Assembly: GCF_014174155.1 (NCBI RefSeq)
Contig: NZ_JABEQM010000003.1
Location: forward strand, 62,001-126,000
From: Gluconacetobacter tumulisoli
GTDB lineage: Bacteria > Pseudomonadota > Alphaproteobacteria > Acetobacterales > Acetobacteraceae
Length of the DNA: 64,000 nucleotides
Direction of reading: 5' to 3'
Shown here: positions 1-64,000 of the stretch, piece by piece
Layout: every line of letters starts with the position of its first letter
Numbering within the stretch: position 1 is the stretch's first letter
The notes under the pieces: model-generated
Seen by the model: only the letters and a program-made list of their open reading frames with translations
The model's database searches: none
What the model was told of the DNA's origin: nothing
Made by a program: the position numbers and the translations under genes

Positions 1-2
1 AT

Positions 3-512
3 TTCCAGGCGGCGGGCTTCGATGCCTCGCTTCTGTCATTTTTGCAGATTGACAGGAACGGTTCGGTCAATGTTTCGAAACTTTCCGCCCGGCCGCATGT
101 GACCGCCGGCGCGGGTGGATTTGTGGACATCACCTCCCGCGCGCGCAAGATCATCTTTTCCGGATATTTCAATGCCGGCGCGAAGTTCAGCATAGCGGAC
201 GGAAAACTGATCATCGAGCGGGAAGGGCGGATCGCCAAGATCGTCGACCAGGTAGAGCAGGTTTCCTTTTCGGGCCGGCGCGCTGTCGAGCAGGGGCAGG
301 ACGTGACTTACGTCACCGAACGCTGTGTCATGAAGCTGACGCCTGCCGGCCTGGTGGTGACGGAAATCGCGCCGGGGATCGACCTGCGGAAAGATGTCCT
401 GGAACAGGCGGAAACACCCCTGCATGTTTCGCCGGATCTGCGGATCATGGATGAAGATCTGTTTTATCCGGAAGTATCCTCAGCGTGCAAAGAAAAGAGG
501 GTTGCATCATGA
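3..512 (+). CDS. Acyl-CoA:acetate/3-ketoacid CoA-transferase, C-terminal part (5' end outside window)
   Basis: The reading frame is open from the first bases of the window, so only about the last 170 residues are present. The part seen matches the C-terminal half of the YdiF/propionate CoA-transferase type, in which the two CoA-transferase subunits are fused: a 'GNVNVSK'-like stretch (here GSVNVSKL), then KIIFSGYF, VEQVSFSG, a YVTERCV strand, and LTPAGLVVTEIAPGIDL. Such enzymes move CoA between a carboxylic acid and acetyl- or succinyl-CoA, which would activate the substrate of the downstream beta-oxidation genes. The catalytic glutamate lies upstream of the window. The stop overlaps the next start (ATGA), so the two are probably co-translated. 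Family call fairly sure; substrate unknown. Confidence 0.85.
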   Translation, partial: FQAAGFDASLLSFLQIDRNGSVNVSKLSARPHVTAGAGGFVDITSRARKIIFSGYFNAGAKFSIADGKLIIEREGRIAKIVDQVEQVSFSGRRAVEQGQDVTYVTERCVMKLTPAGLVVTEIAPGIDLRKDVLEQAETPLHVSPDLRIMDEDLFYPEVSSACKEKRVAS

Positions 513-1297
513 CTGCCCCCGAGGATCGACGCATTCATCTCTCATTTGAAGATGAGACGGTCGTGATACGCATTGATCGGCCGAATAAGCTTAACGCGCT
601 CGACGACGTGGCGATACGGGATCTCGCCGCCGCATGCCGCGAGATAGAAGGCAACCCGGAGGTGCGCGTCGCCATTCTGGTCGGTTCCGGAGAAAAGGCC
701 TTCTGCTCGGGTGGCGACATTGCCGCCTGGAGCGAACTTTCGGCCGTCGCATTCGGGCGTAGCTGGATTCGACAAGGTCACGATGCCTTCGACGCGCTGG
801 CGCGCCTTCGCCAACCGCTGATTGCGGTGCTGAACGGCCACGCCTTCGGCGGAGGACTGGAGCTCGCAGCCGTCGCCGATCTTCGCGTCATGGAGAGGCA
901 CGCCCGTGTCGGTTTTCCCGAGACGGGGTTGGGCGTCATACCGGGATGGTCGGGGACGCAACGTGCCGTACGCCGGTTCGGGGCGTCCGTGGTCCGGAGG
1001 ATGGCATTGTTCGGCGAAATCCTCGATGCGGAGCAGGCATTGACCGCGGGGATCGCCGATATTGTCGTCGAGACAGGCGCGGGGATTGCAAAGGCACATG
1101 AGTTGGGCGCGGCTGTTCGATCACGTGCACCGGTGGCGACGGAACTTGTGAAGATGCTCATCAACGCCGCCGAAGGCGAAGAGTGCGAGCGCGTTCCCGA
1201 AATCGCCGCGGGCATGTGTGCTGCATTCACCGCAGACCTGGCCGAGGGGGTTGCCGCCTTTCGCGGCAAGCGAAAGCCGACGTTCAAAGGGGCCTGA
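509..1297 (+). CDS. Enoyl-CoA hydratase/isomerase family protein
   Basis: 262 residues, the usual length for a crotonase. The oxyanion-hole segment AFCSGGD is near residues 65-70, followed by GGGLELA with Glu118 and FPETGLGVIPG with Glu138. Both acids match the two catalytic glutamates of enoyl-CoA hydratases, so a hydratase activity on 2-enoyl-CoA is likely. A longer start at 485 is possible, but ATG 509 follows a purine-rich AGAAAAGAGGG site and overlaps the stop of the CoA-transferase. It sits between CoA-transferase and acyl-CoA dehydrogenase genes, which fits a short acyl-CoA degradation route. The chain length or structure of the substrate cannot be read from the sequence. Confidence 0.88.
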   Translation: MTAPEDRRIHLSFEDETVVIRIDRPNKLNALDDVAIRDLAAACREIEGNPEVRVAILVGSGEKAFCSGGDIAAWSELSAVAFGRSWIRQGHDAFDALARLRQPLIAVLNGHAFGGGLELAAVADLRVMERHARVGFPETGLGVIPGWSGTQRAVRRFGASVVRRMALFGEILDAEQALTAGIADIVVETGAGIAKAHELGAAVRSRAPVATELVKMLINAAEGEECERVPEIAAGMCAAFTADLAEGVAAFRGKRKPTFKGA

Positions 1298-1445
1298 CAC
1301 ACAAGCCGGGATGGGAACCTTTTCCGAAAGGGCAGCGGATATGACGGCAGGCGGATAGGACCGGTTTTCGCTGTCCGGGCGGGGAGTTCGTGGAACCTGT
1401 CGATTATAGCCATGTTCTTGACAACGAACGCTCCAACCAAATTTA

Positions 1446-1461
1446 GTATCTAACTAGATAC
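1446..1461. promoter_or_regulatory. Palindrome GTATCTA-AC-TAGATAC, candidate operator
   Basis: A perfect 7-bp inverted repeat with a 2-bp centre lies 18 bp before the acyl-CoA dehydrogenase start, in a 182-bp AT-rich gap. A TTGACA hexamer at 1418-1423 could be a -35 element, which would put the palindrome in the -10/+1 region. The position is what a repressor of the TetR or GntR type would use. No regulator gene is next to it in the window. Confidence 0.45.
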
Positions 1462-1479
1462 ATACATATTGAGGGAATC

Positions 1480-2625
1480 ATGTTTCTCAGTGATATCCAT
1501 GAGCAGGTCCGCGAGACGGCACGGCAGTTCGCCGACGAGGTGATCCGACCGGTCGCGGTGGAACTCGACGAGCAGGAGCGCTTTCCCGCCGAAATCTACA
1601 AGGAAATGGGCGCGCTCGGCCTCTTCGGTATCGGCGTGCCGGAGGAAATGGGGGGGCCGGGCCTGGATACGCTCGCCTATTCCGTCGTGATGGAGGAATT
1701 GTCGCGGGGCTATGCCTCGGTCGCCGACCAGTGCGGCCTCGTCGAATTGATCACGACGCTGCTGGTGCGTCATGGCACGCAGGAGCAGCGCACGCGGTTT
1801 CTGTCGACGATCATGACGGCCGAAACCCGGGTCGCTTACTGCCTGACCGAACCGGAGGCCGGCAGCGACCTGTCCGGCCTGCGGACATTTGCCGAGCGGA
1901 ACGGGACCGGCTGGAAGCTGAATGGCGGCAAGATCTGGATTCACAATGCGCCCGTCGCCGATGTCGGGTTTGTCCTGGCGCGGACGGACAAAAATGCCGG
2001 TCACCGCGGCATGAGCATCTTCATCGTTGACCTGAACCAGAAAGGCGTCGAGCGGGGTCCGAAAGAACACAAGATGGGTCAGCGGGCGAGTCAGGTCGGC
2101 GCCTTGACCTTCACCGATGTCGTGCTTCCGGCGGATGCGCTGCTGGGTGAGGAAGGGCGTGGTTTTCATATGATGATGAGCGTGCTCGACAAGGGCAGGG
2201 TCGGCATCGCCTCGCTTGCGGTGGGGATCGGACAGGCAGGCCTGGAGGCCGCGCTGGATTATGCCCAGCAGCGCAGGCAGTTCGGTAACGCCATCGTCGA
2301 GTTCCAAGGTGTGCAGTGGCTTCTGGCGGAGATGGCGCGGGACGTCGAGGCGGCGCGTCTTCTGGTCCGCAGCGCCGCCATGAAGATCGACCGGGGCGAC
2401 GAAGCCACGAAAGCGTGCTCTATGGCCAAATGGTTCGCCAGTGACATGGCGGTGGCACGAACCGCGGACGCCGTGCAGGTATTCGGCGGCAGCGGCTATA
2501 TCCGCGGCTTCGAGGTCGAGCGGCTCTACCGGGATGCCAAGATCACCCAGATTTACGAAGGCACCAACCAGATTCAGCGCATGATCGTTGCCCGCCAGCT
2601 CATCAAGCAGGGTGCGCGCGGATGA
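1480..2625 (+). CDS. Acyl-CoA dehydrogenase
   Basis: 381 residues, normal for the family. The FAD/substrate motif AYCLTEPEAGSDL is near residue 130. The C-terminal RDAKITQIYEGTNQIQR carries Glu360, at the place of the catalytic base that abstracts the alpha proton of the acyl-CoA. The enzyme makes 2-enoyl-CoA and passes electrons to electron-transfer flavoprotein, whose two subunits are encoded 1.5 kb downstream. A GAGGG site precedes the ATG. It starts a new transcript after a 182-bp gap and overlaps the following SDR remnant by ATGA. Short/branched-chain type is likely from length; substrate not determined. Confidence 0.93.
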   Translation: MFLSDIHEQVRETARQFADEVIRPVAVELDEQERFPAEIYKEMGALGLFGIGVPEEMGGPGLDTLAYSVVMEELSRGYASVADQCGLVELITTLLVRHGTQEQRTRFLSTIMTAETRVAYCLTEPEAGSDLSGLRTFAERNGTGWKLNGGKIWIHNAPVADVGFVLARTDKNAGHRGMSIFIVDLNQKGVERGPKEHKMGQRASQVGALTFTDVVLPADALLGEEGRGFHMMMSVLDKGRVGIASLAVGIGQAGLEAALDYAQQRRQFGNAIVEFQGVQWLLAEMARDVEAARLLVRSAAMKIDRGDEATKACSMAKWFASDMAVARTADAVQVFGGSGYIRGFEVERLYRDAKITQIYEGTNQIQRMIVARQLIKQGARG

Positions 2626-2855
2626 AAGGGCACGTTCGACAGATGGCCCTTGTGATCGGGGCGCACGGGGGCATCCGGCTCGCTGTCACGTGCGTGCCGG
2701 ATCGGACGGCCGATGAGGGGCTTGCGCGCTTTCCGCGCCTTGGCCGGCCGGAGGACATCAGAGGAATTGTCCGCACACTGGCAACGGGAAAGCTTCCTCC
2801 TGTGACGGACCAGGTCCTGTCTGCGAATGCCTGCCTTCTTCTTTCGCGATCTTAA
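2622..2855 (+). pseudogene. Internally deleted short-chain dehydrogenase/reductase remnant
   Basis: An open frame of 77 residues whose ends both look like a short-chain dehydrogenase but whose middle is missing. The start (MALVIGAHGGIRLAV) resembles the Rossmann TGxxxGIG loop with key residues changed. The end (RLGRPEDIRGIVRTLATG, then PPVTDQVLSANACLLLSR) resembles the family's C-terminus with TGQV and DGG degraded to TDQV and NAC. About 170 residues, including the Ser-Tyr-Lys active site, are absent. The ATG still overlaps the stop of the acyl-CoA dehydrogenase, so the operon layout of the ancestral gene is kept. A beta-oxidation step (3-hydroxyacyl-CoA dehydrogenation) may have been lost or moved elsewhere. 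Confidence 0.7.
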
Positions 2856-2867
2856 AGGGGGCCAGTG

Positions 2868-4016
2868 ATGAAAATTTCCCTTCCGGACCAGCAGGGGCGT
2901 CTGGTCGATTACAGTCTCAAGGGAACGCCGCTCCACGCGACCTGTCCTTCCCACGGCTTTAATCGGAGCGTCTTTTCGGCCGCTCACGTCGTCGCCGATC
3001 CGTTCACCTCGCGCGATCCAGGGGGACCGCCGGCGGTGGACTGGAAGGCGACCATGGCTTTCAGGCATCATCTGGCCGATCTCGGTCTGGGTATCGCCGA
3101 GGCAATGGATACGGCCCAGCGCGGCATGGGCCTGGATTGGGCCGGCGCGCTGGAACTCATTCGTCGGACGCGCGAGGAGCTTCCGGACGCGCTCGTCTTC
3201 AGCGGGGCGGGCACGGACCATCTCGACCTCCATGAAGTACGGTCGCTTGACGATGTGCGGCGTGCCTATTGCGATCAGATCGCGGCAATCCAGGCGCTTG
3301 GCGGCAGGATCATCCTGATGGCGAGCCGAGCTCTTGTCCGGGTGGCGAGCGGACCGGACGATTACATCGCGATCTATCGCGCCGCACTATCGGCGTGCGA
3401 CAGGCCGGTCATTCTCCATTGGCTGGGCGACATGTTCGACCAGGCGCTGAGCGGCTATTGGGGAAGCGATGTATTTGAGAGCGCGATGAGGACCTGTCTG
3501 GATATCATCGAGGAAAACAAGGACAAAATCGAAGGCATAAAAATCTCCCTTCTGGACAAGGAGAAGGAGATCCGCATGCGGCGCCGCCTGCCGCTGGGCG
3601 TGAAGATGTACACGGGCGACGATTTCAATTATCCCGAGCTGATCGACGGTGACGAGGCCGGTTTCTCCCACGCTCTTCTGGGCATCTTCGACCCGTTGGC
3701 GCCAGCCGCCGCCGCTGCCTTGACCTGCCTTGCCGAAGGCGACAGACGTGGCTTCCACGACATCCTCGATCCGACCGTGCCGCTGGCACGCGCGATTTTC
3801 CGTGCACCGACGCAATATTACAAGACCGGCGTGGTGTTCATGTCCTGGCTCAACGGTTTCCAGGATCATTTCATCATGCTGAACGGTCATCAGGCGATGC
3901 GCCCGCTGCCCTATTTCTGTGATGTGTTCCGTCTGGCGGATGGCTGCGGCCTGCTTTGTGACGGTGATCTGGCCGTCGCACGCATGAAGTCCCTTCTTCG
4001 GCTCTATGGGGTGTGA
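2868..4016 (+). CDS. DUF993 family protein (dihydrodipicolinate synthase-like TIM barrel)
   Basis: 382 residues matching, from recall of the family, DUF993 proteins usually named dihydrodipicolinate synthase family. Features include the early VDWKATMAFRHHLADLGLGIAEAMDTAQRG segment (written here as parts: VDWKATMAF, GLGIAEAMDTAQRG), a DYIAIYRAAL helix, VILHWLGDMFD and GVKMYTGDDFNYP. No characterised reaction is known to me for the family; members often sit near sugar or organic acid catabolism genes. A GTG lies one codon upstream, but ATG 2868 after AAAGGGGG is the better start. Located between beta-oxidation genes and etfBA, so probably part of the same catabolic unit; its role there is unknown. 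Confidence 0.75.
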   Translation: MKISLPDQQGRLVDYSLKGTPLHATCPSHGFNRSVFSAAHVVADPFTSRDPGGPPAVDWKATMAFRHHLADLGLGIAEAMDTAQRGMGLDWAGALELIRRTREELPDALVFSGAGTDHLDLHEVRSLDDVRRAYCDQIAAIQALGGRIILMASRALVRVASGPDDYIAIYRAALSACDRPVILHWLGDMFDQALSGYWGSDVFESAMRTCLDIIEENKDKIEGIKISLLDKEKEIRMRRRLPLGVKMYTGDDFNYPELIDGDEAGFSHALLGIFDPLAPAAAAALTCLAEGDRRGFHDILDPTVPLARAIFRAPTQYYKTGVVFMSWLNGFQDHFIMLNGHQAMRPLPYFCDVFRLADGCGLLCDGDLAVARMKSLLRLYGV

Positions 4017-4026
4017 GGGGGCGCAG

Positions 4027-4128
4027 ATGCGCGATGTGTCTCCAGACCCCTTCGACCTCGTGCCAGGCGCGACGCCGATTGCCTTTCTGACGCCTGGGGC
4101 GTCCTGGAAAATGGAATATCAACGATGA
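4027..4128 (+). CDS. Possible 33-residue ORF upstream of etfB
   Basis: A small open frame starting at ATG 4027 fills the gap between the DUF993 gene and etfB, and its stop overlaps the etfB ATG. I do not recognise the product. It has no clear membrane segment or motif. It may be a leader peptide, a deletion remnant like the upstream SDR fragment, or chance. Translation into etfB would be coupled if it is used. Confidence 0.25.
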
Positions 4129-4874
4129 AGGTTCTTGTTCCTGTCAAACGCGTTGTTGATCATAACGTCAAGATCCGTGTCAAATCGGACGGTTCCGGTG
4201 TCGATGTTGCCAATGTGAAGATGTCGATGAATCCGTTCGACGAGATTTCGGTGGAGGAGGCGCTTCGGCTGAAGGAGGCGGGAGTCGCCTCGGAAGTCAT
4301 CGTGGTGTCAATCGGCCCCGCCAAGGTGGAGGACGTACTGCGGACGGCATTGGCCATGGGCGCGGATCGGGCGATCCTGGTTGAAACGGAGGACAAGACC
4401 GAGCCTCTGGCAGTTGCCAAAATTCTCAAGGGCGTCGCGGAAGCGGAACGGCCTGGCCTGATTATCGCCGGCAAGCAGGCGATCGACGACGATTCCAACC
4501 AGACGGGGCAGATGCTGTCGGCGCTTCTGGGCTGGCCGCAGGCCACTTTCGCCTCGAAGCTGGAAATCGCCGAAGGCGCGGCGATCGTGACGCGCGAGGT
4601 CGATGGCGGCCTGCAGGTGATCGGGGTCACTTTGCCTGCGGTGGTGACGACGGACCTGCGCCTGAATTCGCCGCGCTACGCGTCGCTGCCGAACATCATG
4701 AAGGCGAAGAAGAAGCCCCTGGAAAGAAAGACACCGGCGGATTTCGGCGTCGACACCACGCCGCGCCTGAAGGTGCTGAAGACCGAGGAGCCGGAGGTAC
4801 GCAAGGCGGGTATCAAGGTGAAATCTGTCGCTGAACTTGTCGAGAAACTGAAGACCCATGCTGGCCTGATCTAG
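4125..4874 (+). CDS. etfB: Electron transfer flavoprotein subunit beta
   Basis: 249 residues, the exact usual length of housekeeping EtfB. It begins [12 protein letters not shown] and contains the typical [17 protein letters not shown], the AMP-binding region around [10 protein letters not shown], and [15 protein letters not shown], then the conserved [11 protein letters not shown] segment. With EtfA it carries electrons from acyl-CoA dehydrogenases to the membrane ETF:quinone oxidoreductase. It is 25 bp upstream of etfA and in the same operon as the acyl-CoA dehydrogenase. It is the housekeeping rather than the FixA type, so it may serve dehydrogenases elsewhere in the genome as well. Confidence 0.97.
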
Positions 4875-4899
4875 CGTCAGGGAAGAGGGAGATATCGGA

Positions 4900-5829
4900 A
4901 TGACCATTCTACTTCTGGCGGATCACGACAATACCGTCCTTTCCGATCAGACCGCCAAGGCATTGTCGGCGGCGCGCCAGATCGGTGGAGACGTCCATGT
5001 GCTGGTCGCAGGGTCGGGCGTCGAACAGGTGGCGGATGCGGCTGCGCGGTTGACAGGCGTCTCGAAGGTGCTGCTCGTCGACGGCGACGATCTGGGCCAC
5101 AAGCTGGCCGAGCCGCTGTCTGCCCTGATCGTGTCGCTGGCGCCGATGTATGATACGATTGTCGTCGCGGCGACGTCGGTCGGGAAGAGCGTGGCGCCGC
5201 GGGTGGCGGCGTTGCTTGATGTCGCGCAGATCTCGGATATCGTTGCGGTGATTGCGCCAAATATTTTCAGGCGTCCGATCTATGCCGGCAACGCGTTCCA
5301 GACAGTACAGAGCGATGAATCCAAAAAGGTGATCACCGTGCGCACGGCATCCTTTGCGTCGGCGACCGAGGAAGGTTCGGCCGAGGTGCAGACACTTGCG
5401 GCCATACCGGGCCCAGGATTGTCGCGACATCTTGCAGACGAATTGTCTTCGTCGGATCGGCCGAAACTCACTTCGGCGAAAACCATTGTCGCGGGTGGCC
5501 GCGCGCTCGGCTCGGCACAAAAATTCCAGGAATTCATCGTTCCGGTAGCCGACAAGCTGGGTGCCGCGATCGGCGCAAGCCGTGCGGCAGTGGATGCGGG
5601 CTATGCGCCGAATGATTGGCAGGTGGGCCAGACCGGCAAGGTGGTCGCGCCGGATCTCTACATCGCCTGCGGCATCTCGGGCGCCATCCAGCATGTCGCG
5701 GGGATGAAGGACAGCAAGATTATCGTAGCAATCAACAAGGATGAGGATGCGCCGATTTTTCACATTGCCGATTACGGGCTCGTCGGCGATATCTTCGAGA
5801 TTCTTCCCGAACTCCGGAAAGCGCTTTGA
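4900..5829 (+). CDS. etfA: Electron transfer flavoprotein subunit alpha
   Basis: 309 residues, normal for EtfA. The N-terminal domain resembles EtfB. The C-terminal FAD domain is clear from [12 protein letters not shown] near residue 190 and the run [19 protein letters not shown] followed by AIQHVAGM and [13 protein letters not shown]. It forms the heterodimer with EtfB that accepts electrons from acyl-CoA dehydrogenase. The start follows an AGGGAGATA site. A 6-bp inverted repeat (GTTCGT-CA-ACGAAC, 5855-5868) lies just after the stop; its loop is too short for a standard terminator. Confidence 0.97.
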
Positions 5830-5984
5830 CGCAGTGAACAGGGGCTGCGAAATCGTTCGTCAACGAACTGCCGGAGGACGCGATACGGAATAGGACGTCA
5901 TTGCAGTGGGATGTGGGTGCCGGGGTGCTCGATTTCTCTGCTGTGTATTCCCGATGCCATCATGGTGGTTCGATAAAAGTTCGG

Positions 5985-6010
5985 TGGTCCAAATAATATA
6001 TAATAATAAC
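5985..6010 (+). promoter_or_regulatory. Candidate promoter of the MFS gene
   Basis: An AT-rich island in a 200-bp gap holds a perfect TATAAT at 5999-6004. No good -35 hexamer lies 16-18 bp upstream (AAAGTT is there), so an activator may be needed. The MFS start is 25 bp further on. The site suggests the carrier can be expressed apart from the acyl-CoA genes. Confidence 0.35.
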
Positions 6011-6029
6011 GATCGACCGGAGGCCCGTC

Positions 6030-7358
6030 ATGGGGCGTAATTATAGATGGGTGATCTGCGCCCTGCTTTTTCTCGCCACGACGATCAATTACCTCGATCG
6101 TCAGGTGCTGGGGCTCCTGAAACCTCTCCTTGAAAAGGAGTTCGGCTGGACCGAAAAGGATTACGGGTATCTTGTGGTCATTTTCCAGGCATCGTACGCT
6201 GGAGGAATTATCTTTGCCGGCCGCGCCATCGACCGGCTGGGGACCAAGCTGGGCTATGCGCTCTGCATGGCCCTCTGGAGCGTGGCATCCGCGGCCCATG
6301 CAATGGTGGGGTCTACCCTCGGATTTGGTGCGGTCCGCGTGCTGCTCGGCGTCGGTGAATCGGGCAATTTTCCGGCCGCCCTCAAGGCCGTGTCGGAATG
6401 GTTTCCCAAGCGGGAACGAGCGTTGGCCGTTGGAATTCTGACGGCGGGCACAAGCACCGGCGCGATCGCGGCCCCGGCTGTCGTTCCATGGCTTGCCGTG
6501 ACCTACGGCTGGCGTCCGGCCTTTCTGATCACCGCGCTGACCGGCCTGGTATGGCTCCTGGCCTGGCAGGTTCTTTACCGGTCGCCGGCCGATTACGGTC
6601 TCGACGCGCGCGGCCGGCTGTTCATGAGCCAGGATGACAGCGATGACGTACGGGAGGAAACCATATCATGGATCGGTCTGCTCGCTGTCAGGCGGACCTG
6701 GATCCTGTTGATCGGCAAGTTTCTGACGGACCCGGTCTGGTGGTTCATGCTGTTCTGGCTTCCGTCCTATTTCGTGGATCGGTTCGGATTGAATTTCAAA
6801 CGGCTCGGTTTACCTTTGATGATCGTCTATCTTGCGACGTCTGTCGGCAGCGTCTCGGGTGGGTACCTGTCCTCGCTGCTGGTTTCGCGGGGATGGCGGG
6901 TTCAGGCGGCGCGTCAGGCCACCATGCTGGCCATGGCGTTGCTGGTGCTGCCGCTTGCCTTCGTCGCCGGATCGTCCAGCATCTGGGTGATGGTGGCGGC
7001 ATTGAGCCTCGCCGCCGCCGCGCACCAAGGGTGGTCGGCGAATCTGTTGACCACCGCAACGGACAATTTCCCGCGCCAGATGGTCGGATCCGTCACCGGT
7101 ATCGGTGGCATGGCGGGCTCGCTCGGGGGCTTGCTGTTTCCGTTGCTTGTCGGCGTGCTACTGGATCATTACAAGGCGCGCGGGATGGTCGAGGCAGGCT
7201 ATCATCTTCTTTTCGTGTTATGTGGGGGCGCTTATCTCGTTGCATGGCTTGTCATGCAGCTTATGGGGGCAGGCCGTCCGTCACAACGCGGGACCGACGC
7301 ACGTCATGGATCGGAGCCTCCGTTGCCGAAAGATCTGCGGCAGTGGAGAACCGAGTGA
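6030..7358 (+). CDS. MFS transporter, anion:cation symporter family (hexuronate ExuT-like)
   Basis: 442 residues with about 12 membrane segments. The start WVICALLFLATTINYLDRQ and the following LGLLKPLLEKEFGW are characteristic of the ExuT/ACS group, which imports hexuronates, glucarate or other organic anions by proton symport. GVGESGNFPAALKAVSEWF is the family signature near residue 110. Downstream of the acyl-CoA module and on the same strand, but behind its own promoter-like site. It probably imports the acid degraded by that module; the substrate cannot be read from the sequence. After it come 168 bp without a gene and then the act operon. Confidence 0.88.
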   Translation: MGRNYRWVICALLFLATTINYLDRQVLGLLKPLLEKEFGWTEKDYGYLVVIFQASYAGGIIFAGRAIDRLGTKLGYALCMALWSVASAAHAMVGSTLGFGAVRVLLGVGESGNFPAALKAVSEWFPKRERALAVGILTAGTSTGAIAAPAVVPWLAVTYGWRPAFLITALTGLVWLLAWQVLYRSPADYGLDARGRLFMSQDDSDDVREETISWIGLLAVRRTWILLIGKFLTDPVWWFMLFWLPSYFVDRFGLNFKRLGLPLMIVYLATSVGSVSGGYLSSLLVSRGWRVQAARQATMLAMALLVLPLAFVAGSSSIWVMVAALSLAAAAHQGWSANLLTTATDNFPRQMVGSVTGIGGMAGSLGGLLFPLLVGVLLDHYKARGMVEAGYHLLFVLCGGAYLVAWLVMQLMGAGRPSQRGTDARHGSEPPLPKDLRQWRTE

Positions 7359-7526
7359 TCGGAAGCGGCGGCAAGGCCGTGCGATAATCTTCGGTCGATC
7401 CGAACGGCGTTTTCCATTCGTGCAACTGTGCCGCGTGTCGTGGCCCTGTGCTCACACCGACGTGATGGGATCGTTTTCCGCCCCGCCTGCGTTCGAGGGG
7501 GAAACGATGCGGGTGGAACACGGTCG

Positions 7527-8180
7527 ATGGCGGCGGTATTCAGTCCACGTGCCAATGTCATTGTCACCGTAACGATAATCGGGGCCGTGGGCGTTATTGT
7601 CGGCGGATGCCTCTGGTGGTTTGCATGGCCGCGGTCGGATTATGTCCGGCATGTCGGCTGGGCGATCCAGCAGCCGGTACCCTTCAGCCACCAGCATCAT
7701 GTTGCGGGACTGGGCATCGATTGTCGGTTCTGCCACAGCAGCGTGGAGCACAGCGCGCAGGCCAGCCTGCCGCCAACCTTCACGTGCATGACGTGTCATT
7801 CCCAGATCTGGACCAACGCCGCCCTTCTGGCGGAGGTCCGGAACAGCCTGGCGGATAACAGGCCGATCGTCTGGGCGCGTGTGACGGACCTGCCGGATTA
7901 CGTCTATTTCAATCACAGCATCCATGTATCCAAAGGCGTGGGCTGCGAGAACTGCCACGGAAACGTGGCGCGCATGCCCCTGACGTACAAAGCGAGGACA
8001 CTGACGATGCAGTTCTGCCTGGACTGCCATCGCGACCCGGGACCGAACTTGCGGCCGCTGGCGAACGTCTATGACATGGACTGGCATCCGGACGGCGCGA
8101 CGCCGCATCCTGCCGACCTGATGCGCGCGTATCATATCGGTGGCCGCAATCTGACGGAGTGCTCGATATGCCACCGTTAG
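7527..8180 (+). CDS. actA: Alternative complex III pentahaem cytochrome c subunit
   Basis: 217 residues with one N-terminal membrane anchor (about residues 10-30) and exactly five CXXCH haem c motifs: CRFCH, CMTCH, CENCH, CLDCH and CSICH. That number and their spacing identify ActA, the periplasmic pentahaem subunit that takes electrons from ActB and hands them to the monohaem cytochrome. The frame is open further upstream (to 7428), but the anchor and a GGTGGA site favour ATG 7527. First gene of a 12-gene chain, its end overlapping actB. Placement before the molybdopterin-like subunit is the normal act order. Confidence 0.93.
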   Translation: MAAVFSPRANVIVTVTIIGAVGVIVGGCLWWFAWPRSDYVRHVGWAIQQPVPFSHQHHVAGLGIDCRFCHSSVEHSAQASLPPTFTCMTCHSQIWTNAALLAEVRNSLADNRPIVWARVTDLPDYVYFNHSIHVSKGVGCENCHGNVARMPLTYKARTLTMQFCLDCHRDPGPNLRPLANVYDMDWHPDGATPHPADLMRAYHIGGRNLTECSICHR

Positions 8181-11041
8181 ACAGGTTGCCGGATGATCCG
8201 GCTGGCCATGTGCCGGATGATGCGCAGGAATGGATCCGGCGTTTTCCCGTCCTGGAACAGGCGCTGTCCCATCCTCTGGACCGGCGCAGGACGTTGAAAT
8301 TGCTGGCGCTGGCGTTGGCCGGCGGCGGGCTGGCCGGATGCGATCCCGGAACGCCGGATCGCGGTTTCGTATCGGCGGTCCGGGCGGCACCGGGGGTGAT
8401 TCCCGGTGTGCCCAACATCTATGCCAGTGCTCATGTCCGGGACGGATATGCCCACGGCATTCTCGTCACCCACCAGATGGGGCGGCCCATCAAGGTGGAG
8501 GGCAATCCCGCGCATCCGGCCAGCCTGGGGGCCACCGATATCTTCGCCCAGGCCGCCATCCAGGATTTCTATGATCCCGACCGGGCCAGCGGGCCGCTGC
8601 AGGACGGCATGCCCGCCTCGTGGCAGGAGGTGACGACCGCCTTGCAGGCCCTGCGCGCGCAAGGGGCGGCGTCGGGGACGCCGGGCCTGCGCATCCTGAC
8701 CGGAACGGTGGGCTCGCCGACCCTGGGGGCGGCGATCGATGCGGTGCTGGCGGCACATCCCGGCGCCGTGTGGCATCAATGGGACGCCATCGGACGGGAT
8801 GCGGTGCGGCAGGGCGCGGCCCTGGCCTATGGCCTTCCCGCGATGGTGATCCCGGACCTGCGGCAAGTGGACGTCATGCTGGCCGTGGACAGCGACATGC
8901 TGGACAGCGCGCCCGGCCATCTGCGGCATGCCCGGGCCTTCGCCGCGCGCCGCAATCCCGTGCGCGGGCCGATGAACCGCCTGTATGCGGTGGAACCGAC
9001 GCCCAGCCTGACCGGGATTGCCGCGGATCATCGTTTCATCGCCACTCCGGCCGGGTGTGACGAGATCATCGGGCGACTGGGCGCGCGCATCCTGCGTAAC
9101 GAGGCGCCGTCCGGCGGTCCGCCATGGCTGGAGGCGGTCGTGGCCGACCTGCGTGCGCATCCCGGCCGGGCGCTGATCCATCTCGGCCCCGATCATGGGC
9201 CGGAGAGCCATGCCGCCATCCATGCGATGAACGAGGCGCTGGGCGGCCGAGGACAGGCATTCGGCGTCTTCGAACCGCCCGAATATGGCCCTGCGTCAAC
9301 GCAATCGTCCCTGTCGGACCTGATGGACGACATGGAAAACGGGCGGGTTCGGGCGCTTCTGATCCTGGACGTCAATCCGGTCTATCAGGTACCGCGTTTT
9401 GCCGAGGCGCTGCGCCGCGTGCCGCTCAGCGTCGCCCTGGCGGACCGGCCGCACGAAACGGCAATGGCCGCCCGGTGGCATATCCCGCTGGCCCATGGGT
9501 TCGAGGAATGGGGCGATGCCCGCGCCGATGACGGCACGGCGACGATCCTGCAGCCCCAGGCCATGCCGCTCTATGGCGGGGTGAGCGCCGTGACCCTGCT
9601 GCGGGCCTGTGCCGGAGAGGCCGTCCGGTCCGCGCGCGACCAGGTGCGCGCGACGTGGCGGGACCGGCTGGGACCAGAACGCGACTGGCGCGCCGCCCTG
9701 GCGGCCGGCGTCGTGCCGGCCACCGCCGCTGCGCGCATCGATGCGGCGATCGTGCCGCCTGGCGGACCGTTCGTTCCGGTTCGCCACACGTCCGGCGGAT
9801 CGGCCGACCTGACCCTGCTGCTGCGTCCCGATCCGCACCTGTGGGATGGACGCGAGGCGAACAACCCCTGGTTGCAGGAACTTCCACGGCCGTTGAGCAA
9901 GACGGTATGGGGCAATCCGCTGCTGATACCGCCGGACCTGGCGCAGGCCCGGGGCCTGCGGAACGGGGATACTGTAGCCCTGATGGTCGGGGCGCGCCGC
10001 GTCGAACTGCCTGTCTGGGTGCAGCCCGGGCAGGCGCCGGGCTGTATCGTGGGGTTCCTGGGATCCGGCCGGCGGCATGCCGGCGAGACCGGAAACGCGG
10101 TCGGCACGGATCTGTACCCGTTACGTGACGAGTCCGCCCTGGTGCGCATGGTGGCCACCGGCCGCGCCGGGGTCGTCGCCTGCACCGAACACCATGCCAC
10201 CGTGATCGCCGATGCGCCGTCCGACATCGTGCGCCATGGCACGCTGGCGCAGTTCCGGCGCGATCCGGCCTTTCTTGGAAACGCGCGACAGGACGAACCC
10301 GTACCGGCCGCCGCCTTGTACCGGCGTAAGCCGGACGCCCCGGTGGCCTGGGGGATGAGCATCGACCTGAATGCCTGCATCGGCTGCAACGCGTGCATGA
10401 CCGCCTGCCAGGCGGAGAACAACGTGCCGGTGGTGGGGCGTTCCGAGGTGCTGCGCCAGCGCGAGATGCATTGGCTGCGGATCGACAGGACCTATGAAGG
10501 AACGCAGGACGCCCCGGACACGTTCTTCCAGCCGATGCTCTGCATGCATTGCGAACAGGCGCCTTGCGAAACGGTCTGTCCGGTCGGTGCCACGATGCAT
10601 GATTCGGAGGGCCTGAACGTGATGGTCTACAACCGATGCGTCGGCACGAAATTCTGTTCCAACAATTGTCCTTACAAGGTCAGGCGATTCAATTACTTCG
10701 CCTTCGCCGAACAGGAACGCCGGCCGCCGATCAGCCGCAATCCGGACGTTTCGGTCCGCGCGCGCGGCGTGATGGAGAAATGCACCTTCTGCGTCCAGCG
10801 GATCGCGCAGGCGCGCATCGCGGCCGACCGGGACGGCGTGCCGGAACAGGTGGTGACGGCCTGCCAGGCCGCCTGTCCCACGCAGGCCATCACATTCGGC
10901 GACATCAACGACCCCGATGCCGCCGTCAGCCATCGCAAGGTGAGTCCGCTGACCTATGTCGCGCTGCCCGAACAGGGCACGCATCCGCGCGTGACGTATG
11001 AGGGCCGCATCCGCAACCGCAATCCGGCGATCGCGCTGTGA
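8168..11041 (+). CDS. actB: Alternative complex III molybdopterin-like/iron-sulfur subunit
   Basis: About 957 residues. The first 50 residues carry a Tat-like signal ([21 protein letters not shown]) typical of this subunit (written here as [11 protein letters not shown] then AGGGLAGC). The middle is a molybdopterin-oxidoreductase fold that in known ActB proteins binds no cofactor. The C-terminal 250 residues hold the ferredoxin-like part: [39 protein letters not shown] and CQAACP. This fits the three 4Fe-4S and one 3Fe-4S clusters known for ActB. It oxidises quinol together with the ActC/ActF membrane subunits. GTG 8159 is an alternative start. It overlaps actA upstream and actC downstream (GTGA). 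Confidence 0.94.
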
Positions 11042-12384
11042 CCAGCCTGCCCGTCATCGCACCGGATGAAACCGCCCAGTCGCTGACCGAGCGGATCTGT
11101 GCGGTGGCGCTGCGCGAGGGCGCGCCCGCGTGGACGCCGGTGTGGTGGTGGCTGGCCTTCGGGCTGTCGCTGGGGCTGCTGGGTCTGGGCGTGGTCGCGG
11201 TGATGTGGCTGTTCTATGCCGGCCTGGGGATCTGGGGCATCGACTGGCCGGTGGCCTGGGGGCTGGATATCCTCAATTACGTCTGGTGGATCGCCATTGC
11301 CTCGGGCGGCACGTTCATCTCCGCGCTCTTCTTCCTGCTGGGGGTGGAATGGCGCACGGCGCTGAACCGCCTGGCGGAAAGCCTGACGCTGTGTGCGGCC
11401 CTGTGTGCCGCGATCTTTCCGATCCTGCATCTGGGGCGGCCGTGGTTCTTCTACTGGCTGTTCCCCTACCCGAACACCATGGGGCTGTGGGCGCAGTTCC
11501 GCAGCCCGCTGGTGTGGGATTTCTTCGCGATCCTGACCTACGTCCTGGCGTCGATCCTGTTCTGGTATTTCGGGCTGCTACCGGATCTCGCGACCTTGCG
11601 CGACCGGGCGCGGGGGCAGGGACGGCGCGTGTTCTACGGCGTGCTGGCGCTGGGTTTTCGCGGATCCGGCCGGCAGTGGCAGCATTACCGGTCGGTCTAT
11701 GCCGTGATGGCCGCGCTGATGGCGCCGCTGGTGGTTTCGGTGCACAGCATCGTGGGCATGGATTTCGCGGGCAGCGCCGCCACGGGCTGGCATTCCACGC
11801 AGTTTCCGCCATTCTTCGTGTTCGGCGCGGCCCTGTCGGGCTTTGCCGTCGTGCTGCTGGCCCTCCTGCCGCTGCGGTCGCTGCTGGGCCTGCATCCCTA
11901 TGTGACGGAACGGCATATCGACGTGCTGGGGCGTCTGCTTCTGACCAGCAGCCTGTGCGTGGGCTACGCCTATGTCATGGATGCGTTCGCCACGTTCTAC
12001 GGGCCGGACGCGGCGGACCGGACGATGTTCATGCTGCGTGCCTTCGGCCTGTATGCCCCGGTCTATTGGGGGACCATCGTCCTCAATATCGTGTTCCCGC
12101 AACTGCTGTGGTGGCAGTCGCTGCGGCTGACGCAGCCGCTGGTGTGGCTGATCGCCCTGGGCGTGCTGACCGGCATGTGGCTGGAACGGTTCCAGATCAT
12201 CGTCACCAGCCTGGCGCGCACGCAATTGCCCTCGGCCTGGGGACAATACACCCCCACGATATGGGAATGGAGCCTGTTGTTCGGGACGATCGGCCTGTTC
12301 CTGACCGCCTTCCTGCTGATCGTGCGGCTGATGCCGGTGATCGCGATGGCCGAAATGCGGGCGATGTTGCGGGGGATGCGATGA
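11038..12384 (+). CDS. actC: Alternative complex III NrfD-like membrane subunit
   Basis: 448 residues with about ten membrane segments, the NrfD/PsrC type. It starts at a GTG that shares bases with the actB stop. Conserved features include WWIAIASGGTFISALF near residue 85 and HLGRPWFFYWLFPYPN near 130. In characterised ACIII this subunit, like ActF, forms a quinol site and possibly a proton path. The order actB-actC-actD with 4-bp overlaps is that of other act operons. Confidence 0.93.
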   Translation: MTSLPVIAPDETAQSLTERICAVALREGAPAWTPVWWWLAFGLSLGLLGLGVVAVMWLFYAGLGIWGIDWPVAWGLDILNYVWWIAIASGGTFISALFFLLGVEWRTALNRLAESLTLCAALCAAIFPILHLGRPWFFYWLFPYPNTMGLWAQFRSPLVWDFFAILTYVLASILFWYFGLLPDLATLRDRARGQGRRVFYGVLALGFRGSGRQWQHYRSVYAVMAALMAPLVVSVHSIVGMDFAGSAATGWHSTQFPPFFVFGAALSGFAVVLLALLPLRSLLGLHPYVTERHIDVLGRLLLTSSLCVGYAYVMDAFATFYGPDAADRTMFMLRAFGLYAPVYWGTIVLNIVFPQLLWWQSLRLTQPLVWLIALGVLTGMWLERFQIIVTSLARTQLPSAWGQYTPTIWEWSLLFGTIGLFLTAFLLIVRLMPVIAMAEMRAMLRGMR

Positions 12385-12869
12385 TCGTCGTCACCTTCGC
12401 CACCGAAGCGGGGATGATGGAGGCCGCCTCCGACGTCCGGCGCAGCGATCCCGGCGCGGTCGAGACCTACATGGCGATGGAGCCGCAGGACGCCGCCGGC
12501 GGTTCCATCCTGCCGGCGGCGATGCTGTGCGGCGGGATCGCCGGCGGGCTGGGCGGCTTCCTGATGCAGGCCTATGCCACGACAATCAGCTATCCGCAGA
12601 ATGTCGGCGGGCGGCCGGACCTGTCCTGGCCGTCCTATATTCCCACGACCTTCGAACTGGCGGTGCTGGGCGCGGTGGTGACAGGGATCGCCGGATATCT
12701 GGTCCTGGCCCGGATGCCGCGCCTGTACGATCCGGTCGACGAGTCGGCCGGCATGCGCGCGGCGATGCAGGGCGGCTACGTCCTCGTCGTGCGACCGGCC
12801 GACGGTGCGCGGGCGCGTGACGTGCTGTCCCGCCACGCCCCGATCGGGATCGAGGAGGTGGCGGAATGA
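12381..12869 (+). CDS. actD: Alternative complex III subunit ActD (DUF3341)
   Basis: 162 residues. ActD is a small membrane protein with two membrane helices, here around residues 50-70 and 90-115. The segment YPQNVGGRPDLSWPSYIPTTFE (positions about 72-93; key PQNVGG and SWPSYIP) is the DUF3341 signature. It overlaps actC (ATGA) and actE (ATGA). Its role in the complex is structural as far as known. Confidence 0.92.
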   Translation: MIVVTFATEAGMMEAASDVRRSDPGAVETYMAMEPQDAAGGSILPAAMLCGGIAGGLGGFLMQAYATTISYPQNVGGRPDLSWPSYIPTTFELAVLGAVVTGIAGYLVLARMPRLYDPVDESAGMRAAMQGGYVLVVRPADGARARDVLSRHAPIGIEEVAE

Positions 12870-13381
12870 TGCGGCCGGCACCTGCGATCGTCTGGATCGG
12901 GACCGTACTGCTGCTGGTGCCGGCCGCGGGCTGTGACGACATGACCCGGCAGAACAAGCAGAATCCCTATGCCAGCCGCGAGACCGCGCCGGCCGACATC
13001 CCGTCCGGCGTCGTGCAGTATGGGCAGCCCGGAGACACGTCCCGTCCGATTCCCCCGGTGACGATCGCGCTGCTGGAACGCGGTCACACCGAATATCACG
13101 TCTTCTGCGCCCCCTGCCATGCCGAGACGGGCAACGGGCGCGGCATGATCGTGCAGCGTGGCTTCCCCGCGCCGCCGCCACTTGCGACGGCCGACCTGAT
13201 GTCCGCCCCCCCGCAACGCCTGTACGATGTCGTCACGGGCGGATGGGGCGTTATGTACGGCTTTGCCCAGAGGATCGCGCCGGACGATCGCTGGGCCGTG
13301 GTCGCCTATGTGCGCGCATTGCAGCGCAGCCAGCACATGATGCTTGCGGACCTGACCCCCGAACAGCGGGCCGCGCCATGA
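12866..13381 (+). CDS. actE: Alternative complex III monohaem cytochrome c lipoprotein
   Basis: 171 residues. An N-terminal hydrophobic stretch ends in LVPAAGC, a good lipobox, so the protein is probably lipid-anchored on the periplasmic side. One haem motif, CAPCH, is near residue 88. QNPYASRE resembles the conserved region before the haem in ActE. It is expected to pass electrons between ActA and the caa3 oxidase. AGGAGGTGGCGGA just before the ATG is a strong ribosome site inside the end of actD. Confidence 0.92.
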   Translation: MMRPAPAIVWIGTVLLLVPAAGCDDMTRQNKQNPYASRETAPADIPSGVVQYGQPGDTSRPIPPVTIALLERGHTEYHVFCAPCHAETGNGRGMIVQRGFPAPPPLATADLMSAPPQRLYDVVTGGWGVMYGFAQRIAPDDRWAVVAYVRALQRSQHMMLADLTPEQRAAP

Positions 13382-14436
13382 CCCGTACCGAAGGAATGGC
13401 ATGGGGCGTCGCCGTGCTGGCCGGGCTGGGCGTGCTGGGCGGCCTGGTGTGGAGGCCCCATGCGGTTTACGGCCCATGGCTGGCCGCATGCGCCGCCTGG
13501 CTGGGCTGGCCGCTGGGCAGCATGGCGCTGATCCTGGTGCATGCGCTGACGGGGGGGCGATGGGGCGAAATCCTTCGCCCTGCCCTGCGCGCGGGCGTGG
13601 CTACGCTGCCGCTGGGGGTGCCGGCACTGGCGATCCTGCTGGCCGGGGCAGGGGACCTCTATCCCTGGCTGCACGCGGGGGATGTGGCGTGGAATGCCAA
13701 CCGGTTCTATCTGAACGCCCCGTTCGCGCTAGCGCGGATCGCGGTCTATGCGGTGGTCTGGGGCGGCCTGGGGGCGTTGTGCCTCCGGGGGCGGGGGTTG
13801 GCGCGGATCGCGCCGGCGGGGCTGATCCTGCTGGCCCTGACCTTCAGTTTCGCGGCCATCGACCTGACGGAATCGCTGGACCCGCGCTTCAGCTCCAGTG
13901 CCTATGGGCTGATCGCATCCGCGGGGGCCGGGCTGCTGGCGCTGGCGCTGGGCCTGCTGCTGGCCCTGCTGGAGGGTGGCCCGCGGCCCGACCGGGAGGC
14001 GATGCGCGACCTGGCCCGGCTGCTGCTGGGGCTGACGGTGGTGTGGGCCTATCTGGATTTCATGCAGTTCCTGATCGTCTGGCAGTCCAACCTGCCAATC
14101 GAGGCCGCCTGGTACGGCCGTCGCCTGCATGGCGGGTGGGGGGCGGTCGCCGCCGGGATCGTACTGCTGCATTTTCTGCTGCCCTTCGTTCTGCTGATGC
14201 TGGCCCCGTTGCAGACGAAACGCCCGGTCATCCTGGGTGCGGCGGGCGTGCTGGTGGTCATGGAAATCATGCGCAATCTCTGGCTGGTCCTGCCGGGGCG
14301 GGCATCGGTGTCGGTGATGCTGACAGGGGCGTCGCTTCTGGTCTTCGCGGCGGCCGGGGTGGCGTTGGGCATCCGCTCGATGGTTCGCGCGGGCATGGCC
14401 CCGGGGGATATGACGCCGGGGGGCGCCCATGCCTGA
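13378..14436 (+). CDS. actF: Alternative complex III membrane subunit ActF
   Basis: 352 residues with about ten membrane segments. ATG 13378 overlaps the actE stop. The frame is open further upstream inside actE, but that part lacks membrane character. The DPRFSSSAYGLIASAG stretch and DFMQFLIVWQSNLPIEAAWY (here near residues 225-245, key DFMQFLIVW and NLP) match the ActF/NrfD-related half, with likely quinol contact. Sixth and last act gene; the next small gene overlaps it by 8 bp. Confidence 0.9.
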   Translation: MTRTEGMAWGVAVLAGLGVLGGLVWRPHAVYGPWLAACAAWLGWPLGSMALILVHALTGGRWGEILRPALRAGVATLPLGVPALAILLAGAGDLYPWLHAGDVAWNANRFYLNAPFALARIAVYAVVWGGLGALCLRGRGLARIAPAGLILLALTFSFAAIDLTESLDPRFSSSAYGLIASAGAGLLALALGLLLALLEGGPRPDREAMRDLARLLLGLTVVWAYLDFMQFLIVWQSNLPIEAAWYGRRLHGGWGAVAAGIVLLHFLLPFVLLMLAPLQTKRPVILGAAGVLVVMEIMRNLWLVLPGRASVSVMLTGASLLVFAAAGVALGIRSMVRAGMAPGDMTPGGAHA

Positions 14437-14794
14437 TTATCCCCGCCCCCGTCACGAACCCCGGGATGTCAGCCTGCGTCCGCTCGCCGTGGGTGGCCTG
14501 GCGGTAGGCCTGGCGGTGGTGGTGCTGGCGGTGCTGGCCGACTTCATGTTCCCGCAGCGATCGCTGGACAGCGAATTGCGCGGTCCGTTGCCCCGCATGG
14601 CCGAACCCCGATTGCAAAGCGATCCGCCCGCCGACATGGCGGCCTTCCGGGCGGCGGACTTGGCGCGGTTGAACAGTTTCGGCTGGGTGGATCGCGCGGG
14701 CGGCATCGCGCATGTGCCGATCGACCAGGCGATCCGCCAGGTGGCACGAGACGGCATTGCGGGCTGGCCCGCGGCCGGGACGGCCGGGCGATGA
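14429..14794 (+). CDS. Small single-pass membrane protein between act and cox genes
   Basis: 121 residues; no family recognised. One membrane segment lies near residues 18-40 (LAVGGLAVGLAVVVLAVLADF, key run of Gly/Val/Leu), followed by a soluble tail with RLNSFGWVDRAGGIAHVPID. This pattern of a tail ending in a V(P)I(D) strand plus helix recalls small proteins often found between act and SCO/cox genes. It overlaps actF by 8 bp and sco by 4 bp, so it is co-translated with both. A role in assembly or in joining complex III to the oxidase is a guess from position only. Confidence 0.8.
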   Translation: MPDYPRPRHEPRDVSLRPLAVGGLAVGLAVVVLAVLADFMFPQRSLDSELRGPLPRMAEPRLQSDPPADMAAFRAADLARLNSFGWVDRAGGIAHVPIDQAIRQVARDGIAGWPAAGTAGR

Positions 14795-15591
14795 GGCGCG
14801 GGACGAGGATCGGGTGCCGTGCCGTCGCGGCGCTCGCGGTTTCGGCGGTATTGGCGTCGCCGGCCACAGGTCCGGCGCGGGCCGGTCCGATGCAGGACCT
14901 GGCCTTCACCCAGCACCCCGGGGCGCCCCTGCCGCTGGATGCGCGCTTCACGGATACGGCGGGGCGGACCCTGCCGCTGGGCGCGTTCATCGACGGCCAT
15001 CCGGCCATCCTGACGATCGGGTATTACGACTGTCCCAATTTGTGCGGGCTGGAACGCGAGGATCTGCTGCATGCCTTGTCGGCGGGCGGGCTGAAGACGC
15101 CCGCCGACTACGCGCTGATCGTCGTCAGCATCGATCCGGCCGAAACCGTCGCACTGGCCCGGCAGGCCCGGCAGGACGATCTGGCCCGTCATGCGACGGC
15201 GGGCGCCGAACGGGGGTGGCACTTCCTGGTCGGCGAGGCGGGGGCGATCCGCCGGCTGGCCGACGCGGTGGGATTCCATGCGCGGTACGATCCGGCGCTG
15301 AAGCAGTATCTGCATCCGATGGGGCTGGTCTTCGCGACGCCGGGCGGCGTGGTCTCGGGCTATGTGCTGGGGGTCGGCTACCGTCCCGGCGACGTGCGGC
15401 AGGCCCTGGCGCATGCCGCGGTGGGGCAGAGCGTGGCGGCCTCGCCGGTGCTGCTGCTGTGCTTCCATTACGATGCCACGACCGGCCGATATACCCTTGC
15501 GGTCGAGAAGCTGCTGCGGCTGGGCGCGGTGATGACGGTGCTGGCGGTGGGCAGCCTGCTGGGCATGGCCCATTGGCGGAGGGGGCGATGA
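14791..15591 (+). CDS. SCO1/SenC family copper chaperone
   Basis: 266 residues with an N-terminal signal/anchor and a thioredoxin-like fold. The copper-binding CPNLC motif (near residue 83) and the distal His in QYLHPMGLVF (near 173) are both present, so copper binding should be intact. A hydrophobic segment near the C-terminus suggests a second anchor. SCO proteins load the CuA centre of cytochrome oxidase subunit II, and that subunit is encoded immediately downstream with a 4-bp overlap. Confidence 0.93.
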   Translation: MRRGTRIGCRAVAALAVSAVLASPATGPARAGPMQDLAFTQHPGAPLPLDARFTDTAGRTLPLGAFIDGHPAILTIGYYDCPNLCGLEREDLLHALSAGGLKTPADYALIVVSIDPAETVALARQARQDDLARHATAGAERGWHFLVGEAGAIRRLADAVGFHARYDPALKQYLHPMGLVFATPGGVVSGYVLGVGYRPGDVRQALAHAAVGQSVAASPVLLLCFHYDATTGRYTLAVEKLLRLGAVMTVLAVGSLLGMAHWRRGR

Positions 15592-16580
15592 CCTGGCTGC
15601 CCGAAGCCTCGGCCCACGCCATGCGGATCGATATCCTGCTGACGGGTCTGGTGATCATCAGCCTGGCGGTCCTGGGGCTGGTGTTCGGGCTGATGCTGCT
15701 GAACGTGCTGCGTTTCCGCGCGGGCCGCACCACGGTCGCCGACCATGTGGCGGCAAGGCACAAGAGCTGGGGGTTCGAGATCGCGTGGACGTCGGCGACG
15801 CTGGCGATCTTCTTCGGCCTGTTCCTGTGGGCCACGCAGCTTTACGTCGTCGGCTTCCGTCCCCCGGCCGGGGCGATCCAGATCTACGTCACCGGCAAGC
15901 AATGGATGTGGAAGGTTCAGTATCCGGGCGGGCAGCGCGAAATCAATGCATTGCACGTGCCGGTGGGCCGGCCGGTTCAATTGCTGCTGACGTCGGAAGA
16001 CGTGATCCATGATTTTTCGATCCCGGTCCTGCGCATCAAGCACGACGTGCTGCCCGGACGGTATCAGAGCCTGTGGTTCACCGCGGACCGGACCGGATCG
16101 TTCCGGTTCTACTGCACGCAGTTCTGCGGACTGGCGCATTCGCGCATGACCGGAATGCTGACGATCCTGAATGCCGCGGATTATGCCGGCTGGCTGAACA
16201 GCACGCCGGCCACCGGCAGCCTGGTCCAGACGGGCGAGGCGCTGTTCATCCGCAACGGCTGCAGCGGCTGCCATGCTTCCAGCCGCTATGCCCCCGACGC
16301 GACGGACACCAGCCGGGCGCCGTCGGTGGTCGGGCTGTACGGCAGCCGGGTGACGCTGGCCGACGGACATGCGGTGGTGGCGGACGCCGCGTTCCTGCAC
16401 GATGCCATCGTCGATCCACCCCGCCGGTCCGGTGCATCCTATGCCACCGAGATGCCGTCCTTTCGCGGCGTACTGGCCGAGGACGACCTGGCGGCACTGG
16501 TCGCCTATCTGCAGACCCTTTCGCCTTCCATCCCCCAGGACGCGGGATCGTCGTCCAACGCCGCAGGTGCAGGGAACTGA
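15588..16580 (+). CDS. coxB: caa3 cytochrome c oxidase subunit II with fused cytochrome c
   Basis: 330 residues. Two N-terminal membrane segments, then a cupredoxin domain with an aromatic QWMWKVQYP strand. The CuA ligands are all present: VIHDFS His, then [12 protein letters not shown] giving two Cys, one His and one Met. After residue 210 a class I cytochrome c domain follows with CSGCH and the distal TEMPSF Met. The fused haem makes it a caa3 rather than aa3 enzyme, able to take electrons from complex III directly. It overlaps sco (ATGA); coxA starts 5 bp downstream. Confidence 0.95.
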
Positions 16581-16585
16581 ACGCG

Positions 16586-18241
16586 ATGTCGGGAACGCCA
16601 TCCCCCGCTGTGCAGCAACGGAGCTATCTCTGGCAGGACGGCACGCTGCGATCGTGGCTGCTGACGCGGGATCACAAGAGGATCGGCCTGCTGTACCTGG
16701 GGTCGATCACGGCGTTTTTTGTACTGGGCAGCATCGGGGCGGCACTGGTGCGGCTGCAATTGCTGGAACCCACCGGCGCCATCCTGTCCGATGCGACCTA
16801 CAACAGGATGTTCACCATGCATGGCGTGGTGATGGTCTGGCTGTTCCTGGTGCCCTCGATTCCCGTCACGCTGGGCAATTTCCTTGTTCCACTGATGCTT
16901 GGCGCCCGCGACCTGGCGTTTCCGCGCCTCAATCTTCTCAGCTGGTACCTGTTCGTGGCATCGGGCCTGCTGGTGGTCTACGGGCTGTTCCGGGGCGGGC
17001 TGGAAACAGGCTGGACCTTCTATACCCCGCTCTCGTCCGAATATACCCAGGGCCGGGTGCTGCCGGTGGTGCTGGGCGTGTTCCTCAACGGCTTTTCGTC
17101 GATCGCGACGGGCGTGAACTTCATCGTCAGCATCCATCAGCTGCGCGCGCCGGGGATGACCTGGTACCGGCTGCCGCTGATGCTGTGGGCGCTGTATGCC
17201 ACCAGCGTCATCTTCGTCCTGGCGACGCCGGTGCTGGCGATCACGCTGCTGCTGCTGGCCTTCGAACATCTGTTCCGGGTCGGCGTGTTCGACCCGACGC
17301 TGGGCGGCGATCCGCTGCTGTTCCAGCAGCTGTTCTGGTTCTACTCCCACCCCGCCGTCTACATCATGATCCTGCCCGGCATGGGGGTGGTTAGCGAGAT
17401 CGTCAGCACGTTCAGCCACAAGCCGGTGTTCGGCTACCGGTTCGTGGCGTGGTCGTCGGTGTCGATCGCGGCGATCGGCTTCATCGTCTGGGGGCACCAC
17501 ATGTTCGTGGCCGGGACGTCGCTCTATTCCGCCATCGTCTTTTCGATGTTCAGCTTCTTCGTCTCGGTCCCGTCCGCCATCAAGGTCTTCAACTGGCTGG
17601 GTACGATGCATGGCGGGTCCATCCGGCTGGACGCCCCGATGCTGTATGCGATGGGATTTATCGGGCTGTTCACCGTGGGGGGGCTGACCGGGCTGTTCCT
17701 GGCCTCGCTGGCCAGCGACGTGCACCTGACGCAGACCTATTTCGTGGTGGCCCATTTCCACTACATCATGGTCGGCGGCATGGTGTCGGCCTATTTCGGG
17801 GGGCTGCATTACTGGTGGCCCAAGATCACCGGCCGGATGTATCCCGAGATCTGGGGACGCGTGGCCGCCGCCCTGATCTTCTTCGGCTTCAACCTGACCT
17901 TCTTTCCCCAGTTCATCCTGGGGTACGAGGGCATGCCCCGCCGCTATGCCACCTATCCCGCGCAGTTCCAGGTCCTGAACGTCCTGTCTTCGGCCGGGGC
18001 CGGCATCCTGGCCGTCGCCTATCTGCTGCCGCTGATCTATTTCACCTGGTCGCTGTTTCGGGGCGCGCAGGCGCCCGACAATCCGTGGGGCGCGACCGGC
18101 CTGGAATGGCAGACCGCGTCACCGCCGCCGGTCGAGAATTTCGCCGAAACGCCGGTCGTGACCACCGACGCGTATGATTATGCTGCACGGGATGGCCGGG
18201 CTGATGCCGCCAGGGTGGACGAGGGGGCGCCGCATGCCTGA
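16586..18241 (+). CDS. coxA: caa3 cytochrome c oxidase subunit I
   Basis: 551 residues, 12 membrane helices. Haem a ligand region [10 protein letters not shown]; CuB/haem a3 region [25 protein letters not shown] and [10 protein letters not shown]. The helix VI motif is YSHPAVY instead of GHPEVY, the A2-type signature in which Tyr-Ser replaces the D-channel glutamate, as in the Thermus caa3 enzyme. It reduces oxygen and pumps protons. ATG 16586 follows AGGGAACTGA. The open frame upstream is inside coxB and is not coding. The end overlaps coxC by 8 bp. Confidence 0.96.
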
Positions 18242-18881
18242 CAGCCCGGTACTCGACCACCATTCCCCCTATGAAACGCCGCTTCATCGCGATGAAAGCG
18301 CGATCGCCGGCATGTGGCTGTTCCTGGCCAGCGAGGCCCTGCTGTTCGGAGGGCTGTTCCTGGTCTGCCTGATCTATTCGCACACCCGTTCCGCCGGGTG
18401 GGCCGAGGGCGTGCGGCACACGAACCTCGTGATCGGGGGCGTCAACACCATGATCCTGATCACGAGCGGCGCGGTCTATACGATGGCCGTCGAAGCCGGG
18501 AAGCGCGGCGACAACCGCAGGGTGGTCCGTGCCGGTCTCGGCGCTGCGGCGCTGGGCGTGGCCTTCCTGGTGCTGAAAGGGGTGGAATGGGCGCTGGAAT
18601 TCAGGGAGCATCTGTTTCCCGGGCCGGATTTCGCCCTTCATGGCCCGGATGCCGGGGCGGCCGAACTGTTCTACAGCTTCTATTTCCTGGCGACCTTCCT
18701 GCATGGCATGCACATGGTGGTCGGAATCGGACTGATCCTGTGGATTTGCCGCAAGGCCCGGCACGGGATCTTCGGCCCCGCGTGGAACACGCCCGTGGAC
18801 ATCGTCGGATTGTACTGGAGCTTCGTCGACCTGGTCTGGATGCTGCTGTTTCCGCTGCTCTATCTACTGGGGCGGGCGTGA
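18234..18881 (+). CDS. coxC: Cytochrome c oxidase subunit III
   Basis: 215 residues with five to six membrane segments, a short subunit [22 protein letters not shown] is the usual helix near residue 25. [19 protein letters not shown] and [20 protein letters not shown] near the C-terminus are typical (key YFLATFLHG and YWSFVDLVW). It supports stability and proton uptake of subunit I. ATG 18234 lies inside the coxA end; the stop shares a base with the coxD start (TGATG). Confidence 0.94.
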
Positions 18882-19171
18882 TGGCGCGGATCGCGACGTG
18901 CTGGACGATGCTGGTGTTGCTGCTTGCGGCGGAACTGGTGGCCGCGCGGGCGGGCCTGGGCGCGGTTGTCTGCGTACTGGCCGTCCTGATGGTGCTGGTC
19001 ATCGTGCTGGGTTTCATGCAGATCCTGCGGGCACCGCCGCTTGCGATCATCTTCGCGCTGGGCGGCCTGTTCTGGCTAGCCATCCTGCTGGCGCTGGGCA
19101 GCCTGGACAGTTTTACCCGCACGACTGTCCCGGTCCACGATACGGCCCCGTACGCCCCTGCCGTGCGATAA
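18881..19171 (+). CDS. coxD: Cytochrome c oxidase subunit IV-like small membrane protein
   Basis: 96 residues with three hydrophobic segments, no strong motif. Position directly after coxC with a 1-bp overlap and the size suggest the small subunit IV (CoxD/CtaF type). It ends the long act-cox chain. No haem A synthase (ctaA), haem O synthase (ctaB) or CtaG is present here, so these must be encoded elsewhere. Confidence 0.7.
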   Translation: MARIATCWTMLVLLLAAELVAARAGLGAVVCVLAVLMVLVIVLGFMQILRAPPLAIIFALGGLFWLAILLALGSLDSFTRTTVPVHDTAPYAPAVR

Positions 19172-19368
19172 GGCCCCCAGCGGTGGTGATCGGTGCGATC
19201 GGTTCCGGCACCGCCCACGTCATACGAGGACCCGCGACCCCGTGCGGGGCGGTCCGACCCTGTAGAAAGTCAGGTTCGCGGCATCCAGAAAAGGGTGGAC
19301 GACGATCGTCATTGCGTGGATGTTCGGTCCGGCTTCGCCCATTGGGGCGGCAGGATGACGGGGTAGGC

Positions 19369-19782
19369 GTGCACAGGATCGGCGCGACACGGTTGGGACG
19401 GCTTCTGGCCTGCCTGCTGTTGCAGGTGGGGCTGATATTGCCGTTTGCCGTGTCCGGCCATGCGGGAACCGTTCGGCAGCCAATGTCCGTGGGGAATCCG
19501 GCGCCGATGCCGCCGATGTCCGGCATGGCCATGGCATCCGCCATGGCCCATATGCATGTGGACGCGTCGCAGGGTGGCCATGGCCACCATCACCATCCCT
19601 GCCATCGGGCTGGCGATTGCTGCCTCCAGGGGGCCTGCATGGCCAACTGGATTGTGCCGCCATTCATGACCCGCGTGCAAAATCCGGTCCGCGCGACGGT
19701 ACTGTTCGGTCTGCATCCGGCCGCCCGCGTCGCGGGCGTAGCCTTTGCGCCCGATCTGCCGCCACCCAGACAGACGGCTTGA
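19369..19782 (+). CDS. Exported His/Met/Cys-rich protein of the copper module
   Basis: 137 residues from a GTG start at 19369; the start is uncertain. A signal peptide (LLACLLLQVGLILPFAVSGHA, key run of Leu/Val then AVSGHA) is followed by a Met-rich stretch (PPMSGMAMASAMAHMH) and a His-rich stretch (GGHGHHHHPCHR) with CC and a further Cys. These are soft and borderline metal ligands that suit periplasmic copper. The frame is open upstream but the part before the GTG shows no protein-like character. It precedes copA on the same strand with a stable hairpin between. It may buffer copper; the family is not recognised with certainty. Confidence 0.6.
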   Translation: MHRIGATRLGRLLACLLLQVGLILPFAVSGHAGTVRQPMSVGNPAPMPPMSGMAMASAMAHMHVDASQGGHGHHHHPCHRAGDCCLQGACMANWIVPPFMTRVQNPVRATVLFGLHPAARVAGVAFAPDLPPPRQTA

Positions 19783-19799
19783 TTCCGGTCTGACAGTCC

Positions 19800-19831
19800 C
19801 GGGGCCGGTCATTCGCATATGACCGGGCCCG
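19800..19831. terminator. Stable hairpin upstream of copA
   Basis: A 13-bp stem with one mismatch (CGGGGCCGGTCAT / ATGACCGGGCCCG) and a 6-base loop lies between the His/Met-rich gene and copA. It is followed by GTCGTTTCTG, only mildly T-rich. It could be a weak terminator or a processing site that changes the ratio of the two genes. The copA ATG is 27 bp further on. Confidence 0.45.
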
Positions 19832-19858
19832 TCGTTTCTGCTTGGTGGTACAAAATCA

Positions 19859-21637
19859 ATGTCAACACGATCCCTTGCGGGACGGGGCGCGATCACGCGC
19901 CGCCGTTTCGTTGCCGGGACGGGCCTGTGGGGCGCGGCGCTGGCGGCTTCGGGCGGCAGGGCCTTTGCCTGTCCGCCTGCGTCGGGTCAGCCCGATCCCA
20001 CGCCCGGTACCCGTTTCGACCTCGCCATCGGTCCGGTGCCGGTCAATGTCACCGGCGCGCGCATGCGTGCGGTGGGCGTGAACGGTTCCACGCCCGCGCC
20101 GATCCTGCGCTGGCGTCAGGGCGATACGGTCGAACTGAACGTCACCAACCGACTGCGCGAGCCCAGTTCGATCCACTGGCATGGCATTCGCACGCCTGCC
20201 GGTATGGATGGCGTGCCCGGCCTCAGTTTTGGTGGCATCGCGCCCGGCGAGACCTTTACCTATCGCTTTCGCCTGCATCAGAGCGGCACCTATTGGTACC
20301 ACAGCCATTCGGGGTTCCAGGAACAGACGGGCCTGTATGGCGGCCTGATCATCGACCCGAAGGATGGCTACGCGCAGCGCTTCGACCGCGAATACGTCAT
20401 GCTGCTGTCCGACTGGACCGATGTCGATCCGGAGGACATCGTCTCCAACCTCAAGTTCCAGAGCGATTATTATAATTTCCGCCAGCGCACGGTGGGCACC
20501 TTCCTTCGCGATGCCCGGAGGCAGGGCCTGGCTGAGACCATTCGGGACCGCCTGCAATGGGGTGCCATGAACATGGCGCCGACCGACATTCTGGATGTCT
20601 CGGGCATCATCTACACCTACCTGATCAACGGCCAGTCCCCCGCCGCCAACTGGACCGGGCTGTTTCGTCCGGGCGAAATCGTCCGCCTGCGCTTTATCAA
20701 CGGATCGTCGATGACGCTGTTCGACGTGCGCATTCCCGGCCTGAAGATGACCGTGGTGCAGGCCGACGGGAATGACGTGGAGCCCGTGCCGGTCGATGAA
20801 TTCCGCATCGGGCCGGCGGAAACCTACGATGTGATTGTCGAACCCGCCGCCGACGGGCCGTACACCGTCTTCGCACAGGCCGAGGATCGCACCGGCTATG
20901 CGCGCGGCACGCTGGCCACGCGTCCCGGCCTGACCGGGCCGGTTCCGCCGATGGATCCGCGTCCGCTACGCACCATGACGGACATGGGCATGGGCAGCAT
21001 GACGGGCGGCAGGATGGCGGGGATGGACAGGCCCGCCCCCCCGGCCGATCCGCAAGGAGGGACACCGGCGGGCGTGAAGGACATGCCGATGGGCGGCATG
21101 GACATGCCGGCGGCCCTGCCATCGCCTGGAACGACGCCGAGGCCGGGCGTCGAGGTCCAGAGCGTCGCCATGATGCCGATCGACCGTCTGGCCGAACCCG
21201 GTGCCGGGCTGGAGAATAACGGCCGCCGCGTCCTGACCTATGCCGACCTGCGGGCCACGATCCCGGGCGCGGATCCGCGCCCGCCGTCGCGTGAGATCAT
21301 CCTGCACCTGACCGGCAACATGGAACGCTTCATCTGGGGGTTCGACGGCAGGAAATTCTCGGAGGCGGAGCCGATTCGCCTGACCTTGGGCGAACGGGTG
21401 CGCTTCGTCCTGATCAATGACACGATGATGGAACATCCGATCCACCTGCATGGATTGTGGAGCGAACTGGAAAACGGGCAAGGCGAGTACCGGCCCTACA
21501 AGCACACGATCATCGTCAAGCCCGGCGAGCGGCTGAGTTATCTGGTGACGGCCGACGAACCGGGGTTGTGGGCGTATCATTGCCATCTGCTCTATCACAT
21601 GGAAGTCGGCATGTTCCGCACGGTGGTGGTGGCATGA
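19859..21637 (+). CDS. copA: Multicopper oxidase, CopA-type copper resistance protein
   Basis: 592 residues. A Tat signal with TRRRFVAGTG near residue 14 directs the folded enzyme to the periplasm. The copper sites are complete: HWHG, WYHSHSG, HPIHLHG and HCHLLYHMEVGM. Between residues 370 and 420 lies a Met-rich insert (MTDMGMGSMTGGRMAGM, MPMGGMDMP) typical of CopA/PcoA, which binds extra Cu(I). It likely oxidises Cu(I) to the less toxic Cu(II). copB overlaps its stop. No copper-sensing regulator is next to it. Confidence 0.93.
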   Translation: MSTRSLAGRGAITRRRFVAGTGLWGAALAASGGRAFACPPASGQPDPTPGTRFDLAIGPVPVNVTGARMRAVGVNGSTPAPILRWRQGDTVELNVTNRLREPSSIHWHGIRTPAGMDGVPGLSFGGIAPGETFTYRFRLHQSGTYWYHSHSGFQEQTGLYGGLIIDPKDGYAQRFDREYVMLLSDWTDVDPEDIVSNLKFQSDYYNFRQRTVGTFLRDARRQGLAETIRDRLQWGAMNMAPTDILDVSGIIYTYLINGQSPAANWTGLFRPGEIVRLRFINGSSMTLFDVRIPGLKMTVVQADGNDVEPVPVDEFRIGPAETYDVIVEPAADGPYTVFAQAEDRTGYARGTLATRPGLTGPVPPMDPRPLRTMTDMGMGSMTGGRMAGMDRPAPPADPQGGTPAGVKDMPMGGMDMPAALPSPGTTPRPGVEVQSVAMMPIDRLAEPGAGLENNGRRVLTYADLRATIPGADPRPPSREIILHLTGNMERFIWGFDGRKFSEAEPIRLTLGERVRFVLINDTMMEHPIHLHGLWSELENGQGEYRPYKHTIIVKPGERLSYLVTADEPGLWAYHCHLLYHMEVGMFRTVVVA

Positions 21638-22446
21638 TCCGGCGGTGCGCGGGCGGCGCGGTCCTCGCGGCCATGCTGGCCGGCCTGGTGCCCGTCCCCG
21701 GACATGCGCAGTCAGGCGGGATGAATCCGGGCGGGAACACGCAGGTCATGCGGATGGGGCCGGGGCCGGCCGCCACGCCGGTGGCCTATGTCAACGGCAT
21801 GCCGCCGGTCATGGACCACAATACGTACCTGCATGCGCTGCTGGATGAGTTCGAGGCGCGGAACGGCGTCGATGGCGGTCAGTTCCGTTATGACGGGCAG
21901 GCGTGGTTCGGCACCGACTATGACAAGCTGTGGCTGAAATCCGAAGGTACCGTCGGCACGAACGGCAGGTTCGGGGATGGGGATCACGAAATCCTCTACG
22001 ATCGCGCCATCAGCCGGTATTTCGATGTGCAGGGCGGCACGCGCCTGGATATCGACAACGGGCCCACGCGGGCCTGGGGGGCGGTGGGTGTCGAGGGACT
22101 GGCGCTCTATTTCTTTGATCTGGAGGCTACGGCCTATTTCAGCGACCGTGGCGCCGCCGGACGCTTGCAAGGGTCATATGATGTCCTGCTGACCAATCGC
22201 CTGATCCTGCAGCCGCAGGTCGAACTGAATCTCTACTCGGCATCCGACAGGGCGCGCAGAACCGGCCGCGGTCTGTCGGATATCGATACCGGCCTGCGGC
22301 TGCGATATGAATGGCACCGAAAATTCGCCCCCTATATCGGCGTGACCTACAGCGGCACGTTCGATCAGGCCGCCAGCATGGCGCGCGCGCGGGGCGAACG
22401 GGTCCATGACGTGAATTTCACATTCGGAATCAGGACATGGTTCTGA
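21634..22446 (+). CDS. copB: Copper resistance protein CopB (outer membrane)
   Basis: 270 residues with a signal peptide ending GHAQ. The mature part is the CopB/PcoB beta-barrel: DHNTYLHALLDEFEARNG, then YDGQAWFGTDYDKLWLKSEG, and a C-terminus ending in FTFGIRTWF with terminal Phe, as expected for an outer membrane protein. A short Met-containing N-terminal segment (MRMGPG, NGMPPVMDH) may bind copper; it is shorter than in classical PcoB. Overlaps copA by 4 bp. Confidence 0.93.
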   Translation: MIRRCAGGAVLAAMLAGLVPVPGHAQSGGMNPGGNTQVMRMGPGPAATPVAYVNGMPPVMDHNTYLHALLDEFEARNGVDGGQFRYDGQAWFGTDYDKLWLKSEGTVGTNGRFGDGDHEILYDRAISRYFDVQGGTRLDIDNGPTRAWGAVGVEGLALYFFDLEATAYFSDRGAAGRLQGSYDVLLTNRLILQPQVELNLYSASDRARRTGRGLSDIDTGLRLRYEWHRKFAPYIGVTYSGTFDQAASMARARGERVHDVNFTFGIRTWF

Positions 22447-22529
22447 TCCCCCTGATTCGAAACGAAATCATCGCGGGCCGCACGATCGTGGCCCGTTGCC
22501 GTCAACACGTCGTCACGAGGAAGACATCG

Positions 22530-22871
22530 ATGTTCGCCATGATGGTCAAACGCGTCCTGTTCACCGCATTGCTGCTGACGGCATCGGCGGCGCATGCCGG
22601 GACGCAAAATGATCCGGACATGTCCGGAATGCAGGGAATGGCCGGCATGGAGGGCATGTCGGGAATGAACCACGACAGGACGCAGAGAGACGCGAAGACG
22701 AAAAGCACGCCGTCATCCGGCATGAACGGGATGACGATGGAAGGAAAGACGGGAAATTGCATGAAGATGAAGGGCATGGACATGTCGAAAACGGGATGCG
22801 ATGGCAACGGGGACGGCATGAAGATGCCGATGGGGCCACAGGGCATGCCCGATGCCGTCCATGAACGCTGA
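22530..22871 (+). CDS. Methionine-rich periplasmic protein
   Basis: 113 residues. Signal peptide KRVLFTALLLTASAAHA, then repeated MXXM units (MSGMQGMAGMEGMSGMNH) and a second cluster with NCMKMKGMDMSKTGC and GMKMPMGPQGMP. It resembles small Met-rich copper-binding proteins such as PcoE/CopK in style, not by clear homology. The ATG follows CACGAGGAAGA. The upstream open frame starting at 22437 is not supported. It probably sequesters Cu(I) in the periplasm. Confidence 0.75.
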   Translation: MFAMMVKRVLFTALLLTASAAHAGTQNDPDMSGMQGMAGMEGMSGMNHDRTQRDAKTKSTPSSGMNGMTMEGKTGNCMKMKGMDMSKTGCDGNGDGMKMPMGPQGMPDAVHER

Positions 22872-22943
22872 TCGAGCGCATCATGACGTCATCGGGCCAG
22901 CCGGGGGCGCCAGGCTGGCCTGGCGCGGCGGGGAGGAAAGGAA

Positions 22944-23411
22944 ATGCGTCTGTTTCCGGTGATGCGGGTCGTAGTGTCCGGCTGCCTGCTGGCTACGGCT
23001 CCCGCGCTCGTTGCCGCCCGTGCGGACGACGCGGCCGGCGTGACGCCCTCGCCGATGGAACGAGAGATCATCACACGCCACCTCCTGTCCATCCGGGATC
23101 CGGGGGAACGCGCCGCCGTCCGCGCGCAGGGCACGGCATGGCTGATGACGACCTATCTGTGCCAGGACGCGGCGCGGCCGGTTCTGGTCCGGCTGGGAAG
23201 TTCCGCGCATCGCTTTTTTCTCCAGGACGATCGGCCCGGCAGTCAGAGTGTCGTCAGCACGGCCCTTGTCCAGGGACGCGGCCAGTTTTTGCAGGCCGCA
23301 GGGCCGATACGCTGGACGGCGTTCACATGGGCCTGCCACCTGGATCCGGTGACGGGCCGGGTGCTGCGGTTCGAGGTCCAGCCGGGTGCCGATGTTCCGC
23401 CCGGTCCATAG
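22944..23411 (+). CDS. Exported protein of unknown function
   Basis: 155 residues with a cleavable signal peptide (VSGCLLATAPALVAARA). The mature protein has EREIITRHLLSIRDPGERAAVRAQGTAW (residues about 38-65; key RHLL and DPGERA), and a pair of cysteines (YLCQDA and WACHLD) that could form a disulfide. I do not recognise the family; there is a faint likeness to DUF930 near the C-terminus. A strong ribosome site (GGAGGAAAGGAA) precedes ATG 22944. The next gene overlaps its end, so the two are a unit. Confidence 0.7.
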   Translation: MRLFPVMRVVVSGCLLATAPALVAARADDAAGVTPSPMEREIITRHLLSIRDPGERAAVRAQGTAWLMTTYLCQDAARPVLVRLGSSAHRFFLQDDRPGSQSVVSTALVQGRGQFLQAAGPIRWTAFTWACHLDPVTGRVLRFEVQPGADVPPGP

Positions 23412-23982
23412 GGGCCGCCGGCGGCCCACGATGATTTGGGCGCTGGTGTTCCTGTGGGGCGGCGTGCGCACGGCGGACGCGGCGTCTGCCGGCGGTTCCG
23501 TGCCCGATCCGTTTCCCGGCTGCACCGCCGCGCAACTGTCCCTGGGCCTCGATGACGAGAACGGCCAGTTCGATGGAATGTCGCAGAGCGGAACGTTGCT
23601 GGTGATCCGCAATCTCGGCCCCGCGGCCTGCGTCCTGGCGGCATGGCCTGTCGTGTGGTTCGAAGGCAAGGGTCACGTCCCTCTGACGGTCGGACGTCGT
23701 CCGCCGCCCGGCATGCATCCCGGCCCCGTCCTGCCGCCCGTCGCGGTGGCGCCGGGTGCCGAGCTGACGGCGCGGCTGCATTGGGTATCCGGTGACGTCT
23801 TCGATGACGGCCATAATTGCGTGACGCCGGAGACAACCGTGCTGGAGGTGCCCGGCGGTTCATTGCGGCAGCATTTCGGACGATCGATGTGCGCGCCGGC
23901 GCGTACGACGCGTTATTTCGACCAGGCGCCCCTGCAGCCCGACCCGACCCTGTGGGGACAGGGTAAAGACGGACATCGCTGA
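23386..23982 (+). CDS. Exported DUF4232-like protein
   Basis: 198 residues. A basic N-terminus (RPVHRGRRRP) and a hydrophobic stretch ending ADA form a signal peptide, which favours the start at 23386 or 23392 over ATG 23431. The mature part has the pattern of DUF4232: CTAAQLSLGLDDENGQFDGM, then SGTLLVIRNLGPAACVLAAWP and a beta-rich body with further cysteines. Such domains are extracytoplasmic beta-sandwiches of unknown role. It overlaps the upstream gene by 26 bp. Confidence 0.65.
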   Translation: MPMFRPVHRGRRRPTMIWALVFLWGGVRTADAASAGGSVPDPFPGCTAAQLSLGLDDENGQFDGMSQSGTLLVIRNLGPAACVLAAWPVVWFEGKGHVPLTVGRRPPPGMHPGPVLPPVAVAPGAELTARLHWVSGDVFDDGHNCVTPETTVLEVPGGSLRQHFGRSMCAPARTTRYFDQAPLQPDPTLWGQGKDGHR

Positions 23983-24065
23983 AAGCCCCTTTGGAAATGC
24001 ATTCTGGCGGCAATGCGACGCGCATTTTCAAGAGGGCTCAGGGGCGTGGCGTGCTATGCCGGGGT

Positions 24066-24644
24066 ATGCCTGATGCTGATTCCGTTACGTCCCTGACCCG
24101 CTGCCGCTGGGCCGAGACCGATCCGCTGCTGCGTGCCTATCATGACGCGGAATGGGGCGTTCCGGTCCGCGACAGCCGGGCGTTGTGGGAGATGCTGGTG
24201 CTGGAAGGCTTTCAGGCGGGCCTGTCCTGGCTGATCGTGCTGCGTCGCCGCGAGGGCTTCCGTCGCGCGTTCCGGGGCTTCGACCCCGAGATCGTCGCAC
24301 GGTTCGATGCAGCCGATGTCGAGCGCCTGATGGCCGATCCGGGGATCATCCGGGCGCGCGCCAAGATCGAGGCGACGATCGGCAATGCGCGGGCCTATCT
24401 CGCCATGCGTGACGGCGGCGAGGCATTTTCCGATTTCGCCTGGAGCATGGTTCCGGATGCCCCGGTGCGCAACACCACCGGGCAGGTGCTGGCGCAGTCG
24501 CCCCAGTCGCTGGCGATGTCGAAAGTCCTGAAGGCACGGGGATTCAAGTTTGTCGGACCGGTGATCGTCTATGCCTGGATGCAGGCCGTCGGCATGGTCG
24601 ACGATCACGATCCGGCCTGCTTCCGCCATCACGCGGCCCGCTAG
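24066..24644 (+). CDS. tag: DNA-3-methyladenine glycosylase I
   Basis: 192 residues. CRWAETDPLLRAYHDAEWG and LVLEGFQAGLSWLIVLRRR are the Tag signature. The zinc ligands are kept with the same spacing as in E. coli Tag: Cys13, His26, His181 and Cys185. It removes 3-methyladenine from alkylated DNA in the cytoplasm. ATG 24066 is chosen because the match to Tag starts there; the frame is open to 23991. It converges on the S9 peptidase gene 13 bp away. Confidence 0.95.
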   Translation: MPDADSVTSLTRCRWAETDPLLRAYHDAEWGVPVRDSRALWEMLVLEGFQAGLSWLIVLRRREGFRRAFRGFDPEIVARFDAADVERLMADPGIIRARAKIEATIGNARAYLAMRDGGEAFSDFAWSMVPDAPVRNTTGQVLAQSPQSLAMSKVLKARGFKFVGPVIVYAWMQAVGMVDDHDPACFRHHAAR

Positions 24645-24655
24645 GCGGAGCGGGC
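24636..24655. terminator. Bidirectional hairpin between tag and the S9 peptidase gene
   Basis: GCCCGC (24636-24641) and GCGGGC (24650-24655) form a 6-bp GC stem with an 8-base loop exactly where two convergent genes end. It overlaps the tag stop codon. No T-tract follows on either strand, so termination may depend on Rho or be partial. Confidence 0.5.
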
Positions 24656-24657
24656 GT

Positions 24658-26991
24658 TCAGCGCATCGTATCGGCCGGCGTCGGTTTTCCGAGGGTGGTG
24701 GCAAGAAACGCCTCCCGCGCGACGGAGACGCGGCCCCGCAGGCGCGGGTCGGTCAGCAGATGGGTGCCGGGCAGCAGCAGCAGGCTGTACGGCCGGCCGG
24801 CGGTGATGAACGCCTGGGTCAGCTTCATCGTGTTTTCGAAATACACATTGTCGTCGGTCAGGCCGTGCATGATCAGCAGGGGCCGCGACAGGTTCCCGGC
24901 ATAGGTCAGGACGTTGCTGGCCCGGTAGCCGTTCGGGTCGTCCTGCGGCGTGCCGAGATAACGTTCGGTATAGGCCGTGTCGTAATCGGCGAAATCGGCC
25001 GGAGGTGCCCCGGCGACGCCGGTCTTGAAGATATCCGGCCGGCGGATCGTCGCCATTGCGGTGAAATAGCCACCGAACGACCAGCCATGCACGCCGATCC
25101 GTGCCATGTCCATTTCGGGAAAATGCTGGCCCAGGCCTGTCAGGCCGTCGACCTGATCCTGCAACGGCAAGTCGATCAGGTCGCCTTTGATAGCGCGTTC
25201 CCAATCACGATCGCGCCCGGGCGTTCCCCGTCCGTCCAGACTGACGACGATGAATCCGTGATTGGCCAAACATTGGCTTTCCAGGTACAGGCGCGGCGCC
25301 TGCAACACCTCCTTGTATCCGGGGCCGGCATAGACCGACAGAACGACCGGATAGATGCTGCCCGGCCGGAAGTCGGCGGGGCGGACGATCATCGCGTCCA
25401 TGTCGCGCGACCCCGCCCGGGTATATTGGATGTGCGGCGAAAGGGTGGGGGTCTGTGCCACGCTGGGCACGGTGGCAAGCGTATGTCCGTCCCGGTCGCG
25501 AACCAGCGTGGTCGCGCCGCCGTCCGCCGCCATGATGCTGTCCACGAAGATCGCATGCCCGCCGTCGGCAAACCGGGCCGCGTGCAATCCGGGTTCGGTG
25601 CCAACCGGCGTGGCCGCGCCGCCACGCAGGCCCAGGCGATAGAGTGCCGTCTGCGTCCGGTCGGGATTGGCGGTCACCGTCACCGTGCCGGCACCGGGAT
25701 CGACATCGTTCAGCGAGACGAAGGGCAGGTCGGGCGGTGTCACGGCGTGATCCAGCGTCCCATCGGCATGCCGCAGTTCCAGGCGCCATTTCCCGTCCCG
25801 CTCCGCCGCCCACAGGAAGCCGCTGCCGTCGGGCAGCCAGTGCGGCAGGGCGTGCCCGCGCCCTTCGCCGGCAGGGGTGATGTTGATCCAGGCCGGATCG
25901 CTCTCGCGCAGCAGGAGGGTCGTGCGTCCGGTGGCGACATCGACGCGCAGCAGTCGTTCCTCGGTCTGTGCGCGGTTGAGCACGACCAGCGTCAGCGGGC
26001 CGTGTCCTTTCGGCCAGACGACGCGGGCCAGATAGGGGAAGGCAGCGCTGTCCCAGGCCACCCAGCGTGTCGGGCCGCCGGTGCGCGCGACGAGGCCGAG
26101 ACGGACGCGAGCGTTCGCCGTGCCGGCGCGTGGATAGCGGAATTCGACAGGCGGGGCGGCCGGATACTGGGGATCGGCGATGAAATGGCGCTCGACGCCC
26201 GACAGGTCGGCTTCCTCATAGAGCAGCGCCTGGCCGTCGGGCGACCACCAGAGCCCGTCGGGCCGGCTCAGTTCCTCGGCCGCGGCGAATTCGGCCAGGC
26301 CGTGGGTCAGGGTATCGGTCCCGCCATGGGTCAGCCGGACCGTGCCGCCGGTGCCCGGCTGGATGACATAAAGGTCGTTGTCGCGCACCGCCGCGACATG
26401 CGTGCCGTCCGGCGAGAACCGGGGGGCGATCCAGCCGCGCCCGGGAAGGTCGGTCACGCGTCCCGTGCCGATATCCACCTGCGCCAGCCGGTCGGCCTGG
26501 GTGACCAGGGCGGTTCGACCGTCGCCCGACAATGCGAAATCGGTGATTCCGGTCAGGGTCATCCGCGCACGCTCGCGCCGGGCCTTTTCCTCGACCGACA
26601 GATTTTCGGGCCCGTCGGCGGGACGGGCAAGTTCGGTTTCGGTCCCCGCAGCCAGATCGAAGCGCCAGAGGTGCAGGGTCGTGTCCCGGGCGGCGCTGCG
26701 CAGGTACAGGACCGATTTTCCGTCCGGCGTCGGCTGGGCGTGGCGGGGCAGGCCCAGCGTGAAGCTCCGCGTGGCGGCGAGGTCCGCATAGCACTGACCG
26801 CCCTGGGATGCCAGATCCGGAGAGGGCCGCGTGGAGGCGGCATGCCCGATCGCCGGCAGGAGCAGGATGGGAAGGCCCAGCAGAAGGCGGGCCAACGGAC
26901 CCGGTCCTGCCATCCGCTGTCGGACGGTCGCGGCAGGGGAGGGGAAGGCGCCGCGTCCTTCCCGGGCAAAGTCGATCATTCCATATCCCAT
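24658..26991 (-). CDS. Dipeptidyl-peptidase IV-like serine peptidase (S9 family)
   Basis: 777 residues from the longest start; 26979 or 26913 are also possible, the last placing a signal peptide (LLLGLPILLLPAIGHA) right at the N-terminus. The N-terminal two thirds are a beta-propeller. The C-terminal alpha/beta hydrolase has DGRGTPGRDRDWE, the nucleophile in GWSFGGYF near residue 638, Asp in HGLTDDNVYFENT near 711 and His in LLPGTHLLTD near 743. The EE pair for binding the substrate amino end appears as AAAEELSRPDG. It should release dipeptides (often X-Pro) in the periplasm. Confidence 0.93.
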   Translation of the reverse strand: MGYGMIDFAREGRGAFPSPAATVRQRMAGPGPLARLLLGLPILLLPAIGHAASTRPSPDLASQGGQCYADLAATRSFTLGLPRHAQPTPDGKSVLYLRSAARDTTLHLWRFDLAAGTETELARPADGPENLSVEEKARRERARMTLTGITDFALSGDGRTALVTQADRLAQVDIGTGRVTDLPGRGWIAPRFSPDGTHVAAVRDNDLYVIQPGTGGTVRLTHGGTDTLTHGLAEFAAAEELSRPDGLWWSPDGQALLYEEADLSGVERHFIADPQYPAAPPVEFRYPRAGTANARVRLGLVARTGGPTRWVAWDSAAFPYLARVVWPKGHGPLTLVVLNRAQTEERLLRVDVATGRTTLLLRESDPAWINITPAGEGRGHALPHWLPDGSGFLWAAERDGKWRLELRHADGTLDHAVTPPDLPFVSLNDVDPGAGTVTVTANPDRTQTALYRLGLRGGAATPVGTEPGLHAARFADGGHAIFVDSIMAADGGATTLVRDRDGHTLATVPSVAQTPTLSPHIQYTRAGSRDMDAMIVRPADFRPGSIYPVVLSVYAGPGYKEVLQAPRLYLESQCLANHGFIVVSLDGRGTPGRDRDWERAIKGDLIDLPLQDQVDGLTGLGQHFPEMDMARIGVHGWSFGGYFTAMATIRRPDIFKTGVAGAPPADFADYDTAYTERYLGTPQDDPNGYRASNVLTYAGNLSRPLLIMHGLTDDNVYFENTMKLTQAFITAGRPYSLLLLPGTHLLTDPRLRGRVSVAREAFLATTLGKPTPADTMR

Positions 26992-27180
26992 AGTGCGGAC
27001 GACGCCCCCGACGCGGTCGATCCGACAGGGACGGAGCGTTACGACAGGGGATGGAATGGTAGGAGTTGGCTTATTGACATGGCAAGACGGGGTGCCCTGT
27101 CGATCCCGGACATTCGCGCAGGAATGCCAGGGACATGACAGCCGGACCAGCCGCGACCGGGGGGGCGCCGAGGCGATTCG

Positions 27181-28077
27181 TCAGTTCTTGATGGTGGAGG
27201 CGCGATAGATCTTGTCGATCGCCTGCGCCAGCGTCGCGTCGAATTCGGCGTCGCTCATGGAATATTTCAGGTCCCCGACCAGCGCGCGGGAGAAGCTGGC
27301 GATCATGCCGTGATTGGCTGCCAGGCGCGCGCAGGCCTCGTCCAGCGGATAGCCGCCGGACAGGGCGACGATGCGCTGCACGCGCGGATGGGTCATCAGG
27401 TCCCGATACAGGTCGGGCACATCGGGAATGGTGAGCTTGAGCATGACCTGCTCGCCTTCCGGCAGGGCATCCAGGCCCTTGGTCAGTTCTTCCAGCAGGA
27501 TCGCTTCGGCACCGGCCTTGTCGGGGCTCTTGATCAGGACTTCCGGCTCCAGGATCGGCATCAGCCCGTGCGCGGAAATCTGCCGGGCCAGATCGAACTG
27601 CTGCTTTGCGATGGCGGCGATGCCCTCGCGGTCCGGCAGGTTGATGACCGAGCGTTCCTTGGTGCCGTAGATGCCCAGCTTCACGGCCCGTGCCAGCAAT
27701 TCGTCCAGGCCCGGGATCGGCTTCATCAGGCTGACGCCGCCCTTTTCGGGTTCCAGCCCCTTGTCGACCTTCAGGAACGGCACCACGCCGCGGTCTTCCC
27801 ACAGGAAGCTGGGAACCGGCTTCTCCTCGACCAGCCCGTCCATCGTGCGTTCGAACAGGATGGCGGCGATGACCTTTTCCCCGCTGAATGACGGGGCCGT
27901 GATGATGCGCACGCGCATTTCATGCATCAGCCTGAACATCTCGGCGTCGCCGTCATAGGCGGTTTCCGGAATGCCGTAATGGCGCAACGCACCGGGCGTC
28001 GACCCCCCGCTCTGGTCCAGAGCGGCGATAAAGCCGGCCTTTTCAGACATTTGCGCTTTCATACGGTCAATGGACAT
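27181..28077 (-). CDS. Class I fructose-bisphosphate aldolase
   Basis: 298 residues. FIAALDQSGGSTPGALRHYGI near the N-terminus and the Schiff-base lysine in GEQVMLKLTIPDVPDLY mark the class I, metal-free aldolase found in acetic acid and some other bacteria. It interconverts fructose 1,6-bisphosphate with two triose phosphates. AAAGGAT lies 9 bp before the ATG. It is 56 bp downstream of the flavin reductase gene and 189 bp upstream of the S9 peptidase gene, all on the minus strand. Confidence 0.94.
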   Translation of the reverse strand: MSIDRMKAQMSEKAGFIAALDQSGGSTPGALRHYGIPETAYDGDAEMFRLMHEMRVRIITAPSFSGEKVIAAILFERTMDGLVEEKPVPSFLWEDRGVVPFLKVDKGLEPEKGGVSLMKPIPGLDELLARAVKLGIYGTKERSVINLPDREGIAAIAKQQFDLARQISAHGLMPILEPEVLIKSPDKAGAEAILLEELTKGLDALPEGEQVMLKLTIPDVPDLYRDLMTHPRVQRIVALSGGYPLDEACARLAANHGMIASFSRALVGDLKYSMSDAEFDATLAQAIDKIYRASTIKN

Positions 28078-28133
28078 GACTTTTCATCCTTTTATGGGCC
28101 CGTGACGCATGTTCGAGGGTCGAATGAAGAAAT

Positions 28134-28691
28134 TCAATCCTGAAACTGTTTCCACAGCACCATTCGGTCCTGAAGGGTGATGACCTTGCCGTCAACCGTG
28201 AATGTCCCGTCCCCGTTGTGATGCAATGTCCGTCGTTCCCTGCGATCGGGATCGGTCCAGGCCTGGACGGCCTCCAGGATCCATAGCCCATAGGCATCCA
28301 CCAGCGCGGTGTCGGCCACCCGGCATTCGATATTGCCCAGACATTCCGCGATCAGCGGCGCCCGGACCGTCCTGGCCGGCGCCTCGGTCAGCCGGAAGCG
28401 GGCAAACTTGTCGACGTCCCGGCCCGAGCAATTGCCGATGTCGACCATTGTCTCCGCCAAATCGACGGTGGGTATGGCGATGACGCATTCGCCCGTCTCG
28501 CGCAGCGCGGCGTAGCTGAAATCCCACGGGCCGATGCAGGCCCCGATCAATGGGGGGCCGTCATGCTGCACCATCATGTGAAAGCCCATCGTCATGATGT
28601 TGGCGCGGCCGGACGCGTCCCGCGTCGTGACCAGGACCACCGGGCCGGGTTCCAGCAGGCGATAGGCTTTCGAGGCGGGATAGGTCTTCAT
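28134..28691 (-). CDS. Flavin reductase family protein (FMN-binding split barrel)
   Basis: 185 residues. GPVVLVTTRDASGRANIMTM and FSYAALRETGECVIAIPT are typical of the DIM6/NTAB flavin reductase family, which binds FMN in a split barrel and often reduces it with NAD(P)H. No partner monooxygenase is next to it. It is 6 bp downstream of the 2-hydroxyacid dehydrogenase gene, so the two are co-transcribed. A role as a stand-alone reductase of a small substrate is possible. Confidence 0.88.
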   Translation of the reverse strand: MKTYPASKAYRLLEPGPVVLVTTRDASGRANIMTMGFHMMVQHDGPPLIGACIGPWDFSYAALRETGECVIAIPTVDLAETMVDIGNCSGRDVDKFARFRLTEAPARTVRAPLIAECLGNIECRVADTALVDAYGLWILEAVQAWTDPDRRERRTLHHNGDGTFTVDGKVITLQDRMVLWKQFQD

Positions 28692-28697
28692 GTCCGA

Positions 28698-29654
28698 TCA
28701 CGACAGGACGCGCACGGGCGTGCCGGCCAGCCACGCCGCGATGTCGTCCACCGTCTCGGAAAAATAAGTATGGTAATTGCTATCGGTGACATAGCCCAGG
28801 TGCGGCGTTGCCAGCACGTTGGGCAGGCGCCGGAAGGGATGGTCGGCGGGCAGGGGTTCGTGATCGAACACGTCCAGCCCCGCGCCGGCGATCCGGTTGT
28901 GTTCCAGCGCGGCGATCAGCGCCGGCTGGTCGACGATGGCGGCGCGCGATGTATTGATCAGAAAGGCATGCGCAGGCATCCGCGCAAGCTCGGGCACGCC
29001 CAGCAGGCCGCGCGTCCCTTCGCCCAGCACAAGGTGGATCGAGACGAAATCGCTGGTTTCGAGCAATTCCTCCTTCGAGGCCGCCAGCGCCACGCCTGCG
29101 GCGTCGGTGCGCTCCGGCGTCAGGTTCGGGCTCCAGGCCGTGACCTTCATGCCGAACGCCCGGCCGATCATCCCGACGCGCGTCCCGATCTTGCCCAGGC
29201 CCAGAAGCCCAAGCCGCCGGCCGTACAGCTCGGTGCCGATCGTGCTCTGCCACGGGCCGCCCTGCCGCAGGGCGGCATTCTCGGTCATCAGATGCCGGGC
29301 CAGGCCGAAGATCAGGGCCCACGTCAGCTCGACCGGCGCCTCGGACCCGCTGCCCGTCCCGCAGACCGTGACGCCGTGGGCGGCCGCGGCCTGCAGGTCG
29401 ATCGCCGCATTGCGCATACCGCTGGTGACCAGCAGCCGCAATGCCGGCAGTTGCGCGAACAGCCGCGCCGGGAACGGCGTGCGCTCTCGCATGATGACGA
29501 CGATTTCGGCATCCGCCAGGGCGGTGACCAACGCCTGCTCGTCCGCGATATGATGATGCAGGGTTACGAGTTCCAGGCGGCCGGACAGGATGCTCCAGTC
29601 GGCCATGCGCCGGGCCACGCCCTGATAGTCATCCAGGATGACGCATGTCTTCAT
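28698..29654 (-). CDS. D-2-hydroxyacid dehydrogenase
   Basis: 318 residues. The NAD(P)-binding loop LGLLGLGKIG is near residue 148. The catalytic residues are in place: Arg in INTSRAAIVD, Glu in DVFDHEPLP and His in ATPHLGYVT. It reduces a 2-keto acid or oxidises a D-2-hydroxy acid; phosphoglycerate dehydrogenase-like members are the closest in motif. Heads a minus-strand unit with flavin reductase and perhaps aldolase. Confidence 0.92.
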   Translation of the reverse strand: MKTCVILDDYQGVARRMADWSILSGRLELVTLHHHIADEQALVTALADAEIVVIMRERTPFPARLFAQLPALRLLVTSGMRNAAIDLQAAAAHGVTVCGTGSGSEAPVELTWALIFGLARHLMTENAALRQGGPWQSTIGTELYGRRLGLLGLGKIGTRVGMIGRAFGMKVTAWSPNLTPERTDAAGVALAASKEELLETSDFVSIHLVLGEGTRGLLGVPELARMPAHAFLINTSRAAIVDQPALIAALEHNRIAGAGLDVFDHEPLPADHPFRRLPNVLATPHLGYVTDSNYHTYFSETVDDIAAWLAGTPVRVLS

Positions 29655-29688
29655 CGGGCGGACTCCGACGGCACGGCCAGGCGCGACG

Positions 29689-29910
29689 TCACGGCGTCAT
29701 ATGGTGGAGCAGGTCATCGGCCGAGGCGACAAGGGCGATCAGCAGGGCCGTCATGGAAATGACCGGCCATAACCAGTGATCCCAGGTGCGCGACCGGGCA
29801 TCCACGACCTGCAGGTCCGGATTTTCGACGGGGCAGAGATTCAGCGCGATCATCCGGGCGCAGTCAGGGGGAATCCCGCGATCCGACTTGTCGCAATCCG
29901 ACGAGCGCAT
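29689..29910 (-). CDS. Possible small membrane protein
   Basis: An open frame of about 73 residues (longer starts up to 30054 exist) ends 34 bp upstream of the dehydrogenase gene on the same strand. Its C-terminus has one convincing membrane segment (HWLWPVISMTALLIALVAS). No ribosome site is clear and no family is recognised. The rest of the 640 bp between the dehydrogenase and 30294 shows nothing else convincing. Confidence 0.3.
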   Translation of the reverse strand: MRSSDCDKSDRGIPPDCARMIALNLCPVENPDLQVVDARSRTWDHWLWPVISMTALLIALVASADDLLHHMTP

Positions 29911-30293
29911 TTTCGCGCAACGGTCAGCATCACGCATCGCTTCGGTTCCCATCCCAATGGGCGCGTTCGCACCATCCCGGGACGATACCGCGCTGTGTTT
30001 TCTGGTTCGCTGGCAAGAAAAGCACAATAACCATTCGGCCCGCTCCCAGTCCACGATAAATCATCATGACGTTCCAGCGGGCCGGTCACGATTTGTTTGT
30101 TAATATACGATTGGCCTTGTGGTTCTACACCGAACTCCGTCGCCAATCGTCCCGATTGCAGGCTGCGCGATTTTTATCCTTCTTTCCTTTCGTCTACGAT
30201 ATTTTTCGCATGATGCCACCTGACAGGTCTTCAACAAGGCCGGATTTCGACCACATGCCCTATGTCAAATCATTGCGTGCGACAGGATGCAGC

Positions 30294-30431
30294 ATGTCGG
30301 GCTTTATGAAGCAGCCCTCGCCATCCGGATGGGAACGTCGTGGCAGCTTTTCGAATTGGGATGAAATCGGACTGGTGGTTCTGATTCTCCTGGTGGTGGT
30401 CTGGGCGGTTCTCGTGGCGATCGCCGCCTGA
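30294..30431 (+). CDS. Possible 45-residue tail-anchored protein
   Basis: ATG 30294 follows CAGGATGCAG. The product has a short polar N-terminus (KQPSPSGWERRGSF) and a C-terminal membrane segment (IGLVVLILLVVVWAVLVAIA). The frame is open further upstream but without protein-like character. No family is recognised. Short high-GC frames with one hydrophobic run can arise by chance, so this is tentative. Confidence 0.4.
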   Translation: MSGFMKQPSPSGWERRGSFSNWDEIGLVVLILLVVVWAVLVAIAA

Positions 30432-30758
30432 ATTGCAGGATGGGCCCGCGAGGGTGCTGCTGGAACGGGACTGGAATACCCGGCATTATCATGAGGCATT
30501 TCAGGTAATGGCGTTGTTCCGGCCCTTCCAGGGAGCAGGTGATTCGGGGTCCGTCCCTTCGGAAACGTGCGCTGCTGAATCGTCCTGACGAACGAAGAAT
30601 TGGTCGTGCGGGGCACCCAGACGCAGGATCGGGCGTTAAGGCTGCGGACGGTCCGCTTCCAAGGGGGCCGATCCACATCGTCGCGTTCGGTGCATGGGTC
30701 TTCGCACCGAGCCAGTCCCCAAGTACGTATGCCGAGCCCAGCCGGCGGGAGCAGTTAA
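30432..30758. other. Gene-free stretch before the glucoamylase gene
   Basis: 327 bp without a supported gene. The only structure seen is a 6-bp inverted repeat GCGGAC-G-GTCCGC at 30644-30656, about 100 bp before the glucoamylase start. A GGCGGGAG ribosome site lies at the very end (30744-30751). The promoter could not be pinned down. Confidence 0.5.
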
Positions 30759-33149
30759 TTGAGTGATGCGCCTGGCCATCCTGGCATTCAACCCCGATGG
30801 ACCTCCAGTGCGAAGGACGGCGTGGGGACCGCCCTGGACGCGCGCAGCGAAGTCTGGTTCACGCTCAGTCACGGGATCCTGAACGAAATCTACTATCCCC
30901 GTGTCGACCAGGCCTGCACGCGCGACTGCGGGCTGATCGTCACCGATGGCGTTCCCGGCGGCCTGTTCGTCGAGGAGAAACGCGACATGGAAAGCGAGGT
31001 ACGCAGGGCGGCGGATGGCGTGCCGCTGCATACCCTGGTCAATCGGTGTCGGGCCGGGCGTTTTACAATTCACAAGCAGATCGTTTCCGATCCCCTGCAC
31101 TCCGCGGTACTGCAGCGGATTTCGCTGAAACCCGGGAACGGAATATCGGGATTGCGGCTGTTCGTCCTGCTCGCGCCGCACCTGGTCAATGGCGGGGCGG
31201 ACAATACCGGCTGGCTGGGCACATACAAGGGTGCCGACATGCTGTTCGCGTCGGGGGACGGCACGACGCTGGCCCTTGCCTGCGACAGCGGGTTCAAGAT
31301 GCGCAGCGTGGGGTTCGTCGGCACGTCGGATGGATGGCAGATCCTGCGCCGGCATGGGTATCTGGCCGATATCCACGATCGTGCCGCTGACGGGAACGTC
31401 GCCCTCGTCGCGGAAATCGACGCGGATCGGCCGGTGCTTCTGGCAATCGGGTTCGGCCGGAAGCCGGAGGAGGCCGCATTCCAGGCTGCGTCGAGCCTGG
31501 CACGGGGCTACGACCGGGCCGAGGCGGATTACGCGACCGCCTGGCGCCGCTGGCAGGCCGGCCTCGAACCGCTGGACCCGCTGCATGGCGCGACCCCGCA
31601 TAATTTCTACCGGATCAGCACGGCGGTCCTGCGGACCCATGAAAGCCCGCGCTTTCCCGGCGGCACGATCGCCAGCCTGTCGATCCCCTGGGGGACCAGC
31701 AAGGGCGACGACGACATGGGAGGGTATCATCTGGTCTGGGCGCGCGACCTGGTGGAAACGGCGGGGGCCCTGCTGGCCTGTGGTGCCGTGGCCGATGCGC
31801 GGCGGACGCTGGATTACCTGCGCGCGGTCCAGGAACCGGACGGCCACTGGCTGCAGAATTGCTGGCTCGATGGCACCGCCTATTGGGGCGGATTGCAGAT
31901 GGACGAGACGGCGTATCCGATCCTGCTGCTCGATCTCGCCTTTCGCTCCGGCGCGGTGCCGGAGCAGGAACTTGTCCGCTTCTGGCCGATGGTGCGGGCG
32001 GCGGCGGGGTTCATCGTCCGCAACGGCCCCGCGACCGAACAGGATCGGTGGGAGGAAAACGCGGGATACACTCCGGCGACCCTGGCGGTGGAGATTGCCG
32101 GCCTGCTGGTCGCCGCCGAACTGGCCCAGCGGCTGGGCGAAACGCGCATCGCCGGTTTCCTGCGCGACACGGCCGATGCGTGGAATGCCGACATCGACGC
32201 CTGGATCCATGTCTGCGGCACCGATCTTGCGGATGCGCTGGGGGTATCGGGCTATTACCTGCGGATCGCGCCCGAGGGGGACAGGGATTTGTCGCGCGTA
32301 CCCCGGCATGCGCGTGTCACGGTGCGGAACAGGCCGTCGAACGAGACATCCATCCCCGCCGACGAACTGGTCGGCGCCGACGCGCTGGCGCTGGTGCGGT
32401 TCGGATTACGGGCCGCGAACGATCCGCGCATCCTCGACACGATCAAGGTGGTCGATCACCTGACCCGCGTGGATCTGCCGCAGGGTCCGGCCTGGCATCG
32501 CTATAATCGCGACGGATATGGCGAGCACGACGACGGCAGGCCGTTCGACGGTGTGGGCCGGGGGCGCGCGTGGCCCCTGCTGACCGGCGAGCGGGCGCAT
32601 TATGCGATCCTGGCCGGGGATTTGGGCGAGGCTGCCCGGCTGCGCAGCACCATGGAGGGCTGCGCCAGCCGTGGCGGCCTGTTGCCCGAACAGGTGTGGG
32701 ACGCGGACGATATTTCCTGGCGAGGGCTGATTCGCGGCCAGCCGAGCGGTTCGGCGATGCCCCTGGTCTGGGCGCATGCCGAATATATCAAGCTGCTGCG
32801 CAGCCTGCGTGACGAGGCGGTCTTCGACCTGCCGCCGCAGACGGTGCTGCGCTACCTTGTGGAAAAACGGGGACCGCGATTGCGGGACTGGCGGGAATCC
32901 TGGCGACGGACCCGCATGCCGGCGGGCCAGAACATCCGGGTCGAACTGTGCGAGGCGGCGATGATTCACTGGAGCGTCGACGACTGGCGGCACACGACCG
33001 ACACCCTGGCCGAGGATACGGGGCTGGGCCTGTTTGCGGCCGAACTGCCGACGGCACAGGTCCCGGCCGGTTCGCGCGTCGTCTTCACGTGGCGGCGCCC
33101 GGACGGAACATGGCGCGGGCAGGATTTCGAGATCGCCGTCCAGGGATAG
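30759..33149 (+). CDS. Glucoamylase / glucan 1,4-alpha-glucosidase (GH15)
   Basis: 796 residues. An N-terminal beta-sandwich domain (PRWTSSAKDGVGTALD, then SHGILNEIYYPRVDQ) is followed by the (alpha/alpha)6 barrel of GH15. Catalytic acids are expected in LQMDETAYPILL near residue 383 and GLLPEQVWDADD near 644. It cleaves glucose from the non-reducing end of alpha-1,4-glucans. The start is TTG 30759, chosen because APGHPGIQPRWTSSAK matches the family's N-terminus and GGCGGGAG precedes it. There is no signal peptide, so it is probably cytoplasmic and acts on stored or imported glucan. Confidence 0.94.
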   Translation: MSDAPGHPGIQPRWTSSAKDGVGTALDARSEVWFTLSHGILNEIYYPRVDQACTRDCGLIVTDGVPGGLFVEEKRDMESEVRRAADGVPLHTLVNRCRAGRFTIHKQIVSDPLHSAVLQRISLKPGNGISGLRLFVLLAPHLVNGGADNTGWLGTYKGADMLFASGDGTTLALACDSGFKMRSVGFVGTSDGWQILRRHGYLADIHDRAADGNVALVAEIDADRPVLLAIGFGRKPEEAAFQAASSLARGYDRAEADYATAWRRWQAGLEPLDPLHGATPHNFYRISTAVLRTHESPRFPGGTIASLSIPWGTSKGDDDMGGYHLVWARDLVETAGALLACGAVADARRTLDYLRAVQEPDGHWLQNCWLDGTAYWGGLQMDETAYPILLLDLAFRSGAVPEQELVRFWPMVRAAAGFIVRNGPATEQDRWEENAGYTPATLAVEIAGLLVAAELAQRLGETRIAGFLRDTADAWNADIDAWIHVCGTDLADALGVSGYYLRIAPEGDRDLSRVPRHARVTVRNRPSNETSIPADELVGADALALVRFGLRAANDPRILDTIKVVDHLTRVDLPQGPAWHRYNRDGYGEHDDGRPFDGVGRGRAWPLLTGERAHYAILAGDLGEAARLRSTMEGCASRGGLLPEQVWDADDISWRGLIRGQPSGSAMPLVWAHAEYIKLLRSLRDEAVFDLPPQTVLRYLVEKRGPRLRDWRESWRRTRMPAGQNIRVELCEAAMIHWSVDDWRHTTDTLAEDTGLGLFAAELPTAQVPAGSRVVFTWRRPDGTWRGQDFEIAVQG

Positions 33150-33169
33150 GCGTTCAAGAAACGTGTTAT

Positions 33170-33185
33170 CGAAAGGAATCTTTCG
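33170..33185. terminator. Hairpin between convergent glucoamylase and slipin genes
   Basis: CGAAAG-GAAT-CTTTCG, a perfect 6-bp stem with a 4-base loop, lies 20 bp after the glucoamylase stop. A second imperfect stem (GCCCCTTTGA with TCAAGGGGGC, 33191-33216) runs into the slipin stop. Both could end transcription from either side. Confidence 0.5.
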
Positions 33186-33206
33186 AAGTCGCCCCTTTGA
33201 CGGGCT

Positions 33207-34094
33207 TCAAGGGGGCGGCTGGGCCGGCCGGTCGTCGGGGCGGGACGCAAGAGCCGCCAGGTTTATCGCGGAAGCCGGGTTCATGCTGTCGATCATCGAG
33301 GTCGGAATCAGGATCGTGGAGCCCCGCTCCTTGGTGGTTTCATAGATGATGTTCATCGCGCGAAGCTGGAGCGCCGCGGGATGTTCCGCATAGCTGTCCG
33401 CCGCCGCCACGAACAGGCTCGCCACCTCGGCCTCCGCCGATCCCAGGATGATGCGCGCCTGCTTTTCACGTTCTGCCTGTGCCTGGCGCGACATCGCGTC
33501 CTGAAGGGCGACGGGAATTGCGACGTCGCGCACCTCGACCGACATCACCGCGACCCCCCAATGGGCGGTTTTGGCACTGATTTCAGCCCGGAGCCGTTCG
33601 TTCGACGCCGTGCGGTCCGACAGCAGGGTTGCCAGCATCGATGATCCGATGGTCTCGCGCAGAGAGGTCTGGGCCACCCGGTCGATCGCTTCGCGATAAT
33701 TGGTGATCTTCAGCGCGGCGGCCTGCGCATCGTGCACATGCCAGAAGATCACCGCATCCACATTGACCGGAACCGTATCCCGGGTCAGCGCCTGTTCCGC
33801 ATTGAATCCCGTCGTCTGGATGCGCTCGTCGATGACGGCCACGATCCGGTCGATGACGGGAATGATGAAAAACAGCCCGGGACCGCGAACGCCCTGGAGC
33901 TTGCCCGCGCGCAGCACGACGAATTTCTGCCATGTATTGGCCATCTTGAGGGACAGGCCGACAAGAGCGGCCGCGCCCAGGAAAGGCAGGGCATACAGGG
34001 GGCTGATGTTGCCGGCTTCGGGCGTCACGATTCCGCCAGCCCACAGGCCGGCAAGTATGAGGGCCGCCACGATAACCAATGTGATCGGGTTCAT
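33207..34094 (-). CDS. Slipin (stomatin/prohibitin, SPFH family)
   Basis: 295 residues. Two hydrophobic segments at the N-terminus anchor it in the membrane. The SPFH domain follows: VVLRAGKLQGVRGPGLFFIIP, then TRDTVPVNVDAVIFWHV and SLRETIGSSMLATLLSDR, ending in the AEREKQARIILGSAEAE helix. Slipins organise membrane microdomains; the usual NfeD partner is not adjacent. ATG 34094 follows GGAAG and starts at the membrane segment; the longer frame to 34370 is not supported. Lies downstream of the DUF1488 gene on the same strand. Confidence 0.92.
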   Translation of the reverse strand: MNPITLVIVAALILAGLWAGGIVTPEAGNISPLYALPFLGAAALVGLSLKMANTWQKFVVLRAGKLQGVRGPGLFFIIPVIDRIVAVIDERIQTTGFNAEQALTRDTVPVNVDAVIFWHVHDAQAAALKITNYREAIDRVAQTSLRETIGSSMLATLLSDRTASNERLRAEISAKTAHWGVAVMSVEVRDVAIPVALQDAMSRQAQAEREKQARIILGSAEAEVASLFVAAADSYAEHPAALQLRAMNIIYETTKERGSTILIPTSMIDSMNPASAINLAALASRPDDRPAQPPP

Positions 34095-34209
34095 CGCCGT
34101 TGCTTCCGGCCGAGGGGCCGCATGAAGGCTCTGTCCGTTGACCGGATGGTCCTCACCGCGATCCCGGACGGGACGGAAGTACGAACGTCGCCGCCCGGCG
34201 CCGGTTCCG

Positions 34210-34602
34210 TCAGGCCCTATCGTCCGATGCGGCGGCCGCAAGCGCCCCGCATTCGTCCGGCAGGACGCGCGCCGCCCGGCTGTTGTCGCGGAAAAAGCTG
34301 CCGAAAAGTGGCACGCCGGCCTCGGGCGGAACGCGCCGCAAATCCTCGCTTTCCAGGATAAGGCAGCCATCCTGCCGCTGTGCGGTCCCGGCGAGCTTCA
34401 GTTTGGCGGCGGCGTTGATCAATGTGCGAAAGCGGTCGAAGGACCGCCGCCGCGACAGCGATGTCGATGGAAGGGCCAGCCCGGCCGCGGCCTCCAGCGC
34501 TTCGCCCGAGACCATGCAGCCGACGCGGCGGCTGCCGTCCTGGACCTCGAAACGGATGAATCGGTCGTCAGGCACCTGGTTCGCGTCCTGTGAAGTAGTC
34601 AT
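34210..34602 (-). CDS. DUF1488-like protein
   Basis: 130 residues. The N-terminal 75 residues (FIRFEVQDGSRRVGCMVSGEAL, key FEVQDGSRRVGC, then RSFDRFRTLINAAAKLKL) fit the DUF1488 pattern of a small alpha/beta domain that begins with a beta hairpin and ends in a helix with Arg. The last 40 residues look disordered. Function unknown. AGGGGAA precedes the ATG. It is 115 bp upstream of the slipin gene, same strand. Confidence 0.6.
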   Translation of the reverse strand: MTTSQDANQVPDDRFIRFEVQDGSRRVGCMVSGEALEAAAGLALPSTSLSRRRSFDRFRTLINAAAKLKLAGTAQRQDGCLILESEDLRRVPPEAGVPLFGSFFRDNSRAARVLPDECGALAAAASDDRA

Positions 34603-34832
34603 CGCCGTTCCCCTGATGAAAATAAAATGCGCCCGTCACGTCGCTTTGCAGACGACAAACTGAAAAGGCGTCTTATTCGTCGGGAGACGCGGGGCGTTCC
34701 TTGGCCATGACGCGTTCCTGTGTCAGCAACCGATGGTAATCGGAAGACGTTGCCGACATTACCACGGACAGGGTGGCGATGCGAATTTTATAAAAACGGC
34801 AATCAAAAAATTGAATCCGTGTCTATATTTCG

Positions 34833-34862
34833 GACAGGGTCGGTGGTCTGACCAACCCTGTC
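34833..34862. promoter_or_regulatory. Leader hairpin/palindrome upstream of the NRAMP-like gene
   Basis: GACAGGGT (34833-34840) pairs with ACCCTGTC (34855-34862), and an inner GGT/ACC extends the stem after one mismatch; the loop is GGTCTG. It lies 45 bp before the carrier's ATG. The rest of the 304-bp divergent gap (34603-34906) is AT-rich near 34785-34830 (a likely promoter area) and holds no gene. The element could be an operator for a metal-sensing repressor or an RNA structure in the leader. Confidence 0.45.
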
Positions 34863-34906
34863 ACCGGCCTGCGCCGGGTACGGAGAACGCCAGCCATGTC
34901 CCGTTC

Positions 34907-36217
34907 ATGACGTCATCAGACCTTCGCGACGAGGATCCGGAACAGCCCAGCCCGGTCGTCGGCACCAGCCGCCCGAACCTGTTCAGGGTTCTGGGCCCCG
35001 GCCTGATCACCGGTGCGTCGGACGACGACCCCAGCGGCATCGCCACCTATTCGCAGGTCGGCGCGCGATACGGCTATGCCCTGGGCTGGACGATGGTGAT
35101 GTCCTATCCGCTGATGGTAGCGATCCAGATCATCAGCGCGCGCATCGGCCGCACGACGGGGCATGGCATCGCCGGGGTCCTGCGATTGCATCATCCGTCC
35201 TGGCTGCTGGCGTCGGTGGTCCTGATGCTGCTGGCGGCCAATATCATCAATCTTGGCGCCGACCTGGGGGCGATGGCGGATGCGCTGACCCTGCTGCTGC
35301 CGGCACCCCGGGTGCTGTATGTCGTTCTGATGGCGGCGATCTGCATTTCGATGCAGTTGTTCCTTGAATATACGCGCTATGTCGCCGTACTGAAGTGGCT
35401 GACGCTGGCGCTGTTCGCCTATTTCGGGACCCTGGCGTTCGTTCATATCGATTGGCGCGCGTGCGCGCGTGGCCTGGTCTGGCCCGGCGGCCCCTGGGAC
35501 CGCGACGCGATCGTGGCGGTGGTTGCGGTCCTGGGAACCACCATCAGCCCCTATCTGTTCTTCTGGCAGGCGTCGGAGGAGGTGGAGGACATGCATGTCT
35601 ATCCCCTGCGCACCGACCTGTATGACGCGCCGTCGCAGGGCAGGCGCGCGCTGCATCGCATCGAGATCGACACGCTGGTGGGCATGGGGTTTTCGAACCT
35701 CGTGGCACTGGCGATCATCATGACCACGGCGGCCACCCTGCACCCGCGCGGGATCCTGAGCATCGAGACATCGGCGCAGGCCGCCGAGGCGCTGAGTCCG
35801 CTGGCGGGCCGCCTGGCGTCGGAGATTTTCACGCTGGGCATCGTCGGCACCGGACTGCTGGCGGTGCCGGTGCTGGCCGGATCCGCCGCCTATGCGGTGG
35901 GGGAGATGCGGCGCTGGCCCATGGGTCTCGCCCGGCGGCCCAAGGAGGCCCAGGCCTTCTACGCCGTGCTGGTCATCGCGACATTGATCGGCATGATCCT
36001 GAATTTTACTCCGATCAACCCGATCAGGGCCTTGTACTGGAGCGCGGTGATCAACGGCGTGACGTCGGTGCCGGTCATGATCGTGATGATGCTGCTGGCG
36101 TCGCGGCGCGACATCATGGGGCCATTCGCGATCCGGGGGATCCTGCGGGTGCTGGGCTGGCTGGCGACCGGGGTGATGGCGGCCATCGTCGTCGCGATGT
36201 TCGTCACGGCGTTCTGA
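34907..36217 (+). CDS. NRAMP-related membrane transporter with non-canonical metal-site motifs
   Basis: 436 residues from ATG 34907, about 11 membrane segments. The first helix has LGPGLITGASDDDPSGIATYSQ, i.e. DPSG where classical MntH/NRAMP has DPGN (key SDDDPSG). Helix 6 has TTISPYLFFWQASEEVED, lacking the Met of the usual MPH motif. So it belongs to the NRAMP superfamily but to a divergent branch whose metal is not established. Annotators would call it a divalent metal cation transporter. The open frame upstream of 34907 is not protein-like. Converges on the AbrB gene 9 bp away. Confidence 0.85.
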   Translation: MTSSDLRDEDPEQPSPVVGTSRPNLFRVLGPGLITGASDDDPSGIATYSQVGARYGYALGWTMVMSYPLMVAIQIISARIGRTTGHGIAGVLRLHHPSWLLASVVLMLLAANIINLGADLGAMADALTLLLPAPRVLYVVLMAAICISMQLFLEYTRYVAVLKWLTLALFAYFGTLAFVHIDWRACARGLVWPGGPWDRDAIVAVVAVLGTTISPYLFFWQASEEVEDMHVYPLRTDLYDAPSQGRRALHRIEIDTLVGMGFSNLVALAIIMTTAATLHPRGILSIETSAQAAEALSPLAGRLASEIFTLGIVGTGLLAVPVLAGSAAYAVGEMRRWPMGLARRPKEAQAFYAVLVIATLIGMILNFTPINPIRALYWSAVINGVTSVPVMIVMMLLASRRDIMGPFAIRGILRVLGWLATGVMAAIVVAMFVTAF

Positions 36218-36226
36218 CCGCGCCGA

Positions 36227-37315
36227 TCAGGTCGGTCGCCGGTCGGTCATCCGCCGGGCCAGGAGGCGGGTGATCGCGGGCATGGCCAGCAGCACCACCA
36301 CGAAGCGCACCATCTGCATGGCCATGACGAACGGCACGTCCACATGGCTGGACACGGCGATGATGGCGACCGAATCCGCGCCGCCCGGGCTGGTGGCCAG
36401 ATAGGCGGTCAGCGGATCGATATGGGCCAGGCGGACCAGGAGGGCGGCCATGCCGCCGCACAGGGCGATCAGGGCGGCGATCGCCGCCAGCACGCGCGGG
36501 GCGGCGCGGGCCGCATGCAGCAGGATGGCGCGGGTGAAGCGCAGCCCGATGCTCCAGCCCACCAGGGTATAGGACGCGGCCAGCAGCCACGGCGGCAGGG
36601 TCAGGGACATCGCGTTCGTGTCCTGCAGGATGGTCCCTGCCACCAGCGGGACCAGCAGCGGCCCGGCGGGGATGGGCAGCCGCCGCGCCAGGGCGACGCC
36701 GCCGCCGACCAGCGCCAGCGTTTCGCCGAACGGCAGAAGAGGCGTCGCCGGGAACCAGTCGATCGCGGGCGGGTGGCCGCCGCCGGCCCCCCATAGCCGC
36801 GCGACCAGCGACGCGCATAGCGCCACGCACATGACCCGCAGATACTGCATGAACGCAACCAGCCTCATGTCCGCGCCGAACGCGCCGGCCATCAGGACCA
36901 TGACGCTGGCCGCGCCGGGCGATGACCCCCACAGCGCCGTCGTGCCCGGCAGCACCCGCCAGCGTGTCAGCAGGCATCCCAGCACGACGCTGGCCAGCAT
37001 GACCGAGATCACGCCGCCCAGGAACAGCGGCCAGTCCCGCAGGGCCTCGTGCAGGATCGCGGGTTGCAGGGTCCTGGCGATCATGCATCCGATCACGCCC
37101 TGCGCCAGCGTGAAGGGCCAGTGCGGCACCCGTACCGTACCCTCCAGGACGGACAGCGCGATTGCTGCCCCCATCGGGCCCAGCAGCAGCGCCGCCGGGA
37201 TATGCAGCCCTTCCAGCACCAGGACCAGCGTGCCGGACAGCGCCAGCAACGCCCCCCATTGCGCAGGCAGCGGCCATGTGGCGGGTGGCCGGACAGAGGG
37301 GGAGGGCCGGGACAC
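36227..37315 (-). CDS. AbrB-type membrane protein (PF05145 family)
   Basis: 362 residues with about ten membrane segments in two repeated halves. HIPAALLLGPMGAAI and the matching later repeat IPAGPLLVPLVAGTI, plus LWGSSPGAASVMVLMA and YLATSPGGADSVAIIA, are the duplicated AbrB_dup motifs. Members were once annotated as putative ammonia monooxygenases, without evidence for that activity; the true function is unknown, probably transport or regulation. It begins just 8 bp from the end of the isochorismatase-like gene on the same strand. Confidence 0.88.
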   Translation of the reverse strand: MSRPSPSVRPPATWPLPAQWGALLALSGTLVLVLEGLHIPAALLLGPMGAAIALSVLEGTVRVPHWPFTLAQGVIGCMIARTLQPAILHEALRDWPLFLGGVISVMLASVVLGCLLTRWRVLPGTTALWGSSPGAASVMVLMAGAFGADMRLVAFMQYLRVMCVALCASLVARLWGAGGGHPPAIDWFPATPLLPFGETLALVGGGVALARRLPIPAGPLLVPLVAGTILQDTNAMSLTLPPWLLAASYTLVGWSIGLRFTRAILLHAARAAPRVLAAIAALIALCGGMAALLVRLAHIDPLTAYLATSPGGADSVAIIAVSSHVDVPFVMAMQMVRFVVVLLAMPAITRLLARRMTDRRPT

Positions 37316-37323
37316 GTGGACGG

Positions 37324-37905
37324 TCAGGCCCCGGCCAGCGTGACCGACGCCGCGTCCGTCACGCGGGACAGGCGCGGGAAGATATGACGGATCGCCATGT
37401 CATGCAGGTCGGACGAGGGGCTGGCGCAGGTATCTTCGGGCACCACCACGTCATAACCCAGTTCCCAGGCCTGGCGCAGGGTGGATTCCACACCGAAATT
37501 GGTAGCGATGCCGCCCAGGACGATCGTACGGATGCCCCGCCGGCGCAGTTGCAGGTCCAGTTCGGTGCCGTGGAAGGCGCCCCATTGGCGTTTCGTGACG
37601 ACGATGTCCGTAGGCTGGGCCAGCCCCTCGGCCAGGGTGCTCCAGTCCGGGGGCAGGTTTTCCAGGGCGGCGCGGGGCGTGGGCGCATCCACGTTCTGGG
37701 GCGGGGCATCGCGAAAATCGGCCGAGAATGCGACGCGGACCAGCACGACGGGGGCGCCGGCCTGGCGGAAGCGCGCGGCCAGATGGCGGCTGGCCTTCAG
37801 AACCTCGGTCCCCGTGCGTGGGGCGAGCGGCAGGCCGATGATGCCGTTCTGGAGGTCGATCAGGACAAGGGCGGTGGTACAGGGGTCGAGGGCGGGCATC
37901 GGCAT
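37324..37905 (-). CDS. Isochorismatase-like hydrolase without the catalytic cysteine (YecD-like)
   Basis: 193 residues. The fold motifs are clear: Asp17 in LVLIDLQNGI, Lys105 in VVTKRQWGAF, and the conserved GGIATNFGVESTLRQA loop. In active cysteine hydrolases the last reads TxxCV; here Gly138 takes the place of the nucleophilic Cys, as in E. coli YecD. So hydrolysis through a thiol is not expected, and the real function is open. GGAGGC precedes ATG 37905. Divergent from a TetR regulator, with the operator-like repeats between them. Confidence 0.88.
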   Translation of the reverse strand: MPMPALDPCTTALVLIDLQNGIIGLPLAPRTGTEVLKASRHLAARFRQAGAPVVLVRVAFSADFRDAPPQNVDAPTPRAALENLPPDWSTLAEGLAQPTDIVVTKRQWGAFHGTELDLQLRRRGIRTIVLGGIATNFGVESTLRQAWELGYDVVVPEDTCASPSSDLHDMAIRHIFPRLSRVTDAASVTLAGA

Positions 37906-37933
37906 GCCTCCATGACAGGAAAAGCGGGACATG

Positions 37934-37982
37934 ATATGCGAGGATTGGCTCGCAAATGGATAATTGAGGATGTCCTCGCAAA
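37934..37982. promoter_or_regulatory. Tandem operator-like repeats between isochorismatase-like and TetR genes
   Basis: Two related 17-mers lie 26 bp apart: GAGGATTGGCTCGCAAA (37940-37956) and GAGGATGTCCTCGCAAA (37966-37982), differing at three positions. The first is part of an inverted repeat TGCGAG-N6-CTCGCA (37937-37954), extended by AT on both sides. The second contains GAGGA-TG-TCCTC. The second copy covers the TetR ATG at 37970. This is the expected layout for autorepression by the adjacent TetR protein. Confidence 0.6.
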
Positions 37983-38605
37983 AGGCAACATCGCCGATGA
38001 TATCGGCCGAACCGGTCGCGCCCAAACGCCCGCGCGGGCGGATGCGGGTTGCGGCCATCCTGGAGGCGGCGTCCGATTTGTTCCACGACAAGGGGTTCGA
38101 CGGCACGACGATGACCGAGATCGCCGCGCGGTCCGGCACCGCCATCGGTTCGCTGTATCGTTTCTTCCCCACCAAGGAGGTCCTGGCCGATGCGCTGCTG
38201 GGCGATTATTTCGCGCGGCTGAACGAACGGCTGGACCGGATCGCGGCCATGGCCGGGCAGATGGAGCCGGACGGGCTGGCCGATGCACTGATCGACATGG
38301 CTTTGGAGTTGCAGGCGGAACGCGCGGCGGCCGTAATCCTGGTGGAGGCCCGGCGCGACGGCCCCTATCGCCGTGGATTCCTGCGGGATTTCATCCGGGG
38401 CCGGATTGCCGGGATCCTGTGCTCGGCGATGCCGGAGCTGCCGCCGGACCGTGCGGCGACCGTCGCGACGCTGCTTCAGCATCTGCTGAAGACGGTCCCG
38501 GCCCTGACGGAGGAGGAGCGGACCACCGGCGCGCCGCTGCTGGCCGAACTACGTAGGGCGGCGCGGCTGTATGTCCGGGACGCCGGGCGCTGGGTGCCTG
38601 TTTGA
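37970..38605 (+). CDS. TetR family transcriptional regulator
   Basis: 211 residues from ATG 37970 (TTG 37964 is possible). The helix-turn-helix is ILEAASDLFHDKGFDGTTMTEIAARSG followed by GSLYRFFPTKEVLADALL (key GTTMTEIAARSG and SLYRFFPTKE). The C-terminal ligand domain is unlike those of known members. It likely represses itself and the divergent isochorismatase-like and AbrB genes through the repeats at its start. Inducer unknown. Confidence 0.9.
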   Translation: MSSQKATSPMISAEPVAPKRPRGRMRVAAILEAASDLFHDKGFDGTTMTEIAARSGTAIGSLYRFFPTKEVLADALLGDYFARLNERLDRIAAMAGQMEPDGLADALIDMALELQAERAAAVILVEARRDGPYRRGFLRDFIRGRIAGILCSAMPELPPDRAATVATLLQHLLKTVPALTEEERTTGAPLLAELRRAARLYVRDAGRWVPV

Positions 38606-38628
38606 AAATGTTGAAAATGCGGGCCGGC

Positions 38629-38677
38629 GGCGATCCGACGCGCGCCTTCCGTGTTCGAAGACACACGTCGGATCGCC
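38629..38677. terminator. Perfect 12-bp inverted repeat between convergent TetR and cio genes
   Basis: GGCGATCCGACG (38629-38640) and CGTCGGATCGCC (38666-38677) pair exactly, with a 25-base loop that holds its own small GTGT/ACAC stem. It sits between the TetR stop and the DUF2474 stop, so it can serve both transcripts. No T-tract is present. A direct repeat TTGAAAATG x2 (38602-38619) lies just before it. Confidence 0.5.
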
Positions 38678-38690
38678 CGCGGAATGCAGT

Positions 38691-38822
38691 TCAGGGCGTC
38701 AGGCCGACGGCCGCCATGACCAGGTGCATGGCGCCGGCGAAGACCCCCATGGTGGCCACGCCGGCCAGCCACAGGGCGACCATCCATCCAAGCTGGGTGC
38801 GGGGCCGGAAGGGAATGCGCAT
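38691..38822 (-). CDS. DUF2474 small subunit of the bd-type oxidase
   Basis: 43 residues with one membrane segment (LGWMVALWLAGVATMGVFAGAMHLVM, key LGWMVALW). The size, the RTQLGWMVALW start and the place directly after cydB match DUF2474 proteins, the small partner of cyanide-insensitive oxidases, comparable to CydX. Its ATG overlaps the cydB stop (ATGA), so it is translated with it. The longer open frame to 38996 is a shadow inside cydB. Confidence 0.85.
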   Translation of the reverse strand: MRIPFRPRTQLGWMVALWLAGVATMGVFAGAMHLVMAAVGLTP

Positions 38823-39835
38823 CAATGATATCCTTCCCCGTGACGGACCTTGCCGCGGAACACGTAATAGGCCCAGGCGGTGTAGATCAGGATGAACGGA
38901 ATCACGAACAGCGCACCGACCAGCGCGAAGCCCATGCTTTCGGGGGGCGCCGCCGCATCGCGCAGCGTCAGCGCCGGCGGGATGATATTCGGCCAAAGGC
39001 TGATCCCCAGCCCGACATAGCCGAGCAGCATCAGGCCCAGCGACATCAGGAACGGCACGGTGTGATTGCCGCGTGCGTTGCCAAGGCTGCGCAGCAGTAC
39101 GGCGGCGATCGCGATGACCAGCACCGGCACCACGGCCAGGATCGCCATGTTCGGCATGGTGAACCAGCGGTCGGCGATGGCCTGGTGCAACAGGGGCGTC
39201 CAGATGCTGACGATGGCGATGCAGGCCAGAAGGGCCAGTGTCAGCGGTTTCGCCAAGGCCCGCATCCGGTCATGGAGCGCCCCCTCGGTCTTGAACATCA
39301 GCCATGTCGCGCCCAGCAGCGCATAGGCCGCGAGCAGGGCCATGCCGGTGAACAGGCTGAAGGGTGACACCCAGTCGAAGGCGCCCCCGTCGTAGGATGG
39401 CCCGGTGACGTGCAGGCCGTTGATCAACCCGCCCAGTACCCAGCCCTGGCAGAGGGTGGCCAGGATCGACCCGCCGGCGAACGCCTTGTCCCAGAAGGGA
39501 CGATGGGCCTCGTCGGCCTTGAAGCGGAATTCGAAGGCGACACCGCGGAAGATCAGGCCGCCCAGCATCAGCAGCAGCGGAATGTAGAAGGCGCTGAGCA
39601 CGACGGAATAGACCAGCGGAAACGCCGCCATCAATCCGGCGCCCCCCAGCGCCAGCCAGGTCTCGTTCCCGTCCCATACGGGGGCGATGGTGTTGATCAT
39701 CGTGTCCCGTTCCGTCCGGTCGGGGATGAAGGGGAACAGCAGGCCGATGCCCAGGTCGAAGCCGTCCATCACGACATACATCAGCACCCCGAAGGCAATG
39801 ATGATCGCCCAGACCAGCGGAAGATCGATACCCAT
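38822..39835 (-). CDS. cioB: Cytochrome bd-type ubiquinol oxidase subunit II (cyanide-insensitive type)
   Basis: 337 residues, nine membrane segments expected. It starts GIDLPLVWAIIIAFGVLMYVVMDGFDLGIG (key YVVMDGFDLGIG), with WDGNETWLALGGAGLMAAFP near residue 55, both hallmarks of CydB/CioB. It pairs with subunit I to oxidise quinol and reduce oxygen without proton pumping. ATG 39835 is the family start; the longer frame is not supported. 25 bp after cioA and overlapping the DUF2474 gene. Confidence 0.95.
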   Translation of the reverse strand: MGIDLPLVWAIIIAFGVLMYVVMDGFDLGIGLLFPFIPDRTERDTMINTIAPVWDGNETWLALGGAGLMAAFPLVYSVVLSAFYIPLLLMLGGLIFRGVAFEFRFKADEAHRPFWDKAFAGGSILATLCQGWVLGGLINGLHVTGPSYDGGAFDWVSPFSLFTGMALLAAYALLGATWLMFKTEGALHDRMRALAKPLTLALLACIAIVSIWTPLLHQAIADRWFTMPNMAILAVVPVLVIAIAAVLLRSLGNARGNHTVPFLMSLGLMLLGYVGLGISLWPNIIPPALTLRDAAAPPESMGFALVGALFVIPFILIYTAWAYYVFRGKVRHGEGYH

Positions 39836-39860
39836 GACTCTGGTTCCTTGGGGCTGAAGG

Positions 39861-41258
39861 TTACAGGTCGCCAAGATTCGGCGCGGCGGACATCGGGCGG
39901 GCAGGGCGCTCGTCGGGGCGCAGGTCGTGGTCGTGGCTGGGAACGGCTTCGGGCGGCTTGGCGGCCAGGCGCAGCATGTACAGGACGCCGGTGCCGAAGA
40001 TGCACACATACAGCACGACGAAGGTCAGCAGCGACGCCGTCAGCACCGGGACCGAATGGTTCGACACCGCGTCGCGGGTCCGCAGCACGCCATAGACGAC
40101 CCAGGGCTGGCGGCCGATTTCGGTGGTGAGCCAGCCGGCCAGGATGGCGATCAGCCCCGCCGGCCCCATGACCAGCGCGAAGGTCAGCAGCGGCCGGAAA
40201 TCGTACAGCCGCCCGCGCCACCGCGCGAACGCCGCGGCCACGCCCAGCAGCAGCATCGCGATGCCCAGCCCGACCATGACGCGGAACGTCCAGAAGATGA
40301 TGGTGGAGTTGGGGCGATCCTCGGCCGGGAAATCCTTCAGGGCCGGAATCCTGCCGTTCCAGGAATGGGTCAGGATCAGGCTGCCCACATGCGGCACGGC
40401 GATCTGGTAGCGGGTTTTTTCGGCCGCCATGTCCGGCAGGCCGAACAGGATCAGCGGTACCTGGTCCTCGTCATTGTCCCAATGGCCTTCGATGGCCGCG
40501 ATCTTGGCGGGCTGGTGTTCCAGCGTGTTCAGCCCATGCTGGTCGCCGGCCTCGATCTGGATCGGGGCGACGATCAGGATCATCCACATCGCCATGGACA
40601 TCATACGCTTGACGGCGGGCGTGCGTTCGCCGCGCAGCAGGTGCCACGCCGCCGTGGCGCCGACGAACAGCGCCGTCGCCAGGAAGGCGGCCAGCACCAT
40701 ATGCGTGAAGCGGTAGGGCACCGAGGGGTTGAAGAGGATCTGCAGCCAGTCGACCGGGATCACCCGCCCATCGACGATCCTGTATCCTACCGGCGTCTGC
40801 ATCCAGCTGTTCGACACCAGGATCCAGGTGGCGGAAATCAGCGTGCCCAGCGCGACCATGACGGTGGCAAACAGATGCAGTCCCTTGCCCACCTTGTCCC
40901 AGCCGAACAGGGCCACACCCAGGAACCCTGCCTCGAGGAAGAAGGCCGTCAGGACTTCGTAGGTCAGCAGGGGGCCGGTCACGGTGCCCGCCCGGGCTGA
41001 AAAATAGCTCCAGTTCGTGCCGAATTCGTAGGCCATCACCAGGCCGGACACCACGCCCATGGCGAAATTGACCGCGAAGATCTGCGACCAGTAGCGGCAG
41101 AGCTGAAGATAGACCGGGTCCTTTTTCCACAGCCACAGCGCCTCGAGAAACGTCATGTAGCTGGCCAGGCCGATGGTGATGGCCGGAAAGATGATGTGGA
41201 AGGAAACCGTGAAGCCGAACTGGATGCGCGCCAGTTCCAATGCGCTCAGGCCGAACAT
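39861..41258 (-). CDS. cioA: Cytochrome bd-type ubiquinol oxidase subunit I (cyanide-insensitive type)
   Basis: 465 residues. Haem b595 ligand His21 in FHIIFPAITIG; the GRQPW quinol motif (IGRQPWVVYGVLRT) near residue 375; SATWILVSNSWMQTPVG near 145. The protein is clearly shorter than E. coli CydA (about 520 residues), so it has the short Q-loop typical of CioA. In acetic acid bacteria such oxidases are known for low cyanide sensitivity. A strong AAGGAGG site precedes ATG 41258. It is divergent from the MocR gene, sharing a 368-bp regulatory gap. Cyanide insensitivity is inferred from family, not shown by sequence. Confidence 0.93.
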   Translation of the reverse strand: MFGLSALELARIQFGFTVSFHIIFPAITIGLASYMTFLEALWLWKKDPVYLQLCRYWSQIFAVNFAMGVVSGLVMAYEFGTNWSYFSARAGTVTGPLLTYEVLTAFFLEAGFLGVALFGWDKVGKGLHLFATVMVALGTLISATWILVSNSWMQTPVGYRIVDGRVIPVDWLQILFNPSVPYRFTHMVLAAFLATALFVGATAAWHLLRGERTPAVKRMMSMAMWMILIVAPIQIEAGDQHGLNTLEHQPAKIAAIEGHWDNDEDQVPLILFGLPDMAAEKTRYQIAVPHVGSLILTHSWNGRIPALKDFPAEDRPNSTIIFWTFRVMVGLGIAMLLLGVAAAFARWRGRLYDFRPLLTFALVMGPAGLIAILAGWLTTEIGRQPWVVYGVLRTRDAVSNHSVPVLTASLLTFVVLYVCIFGTGVLYMLRLAAKPPEAVPSHDHDLRPDERPARPMSAAPNLGDL

Positions 41259-41323
41259 GATGGGTGCCTCCTTGCCGCGGGCCGGATGTCGAGATGGCGT
41301 GCCAGGCAATGCCGGAACAATAT

Positions 41324-41372
41324 CCATACAAAATAAAAACAATGAACCCATATGTCCGCAAAATGTATGGGT
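41324..41372. promoter_or_regulatory. Repeated CCATACA/TGTATGG boxes in the cioA-mocR gap
   Basis: The 368-bp gap 41259-41626 holds CCATACA (41324-41330), CCATATG (41348-41354) and TGTATGG (41364-41370), with a perfect inverted repeat ACCCATA...TATGGGT at 41346-41372. The surroundings are AT-rich, unlike the rest of the window, and lie 66-114 bp before the cioA start. A further TGTATGG at 41568-41574 lies 53 bp before the mocR start. No gene is seen in the gap. These are candidate binding sites of the adjacent MocR regulator. Confidence 0.55.
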
Positions 41373-41567
41373 CAAGAGGGGGCGTGCGAACCCCCGTCGC
41401 CTGGGTGGAACGTGGCGGAACCACGGAGGATGCCTCGCCGGACGCGGATTTCCCATATCGCCGCCCGGATAAGGACAGCTGCGGCGCAGGGACCCGGCAG
41501 GCAGATACCGTCCGACATGGACGGGTTGTGTGCAGGGTATGGCTGGATTGGGCGGAAGCGGGTTAAT

Positions 41568-41574
41568 TGTATGG
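41568..41574 (+). promoter_or_regulatory. TGTATGG box before mocR
   Basis: A single copy of the motif that also occurs before cioA and before the Nit1C operon. Its distance of 53 bp from the ATG suits autoregulation. It is a lone 7-mer, so by itself weak evidence. Confidence 0.35.
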
Positions 41575-41626
41575 ATATGTTGACGAATTGTCAGTATCAC
41601 GACCGTGCAACAGACCCGAGAACCGA

Positions 41627-43027
41627 ATGTCCGCCGCTGACCTGATGCCTGGCTGGAAGCAGTATATCGACCGCAATGCCGGCCCCCTCTACCTGTCGAT
41701 CGTCGAGGCGCTGGCGGACTCCATCCGCCGGGACGAAATCCACGAGGGCGACCGGCTGCCGCCGCAGCGGGCCGTGGCCAAGGCGCTGGGCACGGACCTT
41801 ACGACCGTCACGCGCGCCTTCGCCGAGGCCCGGCGGCGCGGCCTGATCGAGGCGACGGTCGGGCGGGGGACGTTCGTGCGCGTCGGCGCGACCGAGACGC
41901 GCTGGCGCAATGCCGGACGCGCAGTGGTCGACCTGACCATGAACCTGCCGCCGATCCCCGAGAACCCGTCGCTGCAACAACTGATCCAGAACGATATCAG
42001 CCGCATTCTGCGCCGGCAGGATCTGCACGCCCTGCTGTCCTACCGCGTGACCGGCGGCACCAGCGAGGAACGGCAACTGGGCGCCGGCTGGATGAAGCCG
42101 ATGCTGGGCGCGCGCCCGGCGGACGAGATCCTGGTGGTGCCCGGGGCGCAGAGCGCGATGAGCGCCGTGGTCTCGACCCTGGCGGCACCGGGCGACGTGA
42201 TCGTGACCGATCGCTTCACCTATCCCGGCATCCGCACGCTGGCGGCCCAGTTCGGGCTGCTGCTGGCGGGGGTGGACAGCGACCGGGAGGGGATGGTGCC
42301 AGACCTGCTGGACCGGGCCTGCCGCCAGCATCGGCCGCGCATGATCTACTGCACGCCCACCATCCAGAACCCGACCACCGCCACCATGTCGCTGGTGCGG
42401 CGCGAGGCCATCCTGGCGGTTGCGAAGGCCCATAACGTCCAGATCCTGGAGGACGACCCCTACAGCCTGCTGCTGGATCAGCCGCCGCCGGCGCTGGCGG
42501 CGCTGGACCCGTCGCGTGTCTTCTACGTCTCGACCCTGGCGAAGGTGCTGTCGCCTGGCCTGCGGCTGGCGTTCCTGGTCGCCCCGCAGGACGCGGTCCA
42601 GCGTATGAGTTCGGCAGTCCGGGCGATTTCCCTGACCTGTTCGGGCCTGATGACCAGCCTGGTCGCGCGCTGGATGCAGGACGGCCAGGCCCAGGCGATC
42701 GTGCAGGCCATCCGCACGGAGTTGCGCCTGCGCCAGGCGGCGGCGCGTGCGATCCTGGGCGACGGGCACTGCATGCACCCCGACGGCCCGCATGTCTGGC
42801 TGAAGCTGCCGGACTGGTGGGGCAGCGTGGATTTCGTGTCCTACGCGCGTCGCCAGGGGCTGGGGCTGGTGCCCAGCACCGTCTTCACCGTCGAGGGCGA
42901 ACCTGCGCAACGCGTGCGGATCGCGCTGGGCAGCGCCCCGACCCTCGACAGTCTGGAGGCGTCGCTGCATGGCGTCGTCTCGGTGCTGCAGCACAAGCGC
43001 TCGCCGGGCTACACCGATATCGTCTGA
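41627..43027 (+). CDS. MocR-type regulator (GntR HTH fused to PLP aminotransferase domain)
   Basis: 466 residues. Residues 15-85 are a GntR winged helix (LYLSIVEALADSIRRDEI, GDRLPPQRAVAKALGTD, TTVTRAFAEARRRGLI). Residues about 105-450 are a fold-type I aminotransferase domain with Asn/Pro in QNPTTATMS, Asp277 in EDDPYS and the PLP lysine Lys306 in VSTLAKVLSPGLR. Such proteins sense an amine or PLP form and switch the neighbouring operon. Placed between cioAB and the Nit1C genes, it is the only regulator of the region. ATG 41627 is chosen over the open frame to 41567 because the HTH starts directly after it. Confidence 0.93.
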   Translation: MSAADLMPGWKQYIDRNAGPLYLSIVEALADSIRRDEIHEGDRLPPQRAVAKALGTDLTTVTRAFAEARRRGLIEATVGRGTFVRVGATETRWRNAGRAVVDLTMNLPPIPENPSLQQLIQNDISRILRRQDLHALLSYRVTGGTSEERQLGAGWMKPMLGARPADEILVVPGAQSAMSAVVSTLAAPGDVIVTDRFTYPGIRTLAAQFGLLLAGVDSDREGMVPDLLDRACRQHRPRMIYCTPTIQNPTTATMSLVRREAILAVAKAHNVQILEDDPYSLLLDQPPPALAALDPSRVFYVSTLAKVLSPGLRLAFLVAPQDAVQRMSSAVRAISLTCSGLMTSLVARWMQDGQAQAIVQAIRTELRLRQAAARAILGDGHCMHPDGPHVWLKLPDWWGSVDFVSYARRQGLGLVPSTVFTVEGEPAQRVRIALGSAPTLDSLEASLHGVVSVLQHKRSPGYTDIV

Positions 43028-43220
43028 CCGGCCTGCTTCAGGGCTGTTCGGCCCGGTCTGTTCGCCCATGCACCGACAATATGGACATTATTCGTTTTTT
43101 CGCGTCGGCGAAAAACATCCGCGTTTTCGGTGGTTTGGGGGGATGCTGTCGGCATTGCATGGGGGCGGCCGAAGAAATGTCGGGGGATGAATGGCGGTGT
43201 TCCGCCCGGCATGGGAAAAT

Positions 43221-43281
43221 TGTATGGTTTTGTATGCAGTTTCGTCCGGATACGACTCTTGAGGATTGTCGTGATTGTATG
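43221..43281 (+). promoter_or_regulatory. TGTATGG direct repeats upstream of the Nit1C operon
   Basis: In the 319-bp gap after mocR, TGTATGG (43221-43227) is followed one helical turn later by TGTATGC (43231-43237), and TGTATG recurs at 43276-43281. The spacing of 10 bp suits a dimer bound to one face of DNA. The Nit1C operon starts 66-126 bp downstream. I saw no gene in 43028-43346 and no clear sigma-54 promoter, unlike the nit1C operon of Pseudomonas with its sigma-54 activator. Confidence 0.5.
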
Positions 43282-43346
43282 TCACGACTCCTCCTGTCAG
43301 TTCATACGGTCACGGCCCGGTGCCGTGCCCTGGCAGGAGAATCCCG

Positions 43347-43829
43347 ATGCCCAAGGTCGAACATGCCCCGCACAAGAACGGTGACGTCTTCGTCGATTAC
43401 GAAAACAAGGTCTTCGAGGACGTAAAGGCCCAGCCGGGCGAGAAGGCACTGGTCACCTTTCATACCGTCGCGTTCGAAGGCTCGATCGGCTTCGTCAACC
43501 TGTTGCAGGCGACGCGCCTGATCCGCAAGGGGTTCGACACGTCGGTGCTGTTGTATGGTCCCGGCGTGACGCTAGGCGTGCAGCGCGGCTTTCCCCGGCT
43601 GGGGGACGAGGCCTTTCCCGGCCATATGAACGCCAACCGACAGATCGTGAAGATCCTTGAAGAAGGCGGCAAGGTCTATGCCTGCCGCTTTGCCCTGCAG
43701 GCGCTGTACGGCCATGGCGAGCAGTCGCTGATCCCGGGCATCACGCCGATCAACCCGCAGGACGTGCTGGACCTTATCCTGCTGGCGCGGCGGGACAACG
43801 CCTTCATCCTCGATACCTGGACGGTCTGA
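43347..43829 (+). CDS. nitB: MSMEG_0572 family nitrogen starvation response protein
   Basis: 160 residues. The pattern [40 protein letters not shown] (key [11 protein letters not shown] and [10 protein letters not shown]), then [20 protein letters not shown] and a C-terminal [13 protein letters not shown], matches the first protein of Nit1C clusters. The fold looks DsrE-like. Function unknown. A good AGGAGA site precedes ATG 43347. It leads the nitrilase operon, 22 bp before the nitrilase. Confidence 0.92.
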
Positions 43830-43851
43830 ACCTGGGGCGCGGGAGGGGACG

Positions 43852-44829
43852 ATGAACCGCATGATCCGGGCGGCGGCGGCGCAGATCGCCCCCGTCTTCG
43901 ACGAGACGGGGCTGGGCACCGCCGAGAAAATCTGCCGCACCATCGCGGACGCCGCACGGCAGGGCGTGCAGATCATCGTCTTTCCCGAAACCATCGTGCC
44001 GTACTATCCCTATTTCTCGTTCATCCGTCCGGCGTTCCGGATGGGGGCGGAGCACCTGGCGCTGTACGACCGCGCGGTCGTCGTGCCCGGCCCGGTGACC
44101 GAGATGGTGGGCGCCGCGGCACGGGCGGCCGGGATGGTCGTCGTGCTGGGCGTCAACGAACGCGATTGCGGCACGCTGTACAACACGCAGCTGGTCTTCG
44201 ACGCGACGGGCGAGCTGATCCTGAAACGGCGCAAGATCACGCCGACCTATCACGAACGCATGGTCTGGGGGCAAGGCGACGGCGCCGGCCTGAAGGTGGT
44301 GGACAGTGCCGCCGGACGGATCGGTGCGCTGGCCTGCTGGGAGCATTACAACCCGCTGGCCCGCTACGCGCTGATGACCCAGCATGAGGAAATCCATTGC
44401 GCGCAGTTTCCCGGATCGCTGGTGGGACAGGTCTTCGCCGACCAGATGGAGGTGACGATCCGACATCATGCGCTGGAATCGGGATGTTTCGTCATCAATG
44501 CGACGGGGTGGCTGTCCGACGGGCAGATTTCTGACATCGCCGGCGACCCGGCGCTGGAAGGCCCGCTGCGCGGCGGCTGCTTCACCGCGATCGTCTCGCC
44601 GGAAGGAAAATTGCTGGCGGAACCCCTGTGCGAGGGCGAAGGACTGGTGCTGGCCGACCTCGATTTCGGCCTGATCACCAAGCGCAAGCGGATGATGGAT
44701 TCGGTCGGTCATTACGCGCGTCCCGAATTGTTGAGCCTGCTGCACGACCGCCGTCCGGCGCGGACGGTCCAGTACCGGGACGACCCGCCCGAGGCGGTGG
44801 AACCCGACAGTCTTCACGACAGGACATAA
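43852..44829 (+). CDS. nitC: Nit1-type nitrilase of the Nit1C cluster
   Basis: 325 residues. The Glu-Lys-Cys triad is complete: Glu46 in [13 protein letters not shown], Lys128 in [15 protein letters not shown] and Cys162 in [15 protein letters not shown]. It hydrolyses a nitrile to carboxylate and ammonia. The homologue NitC in Pseudomonas pseudoalcaligenes CECT5344 is required for growth on cyanide, where it acts on hydroxynitriles made when cyanide reacts with 2-oxoacids. GGGAGGGGAC precedes the ATG. All following genes are 3-4 bp apart or overlapping. Confidence 0.95.
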
Positions 44830-44833
44830 GACG

Positions 44834-45943
44834 ATGCCGATCCCCGCCGCCGCGCCGACGGACAGCCGCCGGTTGATCACCGACCTTCAATCGCTGGGTC
44901 TGCAATTCGCCGGCAGCGGCGACGCCGTCGTCCGCAAGGGGGGCGCCGGTCCGTCGGACCACAGGGCGGTGACAATCGCCGGCCAGACCGTCATGGTGCC
45001 GATCTACACGATGGGTGCGCGTCGCTCGCCCTTCCTGGCCGATCCGCCCGACGCGCGGGGGGCGAGCGTGTTGCGGCACGAGGGCCGGCCGGTCGGCACT
45101 ATCCGCTTTCCGACGCCGCCGCGTTTCTATGGCCTGCAGACGGCGGACGGCATTCCCTATTGGAAAATTGCCTTGTTGCACGGGCGGGATACGCTGGCGA
45201 CCACGGTGCACCAGACCTGCATCCGCTATGCCGACCGGCGCACGTCGTGCCAGTTCTGCGCCATCGGCCAGTCGCTGGAGGCCGGCCGTACCATTGCCTA
45301 CAAGACGCCGCAGCACCTGGCCGAGGTCGCACGCGCGGCCGTCGAACTGGACGGCGTGCGGGACATGGTGCTGACGACCGGCACGCCCAACGCGGTCGAT
45401 CGCGGTGCCGCGGTCCTGGCGGACAGTACGGCGGCGATCAGGGCGGCGGTTGACCTGCCCATTCAGGTGCAATGCGAACCACCGCGCGACCATGCCTGGT
45501 TTGCCCGCCTGCGCGCGGCCGGGGCCGCCAGCCTGGGCATGCATCTGGAAGCCGCGACCCAGGACGTGCGGGCGCGGATCATGCCGGGCAAGGCGACCGT
45601 CAGCGTCGATCGTTACATGGACGCCTTCGCCGAGGCCGTGCCGGTCTTCGGACGCGGGCAGGTGAACACCTACATCCTCGCCGGGCTGGGCGACACGGCG
45701 GAGCAGATCCTGGCGCTGGCCGAACGGCTGATCGCGCTTGGCGTCTATCCGTTCGTCGTTCCGTTCGTGCCGATTTCCGGCACCCCGCTGGAACATCACC
45801 CGGCGCCGACGCCGGATTTCATGCGCGCGGTGCTGGCCCCGCTGGGCCGCATGCTGCGCGCCGCGGACATGCGGTCTTCCGCGATCAAGGCGGGGTGCGG
45901 CCGATGCGGCGCCTGTTCCTCGCTGTCCGCCTACGAGGATTGA
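44834..45943 (+). CDS. nitD: MSMEG_0568 family radical SAM protein
   Basis: 369 residues. The cluster-binding cysteines appear as Cys129, Cys139 and Cys142, that is CX9CX2C rather than the common CX3CX2C. GTIRFPTPPRFYGLQT before and TTGTPN, QCEPP and GLGDT after them are typical of the family. At the extreme C-terminus Cys355, Cys358 and Cys361 (CGRCGACSS) could hold a second cluster. The reaction is unknown; the family is restricted to Nit1C clusters. Starts 4 bp after the nitrilase stop. Confidence 0.92.
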   Translation: MPIPAAAPTDSRRLITDLQSLGLQFAGSGDAVVRKGGAGPSDHRAVTIAGQTVMVPIYTMGARRSPFLADPPDARGASVLRHEGRPVGTIRFPTPPRFYGLQTADGIPYWKIALLHGRDTLATTVHQTCIRYADRRTSCQFCAIGQSLEAGRTIAYKTPQHLAEVARAAVELDGVRDMVLTTGTPNAVDRGAAVLADSTAAIRAAVDLPIQVQCEPPRDHAWFARLRAAGAASLGMHLEAATQDVRARIMPGKATVSVDRYMDAFAEAVPVFGRGQVNTYILAGLGDTAEQILALAERLIALGVYPFVVPFVPISGTPLEHHPAPTPDFMRAVLAPLGRMLRAADMRSSAIKAGCGRCGACSSLSAYED

Positions 45944-45946
45944 GCG

Positions 45947-46504
45947 ATGGAAAGCGACCGGTTCGACGCCCCGCCTTTCGCGCCCAGCGAATATATCGTC
46001 CGGCTGGCGCGCACGCGCTGGGAGCGGGCGGGGCATTTCGCCCTGCGGCGGGCGGTCTTCTGCCAGGAACAGCGCGTCTTTGCGACCGACGATCGCGACG
46101 CGGTCGACGATGTCGCGATCCCCATCGTCGCCGCCTGCTGCGTCGCGGGCATGCCCGAACAGGTGGTGGGCGCGGTGCGGATCCATGAATCGGAACCGGG
46201 CTTGTGGCGCGGGTCGCGGCTGGCGGTGCATGCGGACCATCGGCGGCTGGGCCGCATCGGCGGCGAGCTGATCCGCATGGCCGTCTGCACCGCGCACGGG
46301 CTGGGCGCCACGCGCTTCCTGGCGCAGGTGCAGGCGCAGAACGTGCCGTTCTTCCGACGCCTGCACTGGCATAGCCTGGAGGAGATCGCCCTGCACGGCC
46401 TGCCGCACCATGTGATGGAGGCCGACCTGGCGCAGTACCTGCCCCATGGATGCGAGCAGACCTGGCTGCTGCGGCCGCAGCGCGCGGCGCGGAGGCGGGC
46501 ATGA
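45947..46504 (+). CDS. nitE: MSMEG_0567/sll0786 family N-acetyltransferase
   Basis: 185 residues. A GNAT fold is suggested by LRRAVFCQEQRVF (acceptor side), VVGAVRIHESEPGLWRGSRLAV and the acetyl-CoA loop HRRLGRIGGELIRMAV, then FLAQVQAQNVPFFRRLHWHSL. Fourth gene of the Nit1C operon. The acceptor is not known. It starts 3 bp after the radical SAM gene and its stop overlaps the next start. Confidence 0.92.
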   Translation: MESDRFDAPPFAPSEYIVRLARTRWERAGHFALRRAVFCQEQRVFATDDRDAVDDVAIPIVAACCVAGMPEQVVGAVRIHESEPGLWRGSRLAVHADHRRLGRIGGELIRMAVCTAHGLGATRFLAQVQAQNVPFFRRLHWHSLEEIALHGLPHHVMEADLAQYLPHGCEQTWLLRPQRAARRRA

Positions 46505-47475
46505 CGGTCCCCGACCTCGCGGCACTGGCCCGCCAGATCCGCGAGGGGCAGGCGCTGGCGGGCAAGCACGACATCGCCGGGGTCGTGGCACGCCTGGGGC
46601 TTCCCGCCGACGGGGCGCCGCGCCTTGGGGATGATTGCGCCGCCATTCCGGATGGCGACGGCTTCCTGCTGTTCGCCACCGAAGGGTTCCAGGACGGGTT
46701 CGTGCAGTCCATGCCCTGGTTCGCGGGCTATTGCGGCGTCATGGTCAATGCCGGCGACGTGGCGGCGATGGGCGGCCGGCCCATCGCCGTGGTCGACGCG
46801 CTGTGGAGCCGGGATGGCGACCAGGCGGCGCCGATCCTGCAAGGGCTGGCCGATGGCGCGCGCACCTACGGCATCCCGGTGCTGGGCGGGCATACCAATC
46901 TGCGCGCCGGCCAGCAGGCCCTGTCGGTCGCCATCCTGGGCCGTGCCCGCCGCCTGCTGACCAGCTTCGACGCCCGCCCCGGCGAGGTGCTGGTCGCGGC
47001 CATCGACCTGCGCGGCCGCTGGCACGATCCGCACCCGTTCTGGGATGCCAGTTCCGCGCTGTGCGGCACGGAGGCGGCCGGGCGCCTGCGCGGGGACCTG
47101 GATATCCTGCCCGGCATCGCCGAGGACGGGCTGAGCCGCGCCGCCAAGGATATCAGCATGGCCGGCCTGGTCGGCACGGCCCTGATGCTGGCCGAATGCT
47201 CGCGCATCGGCATCACCATAGACCTTGGCGTCCTTCCCGCGCCGCCGGGCGTGGACATGGGGCGGTGGCTGGCGGCTTTCCCCAGCTATGGTTTCCTGCT
47301 GACCGCGCGACCGGACGACGTGCCCGCCGTCCTGGCCCGCTTCGCCGCGCGCGGCATCGCGGCGTCGGCCATCGGCACCTGCCAGGACGGGACGCACCTC
47401 GACCTGATCCGGGACGGGGTGCGCGAGACGGTCTGGGACCTGGCGCATGCGCCCCTGATGGGATGCGCGCCATGA
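46501..47475 (+). CDS. nitF: sll0787 family AIR synthase-like protein
   Basis: 324 residues. The AIRS/PurM fold shows in LGDDCAAIPDGDGFLLFATEGF (ATP-binding side; key GDDCAAIPDGD), FAGYCGVMVNAGDVAAMGGRPIA (key NAGDVAAMGG), PVLGGHTNL and KDISMAGLVGTALML. Members resemble PurM, ThiL and SelD, which activate a carbonyl or acid with ATP. The substrate is unknown. ATG 46501 overlaps the acetyltransferase stop. A more upstream start lies within that gene. Confidence 0.92.
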   Translation: MTVPDLAALARQIREGQALAGKHDIAGVVARLGLPADGAPRLGDDCAAIPDGDGFLLFATEGFQDGFVQSMPWFAGYCGVMVNAGDVAAMGGRPIAVVDALWSRDGDQAAPILQGLADGARTYGIPVLGGHTNLRAGQQALSVAILGRARRLLTSFDARPGEVLVAAIDLRGRWHDPHPFWDASSALCGTEAAGRLRGDLDILPGIAEDGLSRAAKDISMAGLVGTALMLAECSRIGITIDLGVLPAPPGVDMGRWLAAFPSYGFLLTARPDDVPAVLARFAARGIAASAIGTCQDGTHLDLIRDGVRETVWDLAHAPLMGCAP

Positions 47476-48617
47476 CGCGGCGGATCGGCATCGTGGCGCA
47501 TTCCACCAATCCGCGCGGCGGCGTCGTGCATGCCATGCACCTGGCCGAGGCCCTGTGCGCGGCAGGCGACGATGTCACCCTGATCGCGCCGGACGTCGCG
47601 GGGAGCGGTTTTTTTCGCCAGCCTGCCTGCCCGGTGATCTGCATCCCCGCGCGGCCCGCGGCCGACGTCGCGTCGATGGTCGAACGGCGGATCGTCGAGA
47701 TCCGCGACGCCGTGCGGGGACTGCGGCTGGATATCGTCCACGCGCAGGATCCGATCGGCGCGAACGCGCTGGCCGACCTGGTCGCCGAGGGGGCGCTGCC
47801 GGGCTTCGTCCGGACGGTGCATCACCTGGACCGGTTCGACGATGCGCGCCTGGCGGCACGGCAGGACCGGGGTGTCCGCGCGGCGACGGAAGTACTGTGC
47901 GTCAGCGACATGTGGCGGGTCGCGCTGCGCGATCGCTATGGACGCGACGTCGAGGTCGTCGGCAATGGCGTCGATACCCGGCGGTACGCGTCCTATGCCG
48001 ATGGCCATGACGACGGAATCCGCCGCGCATTGGGGCTGGACGAGGACGCCGTCATCGTGCTGGCCGTGGGCGGGGTGGAGGCACGCAAGAACACCATCGC
48101 CCTGTTCGATGCCTGCCTGGCGTTGCGGAGCGACTGGCCGCGCCTGCATCTGGTGATCGCGGGTGGCGCGACGCTGCTGGACCATGGGGCCTATCGCGCC
48201 GCCTTCGACGCGCGGGTGCGGACCGCCGGCGGGGCCGGCTGGGTGACTCTGGCCGGAGTGATCGCCGACGATGCCATGCCGGCGCTGTACCGCGCAGCAC
48301 ATGTCCTGGCCTATCCGTCGGTGAGCGAAGGGTTCGGCCTCTGCCCGCTGGAAGCCCTGGCCTGCGGCATTCCCGTCGTGCTGCCGCGCCAGGCGCCGTT
48401 CAGCGAACATCTGCGGGCCGACGACGCCCTGTGGTGCGGCCCCGGCGACGCCGATGGCCTGCACGGGGCCATCGGCCGCGCGCTGGAGGCCGGAACGCGG
48501 CGGACGTTTCGCGCGCGGGGGCCGGAGATCGCCGGCCGCTTCACCTGGGCGACCGTCGCCGCCGCGCATCACCCCGCCTATGACCGCCTGTCCCGAAAGG
48601 CCGCCGTCGATGCCTGA
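47472..48617 (+). CDS. MSMEG_0565 family glycosyltransferase
   Basis: 381 residues, GT4 type with two Rossmann domains. The N-terminal GGVVHAMHLAEAL loop binds the acceptor side; VVGNGVDTRRY starts the second domain; SVSEGFGLCPLEALACG is the EX7E sugar-nucleotide motif. The presence of a glycosyltransferase suggests that the Nit1C pathway makes or handles a glycosylated product, not only ammonia. ATG 47472 overlaps the AIR-synthase-like stop, and the end overlaps the MSMEG_0570 gene. Confidence 0.92.
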   Translation: MTRRIGIVAHSTNPRGGVVHAMHLAEALCAAGDDVTLIAPDVAGSGFFRQPACPVICIPARPAADVASMVERRIVEIRDAVRGLRLDIVHAQDPIGANALADLVAEGALPGFVRTVHHLDRFDDARLAARQDRGVRAATEVLCVSDMWRVALRDRYGRDVEVVGNGVDTRRYASYADGHDDGIRRALGLDEDAVIVLAVGGVEARKNTIALFDACLALRSDWPRLHLVIAGGATLLDHGAYRAAFDARVRTAGGAGWVTLAGVIADDAMPALYRAAHVLAYPSVSEGFGLCPLEALACGIPVVLPRQAPFSEHLRADDALWCGPGDADGLHGAIGRALEAGTRRTFRARGPEIAGRFTWATVAAAHHPAYDRLSRKAAVDA

Positions 48618-48906
48618 AATGCTGTTTCACGTCCGATGGCCGGACGGTGCGGAAAGCCGGTGCTATTCGCCGTCGCTGGTCGTCGCCGACCATCTGGCGT
48701 GCGGGCAATCCTATCGCGTGCCGGACTTCCTGGCCCGCAGTCGTGCGGCCCTCACCGAGGCCAGCGCACGGGTGCAGGCCCGGTACGGTTTCCCCTGCAG
48801 CCGTGCGCTGGCGCAACTGGACGAGATCGAGCGCCGATGCGCCGCCTTCGCGGAGGCGCCCGGCGCGCGGATTCATGTCGTGGGATTCGATCAACATTCA
48901 TCCTGA
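48610..48906 (+). CDS. MSMEG_0570 family protein
   Basis: 98 residues. MLFHVRWPDGAESRCYSPSLVV and YRVPDFLARSRAALTEASARVQ are characteristic of this small, uncharacterised Nit1C family. Pattern: a short beta hairpin, then helices. The start lies in the last codons of the glycosyltransferase gene. Function unknown. Confidence 0.9.
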   Translation: MPEMLFHVRWPDGAESRCYSPSLVVADHLACGQSYRVPDFLARSRAALTEASARVQARYGFPCSRALAQLDEIERRCAAFAEAPGARIHVVGFDQHSS

Positions 48907-48923
48907 CAGCAGGAGACTCCATC

Positions 48924-50195
48924 ATGACAGAAACGAAATGCCCCGTGGTGATCGTGGGCGGCGGACAGGCGGGCCTGTCGCTCAGCTGGTATCTCTGCCG
49001 CCTGGACGTGGCCCATGTGGTGCTGGAGGCCAGGACCGCCTGCCATGCCTGGGAAGACGAACGCTGGGACAGTTTTTCGCTGGTGACGCCCAACTGGCAA
49101 TGCGACCTGCCGGGCCACCCCTACCGGGGTGACGATCCGCACGGCTTCATGGTCAAGCAGGAAATCGTGGAGTACGTGCAGGGCTTCGTGAAATCCTTCG
49201 ATCCGCCGCTGCGGTGCGGCGTGCGCGTGACCGACGTCAGCCGTGCGGACGGGGGCTATCGGGTGGAAACGACCGATGGCGTCTATGTGGCCGCGCACGT
49301 CGTGATCGCGACCGGCGCCTATGGCGAGGCGGTCATTCCCGGATATGCCAGCGCCATCGATCCGGCGATTACGCAAATACATTCCCAGGCCTATCGCAAT
49401 CCGCACGCCCTGCCCGAGGGCGCGGTGCTGGTCGTCGGCAGCGGGCAGTCGGGCGCGCAGATCGTCGAGGATCTGCATCTGGCGGGACGCAAGGTGCATC
49501 TGTGCGTCGGCAACGCGCCGCGGGTCTCGCGTTTCTATCGGGCGCGCGACGTGGTCGACTGGCTTGCCGACATGAAATTCTACGACCTCACCGTCGACCG
49601 GCATCCGTTGCGCGACGGGGCGCGGGACAAGACGAACCATTACGTCACCGGCCGCAATGGCGGCCACGATCTGGATCTGCGCCAGTTCGCCCTTGAAGGT
49701 GTCGACCTGCACGGCAGCCTGAAGAACATTCGTGACGATGTCGCATGTTTCGGAAACGACCTGGCTGAAAACCTGGACGACGCCGACCGGACCAATGCGA
49801 ACATCAAGGCGTCGATCGACGCCTATATCGCCCGCGAGGGCATCACGGCGCCGACGGAGGCGCCCTATGTGCCGGTCTGGACGCCGGACGGGGGAAATGC
49901 GTCGCTGGACCTGAAGGCGGCGGGCATCACCAGCATCATCTGGTGCATCGGCTTTCGGCCCGATTATCGCTGGATCGACGTGCCGGTGTTCAACGGGCGG
50001 GGGCAGCCGGTCTGGCATCGGGGCGAGACGGAACAGCCCGGCCTGGCGTTCCTGGGCCTGCCCTGGCAGCACACATGGGGATCGGCACGGTTTTCCGGCA
50101 TTTCCCGCGATGCGGCCTATCTGGCGGGCAGGATCGTCGGGCGTCCGGTGCCGGTCGCCGATGCGTCGTCGGCCCGCCTCGGGGCCCTGGTCTGA
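48924..50195 (+). CDS. nitH: MSMEG_0569 family flavin-dependent oxidoreductase
   Basis: 423 residues. FAD-binding VVIVGGGQAGLSLSWYL at the N-terminus and a second nucleotide motif VLVVGSGQSGAQI near residue 170 give the layout of a flavoprotein monooxygenase of the FMO/BVMO type. WCIGFRPDYRWID near the C-terminus is typical. It may oxidise the nitrile or its precursor. Preceded by AGGAGA. Last core Nit1C gene; after it a pair of hairpins and then an acyl-CoA synthetase gene. Confidence 0.93.
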   Translation: MTETKCPVVIVGGGQAGLSLSWYLCRLDVAHVVLEARTACHAWEDERWDSFSLVTPNWQCDLPGHPYRGDDPHGFMVKQEIVEYVQGFVKSFDPPLRCGVRVTDVSRADGGYRVETTDGVYVAAHVVIATGAYGEAVIPGYASAIDPAITQIHSQAYRNPHALPEGAVLVVGSGQSGAQIVEDLHLAGRKVHLCVGNAPRVSRFYRARDVVDWLADMKFYDLTVDRHPLRDGARDKTNHYVTGRNGGHDLDLRQFALEGVDLHGSLKNIRDDVACFGNDLAENLDDADRTNANIKASIDAYIAREGITAPTEAPYVPVWTPDGGNASLDLKAAGITSIIWCIGFRPDYRWIDVPVFNGRGQPVWHRGETEQPGLAFLGLPWQHTWGSARFSGISRDAAYLAGRIVGRPVPVADASSARLGALV

Positions 50196-50250
50196 AACCC
50201 GCCAGAGACCACCGGCCTCTGAAACCGATCTGTTGATCCATGATCGGGGT

Positions 50251-50288
50251 CCAGGGCCTCAGGCCCTGGCGGTTCGGGCGAAGCCCGA
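50251..50288. repeat. Two tandem hairpins, REP-like element
   Basis: CCAGGGCC-TCA-GGCCCTGG (50251-50269) and TCGGGC-GAA-GCCCGA (50274-50288) stand side by side in the 123-bp gap between the flavin oxidoreductase and the acyl-CoA synthetase gene. Tandem GC stems in an intergenic gap are typical of REP/BIME elements, which can damp transcription or protect the upstream mRNA. A related core (AGGGCC..GGCCCT) occurs at 52633-52658. Genome-wide copy number cannot be judged here. Confidence 0.55.
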
Positions 50289-50318
50289 TTGCTGGCGCAA
50301 CACGCATTGGAACCGATC

Positions 50319-52112
50319 ATGTTTCCCTGGACAACCCACCGCGACATGATGGCGGCGTATCGCGCCGATCCCGACGGGTTCTGGCTGTCGGCGGCGCGCA
50401 ATATCGCCTGGACGCGCCATCCCGAGGGAGCCGCCACGCGGCGCGCCGACGGATGGCATGACTGGTTCGCCGGCGGGTGGCTGAACAGCTGCTACAACGC
50501 TGTCGATCGCCATGTCGATGCCGGCCATGGGGACCGAGACGCCCTGATCTGGCATGGGGAGGCGGTCGGGGCGACTGAAACCCTGACCTATGCGACGCTG
50601 CGTGCACGGGTTGCGGGGTTCGCGGGCGGACTACGCGACCTGGGTGTCGGGAAAGGGGACCGTGTCCTGGTCTCCATGCCCAGCCTGCCCGAAACCGTGA
50701 TCGCCATGCTGGCCTGCGCCCGCCTGGGCGCCATCCATGTCGTCGTCTTCGGGGGCTATGCCGCGCGGGAACTGGCGGCGCGGATCGACGACACCACGCC
50801 CAAGGTCGTGATTTCCGCGACATGCGGGTTCCAGGGGCGAACCATGGTGCCCCACATGCCGTTGCTGGAGGAAGCCCTGGCGCTGGCGGCCCATCGTCCG
50901 TCGGCCTGCGTGGTTCTGCGGCGCCCGGCCTGTCCGGTCACGCTGCGGCCCGGTCGCGACCATGATTTCCACGCGCTGGAACATCACGCCCCGGCCGACC
51001 CGGTCGCGGTGCGGGCCGAGGATCCACTTTATATTCTGCATACCTCGGGTACGACCGGTTCGCCCAAGGGGGTCGTGCGCGACAATGGGGGTCATGCGGT
51101 GGCGCTGACCCTGTCGATGGAACTGATCTATGGCATGGCGCCAGGTCAGGTGTTCTTCACCACGTCCGACCTGGGCTGGGTGGTCGGGCATTCCTATGCG
51201 GTCTATGCGCCGCTGCTTGCCGGCTGCACCAGCCTGTTTGCCGAAGGACCGCTGGATGCGCGGACCATCCTGCCGCTCTGCGCCCGGCATCGCGTGCGGA
51301 TTCTGTTTACCACGCCGACCAGCCTACGCCTGATGCGTCGGCAGGCGGCCGACGGCCCGCTGTCCGGCGGCCCGGACCTGGCGGCGGTGTTCGTGGCGGG
51401 GGAACGGTCGGACCCGGACCTGCTGGCCTGGGCGGAGCAGGGCCTCGGCCGGCCGGTCCTGGACCATTGGTGGCAGACGGAAACGGGATGGAGCATCGCG
51501 GGGCCCTGTCTCGGCCTTCGGGACGCGGACCTGACCGCGCGGCCGGGACCGGGTTTCGACCTGCATGTCGGTGCCGCCGACGGGATGCCGGCGCGGGAAG
51601 GTGAATTTATGCTGCGCCTGCCCCTGCCGCCGGGATGCCTGTCGGGGATCTGGCGCGGCGGGGGGGCGTTTCCGGCACGGTACCTGGACCGCACCCGGCA
51701 ATTCTATCGGACGTTCGATGTCGGCGCGCTGGAAGTGGACGGTACGGTCCGGCTGACGGCGCGGGTGGACGACGTCATCAAGGTCGCCGGCCGGCGCATC
51801 GCCAGCGGCCAGTTGGAAGACGCGATCGCGGCCCATCCCATGGTGGGCGAATGCGCGGTGGTGGGGGTGCCCAGCGGGCTGCGGGGCGAAATTCCGGTGG
51901 CCTATGTCGTGCCCTCGGTCCCGGCCGCGACGGTTCCGGGGCTGGGTGCGGAATTGGTGGCCCTGGTGCGCCGGCAGGTCGGCCCGTTCACCGGTTTGCG
52001 GGACGTCGTCTTCGTCGACAGCCTGCCGCGCACGCGTTCTGGCAAGATCGTCCGCCGGGCGTTGCGCGACGGGCCGCCACGTGTCGAAGCCCGGGCCATC
52101 CACGCCCTGTAG
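50319..52112 (+). CDS. Acyl-CoA synthetase (propionyl-CoA/acetyl-CoA synthetase-like)
   Basis: 597 residues. ANL-family motifs are complete: ATP loop HTSGTTGSPKGVVRD near residue 245, DHWWQTETGWSIAGP near 390, and the C-terminal SLPRTRSGKIVRRAL with the adenylation lysine. The FGGYAARELAARIDD and WVVGHSYAVYAPL segments are close to PrpE-type enzymes, which activate propionate or other short acids. Placed right after Nit1C, it may activate the carboxylate made by the nitrilase. ATG 50319 has a weak ribosome site. TTG 50289 is an alternative that would run into the hairpin. Confidence 0.9.
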   Translation: MFPWTTHRDMMAAYRADPDGFWLSAARNIAWTRHPEGAATRRADGWHDWFAGGWLNSCYNAVDRHVDAGHGDRDALIWHGEAVGATETLTYATLRARVAGFAGGLRDLGVGKGDRVLVSMPSLPETVIAMLACARLGAIHVVVFGGYAARELAARIDDTTPKVVISATCGFQGRTMVPHMPLLEEALALAAHRPSACVVLRRPACPVTLRPGRDHDFHALEHHAPADPVAVRAEDPLYILHTSGTTGSPKGVVRDNGGHAVALTLSMELIYGMAPGQVFFTTSDLGWVVGHSYAVYAPLLAGCTSLFAEGPLDARTILPLCARHRVRILFTTPTSLRLMRRQAADGPLSGGPDLAAVFVAGERSDPDLLAWAEQGLGRPVLDHWWQTETGWSIAGPCLGLRDADLTARPGPGFDLHVGAADGMPAREGEFMLRLPLPPGCLSGIWRGGGAFPARYLDRTRQFYRTFDVGALEVDGTVRLTARVDDVIKVAGRRIASGQLEDAIAAHPMVGECAVVGVPSGLRGEIPVAYVVPSVPAATVPGLGAELVALVRRQVGPFTGLRDVVFVDSLPRTRSGKIVRRALRDGPPRVEARAIHAL

Positions 52113-52124
52113 GAGGAAGACCGC

Positions 52125-52598
52125 ATGTCCGAAACCCGTCTCCCCGTGCCGCCCTTTACGGCCGAGACCGCGATCCGCAAGGTGCGCGGCGCCGAGGATG
52201 GCTGGAACAGTTGCGACCCGCATCGCGTGTCGCTGGTCTACACGCCCGACAGTTTCTGGCGGAACCGGTCGGAATTCATCCAGGGCCGTTCGGCGATCAT
52301 CGCCTTCCTGACCCGTAAATGGCAGGCGGAACTGGAATATCGGCTGGTCAAGGAGCTTTGGGCCTTCACCGACAACCGGTTGGCCGTCCGCTTCGCCTAT
52401 GAATGGCATGATGCGGCCGGAAACTGGTTCCGGTCCTACGGCAACGAAAACTGGGAATTCGAGGCGAACGGACTGATGCGCCGGCGCTTCGCCTGCATCA
52501 ACGACCTGCCGATCCGCGACGACGAGCGCAAATTCTTCTGGGACCGCGCAGGGCCGCGTCCGGCCGATCATCCGGGCCTGTCGGACCTGGGACTGTAG
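52125..52598 (+). CDS. DUF1348/NTF2-like protein
   Basis: 157 residues. [44 protein letters not shown] (key [19 protein letters not shown]) and CINDLPI are the DUF1348 signature, a cone-shaped NTF2-like fold that often binds small hydrophobic compounds. Function unknown. A strong AGGAGGAAGA site and a 12-bp gap to the synthetase gene show that the two form a unit. It is the last plus-strand gene of the block. Confidence 0.92.
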
Positions 52599-52632
52599 GT
52601 CCCGGGATTACAAGACCCGGGATCGCAGGAAG

Positions 52633-52658
52633 CCGGCAAGGGCCAAGGCCCTTGCCGG
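52633..52658. terminator. Perfect 12-bp hairpin between convergent genes
   Basis: CCGGCAAGGGCC-AA-GGCCCTTGCCGG, an exact inverted repeat, lies between the DUF1348 stop and the M3 peptidase stop. It can act on both strands. There is no T-tract. Its core resembles the repeat at 50251, so it may be another copy of the same REP-like family serving as terminator. Confidence 0.6.
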
Positions 52659-52664
52659 AGCGCG

Positions 52665-54797
52665 TCATTCGTCGCCGGGGATCAGTCCGCGATGGCGCAG
52701 CATCGGGGTGATGTCGGGATCCTTGCCGTAGAAGGCGCGGAACATCGGCCCGTAATCCTGCGTATGCCCGCGCGAGAGGATCATGTCGCGGAATCTCTGC
52801 CCGTTTTCGCGGGTCAGGCCACCATGGGCACGGAACCAGGCGAAGGCCGCGTCGTCCAGCATTTCGGTCCACAGATAGGCATAATATCCGGCCGCATAGC
52901 CATTCGCCCAGATATGCAGGAAATAGCTGGATCGATATCGCGTGGGCACGTCCTTCGTATCGAGGCCCATGCGGTCCATCGACGCGGCTTCGAACCAGTC
53001 GACGTCCTGGCGCGGCGTGCCGGGCTTGATCATGTGCCAGTCCATGTCCAGCTTGGCGGCGGTGATGATTTCGCCCAGCGCATAGCCCTGGTTGAAACGC
53101 GCGGCCTTCTTGATCTTGTCGACCAGGACCTGGGGCATGGGCGCGCCGGTCTGGTAATGCTTTGCGTAATGCGCGAAGACGGTCGGATCCAGCGCCCAAT
53201 GTTCGTTGAACTGCGACGGAAATTCGACGAAGTCGCGCGCGACCGCCGTGCCGGACAGGGTCGGATAGGTCTGGTCGGCGAACATGCCATGCAATGCGTG
53301 ACCGAATTCGTGGAACATCGTCGTGACGTCCTCGAAGCTGATCAGCGCGGGCTGGCCCGGTGCCGGCTTGGTGAAGTTGGCGACATTATAGACGACCGGC
53401 TTCGTGCCCAGCAGATGGGACTGCCCGACGAAGTTGGACATCCACGCGCCACCGTTCTTGTTGTCGCGCTTGAAATAATCGAAATAGATCAGTGCCAGCG
53501 GCGACCCGTCCTTGTCCGAGACCTCGAACACCCGGATATCCGGATTGTAGACGGGAATGTCCTTCCGTTCCTTGAACGAAATTCCATAGAGCTGGTTGGC
53601 GGCGAAGAACACGCCGTCGCGCAGGACAGTGTCGAGTTCGAAATACGGCTTCACCTGATCCTGGTCGAGATCGTACTGCGCCTTGCGCACCTGTTCGGCA
53701 TAGAGCTGCCAGTCCCAGGGTTCGGGCTGGAAATCCTTGCCGTCCTTCCGGATGGCGGACTGAATATCCGCGACCTCGCGCTTCTGCTCGGCCAGGGTCG
53801 CGGGGACCAGCTGGGCGATGAAATGCTGCACGGCATCCGGTGTCCGGGCCATCTGGTCGTACAGGACATAGGACGCATAGTCCGGATATCCCAGCAGCGC
53901 CGCCTTCTGCGCGCGCAACTGCGCCAGTTCCGCGATGGTGGCGCGCGTGTCGCCGGCGTCGCCGCGTTCCGCGCGCAGCCATCCGTTGGTGAACAGCGCC
54001 TTGCGGGTGTCGCGATTTTCCAGCGTCTGCAACGCCGGCTGCTGCGTCGTGTTCTGCAGCGGCAGGACCCATTTGCCGGCCAGCCCGCGATCGTGCGCGG
54101 CCGACGCCGCGGCGGCGATGGCGGCGGTATCCAGCCCGGCCAGCGCCGTCTTGTCCGACACCACCAGCGCGCCGGCCTTGGTCGCGGTCAGCAATTTTTG
54201 CTGGAAGACGGTCTCCAGCGTCGACAGGCGCGTATTCAGGCGCCGCAGCGTGGCCTTGTCCCTGTCGGGCAGCTGGGCGCCGGCATGGACGAATTGCTGG
54301 TGATAGATTTCCAGCAATTGGGCCTGCTCGGGATCCAGCTTCAGGGTCGCACGGGTGGCGTAGATCGCCTGCACGCGCGCGAACAGTTCGGGATCGAGAT
54401 AGATCGCGTCCTGATGCTGCGCCAGCAGGGGGGCGATGGCGGCCTGCGCCTTGTCCAGCGTCGGATTCGTATTGGCCTGGTAGACCCCGTAGAAGGTCTC
54501 GGACACGCGGTCGAGCATCCGTCCGGATCGTTCCATCGCCACGATCGTATTGTCGAAGGTCGGCGCGGCGGGGTTGGCGGCGATTGCCCGGATTTCGGCC
54601 CGCTGCGCCTTCATGCCCAGCAGGAAGGCGGGCTGATAGTCGCTGTCATGGATCAGGTCGAACCGGGGGGCCTGAAACGGCAGCGTGCTGGTGGCCAGGA
54701 AGGGATTGGCGGCGGCCCGGGACGGCGCGGGCGCGGTGGACCAGCCGGCCAGGCAGGTGACGATGGCGGCAGTACGAAGCCAGACGGCGCGGTTCAT
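52665..54797 (-). CDS. M3 family metallopeptidase (peptidyl-dipeptidase Dcp/oligopeptidase-like)
   Basis: 710 residues with a signal peptide (AAIVTCLAGW...APSRA), so exported. The zinc motif FHEFGHALHGMF (HEXXH) is near residue 498, with the third ligand in the following helix region. LRNRRAT-type helical N-terminal domain covers the first 400 residues. The Tyr/His substrate pair is in the C-terminal region with YFLHIWANGYAAGYYAYLW. It removes dipeptides from oligopeptides in the periplasm. Codes alone on the minus strand between two hairpins. Confidence 0.94.
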   Translation of the reverse strand: MNRAVWLRTAAIVTCLAGWSTAPAPSRAAANPFLATSTLPFQAPRFDLIHDSDYQPAFLLGMKAQRAEIRAIAANPAAPTFDNTIVAMERSGRMLDRVSETFYGVYQANTNPTLDKAQAAIAPLLAQHQDAIYLDPELFARVQAIYATRATLKLDPEQAQLLEIYHQQFVHAGAQLPDRDKATLRRLNTRLSTLETVFQQKLLTATKAGALVVSDKTALAGLDTAAIAAAASAAHDRGLAGKWVLPLQNTTQQPALQTLENRDTRKALFTNGWLRAERGDAGDTRATIAELAQLRAQKAALLGYPDYASYVLYDQMARTPDAVQHFIAQLVPATLAEQKREVADIQSAIRKDGKDFQPEPWDWQLYAEQVRKAQYDLDQDQVKPYFELDTVLRDGVFFAANQLYGISFKERKDIPVYNPDIRVFEVSDKDGSPLALIYFDYFKRDNKNGGAWMSNFVGQSHLLGTKPVVYNVANFTKPAPGQPALISFEDVTTMFHEFGHALHGMFADQTYPTLSGTAVARDFVEFPSQFNEHWALDPTVFAHYAKHYQTGAPMPQVLVDKIKKAARFNQGYALGEIITAAKLDMDWHMIKPGTPRQDVDWFEAASMDRMGLDTKDVPTRYRSSYFLHIWANGYAAGYYAYLWTEMLDDAAFAWFRAHGGLTRENGQRFRDMILSRGHTQDYGPMFRAFYGKDPDITPMLRHRGLIPGDE

Positions 54798-54827
54798 TCA
54801 TTTTTCCTTCTGCGGTGTTTCCCCGCT

Positions 54828-54864
54828 GGGCGGTTCGGGGAACCTGATGTACCCCGAACCGCCC
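54828..54864. terminator. Perfect 13-bp hairpin after the old yellow enzyme gene
   Basis: GGGCGGTTCGGGG (54828-54840) pairs exactly with CCCCGAACCGCCC (54852-54864) across an 11-base loop. It lies 68 bp downstream of the OYE stop and 30 bp before the M3 peptidase start, both on the minus strand. It should separate the two transcripts. Confidence 0.6.
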
Positions 54865-54932
54865 GGGCGGCGGCAGCATGGCCGAAGGAAGGGCAAAAAA
54901 CCACCCGTGTCCGGAATGGCCGATGTGGCGCC

Positions 54933-55988
54933 CTATCGGGACAGGGCGGGATAATCGACATATCCCCCGGGGCCGGAGCCGTAGAATGTCGCGGGATCGG
55001 CCGGGGTCAGCGGTGCGTCGTCGCGCAGGCGCGCGGGCAGGTCGGGATTGGCGATGAAAGGCTTGCCGAACGCGGCCGCATCGGCCCAGCCCGCGTCCAG
55101 CGCCGCCTGGGCCGATGCGCCGGTGAAGCCTTCATTCGCGATATAGGGGCCGCCGAACGCGGCCTTCAGGCGCGGGCCCAGGCTGTCCGGCCCGACGGAT
55201 TCGCGCGCGCACAGGAACGCGATCCGGCGCCGGCCCAGTTCGGTCGCGACATGGCCGAAGGTCGCGGCGGGGTTCGAGTCCCCCATGGAATGGGCATCGC
55301 AGCGCGGCGCCAGATGCACGCCGACGCGTCCGCCCCCCCAGACCGAAATCGCCGCGTCCGTGACCTCCAGCAGCAGGCGGGCCCGGTTTTCGATCGATCC
55401 GCCATAACGGTCTGTGCGGTGGTTGGTGCTGTCCTGCAGGAACTGGTCCAGCAGGTAGCCATTGGCGCCGTGGATCTCGACCCCGTCGAAGCCGGCCTGC
55501 CGCGCATGCGCCGCGCCCTGCCGAAACGCCTCGACGATTCCCGGGATTTCCCCGATGCCCAGCGCGCGGGGGGTGACGAAGGGCCGTTCCGGCCGCAGGA
55601 GGCTGACGTGACCCCGGGGGGCGATGGCGCTGGGTGCCACGGGCAGGTCGCCGCCCAGCAGGGAGGGGTCGGAAATGCGCCCGACATGCCACAACTGCAT
55701 GAAGATCCGCCCACCGGCCCGATGCACGGCCTGCGTGACCTGCCGCCAGCCCGCGACCTGCTCGACGCTCCAGATTCCCGGCACGCCGCGGTAGCCGACG
55801 CCCTGTGGGGAGACCGGTGTCGCTTCCGACAGGATCAGGCCCGCCGAAGCGCGCTGCACGTAATAATCGGCCATCAGCGCGTTCGGGATATGGGTATCCC
55901 CCGCACGCAGGCGCGTCAGCGGCGCCATGACGACGCGGTTGGGCAGGATCAGGTCGCCGATGGTCAACGGGTCGAACAGGGTTGGCAT
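54933..55988 (-). CDS. nemA: Alkene reductase, old yellow enzyme family
   Basis: 351 residues. FMN-binding TIM barrel: LFDPLTIGDLILPNRVVMAPLTR at the start (key NRVVMAPLTR), FMQLWHVGRISDPSLL near residue 100, and HGANGYLLDQFLQDSTN near 180 with the His-Asn pair that binds the activating group of the substrate. It reduces electrophilic C=C bonds and N-ethylmaleimide-like compounds with NAD(P)H. It follows its own TetR regulator on the same strand with a TAGACCGGTCGTCT site between them. Symbol given by analogy to NemA. Confidence 0.92.
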   Translation of the reverse strand: MPTLFDPLTIGDLILPNRVVMAPLTRLRAGDTHIPNALMADYYVQRASAGLILSEATPVSPQGVGYRGVPGIWSVEQVAGWRQVTQAVHRAGGRIFMQLWHVGRISDPSLLGGDLPVAPSAIAPRGHVSLLRPERPFVTPRALGIGEIPGIVEAFRQGAAHARQAGFDGVEIHGANGYLLDQFLQDSTNHRTDRYGGSIENRARLLLEVTDAAISVWGGGRVGVHLAPRCDAHSMGDSNPAATFGHVATELGRRRIAFLCARESVGPDSLGPRLKAAFGGPYIANEGFTGASAQAALDAGWADAAAFGKPFIANPDLPARLRDDAPLTPADPATFYGSGPGGYVDYPALSR

Positions 55989-56022
55989 GATGGTGTCCTT
56001 ACACAGGGTGGATCAGATAGAG

Positions 56023-56037
56023 TAGACCGGTCGTCTT
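56023..56037. promoter_or_regulatory. NemR-like operator before the alkene reductase gene
   Basis: TAGACCGGTCGTCTT lies 35-49 bp before the OYE start. Its first 14 bases are identical to the site upstream of the TetR gene at 56710. The arms TAGAC and GTCT(T) form an imperfect dyad. Two identical sites, one before each gene, indicate that the regulator controls both. Confidence 0.75.
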
Positions 56038-56088
56038 GAATGGATGGCGGCCGATATGCCGCTTCACGCTGGTGTCGGGGGCGGGGTG

Positions 56089-56697
56089 TCAGGGGGGCAG
56101 GGCCAGCAGGATCCGCGTGGTCGCCAGCGCCTCGTCGAACGGCTGACTGTTGCGGGTGAATTTGGCCAGCAGCGTCGCGCCCAGCCATAACTGGTACAGG
56201 ACCATCGCCAGATGCCGGGGATCGTCCACCGGTGGCAGGGAACCGTCATCGCCCCCCGCCGCGATACCCCGCCCAACCCGGGCCACGATCTGGCGGGTGC
56301 CGTATTCCAGAATCGCGCGCATGCCTTCCGACAGGTCGCAGACTTCCGCTCCCAGCTTGACTGCCAGGCATTGGCCACAGGCATCGCCGCCGGCATGCCT
56401 GTCGCGCCAGCCCTGCCAGTAGCGCATCAGGCGTTCCGCCGCGCTCCCGTTCGGGTCGGACAGGATCGCATCGATTTGTACCAGGCCGGTCGTGAAATAC
56501 TGCTCCAGCAGGGCTTCGCCGAACGCCTCCTTGGAAGCGAAATAATGATAGAACGATCCCTTGGGCACGCCGGCGGCGCACAGGATCTCGGTCAGTCCGA
56601 CGGCGGAAAATCCCTTGCAGCCCAGGATCGGCCGGGCCGTGTCCAGAATATGCTGCCGAACGTCTTGCGGGGCGGGAGATGTGTTCACCCCGGGCAC
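56089..56697 (-). CDS. TetR family regulator, NemR-like
   Basis: 202 residues, starting at GTG 56697 (a second GTG 9 bp in is possible). HTH: ILDTARPILGCKGFSAVGLTEILCAAGVPKGSFYHYFASKEAF (key GLTEILCAAGVPKGSFYHYF), typical of the electrophile-sensing TetR group. CGQCLAVKLGAEVC has Cys107, Cys110 and Cys120; Cys110 matches the reactive position of E. coli NemR. Likely released from DNA by reactive electrophiles or bleach and then allows alkene reductase synthesis. Operators lie before this gene and before the reductase gene. Confidence 0.9.
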   Translation of the reverse strand: MPGVNTSPAPQDVRQHILDTARPILGCKGFSAVGLTEILCAAGVPKGSFYHYFASKEAFGEALLEQYFTTGLVQIDAILSDPNGSAAERLMRYWQGWRDRHAGGDACGQCLAVKLGAEVCDLSEGMRAILEYGTRQIVARVGRGIAAGGDDGSLPPVDDPRHLAMVLYQLWLGATLLAKFTRNSQPFDEALATTRILLALPP

Positions 56698-56709
56698 GCT
56701 ACATCTGAT

Positions 56710-56724
56710 TAGACCGGTCGTCTA
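56710..56724. promoter_or_regulatory. NemR-like operator before the TetR gene
   Basis: TAGACCGGTCGTCTA is a dyad with 5-bp arms (TAGAC/GTCTA) around CGGTC. It lies 13 bp before the GTG start, where binding would block the promoter or ribosome access. It is the near twin of the site at 56023. Confidence 0.75.
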
Positions 56725-56953
56725 GAGGGATGCAGCGCTCGTTCCACGGCGGGTTTCACAAAAGGGAGGATAAATTTTTCATATCTGGTGCGTAAATGTA
56801 ATTAGCACTATTGAATGATGTTTTATGTCGACCGGTAGAGATCCGATCGTATGATGCTGATCGTGCTATGGGTTGTCGGGGTATCGAAGGGGACTGTCGA
56901 TGATGCGGCGAATGTGGGGCTGGCAACGATGTAGCGCGATGCGCTGCGGACGC

Positions 56954-56974
56954 CGGGACGTACCGCACGTCCCG
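56954..56974. other. 8-bp hairpin in the gene-free stretch 56725-57043
   Basis: CGGGACGT-ACCGC-ACGTCCCG is a perfect 8-bp stem with a 5-base loop. It stands 70 bp before the next small gene, with TTGACA just behind it (56977-56982) as a possible -35 element. The other part of this 319-bp gap is AT-rich near 56760-56850 and holds no gene I can support. Confidence 0.35.
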
Positions 56975-57043
56975 TATTGACATGCCGGGAGCGAACCTGC
57001 CGGCGACGCCCGCCGGTGTGCGGGATATCCAGGGCAGAAGATC

Positions 57044-57244
57044 ATGCAGACCTCCACGATCATCGAAATCGACGGAATTTTCCTTGGCGCCGCCATCCTG
57101 CTGGATGGACCGGCGCGACGCTTCTACGCCGCGCATGACAGCGTGCGGTCCCTTCATAACGAAACCCTGCCGGACCTGGCCGCGCTGACCCGGCGGGTCG
57201 CGCAGCAGTTCCAGTGCAGCCGGGCGCGGCCGGCCGCGAGCTGA
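57044..57244 (+). CDS. Small protein of unknown function
   Basis: 66 residues. It opens TSTIIEIDGIFLGAAILLDGP, continues RRFYAAHDSVRSLHNETLPDL and ends in a basic helix. The regular strand-strand-helix pattern and the GGCAGAAG site before the ATG suggest a real gene. The composition looks like a short folded cytoplasmic protein. I do not recognise the family. Confidence 0.55.
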   Translation: MQTSTIIEIDGIFLGAAILLDGPARRFYAAHDSVRSLHNETLPDLAALTRRVAQQFQCSRARPAAS

Positions 57245-57303
57245 CGCCGAGACGGGCAGAGGTGCGGCGTCCGGACGTACCGGGCCGTACGGGAAATCGC
57301 GAT

Positions 57304-57534
57304 ATGACCCATGTTCAATCACCCCGGGGCCGCATGGTCGCGCGGTGTGCCTCGCCGGTCCGGCCGGCGCATGATCGGGCGGGGGGCCGGACGCCTGTCG
57401 CGATGACGGTGTCGGGGGCCGCGGCAGGCGTCGCGGCAATGGGCCTCGCCGCGTGGCTGGTCCAGGCCGCCTGGACCGGCGGGCTGACATTGCGCGACCT
57501 GTCCGAGGCGACGGCCTGCCTGTTCGCGTTCTAG
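57304..57534 (+). CDS. Possible small membrane protein
   Basis: 76 residues with one hydrophobic stretch near the C-terminus (VSGAAAGVAAMGLAAWLVQAA). The first half is basic and low in complexity. No ribosome site is clear. It follows the small gene above by 59 bp on the same strand. It might be coding or chance. Confidence 0.3.
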   Translation: MTHVQSPRGRMVARCASPVRPAHDRAGGRTPVAMTVSGAAAGVAAMGLAAWLVQAAWTGGLTLRDLSEATACLFAF

Positions 57535-57577
57535 GGCAGGCTGCGCGACCGTCGCCGATGGGAACGCCGGATCGTCG

Positions 57578-58483
57578 TCACGGCATCGATCGCATGATGG
57601 CGATCGTGTCGGTGCGGCTGGGCCGGGCAGGGCCGTTCCGGATCCACGCCACGCCGGAAACATCGTTGAATCCGGGGAATTCCACAGGAAGTTTCCGATA
57701 GAAGCGCCATAGCCCCCGGGCCTTGGTGGCCCATTCGGTCGTGAAGACCAGACGCAGCGTATCCGACGGGACGATGGCCGAGATCTGGCCGTCGGTCTCC
57801 AGGATGTCATGCGGAAGCGCCAGGTCGTTTTCCTGGAGGAAGGCGTCGAAATGGACGCGGTTCAGCAGTCCGGTGCAGGGCAGGATCCAGGGCCGCGCCA
57901 GCAGATATGTCCAATCCATGGCCTGGGCCTCGGTAATGGGATCGTCCAGGGATGCCAGCACGACGTAGGGATCCTTGAGGACGGGGATCGTCTCGACCGT
58001 GGCCGGGTCGAAGCCGGACAGGCTGCCCAGGAAGAAATCGAAGATGCCGGCGTGAAGGCCGCGTACCAGGGCGATGCGGTTGTCGCGGCAGGCGCTGAAG
58101 GTGACGTGGGGATGCTGGCGCTTGGCCTCCAGGATGACGCGGCGCAGGAAGGGTTGCAGGGCGATGGTCGCGTAGCCGATCGAGATGCGTTCGGGCACCG
58201 TCCGGGTAATGGTGGCGACGTCCCGGTCCAGGCTGGACATTTCCTCGTCGATCCGGACGGCCGCCGCGATATAGCGGCTGCCCCGTGAGGTCGGCAGCAG
58301 GCGCCCGCGCGTCTTCTGGAACGGCGGGAAGCCCAGCGTCTGCTCGATGTCCTTCAGCGCCTTGGACACGGCGGCGAAGGAGATGCCCAGGACCCGGCTC
58401 GCCCCCCGCATGGACCCGGTGTCATGGGTGGCGCGCAGCAGGCGCAGCTGGCGCAGGGTCAGGGACGGACCAGCCGATTTCAT
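57578..58483 (-). CDS. LysR family transcriptional regulator
   Basis: 301 residues. The HTH lies in residues 8-65 (TLRQLRLLRATHDTGSMRGASRVLGISFAAVSKALKDIE, key SMRGASRVLGIS), followed by the effector domain with RISIGYATIALQPFLRRVI. It is a paralogue of the next LysR gene: the segment IGYAT..LxPFLRx(V/L)(I/L) and the DDPITxxQAxDW stretch occur in both. It is 15 bp downstream of that gene. The ligand is unknown. Confidence 0.92.
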   Translation of the reverse strand: MKSAGPSLTLRQLRLLRATHDTGSMRGASRVLGISFAAVSKALKDIEQTLGFPPFQKTRGRLLPTSRGSRYIAAAVRIDEEMSSLDRDVATITRTVPERISIGYATIALQPFLRRVILEAKRQHPHVTFSACRDNRIALVRGLHAGIFDFFLGSLSGFDPATVETIPVLKDPYVVLASLDDPITEAQAMDWTYLLARPWILPCTGLLNRVHFDAFLQENDLALPHDILETDGQISAIVPSDTLRLVFTTEWATKARGLWRFYRKLPVEFPGFNDVSGVAWIRNGPARPSRTDTIAIMRSMP

Positions 58484-58498
58484 GGGTTTCTCCAGTCG

Positions 58499-59425
58499 TC
58501 AGGCGAATGCGTAGAGAGGGCCCGGCTGTGACGCGATCGACCGGGCGATGTCGATCACGGCCTGGACCGACGGGCGGGGACGGGGCGCGCCGCTCCAGGC
58601 CAGGCCGGAGGGCAGGCGGGTCTGCGGCAGGACGACGTCCAGCCGGCGGAACCGTTCCTCGATCTGGCAGGCCGCCGCCGCGTGCGCGGTCGTCAGGATC
58701 AGGCGATACCTGTCCAGGTCCCCGCGTTCGAAGAACAACCCGTCGGTTTCGATGACGTCCAGCGGCATGGGCATGTCCATCTGCCGCAGGAAATTCGCGA
58801 AATAGGTGTGGTTCGCCATGTCTCGACCGGGCAGCAGCCAGGGGCGCGCGGTCAGGAATTTCCAGTCCCGGGCCTGCCGGTCGGTGATCGGGTCGTCGAT
58901 GCCGGACAGCACCAGATATTCGTCGTGGCACAGCGGCAGGTTGCCCAGATCCTGTTCCTGCGCCAGGCCGGCGATGCTGCCCACGAACATGTCGATCATG
59001 CCGGAACGCAACTGCCGCAGCAGCGACGGGCGCACGCCGCGCGCGGCGGACACCGTCAGCAGCGGGTGCCGCCGTTTCGTCTCGATCAGCAGGTCGCGCA
59101 GGAACGGCCGCAGTCCCGTGGTGGCATAGCCGATGGTCACCCTGTCGCTCAGTCCGCTACGCGTGTCGCTGAAGGCGACCTCCAGCGCGTTCAGTTCATC
59201 CTGGATGCGCAGGCCTGCCGCGACCATCAGCGCCCCCTTTTCGGTCACGGACAGCTTGCCGTCCCGTAGTGCCAGCAGGTGGTCGCCTACCAGCATTTCC
59301 AGCTCCGCAAAGGATTTGGAGACGGCGCCGATCGAGACATGCAGCCGTTCGCTGGCGGCCTTCCTGCTGCCGGTTTCGGCCAGGGCCGCAAGCAGTCGGA
59401 AATGTTTCAGGGTCAGGTTCCGCAT
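58499..59425 (-). CDS. LysR family transcriptional regulator
   Basis: 308 residues. The HTH is LKHFRLLAALAETGSRKAASERLHVSIGAVSKSFAELE (key RKAASERLHVS), then the effector domain. ATG 59425 is chosen because the LysR alignment starts there. A longer frame to 59509 would run through the palindrome at 59486, which argues against it. Divergent from the MHS symporter gene and so the likely regulator of the transport/amidohydrolase unit. Confidence 0.9.
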   Translation of the reverse strand: MRNLTLKHFRLLAALAETGSRKAASERLHVSIGAVSKSFAELEMLVGDHLLALRDGKLSVTEKGALMVAAGLRIQDELNALEVAFSDTRSGLSDRVTIGYATTGLRPFLRDLLIETKRRHPLLTVSAARGVRPSLLRQLRSGMIDMFVGSIAGLAQEQDLGNLPLCHDEYLVLSGIDDPITDRQARDWKFLTARPWLLPGRDMANHTYFANFLRQMDMPMPLDVIETDGLFFERGDLDRYRLILTTAHAAAACQIEERFRRLDVVLPQTRLPSGLAWSGAPRPRPSVQAVIDIARSIASQPGPLYAFA

Positions 59426-59485
59426 CGCGTCAGGTCTCGTGCCGCAGTCCGGGAATTGCGGGGCCGAAAAGGGGTGTGCCCGCGG

Positions 59486-59504
59486 ATTCAACATATGGTT
59501 GAAT
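59486..59504. promoter_or_regulatory. Palindrome ATTCAAC-ATATG-GTTGAAT in the LysR/symporter divergent gap
   Basis: A perfect 7-bp inverted repeat around ATATG stands 61 bp before the LysR ATG and 174 bp before the symporter ATG. Inverted repeats of this kind with AT-rich ends are typical recognition sites of LysR proteins. The remaining gap to 59677 is AT-rich, with no gene. Confidence 0.6.
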
Positions 59505-59677
59505 ACCATAAACCTTATTTCTCTGGAATGAACCGGAAATGCGACGTTACGATGACGGACAGGAAAAATTCATGCGCCACAGGATCTGGTCGAATGAATA
59601 TTCCTAGAAAAAATCGCGATCTGATCTGTCTTCTCGGGCTTTTTTAAATTCTTGATTCATTTCGATCGGGGCAGGAT

Positions 59678-61006
59678 ATGACCAACACGGTTGCGATATC
59701 GAAGCAAAGCAGGGCCACGCGGAACATCGCGGCGGCGACCGTCGGCAACGCGCTGGAATTCTACGATTTCACGGTCTATGCGGCCTATGCGACGACGATC
59801 GCGCGGGTGTTCTTTCCGGTCGGCGACTCCTTCGTCGGCTTGCTGCTGTCGGTGGCGACCTTCGGGCTGGGATTCCTGGCGCGCCCGCTGGGGGCCGTGA
59901 TCATCGGTATCCATTCCGACCGCCGGGGCCGCAAGGCGGCGATGACCATGACGATCTGGATGATGGCGCTGGGCAGCCTGATGATCGCCGTCCTGCCGGG
60001 CTATGACCGGATCGGGATCCTGGCGCCGCTTCTGCTTGTCGTCGCCCGTCTGGTACAGGGGTTTTCGACGGGCGGTGAAATGGGGCCGGCGACGGCCTTC
60101 CTGGTCGAGAGCGCCAGCGCGCGCCGGATCGGCCTGGCCGGCAGCTGGCAGATCGCCAGCCAGCAGGGCGGGACGTTCCTGTCCGGCCTGCTGGGTCTGA
60201 TCCTGGGCCTGTCGATGCCGCCGGCGGCGGTCGAATCCTGGGGATGGCGCATTCCCTTCCTGCTGGGGGTGCTGATCGCGCCGGCCGGATACTGGATCCG
60301 TCATTCCGTCGACGAGACATTGGAAAGTTCGGTCACCCTCGACGGCGCGGGGGCGGTGATGCGCCGGCTGGTGCGCGACATGCCCGGGCGGGTCGGCGCG
60401 GCGGTGCTGATGATCGCCGGGGCGACCGTCTCGCAATATTTCTTTCTCTACGGGACGACCTACGCCATTCGCACGCTGCATTTCTCGGCAGAATTCGCGC
60501 GCACCATCAATCTGGTGCTGGGGGTCGTCGGGCTGGTCTGCGCGCTGGCCGGCGGCTGGCTGGCAGATCGCCATGGCGCGCGTCCCGTCGTGGTCGCGGC
60601 CCGGCTGGTGATGGCGGCGGCACTCTATCCCGGGTTCATGGTCGTGATGCATGACCCGCGGCCGGCGGTGTTCCTGGTGGTTCTGGCGCTGCTGATGATG
60701 GCGCATGGAATCGGCAGCGGCGCGGCCATCGTCATCCTGGCCGGGCTGTTTCCCATGGAGGTCCGGACGCTGGGGACCGGTCTGTCCTATGCGCTGGCGG
60801 TCACGATCTTCGGCGGCACGGCGCAGCTTGTCTTCACCGCGCTGATCGGCGTGACCGGTAGCCCGATGTCCTGGCTCTTCTACATCATCGCCCTGTCTTT
60901 CGTGTCCGTGGTGCCGCTGCTGTCCGGACGGATGATGCGGGTTTTCGACAATCCGGGCGGCGAGGCCGGCGCGGACGCGCCGGATGCGGCACGGGTGACA
61001 AGCTGA
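59678..61006 (+). CDS. MFS transporter, metabolite:H+ symporter family
   Basis: 442 residues with 12 membrane segments. NALEFYDFTVYAAYATTIARVFFP at the start (key GNALEFYDF), the loop HSDRRGRKAAM and RLVQGFSTGGEMGPATAFLVE are signatures of the MHS family (ShiA, CitA, ProP, KgtP relatives), which import organic acids or zwitterions with protons. AGGATA precedes the ATG. It is followed by two M20 amidohydrolases, so it probably imports their substrate. Confidence 0.92.
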   Translation: MTNTVAISKQSRATRNIAAATVGNALEFYDFTVYAAYATTIARVFFPVGDSFVGLLLSVATFGLGFLARPLGAVIIGIHSDRRGRKAAMTMTIWMMALGSLMIAVLPGYDRIGILAPLLLVVARLVQGFSTGGEMGPATAFLVESASARRIGLAGSWQIASQQGGTFLSGLLGLILGLSMPPAAVESWGWRIPFLLGVLIAPAGYWIRHSVDETLESSVTLDGAGAVMRRLVRDMPGRVGAAVLMIAGATVSQYFFLYGTTYAIRTLHFSAEFARTINLVLGVVGLVCALAGGWLADRHGARPVVVAARLVMAAALYPGFMVVMHDPRPAVFLVVLALLMMAHGIGSGAAIVILAGLFPMEVRTLGTGLSYALAVTIFGGTAQLVFTALIGVTGSPMSWLFYIIALSFVSVVPLLSGRMMRVFDNPGGEAGADAPDAARVTS

Positions 61007-61038
61007 ACGGACCGGGTGACATCGGACCCGGCATCAGG

Positions 61039-62481
61039 ATGGAACACATGAACATGCGCAATAGCGAGGGGATCTGGCAGGCCGTCGACGACAAGGCCGC
61101 CGCGTTCTGCGCGCTGTCCGACCGGGTTTGGGATGCGCCCGAACTGGCCTATGACGAATTCACGGCCGTCGACGCACACACCGCGATGCTGGAGGCCGAG
61201 GGGTTTCGCATCACGTCCGACATCGCGGGCATCCCGACCGCCGTGATGGGCGAGGCCGGCGAGGGTGGCCCGGTGATTGCCATCCTCGGGGAATATGACG
61301 CCCTGCCCGGGCTGAGCCAGGAGGCAGGCGTCGCAGAACACCGCCCGGTGCCGGGGCCCGGCCATGGCCATGCCTGCGGTCACAACCTGCTGGGCGCGTC
61401 GGCGCTGCTGGCCGCGACGGCGGTCAAGGACTGGCTGCGGGCCAATGGCATTGCGGGGCGCGTTCGCTATTACGGCTGCCCGGCCGAGGAAGGCGGGGCG
61501 GCGAAGACATTCATGGTGCGCGCGGGTGTCTTCGACGATGTCGATGTCGCCATCTCCTGGCATCCCGCGTCATTTTCCGGGGTCAACGCCCCGCTGTCGC
61601 TGGCCAACACGCGCATCGATTTCACGTTTTCCGGCCGGGCGTCCCATGCGGCGGCGGCCCCGTACCTGGGGCGGTCGGCGCTGGACGCGGCCGAACTGAT
61701 GAGTGCCGGCGTGAACTACATGCGCGAACACATGCCGTCGGGCGCGCGGGTGCATTCCGCCTATCTCGACGCGGGCGGGGTCGCGCCGAACGTCGTGCAG
61801 TCGCGGGTGGTGGTCCGCTACCTGGTCCGGGCCGAGGATTTGTCGGAACTGACGCCCCTGGTGAACAGGGTGCGCAGGATCGCCGACGGCGCCGCCCTGA
61901 TGACGGGCACATCGGTGACGACCCGGGTGGTCAGCGCGGTGTCGAACCTGATGGGAAATGCCCCGCTGGAGGCCGCGATGCACCGGCATTTCGAACGTCT
62001 GGGGCCGCCGGTCTTCGACGATGCCGACCGCGCATTCGCGGCGGAGATCCGCAAGACCCTGACCGAGGCGGATATCCGCGCGGCCTATACCCGCATGGGA
62101 ATTCCCTACCGGCCGGACGCGGTGCTGTGCGACCTGATCGCGCCGCCCTGCGCCGAAGGCGACGGGACGTCCGGGTCGACGGATGTGGGGGATGTCAGCT
62201 GGGCGGTACCGACGGTGCAGGCCCGGGGTGCGACCTGCGCCATCGGGACGCCGTTTCATTCCTGGCAGCTGACCGCGCAGGGCAAGGCCCCGGCGGCCCA
62301 CAAGGGCATGATCCATACCGCCAAGGTCATGGCCGGGACGGCGATCGAGGTCATTCGGGACAACGCGTTGCTGCAGGCGGCCACGCAGGCCCATCGGGAC
62401 CGGCTGGCCCGGCATCCCTACGTGTGTCCCATGCCCGACGACGTGGTGCCGCCGATTCGAAAACGCATGGAATCGTTGTAA
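61039..62481 (+). CDS. M20 amidohydrolase, AbgB-like (p-aminobenzoyl-glutamate hydrolase subunit B type)
   Basis: 480 residues. GPGHGHACGHNLLGAS near residue 110 and YGCPAEEGGAAKTFM near 150 provide the metal-binding and catalytic acid residues, and SWHPASFSGVN is typical of the AbgB branch. The dimerisation domain sits in the middle (SGRASHAAAAPYLGRSAL). It should cleave an amide between an acyl or aryl group and an amino acid. Cytoplasmic; 32 bp after the symporter gene. Confidence 0.93.
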   Translation: MEHMNMRNSEGIWQAVDDKAAAFCALSDRVWDAPELAYDEFTAVDAHTAMLEAEGFRITSDIAGIPTAVMGEAGEGGPVIAILGEYDALPGLSQEAGVAEHRPVPGPGHGHACGHNLLGASALLAATAVKDWLRANGIAGRVRYYGCPAEEGGAAKTFMVRAGVFDDVDVAISWHPASFSGVNAPLSLANTRIDFTFSGRASHAAAAPYLGRSALDAAELMSAGVNYMREHMPSGARVHSAYLDAGGVAPNVVQSRVVVRYLVRAEDLSELTPLVNRVRRIADGAALMTGTSVTTRVVSAVSNLMGNAPLEAAMHRHFERLGPPVFDDADRAFAAEIRKTLTEADIRAAYTRMGIPYRPDAVLCDLIAPPCAEGDGTSGSTDVGDVSWAVPTVQARGATCAIGTPFHSWQLTAQGKAPAAHKGMIHTAKVMAGTAIEVIRDNALLQAATQAHRDRLARHPYVCPMPDDVVPPIRKRMESL

Positions 62482-62499
62482 GAGGCAGGAGAGCCGAGA

Positions 62500-63675
62500 G
62501 TGCGAAACGAGTATTCGGTTCTGGAGAAGATCCGGACCTATCAGGGAGAGCTGGCCGCGTTCCGCCAGGACCTGCATGCCCATCCGGAACTGGGCATGGA
62601 GGAATTCCGGACGTCCCAGAAGGTCGCGGACAAGCTTGCGGAATGGGGAATCGCCGTGCATCGCGGGGTTGGAGGGACCGGCGTCGTTGGCGTGCTGCGC
62701 GCGGGCGACGGCCCGGCCTCGGTAGGGCTGCGCGCGGATATGGACGCCCTGGCGATGCAGGAGACCGGCAATCGCCCATATAGCAGCGGGACCGCGGGCC
62801 GCATGCATGCCTGCGGGCATGACGGCCATACCACGATGCTGCTGGGTGCCGCGAAATATCTTGCGGAAACCAGGGATTTCGACGGGACGGTGAATTTCAT
62901 CTTCCAGCCGGCCGAAGAAGGACGGGGCGGCGCCGAGGCGATGCTGGAGGACGGGCTGCTGACGCGGTTTCCCTGCGACCGTATCTTCGGGATGCATAAC
63001 TGGCCGGGCTATCCGGTCGGCAGCTTCGCCATCAATTCCGGCCCGGTGATGGCGGGGGGTGGCTTCTTCGACATCGTCGTGACAGGGCGAGGCGCACATG
63101 GCGCCCGGCCCGAGGAATCGGTCGACCCGGTCCTGACGGCGTGCCACATCGTGACGGCGCTGCAATCGATCGTCGCGCGCAACGTGGCGCCACGGGACAC
63201 CGCCGTGCTCAGCGTCACGAAAATCGTCGGCGGCGACGCCCACAACGTCATTCCACAGGTCGCGCGGATTGGCGGGACATTGCGGGCGTTCGACCCCGCG
63301 CTGCTGGCGCGGATCAAGGAGCGCATGGCGACGGTCGCATCCGGTGTCGCCATGGCCTTCGGCGCCACGGCCGAACTCAGCTTCGGCGTGCGGTTCGCCC
63401 CGACGGTGAATGATGAAGAGTGCGCCAGGGAGTTTGCCGACGCCGCCCAGGATATCGGCGGCGAGATCACGGTTGACCGCGCCATGGCGCCGGTCATGGG
63501 ATCGGAGGATTTCAGCTTCATGCTGGAGGCGGTTCGCGGGGCGTATATCTGTATCGGCAATGGCGATTCCGCCCCGCTGCATCACCCCGACTACGATTTC
63601 AACGACGAGGCCATCGCCTATGGCGCCTCCGCCCTCGCCAGGGTGGTGGAACGCGTGATGCAGCCCCCCGGCTGA
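62500..63675 (+). CDS. M20 amidohydrolase (hippurate hydrolase/N-acyl-L-amino acid amidohydrolase-like)
   Basis: 391 residues from GTG 62500, preceded by AGGCAGGAG. Metal ligands are in GRMHACGHDGHTTMLLGAA near residue 103, FQPAEEGRGGAEAML near 132, GMHNWPG near 160 and VMGSEDFSFML near 330, the full set for IAA-amino acid hydrolase-type enzymes. It likely works on the same compound class as the preceding AbgB-like enzyme. It is 18 bp downstream of it. Confidence 0.94.
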   Translation: MRNEYSVLEKIRTYQGELAAFRQDLHAHPELGMEEFRTSQKVADKLAEWGIAVHRGVGGTGVVGVLRAGDGPASVGLRADMDALAMQETGNRPYSSGTAGRMHACGHDGHTTMLLGAAKYLAETRDFDGTVNFIFQPAEEGRGGAEAMLEDGLLTRFPCDRIFGMHNWPGYPVGSFAINSGPVMAGGGFFDIVVTGRGAHGARPEESVDPVLTACHIVTALQSIVARNVAPRDTAVLSVTKIVGGDAHNVIPQVARIGGTLRAFDPALLARIKERMATVASGVAMAFGATAELSFGVRFAPTVNDEECAREFADAAQDIGGEITVDRAMAPVMGSEDFSFMLEAVRGAYICIGNGDSAPLHHPDYDFNDEAIAYGASALARVVERVMQPPG

Positions 63676-63775
63676 ACAGGGGCAGGTCCGCGCAGGCGGA
63701 TACGCGCGACCTATATTATTATGATATCGAAATAAAAAATCTGACTGACAGATCACTGAAAAAGGAATATATCTT

Positions 63776-64000
63776 ATGTCCTGGAAAAATCATCCCCTCC
63801 GATGCCGACGGCGTATGTCGGCCGGACTCGCCGCCCTTCTGGGCACGTCGGTGCTCTCGACGGCGGGCATGGCGGATCCGGTCGCCGGCAGCCGTCGTCC
63901 GATTCAGGCGGCGAAGGGGACGGCCGCCGTTTATGCGGGTGGACATCGCGTGCCGGTGGTTCAGGCGGTCGCGGCATCGGGCAGCGAGGACGTGGTCGTC
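63776..64000 (+). CDS. Probable TonB-dependent receptor, N-terminal part (3' end outside window)
   Basis: 75 residues, open to the window edge. A basic start (LRCRRRM) and hydrophobic run (AGLAALLGTSVLSTAGMA) form a signal peptide. The segment seen last, SEDVVV, looks like the TonB box that precedes the plug domain (usually continuing with TG). An AT-rich promoter-like region (63712-63760) and AAAAAGGA precede the ATG. If right, it brings the substrate of the M20 enzymes across the outer membrane. The plug and barrel are not in the window, so the call is provisional. Confidence 0.55.
   Translation, partial: MSWKNHPLRCRRRMSAGLAALLGTSVLSTAGMADPVAGSRRPIQAAKGTAAVYAGGHRVPVVQAVAASGSEDVVV

Follow-up and report, generated by a model that had tools for sequence, protein, structure and literature searches.

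A candidate MocR regulon linking a CIO-type bd oxidase with a Nit1C nitrilase cluster in Gluconacetobacter tumulisoli

In Gluconacetobacter tumulisoli, genes for a bd-type quinol oxidase and a Nit1C nitrilase cluster lie on either side of a gene for a MocR-type regulator. This arrangement, found in the window (the whole stretch of 64,000 nucleotides analysed, from contig NZ_JABEQM010000003.1), raises the question of whether the genes form one regulon and whether that regulon serves cyanide. It is considered probable that a single MocR regulon with three promoters joins cyanide-resistant respiration with NitC-dependent use of cyanide or nitriles. No earlier report of cioAB beside Nit1C was found in the accessible text of freely available journal papers.

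The features of the locus are given in Table 1. The earlier note had described cioAB and a DUF2474 gene on the minus strand with a divergent MocR regulator, and this was borne out by profile matches, those of the three oxidase genes lying over their cut-offs. The eight Nit1C families that it placed in unbroken order after the regulator were recovered on the plus strand as TIGR04044, 04048, 04043, 04045, 04049, 04047, 04042 and 04046, each above its curated cut-off.

Table 1. Genes and candidate operator sites of the cioAB-mocR-nit locus (window positions).
Feature	Position	Strand	Evidence
DUF2474 small subunit, CIO-type oxidase	38691..38822	-	PF10617 39.7 bits, above cut-off
cioB, bd-type quinol oxidase subunit II	38822..39835	-	PF02322 336.7 bits, above cut-off
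cioA, bd-type quinol oxidase subunit I	39861..41258	-	PF01654 546.5 bits, above cut-off
Candidate MocR operator before cioA	41320..41335	-	Matrix score 20.2, second best in window
Candidate MocR operator before mocR	41563..41578 (core 41567-41574)	+	Matrix score 22.1, best in window
mocR, MocR-type regulator	41627..43027	+	NCBIfam matches; trees
Three candidate MocR operators before nitB	43216..43286 (starts 43216, 43226, 43271)	+	Matrix scores 20.1, 17.3, 16.3
nitB, MSMEG_0572/Sll0783 family	43347..43829	+	TIGR04044 276.1 bits, cut-off 109.85
nitC, Nit6803-family nitrilase	43852..44829	+	TIGR04048 557.6 bits, cut-off 502.6; 3wuy 485 bits
nitD, radical SAM protein	44834..45943	+	TIGR04043 582.6 bits
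nitE, GNAT acetyltransferase	45947..46504	+	TIGR04045 234.7 bits
nitF, AIR-synthase-like protein	46501..47475	+	TIGR04049 419 bits
Nit1C-cluster glycosyltransferase	47472..48617	+	TIGR04047 420.8 bits
MSMEG_0570-family small protein	48610..48906	+	TIGR04042 126.4 bits
Nit1C-cluster flavin-dependent oxidoreductase	48924..50195	+	TIGR04046 638.5 bits
AMP-binding, acetate/propionate-CoA-ligase-like	50319..52112	+	PRK10524 518.5 bits, below cut-off 955
DUF1348 protein	52125..52598	+	PF07080 218.2 bits

The cluster thus holds the ordered Nit1C set of nitB, nitrilase, radical SAM protein, GNAT protein, AIR-synthase-like protein, small protein and flavoprotein, with families and order common to the Nit1C cluster of Podar and others (2005) and to nit1C of Pseudomonas pseudoalcaligenes CECT5344. 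The inserted glycosyltransferase gene is as in two betaproteobacteria in the accessible part of PMC1199592. Gaps among the eight genes range from -14 to +22 bp, in coordinates where two start codons are placed 3-6 bp differently from Table 1. The spacings of 319 bp between mocR and nitB and 368 bp between cioA and mocR make own promoters possible for both nitB and cioA. Scans for promoter-like and terminator-like sites in the window found two and six, respectively, not above chance (means of 1.9 and 5.5 in shuffles), and in locus L003 the stretch with the ligase-like gene and the cioA start had no terminator-like site, with 1.5 expected. GC content varies from 0.63 to 0.73 across 30-60 kb of the window with no clear step. 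The ligase-like gene scored below the cut-offs of the ligase models in the profile search; in acetic acid bacteria, many Nit1C loci likewise have such a gene 3' of the flavoprotein gene. Among the loci compared, DUF1348 adjoins Nit1C only in linked Gluconacetobacter (the window, G. johannae and G. azotocaptans) and is absent in G277.

The oxidase is of the CIO type. In CioA the GRQPW stretch is present and the Q-loop is short: about 63 residues of E. coli bd-II (7ose, positions 317-381) have no counterpart in the alignment, i.e. the long Q-loop extension is missing. Together with the DUF2474 subunit, this corresponds to subtype C by the criteria in the available text of PMC5322542. The activity of the window oxidase is predicted to be insensitive to cyanide. 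Compared with CIO/DUF2474 oxidases at large, the CioA clade of the window is distinguished by its seven non-Gluconacetobacter members, which all adjoin mocR or nitrilase genes; six of the seven were top plasmid hits, so the clade is unevenly sampled. A second bd oxidase subunit I is encoded on another contig of the genome.

The regulator gave near full-length matches to MocR-type models, with a transcription-regulator match at residues 14-99 (Rv1152-type, which we take to be of the GntR family) and aminotransferase-like matches from residue 83 on. It was not assigned as the ectoine regulator EhuR, since the best NCBIfam model, NF052286, scored 403.9 bits against a curated cut-off of 480. A MocR gene next to Nit1C is ordinary (24 of 27 loci outside Acetobacteraceae), but in the trees the window MocR and the MocRs usual at Nit1C loci are on different branches. 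The cio-associated MocRs in these trees were mostly reached via CioA hits, which biases the frequency of cioAB on the branch of the window MocR. Relatives beside cioAB, with no Nit1C in the stretch, occur in Roseomonas (two records), Aminobacter and Agrobacterium T29, the last with a nitrilase gene between the MocR relative and cioAB. Nine MocR hits were examined by context within the stretch: one adjoined cioAB alone, one Nit1C alone, one both and six neither.

A shared upstream motif points to what this regulator may control. A TTGTATG-containing motif, ATTGTATGG, is found in 58/60 related mocR upstreams and 52/54 nitB upstreams; with the four window-type rows removed from each set and near copies merged, the counts are 48/50 and 45/47. 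The motif was first spotted by eye in alignments that contained the window, so the seed is not independent. From loci other than window-type ones, 86 distinct sites, each required to contain TTGTATG, were used to train a matrix; its five best matches in the window are upstream of mocR, cioA and nitB. The cioA-side site has its core, TTGTATGG (41324-41331), some 66 bp upstream of the cioA start codon. The pattern WTTGTATGGWWWT, picked after viewing the sites, occurs three times in 3.96 Mb, exactly at the cioA, mocR and nitB promoters, and its reversed control not at all. Direct repeats show several offsets (22 in 30 nitB-upstream hits; 34 and 15 in 38 and 16 mocR-upstream hits, respectively), and hence no single operator spacing is claimed. 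As a candidate operator at mocR and nitB upstreams, ATTGTATGG appears to be new; the accessible text of PMC1199592 gives no conserved upstream binding site and no conservation beyond the Nit1C cluster. The window locus differs in its operator-like motif, in the recurrent presence of cioAB and in having a MocR of the other branch.

On the cioA side the motif follows linkage in the window-type layout. A site at the cioA-side distance from mocR is present in 4/4 linked and 1/49 unlinked mocR upstreams, and the motif is absent upstream of three unlinked cioA orthologues. Among 55 distinct cioA upstreams scored, the four window-type ones reach at least 19.2, and the best of the other 51 are 13.3, 11.5, 11.5 and 8.2, all from the downstream layout, where scores range only from 6.4 to 13.3. 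The matrix scan found no clear operator before cioA in the plasmid layout or in Methylorubrum extorquens AM1 (no match of 14 or more), and no site in G102, a short Acetobacteraceae locus with cioA beside mocR and no Nit1C (best score 2.6); in Agrobacterium T29 the maximum was 11.9, before mocR. Matches of at least 14 in the target intervals are patchy elsewhere: 7/28 non-Acetobacteraceae Nit1C loci, 3/10 distant family loci, 3/4 cio-mocR loci (a group with five matches outside the target intervals and three inside) and 1/2 non-family loci with cio and Nit1C. The motif also precedes mocR in 3/6 MocR relatives beside neither cluster. Within the window, common control of cioAB, mocR and the nit operon is well supported by the distribution of these putative sites.

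The adjacency is not confined to one genome, the outcome that the earlier note had named as refuting its proposal. Its suggested search of Acetobacteraceae found the direct cioA-mocR-nitB layout conserved in three Gluconacetobacter genomes, the window included, and, in one more, a split form in which mocR and nitB stand about 6 kb apart. The linkage takes another layout in Komagataeibacter, Novacetimonas and Acetobacter, and yet others in Methylocystis iwaonis and in M. extorquens AM1 with its kin. The CioA proteins of the two acetic-acid-bacterial layouts (divergent and downstream) fall into different well-supported clades, and the cioAB-Nit1C pairing thus arose more than once. Linkage is nevertheless a minority condition, which would fit chance proximity of a common oxidase and a common, separately regulated nitrilase cluster. 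It occurs in 7/33 Acetobacteraceae genomes with Nit1C (the other 26 show no cio in the stretch covered, and at least five of these stretches end at contig ends), in 0/27 Nit1C loci of other classes or phyla, and in three, perhaps four, of 40 loci in one further genus (36 or 37 without cio). Likewise, cioA is on another contig or more than 1 Mb away in 8/12 Nit1C-bearing Gluconacetobacter genomes. Against such a coincidence stand the several layouts with different CioA lineages and the motif that marks linked cioA and is missing from the three unlinked orthologues, and it is regarded as very unlikely. The earlier proposal is supported in part. Its joining of two functions beside one regulator agrees with the recurrent layouts and the shared operator-like motif; against it count the lack of linkage at most Nit1C loci and of a clear operator at the plasmid-layout and AM1 cioA genes. 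Cyanide or a nitrile as signal or substrate, and a cyanide-resistant oxidase, are predictions for this locus.

Cyanide as the signal is suggested by analogy with CECT5344. According to the accessible text of PMC8567248, the CECT5344 cio cluster likewise has mocR upstream and divergent of cio and includes a nitrilase gene; it is induced by cyanide and not by 3-cyanoalanine, MocR appears to repress the cio genes, and a mocR mutant makes cio proteins constitutively (unpublished data there). The window was likened to it by this described layout, its MocR gene being next to and divergent from cioAB. The CECT5344 cluster differs in that its nitrilase is Nit4 and there is no Nit1C set, nit1C being elsewhere under the sigma-54 regulator NitA. 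The available part of PMC11049912 states that databases hold no cluster homologous to cioAB-nit4, that NitC is required for cyanide assimilation in CECT5344, and that the strains with a nitrilase shown to be necessary for cyanide assimilation are CECT5344 and NCIMB 11764. Thus, resistant respiration and cyanide assimilation are at separate loci under separate regulators in CECT5344, whereas in the window one regulator and one operator would, judging by sequence, serve both.

In the favoured regulon, ATTGTATGG-type sites before cioAB-DUF2474, mocR and the nit operon would be bound by MocR. Its most likely mode of action is repression, which cyanide or a cyanide-derived compound would lift. Upon induction, the bd-type quinol oxidase would sustain respiration when the haem-copper oxidases are blocked by cyanide. 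The Nit1C enzymes would be made as well, with NitC probably freeing ammonium from keto-acid cyanohydrins.

Co-regulation could also serve something other than cyanide, with MocR sensing another amino compound or nitrogen state, the bd oxidase acting as a general alternative oxidase (for nitric oxide, sulfide, acid or low oxygen) and Nit1C carrying out other nitrile or nitrogen-starvation chemistry. Consistent with this, bd/CIO oxidases protect cells from more than one respiratory poison (PMC11837568 and PMC10968556, in their accessible text), NCBI gives several Nit1C families the name of nitrogen-starvation proteins, and the NCBIfam model nearest to MocR is that of an ectoine-utilisation regulator. 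As the CECT5344 text available ascribes a cyanide role to each half and a nitrilase gene separates cioAB from one MocR relative, this explanation is considered rather unlikely. Less probable still is that Nit1C builds a nitrile or cyanogenic metabolite, which MocR senses to switch on the oxidase for self-protection, much as P. aeruginosa uses its CIO against self-made cyanide (accessible part of PMC6825135). To us the radical SAM, GNAT, AIR-synthase-like, glycosyltransferase, flavin oxidoreductase and ligase-like proteins do have a biosynthetic look, but nitC is essential to cyanide assimilation in CECT5344 and CIO does not adjoin most Nit1C loci examined. If true, such clusters would form a widespread cyanogenic family, recognisable by the operator, the repeated recruitment of different oxidase lineages and the enzyme set, and a minority would carry an adjoining immunity gene.

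The regulon favoured here, in which cyanide resistance and use are joined, would be a small acetic-acid-bacterial system where the role of Nit1C and the MocR signal become directly testable, and the candidate operator could be used for finding further members. A malate:quinone oxidoreductase gene, whose product is the oxaloacetate source in the CECT5344 cyanide scheme, is also present in the genome.

The genes reported in the earlier note are all present where it placed them in the window strain, which has a 3.96-Mb genome: cioA, cioB and a DUF2474 gene lie on the minus strand, and the plus strand carries a divergent MocR-type gene followed by the eight Nit1C families. Judged by MocR (97% identity), the closest named relatives are Gluconacetobacter azotocaptans and G. 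johannae. NitC scores 485 bits against the solved nitrilase 3wuy, which we take to be Nit6803, vs about 150 against cyanide dihydratases. The long Q-loop of E. coli bd-II is missing from the window CioA, which retains the GRQPW stretch. Additional features are listed in the table. The AbrB-type and isochorismatase-family genes occur also in G. azotocaptans (L121, L129), and neither was detected in stretch L130 of G. johannae; the respiratory cluster resembles an alternative complex III paired with a haem-copper oxidase.

Additional features by position in the window or in a fetched stretch
Stretch	Positions	Strand	Feature
Window	36227-38175	same as cio genes	AbrB-type protein (PF05145) and isochorismatase-family protein, beyond the cio genes
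Window	8159-21637		Respiratory cluster: 4Fe-4S and NrfD-type proteins, 722-residue COX1 protein, multicopper oxidase
L004 (A. oryzoeni)	13849-15924		AIR-like and glycosyltransferase genes in two overlapping pieces; no gene annotated there

The adjacency whose conservation in Acetobacteraceae the earlier note proposed to check recurs beyond the window genome. A nitrilase above the family cut-off was found in 33 of 299 Acetobacteraceae genomes, and stretches of up to 20 kb were fetched around each. cioA is linked to Nit1C in seven of the 33, in G277 through a wider fetch; at least five of the stretches not counted as linked (L031, L050, L051, L055 and L061) end at contig edges. All 33 stretches include a mocR homologue, which adjoins nitB in 32 and lies on the opposite strand in seven. 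cioA is divergent from mocR in the window genome and G123; in a third genome, G277, a wider fetch revealed cioA and mocR together, with ~6 kb separating mocR from nitB. In four further genomes, one ending at a contig edge, cioA follows the ligase-like gene 3' of Nit1C (downstream layout).

NitC is present in 12 of 14 Gluconacetobacter genomes; cioA adjoins mocR in four (the window genome, G123, G1029 and, with the insert, G277) and is >1 Mb away or on a different contig in the other eight. Among 48 loci with a close MocR in the named collection, some shortened by contig ends, the divergent layout was found in G. azotocaptans and G. johannae, which are G1029 and G123 and thus not additional cases. 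The downstream layout was found in five (A. tropicalis, K. swingsii, N. cocois, K. melaceti and N. maltaceti), each with a partial cioA at the stretch end. In two Gluconacetobacter genomes lacking NitC (stretches L124 and L125), a DUF1348 gene (70–71% identical) lies ~1.7 kb upstream of the accessory cioA, a placement that would tie DUF1348 to this oxidase more than to Nit1C.

Of the new findings, the strongest is that the CIO-type oxidase and Nit1C probably have a common operator, judging from sequence. The element ATTGTATGG was seen repeatedly in aligned intergenic regions. TTGTATG occurs in 58/60 mocR and 52/54 nitB upstreams, vs averages of 1.3 and 1.7 for single-base shuffles, and in 48/50 and 45/47, respectively, without window-type rows and near copies. 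When both window strands were scanned with a matrix of 86 sites, window-type loci left out, the top five matches were all in upstream regions (mocR, 22.1; cioA, 20.2; nitB, 20.1, 17.3 and 16.3), the next scoring 12.8. At window-type loci, matches ≥14 occur at 4.49 per kb in the target regions vs 0.013 elsewhere. The cioA-side site is found also in G. azotocaptans (19.2), G. johannae (19.2) and G277 (20.2), and is absent from three unlinked Gluconacetobacter cioA orthologues of 71–75% identity (−1.4, −1.4 and 6.3). It is not a second site common to mocR upstreams in general: a site >200 bp from mocR occurs in 1/49 unlinked mocR upstreams vs 4/4 linked ones. Outside the acetic acid bacteria of the family, matches precede cioA in Aminobacter (21.6) and mocR in Roseomonas gilardii (20.6), and lie in the gap upstream of cioA (17.8) and upstream of nitC (15.9) in Methylocystis.

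Several cases, however, count against a shared operator: downstream-layout cioA upstreams include only weak matches (6.4 to 13.3), cioA of Methylorubrum extorquens AM1 has no match ≥14, G102, with mocR beside cioA, lacks a site (best score, 2.6), and occurrence of the motif in distant Nit1C loci is patchy (7/28). The earlier interpretation, that the two functions are joined beside a single regulator, is partly supported and made more precise by the probable common operator.

In Pseudomonas pseudoalcaligenes CECT5344, as described in PMC8567248 and PMC11049912, mocR and the cio cluster are arranged divergently, as in the window; the cio proteins are constitutive in a mocR mutant (reported as unpublished data), cyanide but not 3-cyanoalanine induces the cluster, and cyanide assimilation requires NitC. 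By analogy with this mocR-cio pair, the window MocR would repress both the cio and nit arms and be relieved by cyanide or a cyanide product. Malate:quinone oxidoreductase, present in the window genome, could supply oxaloacetate for cyanohydrin formation, and the ligase-like gene product may, at a guess, activate the released acid. The CIO-type oxidase, Nit1C and the MocR-cioAB pair were already known, and therefore the novelty lies in the variant, their union with a probable common operator, the kind itself not being new.

In a CioA tree (43 rows, short search, SH-aLRT supports only), the window CioA falls in a 14-row clade (support 100) with Gluconacetobacter copies and seven CioAs adjoining mocR or nitrilase genes (two Roseomonas, Aminobacter, Agrobacterium T29, R. 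rhizogenes K84, G102 and Methylocystis). Downstream-layout CioAs fall in a separate clade (100) together with ordinary copies from Gluconacetobacter, among them the second one of the window genome; AM1 CioA is placed elsewhere (97) on a long branch. Thus, the two layouts recruited different CioA lineages, and on this tree the pairing has more than one origin. For Methylocystis, with its CioA in the window's clade, layout alone argues for a separate event.

MocR trees (50 and 39 rows; thinned, unrooted, cio-side rows unevenly sampled) group the acetic-acid-bacterial Nit1C MocRs in one clade (98; 100/99). A branch (98; 100/98) places these with five cioAB-adjacent MocRs and six adjacent to neither cluster, and on its opposite side the MocRs usual for Nit1C in other proteobacteria with those of AM1 and Methylocystis. 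Closest to the clade is a MocR from Roseomonas mucosa that adjoins cioAB (91/89). This arrangement suggests that the regulator was swapped for one from a lineage with some members serving cioAB.

Seven acetic-acid-bacterial plasmids were read from 25 records with ≥80% query coverage. In five, all typed conjugative, an annotated cioA-cioB-DUF2474 set follows the ligase-like gene (K. nataicola, A. oryzoeni, K. medellinensis, K. europaeus and K. saccharivorans). In the A. ascendens plasmid, cioA after the ligase-like gene is broken and another lies ~4 kb past that gene; the A. pasteurianus stretch contains an insertion sequence, and cioA was not found in it. Certain Nit1C genes in L004, L133, L173 and L174 align as two overlapping pieces, and therefore some clusters may be partly broken. 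In the plasmid collection, 515 records carry a nitB homologue, 374 of them from Klebsiella.

Outside the family, a mocR homologue is opposite nitB in 24 of 27 loci (11 from the class and 16 from the phylum sample, two containing just a nitC-like gene), and cioA is in none of the 27. A Methylocystis iwaonis plasmid record combines cioAB-DUF2474 and mocR with six annotated Nit1C families, rearranged, in ~18 kb. For AM1, where the plasmid record provides no gene table over this stretch, tblastn located Nit1C, then mocR, a nitrilase-like gene, cioAB and another mocR, all in line. The MocR of G793 is sister to AM1 MocR, and Nit1C is present in 58 of 111 genomes of the G793 genus; among 40 loci fetched from these, three include cioA and one further contains cioB at the edge of its stretch. 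Genes for DUF983 were seen repeatedly close to these MocR or cio genes (L208, L210, L215, L217, L220 and L224); L217 and L220 have neither cioAB nor Nit1C nearby, and in L217 the DUF983 gene is preceded by motif matches.
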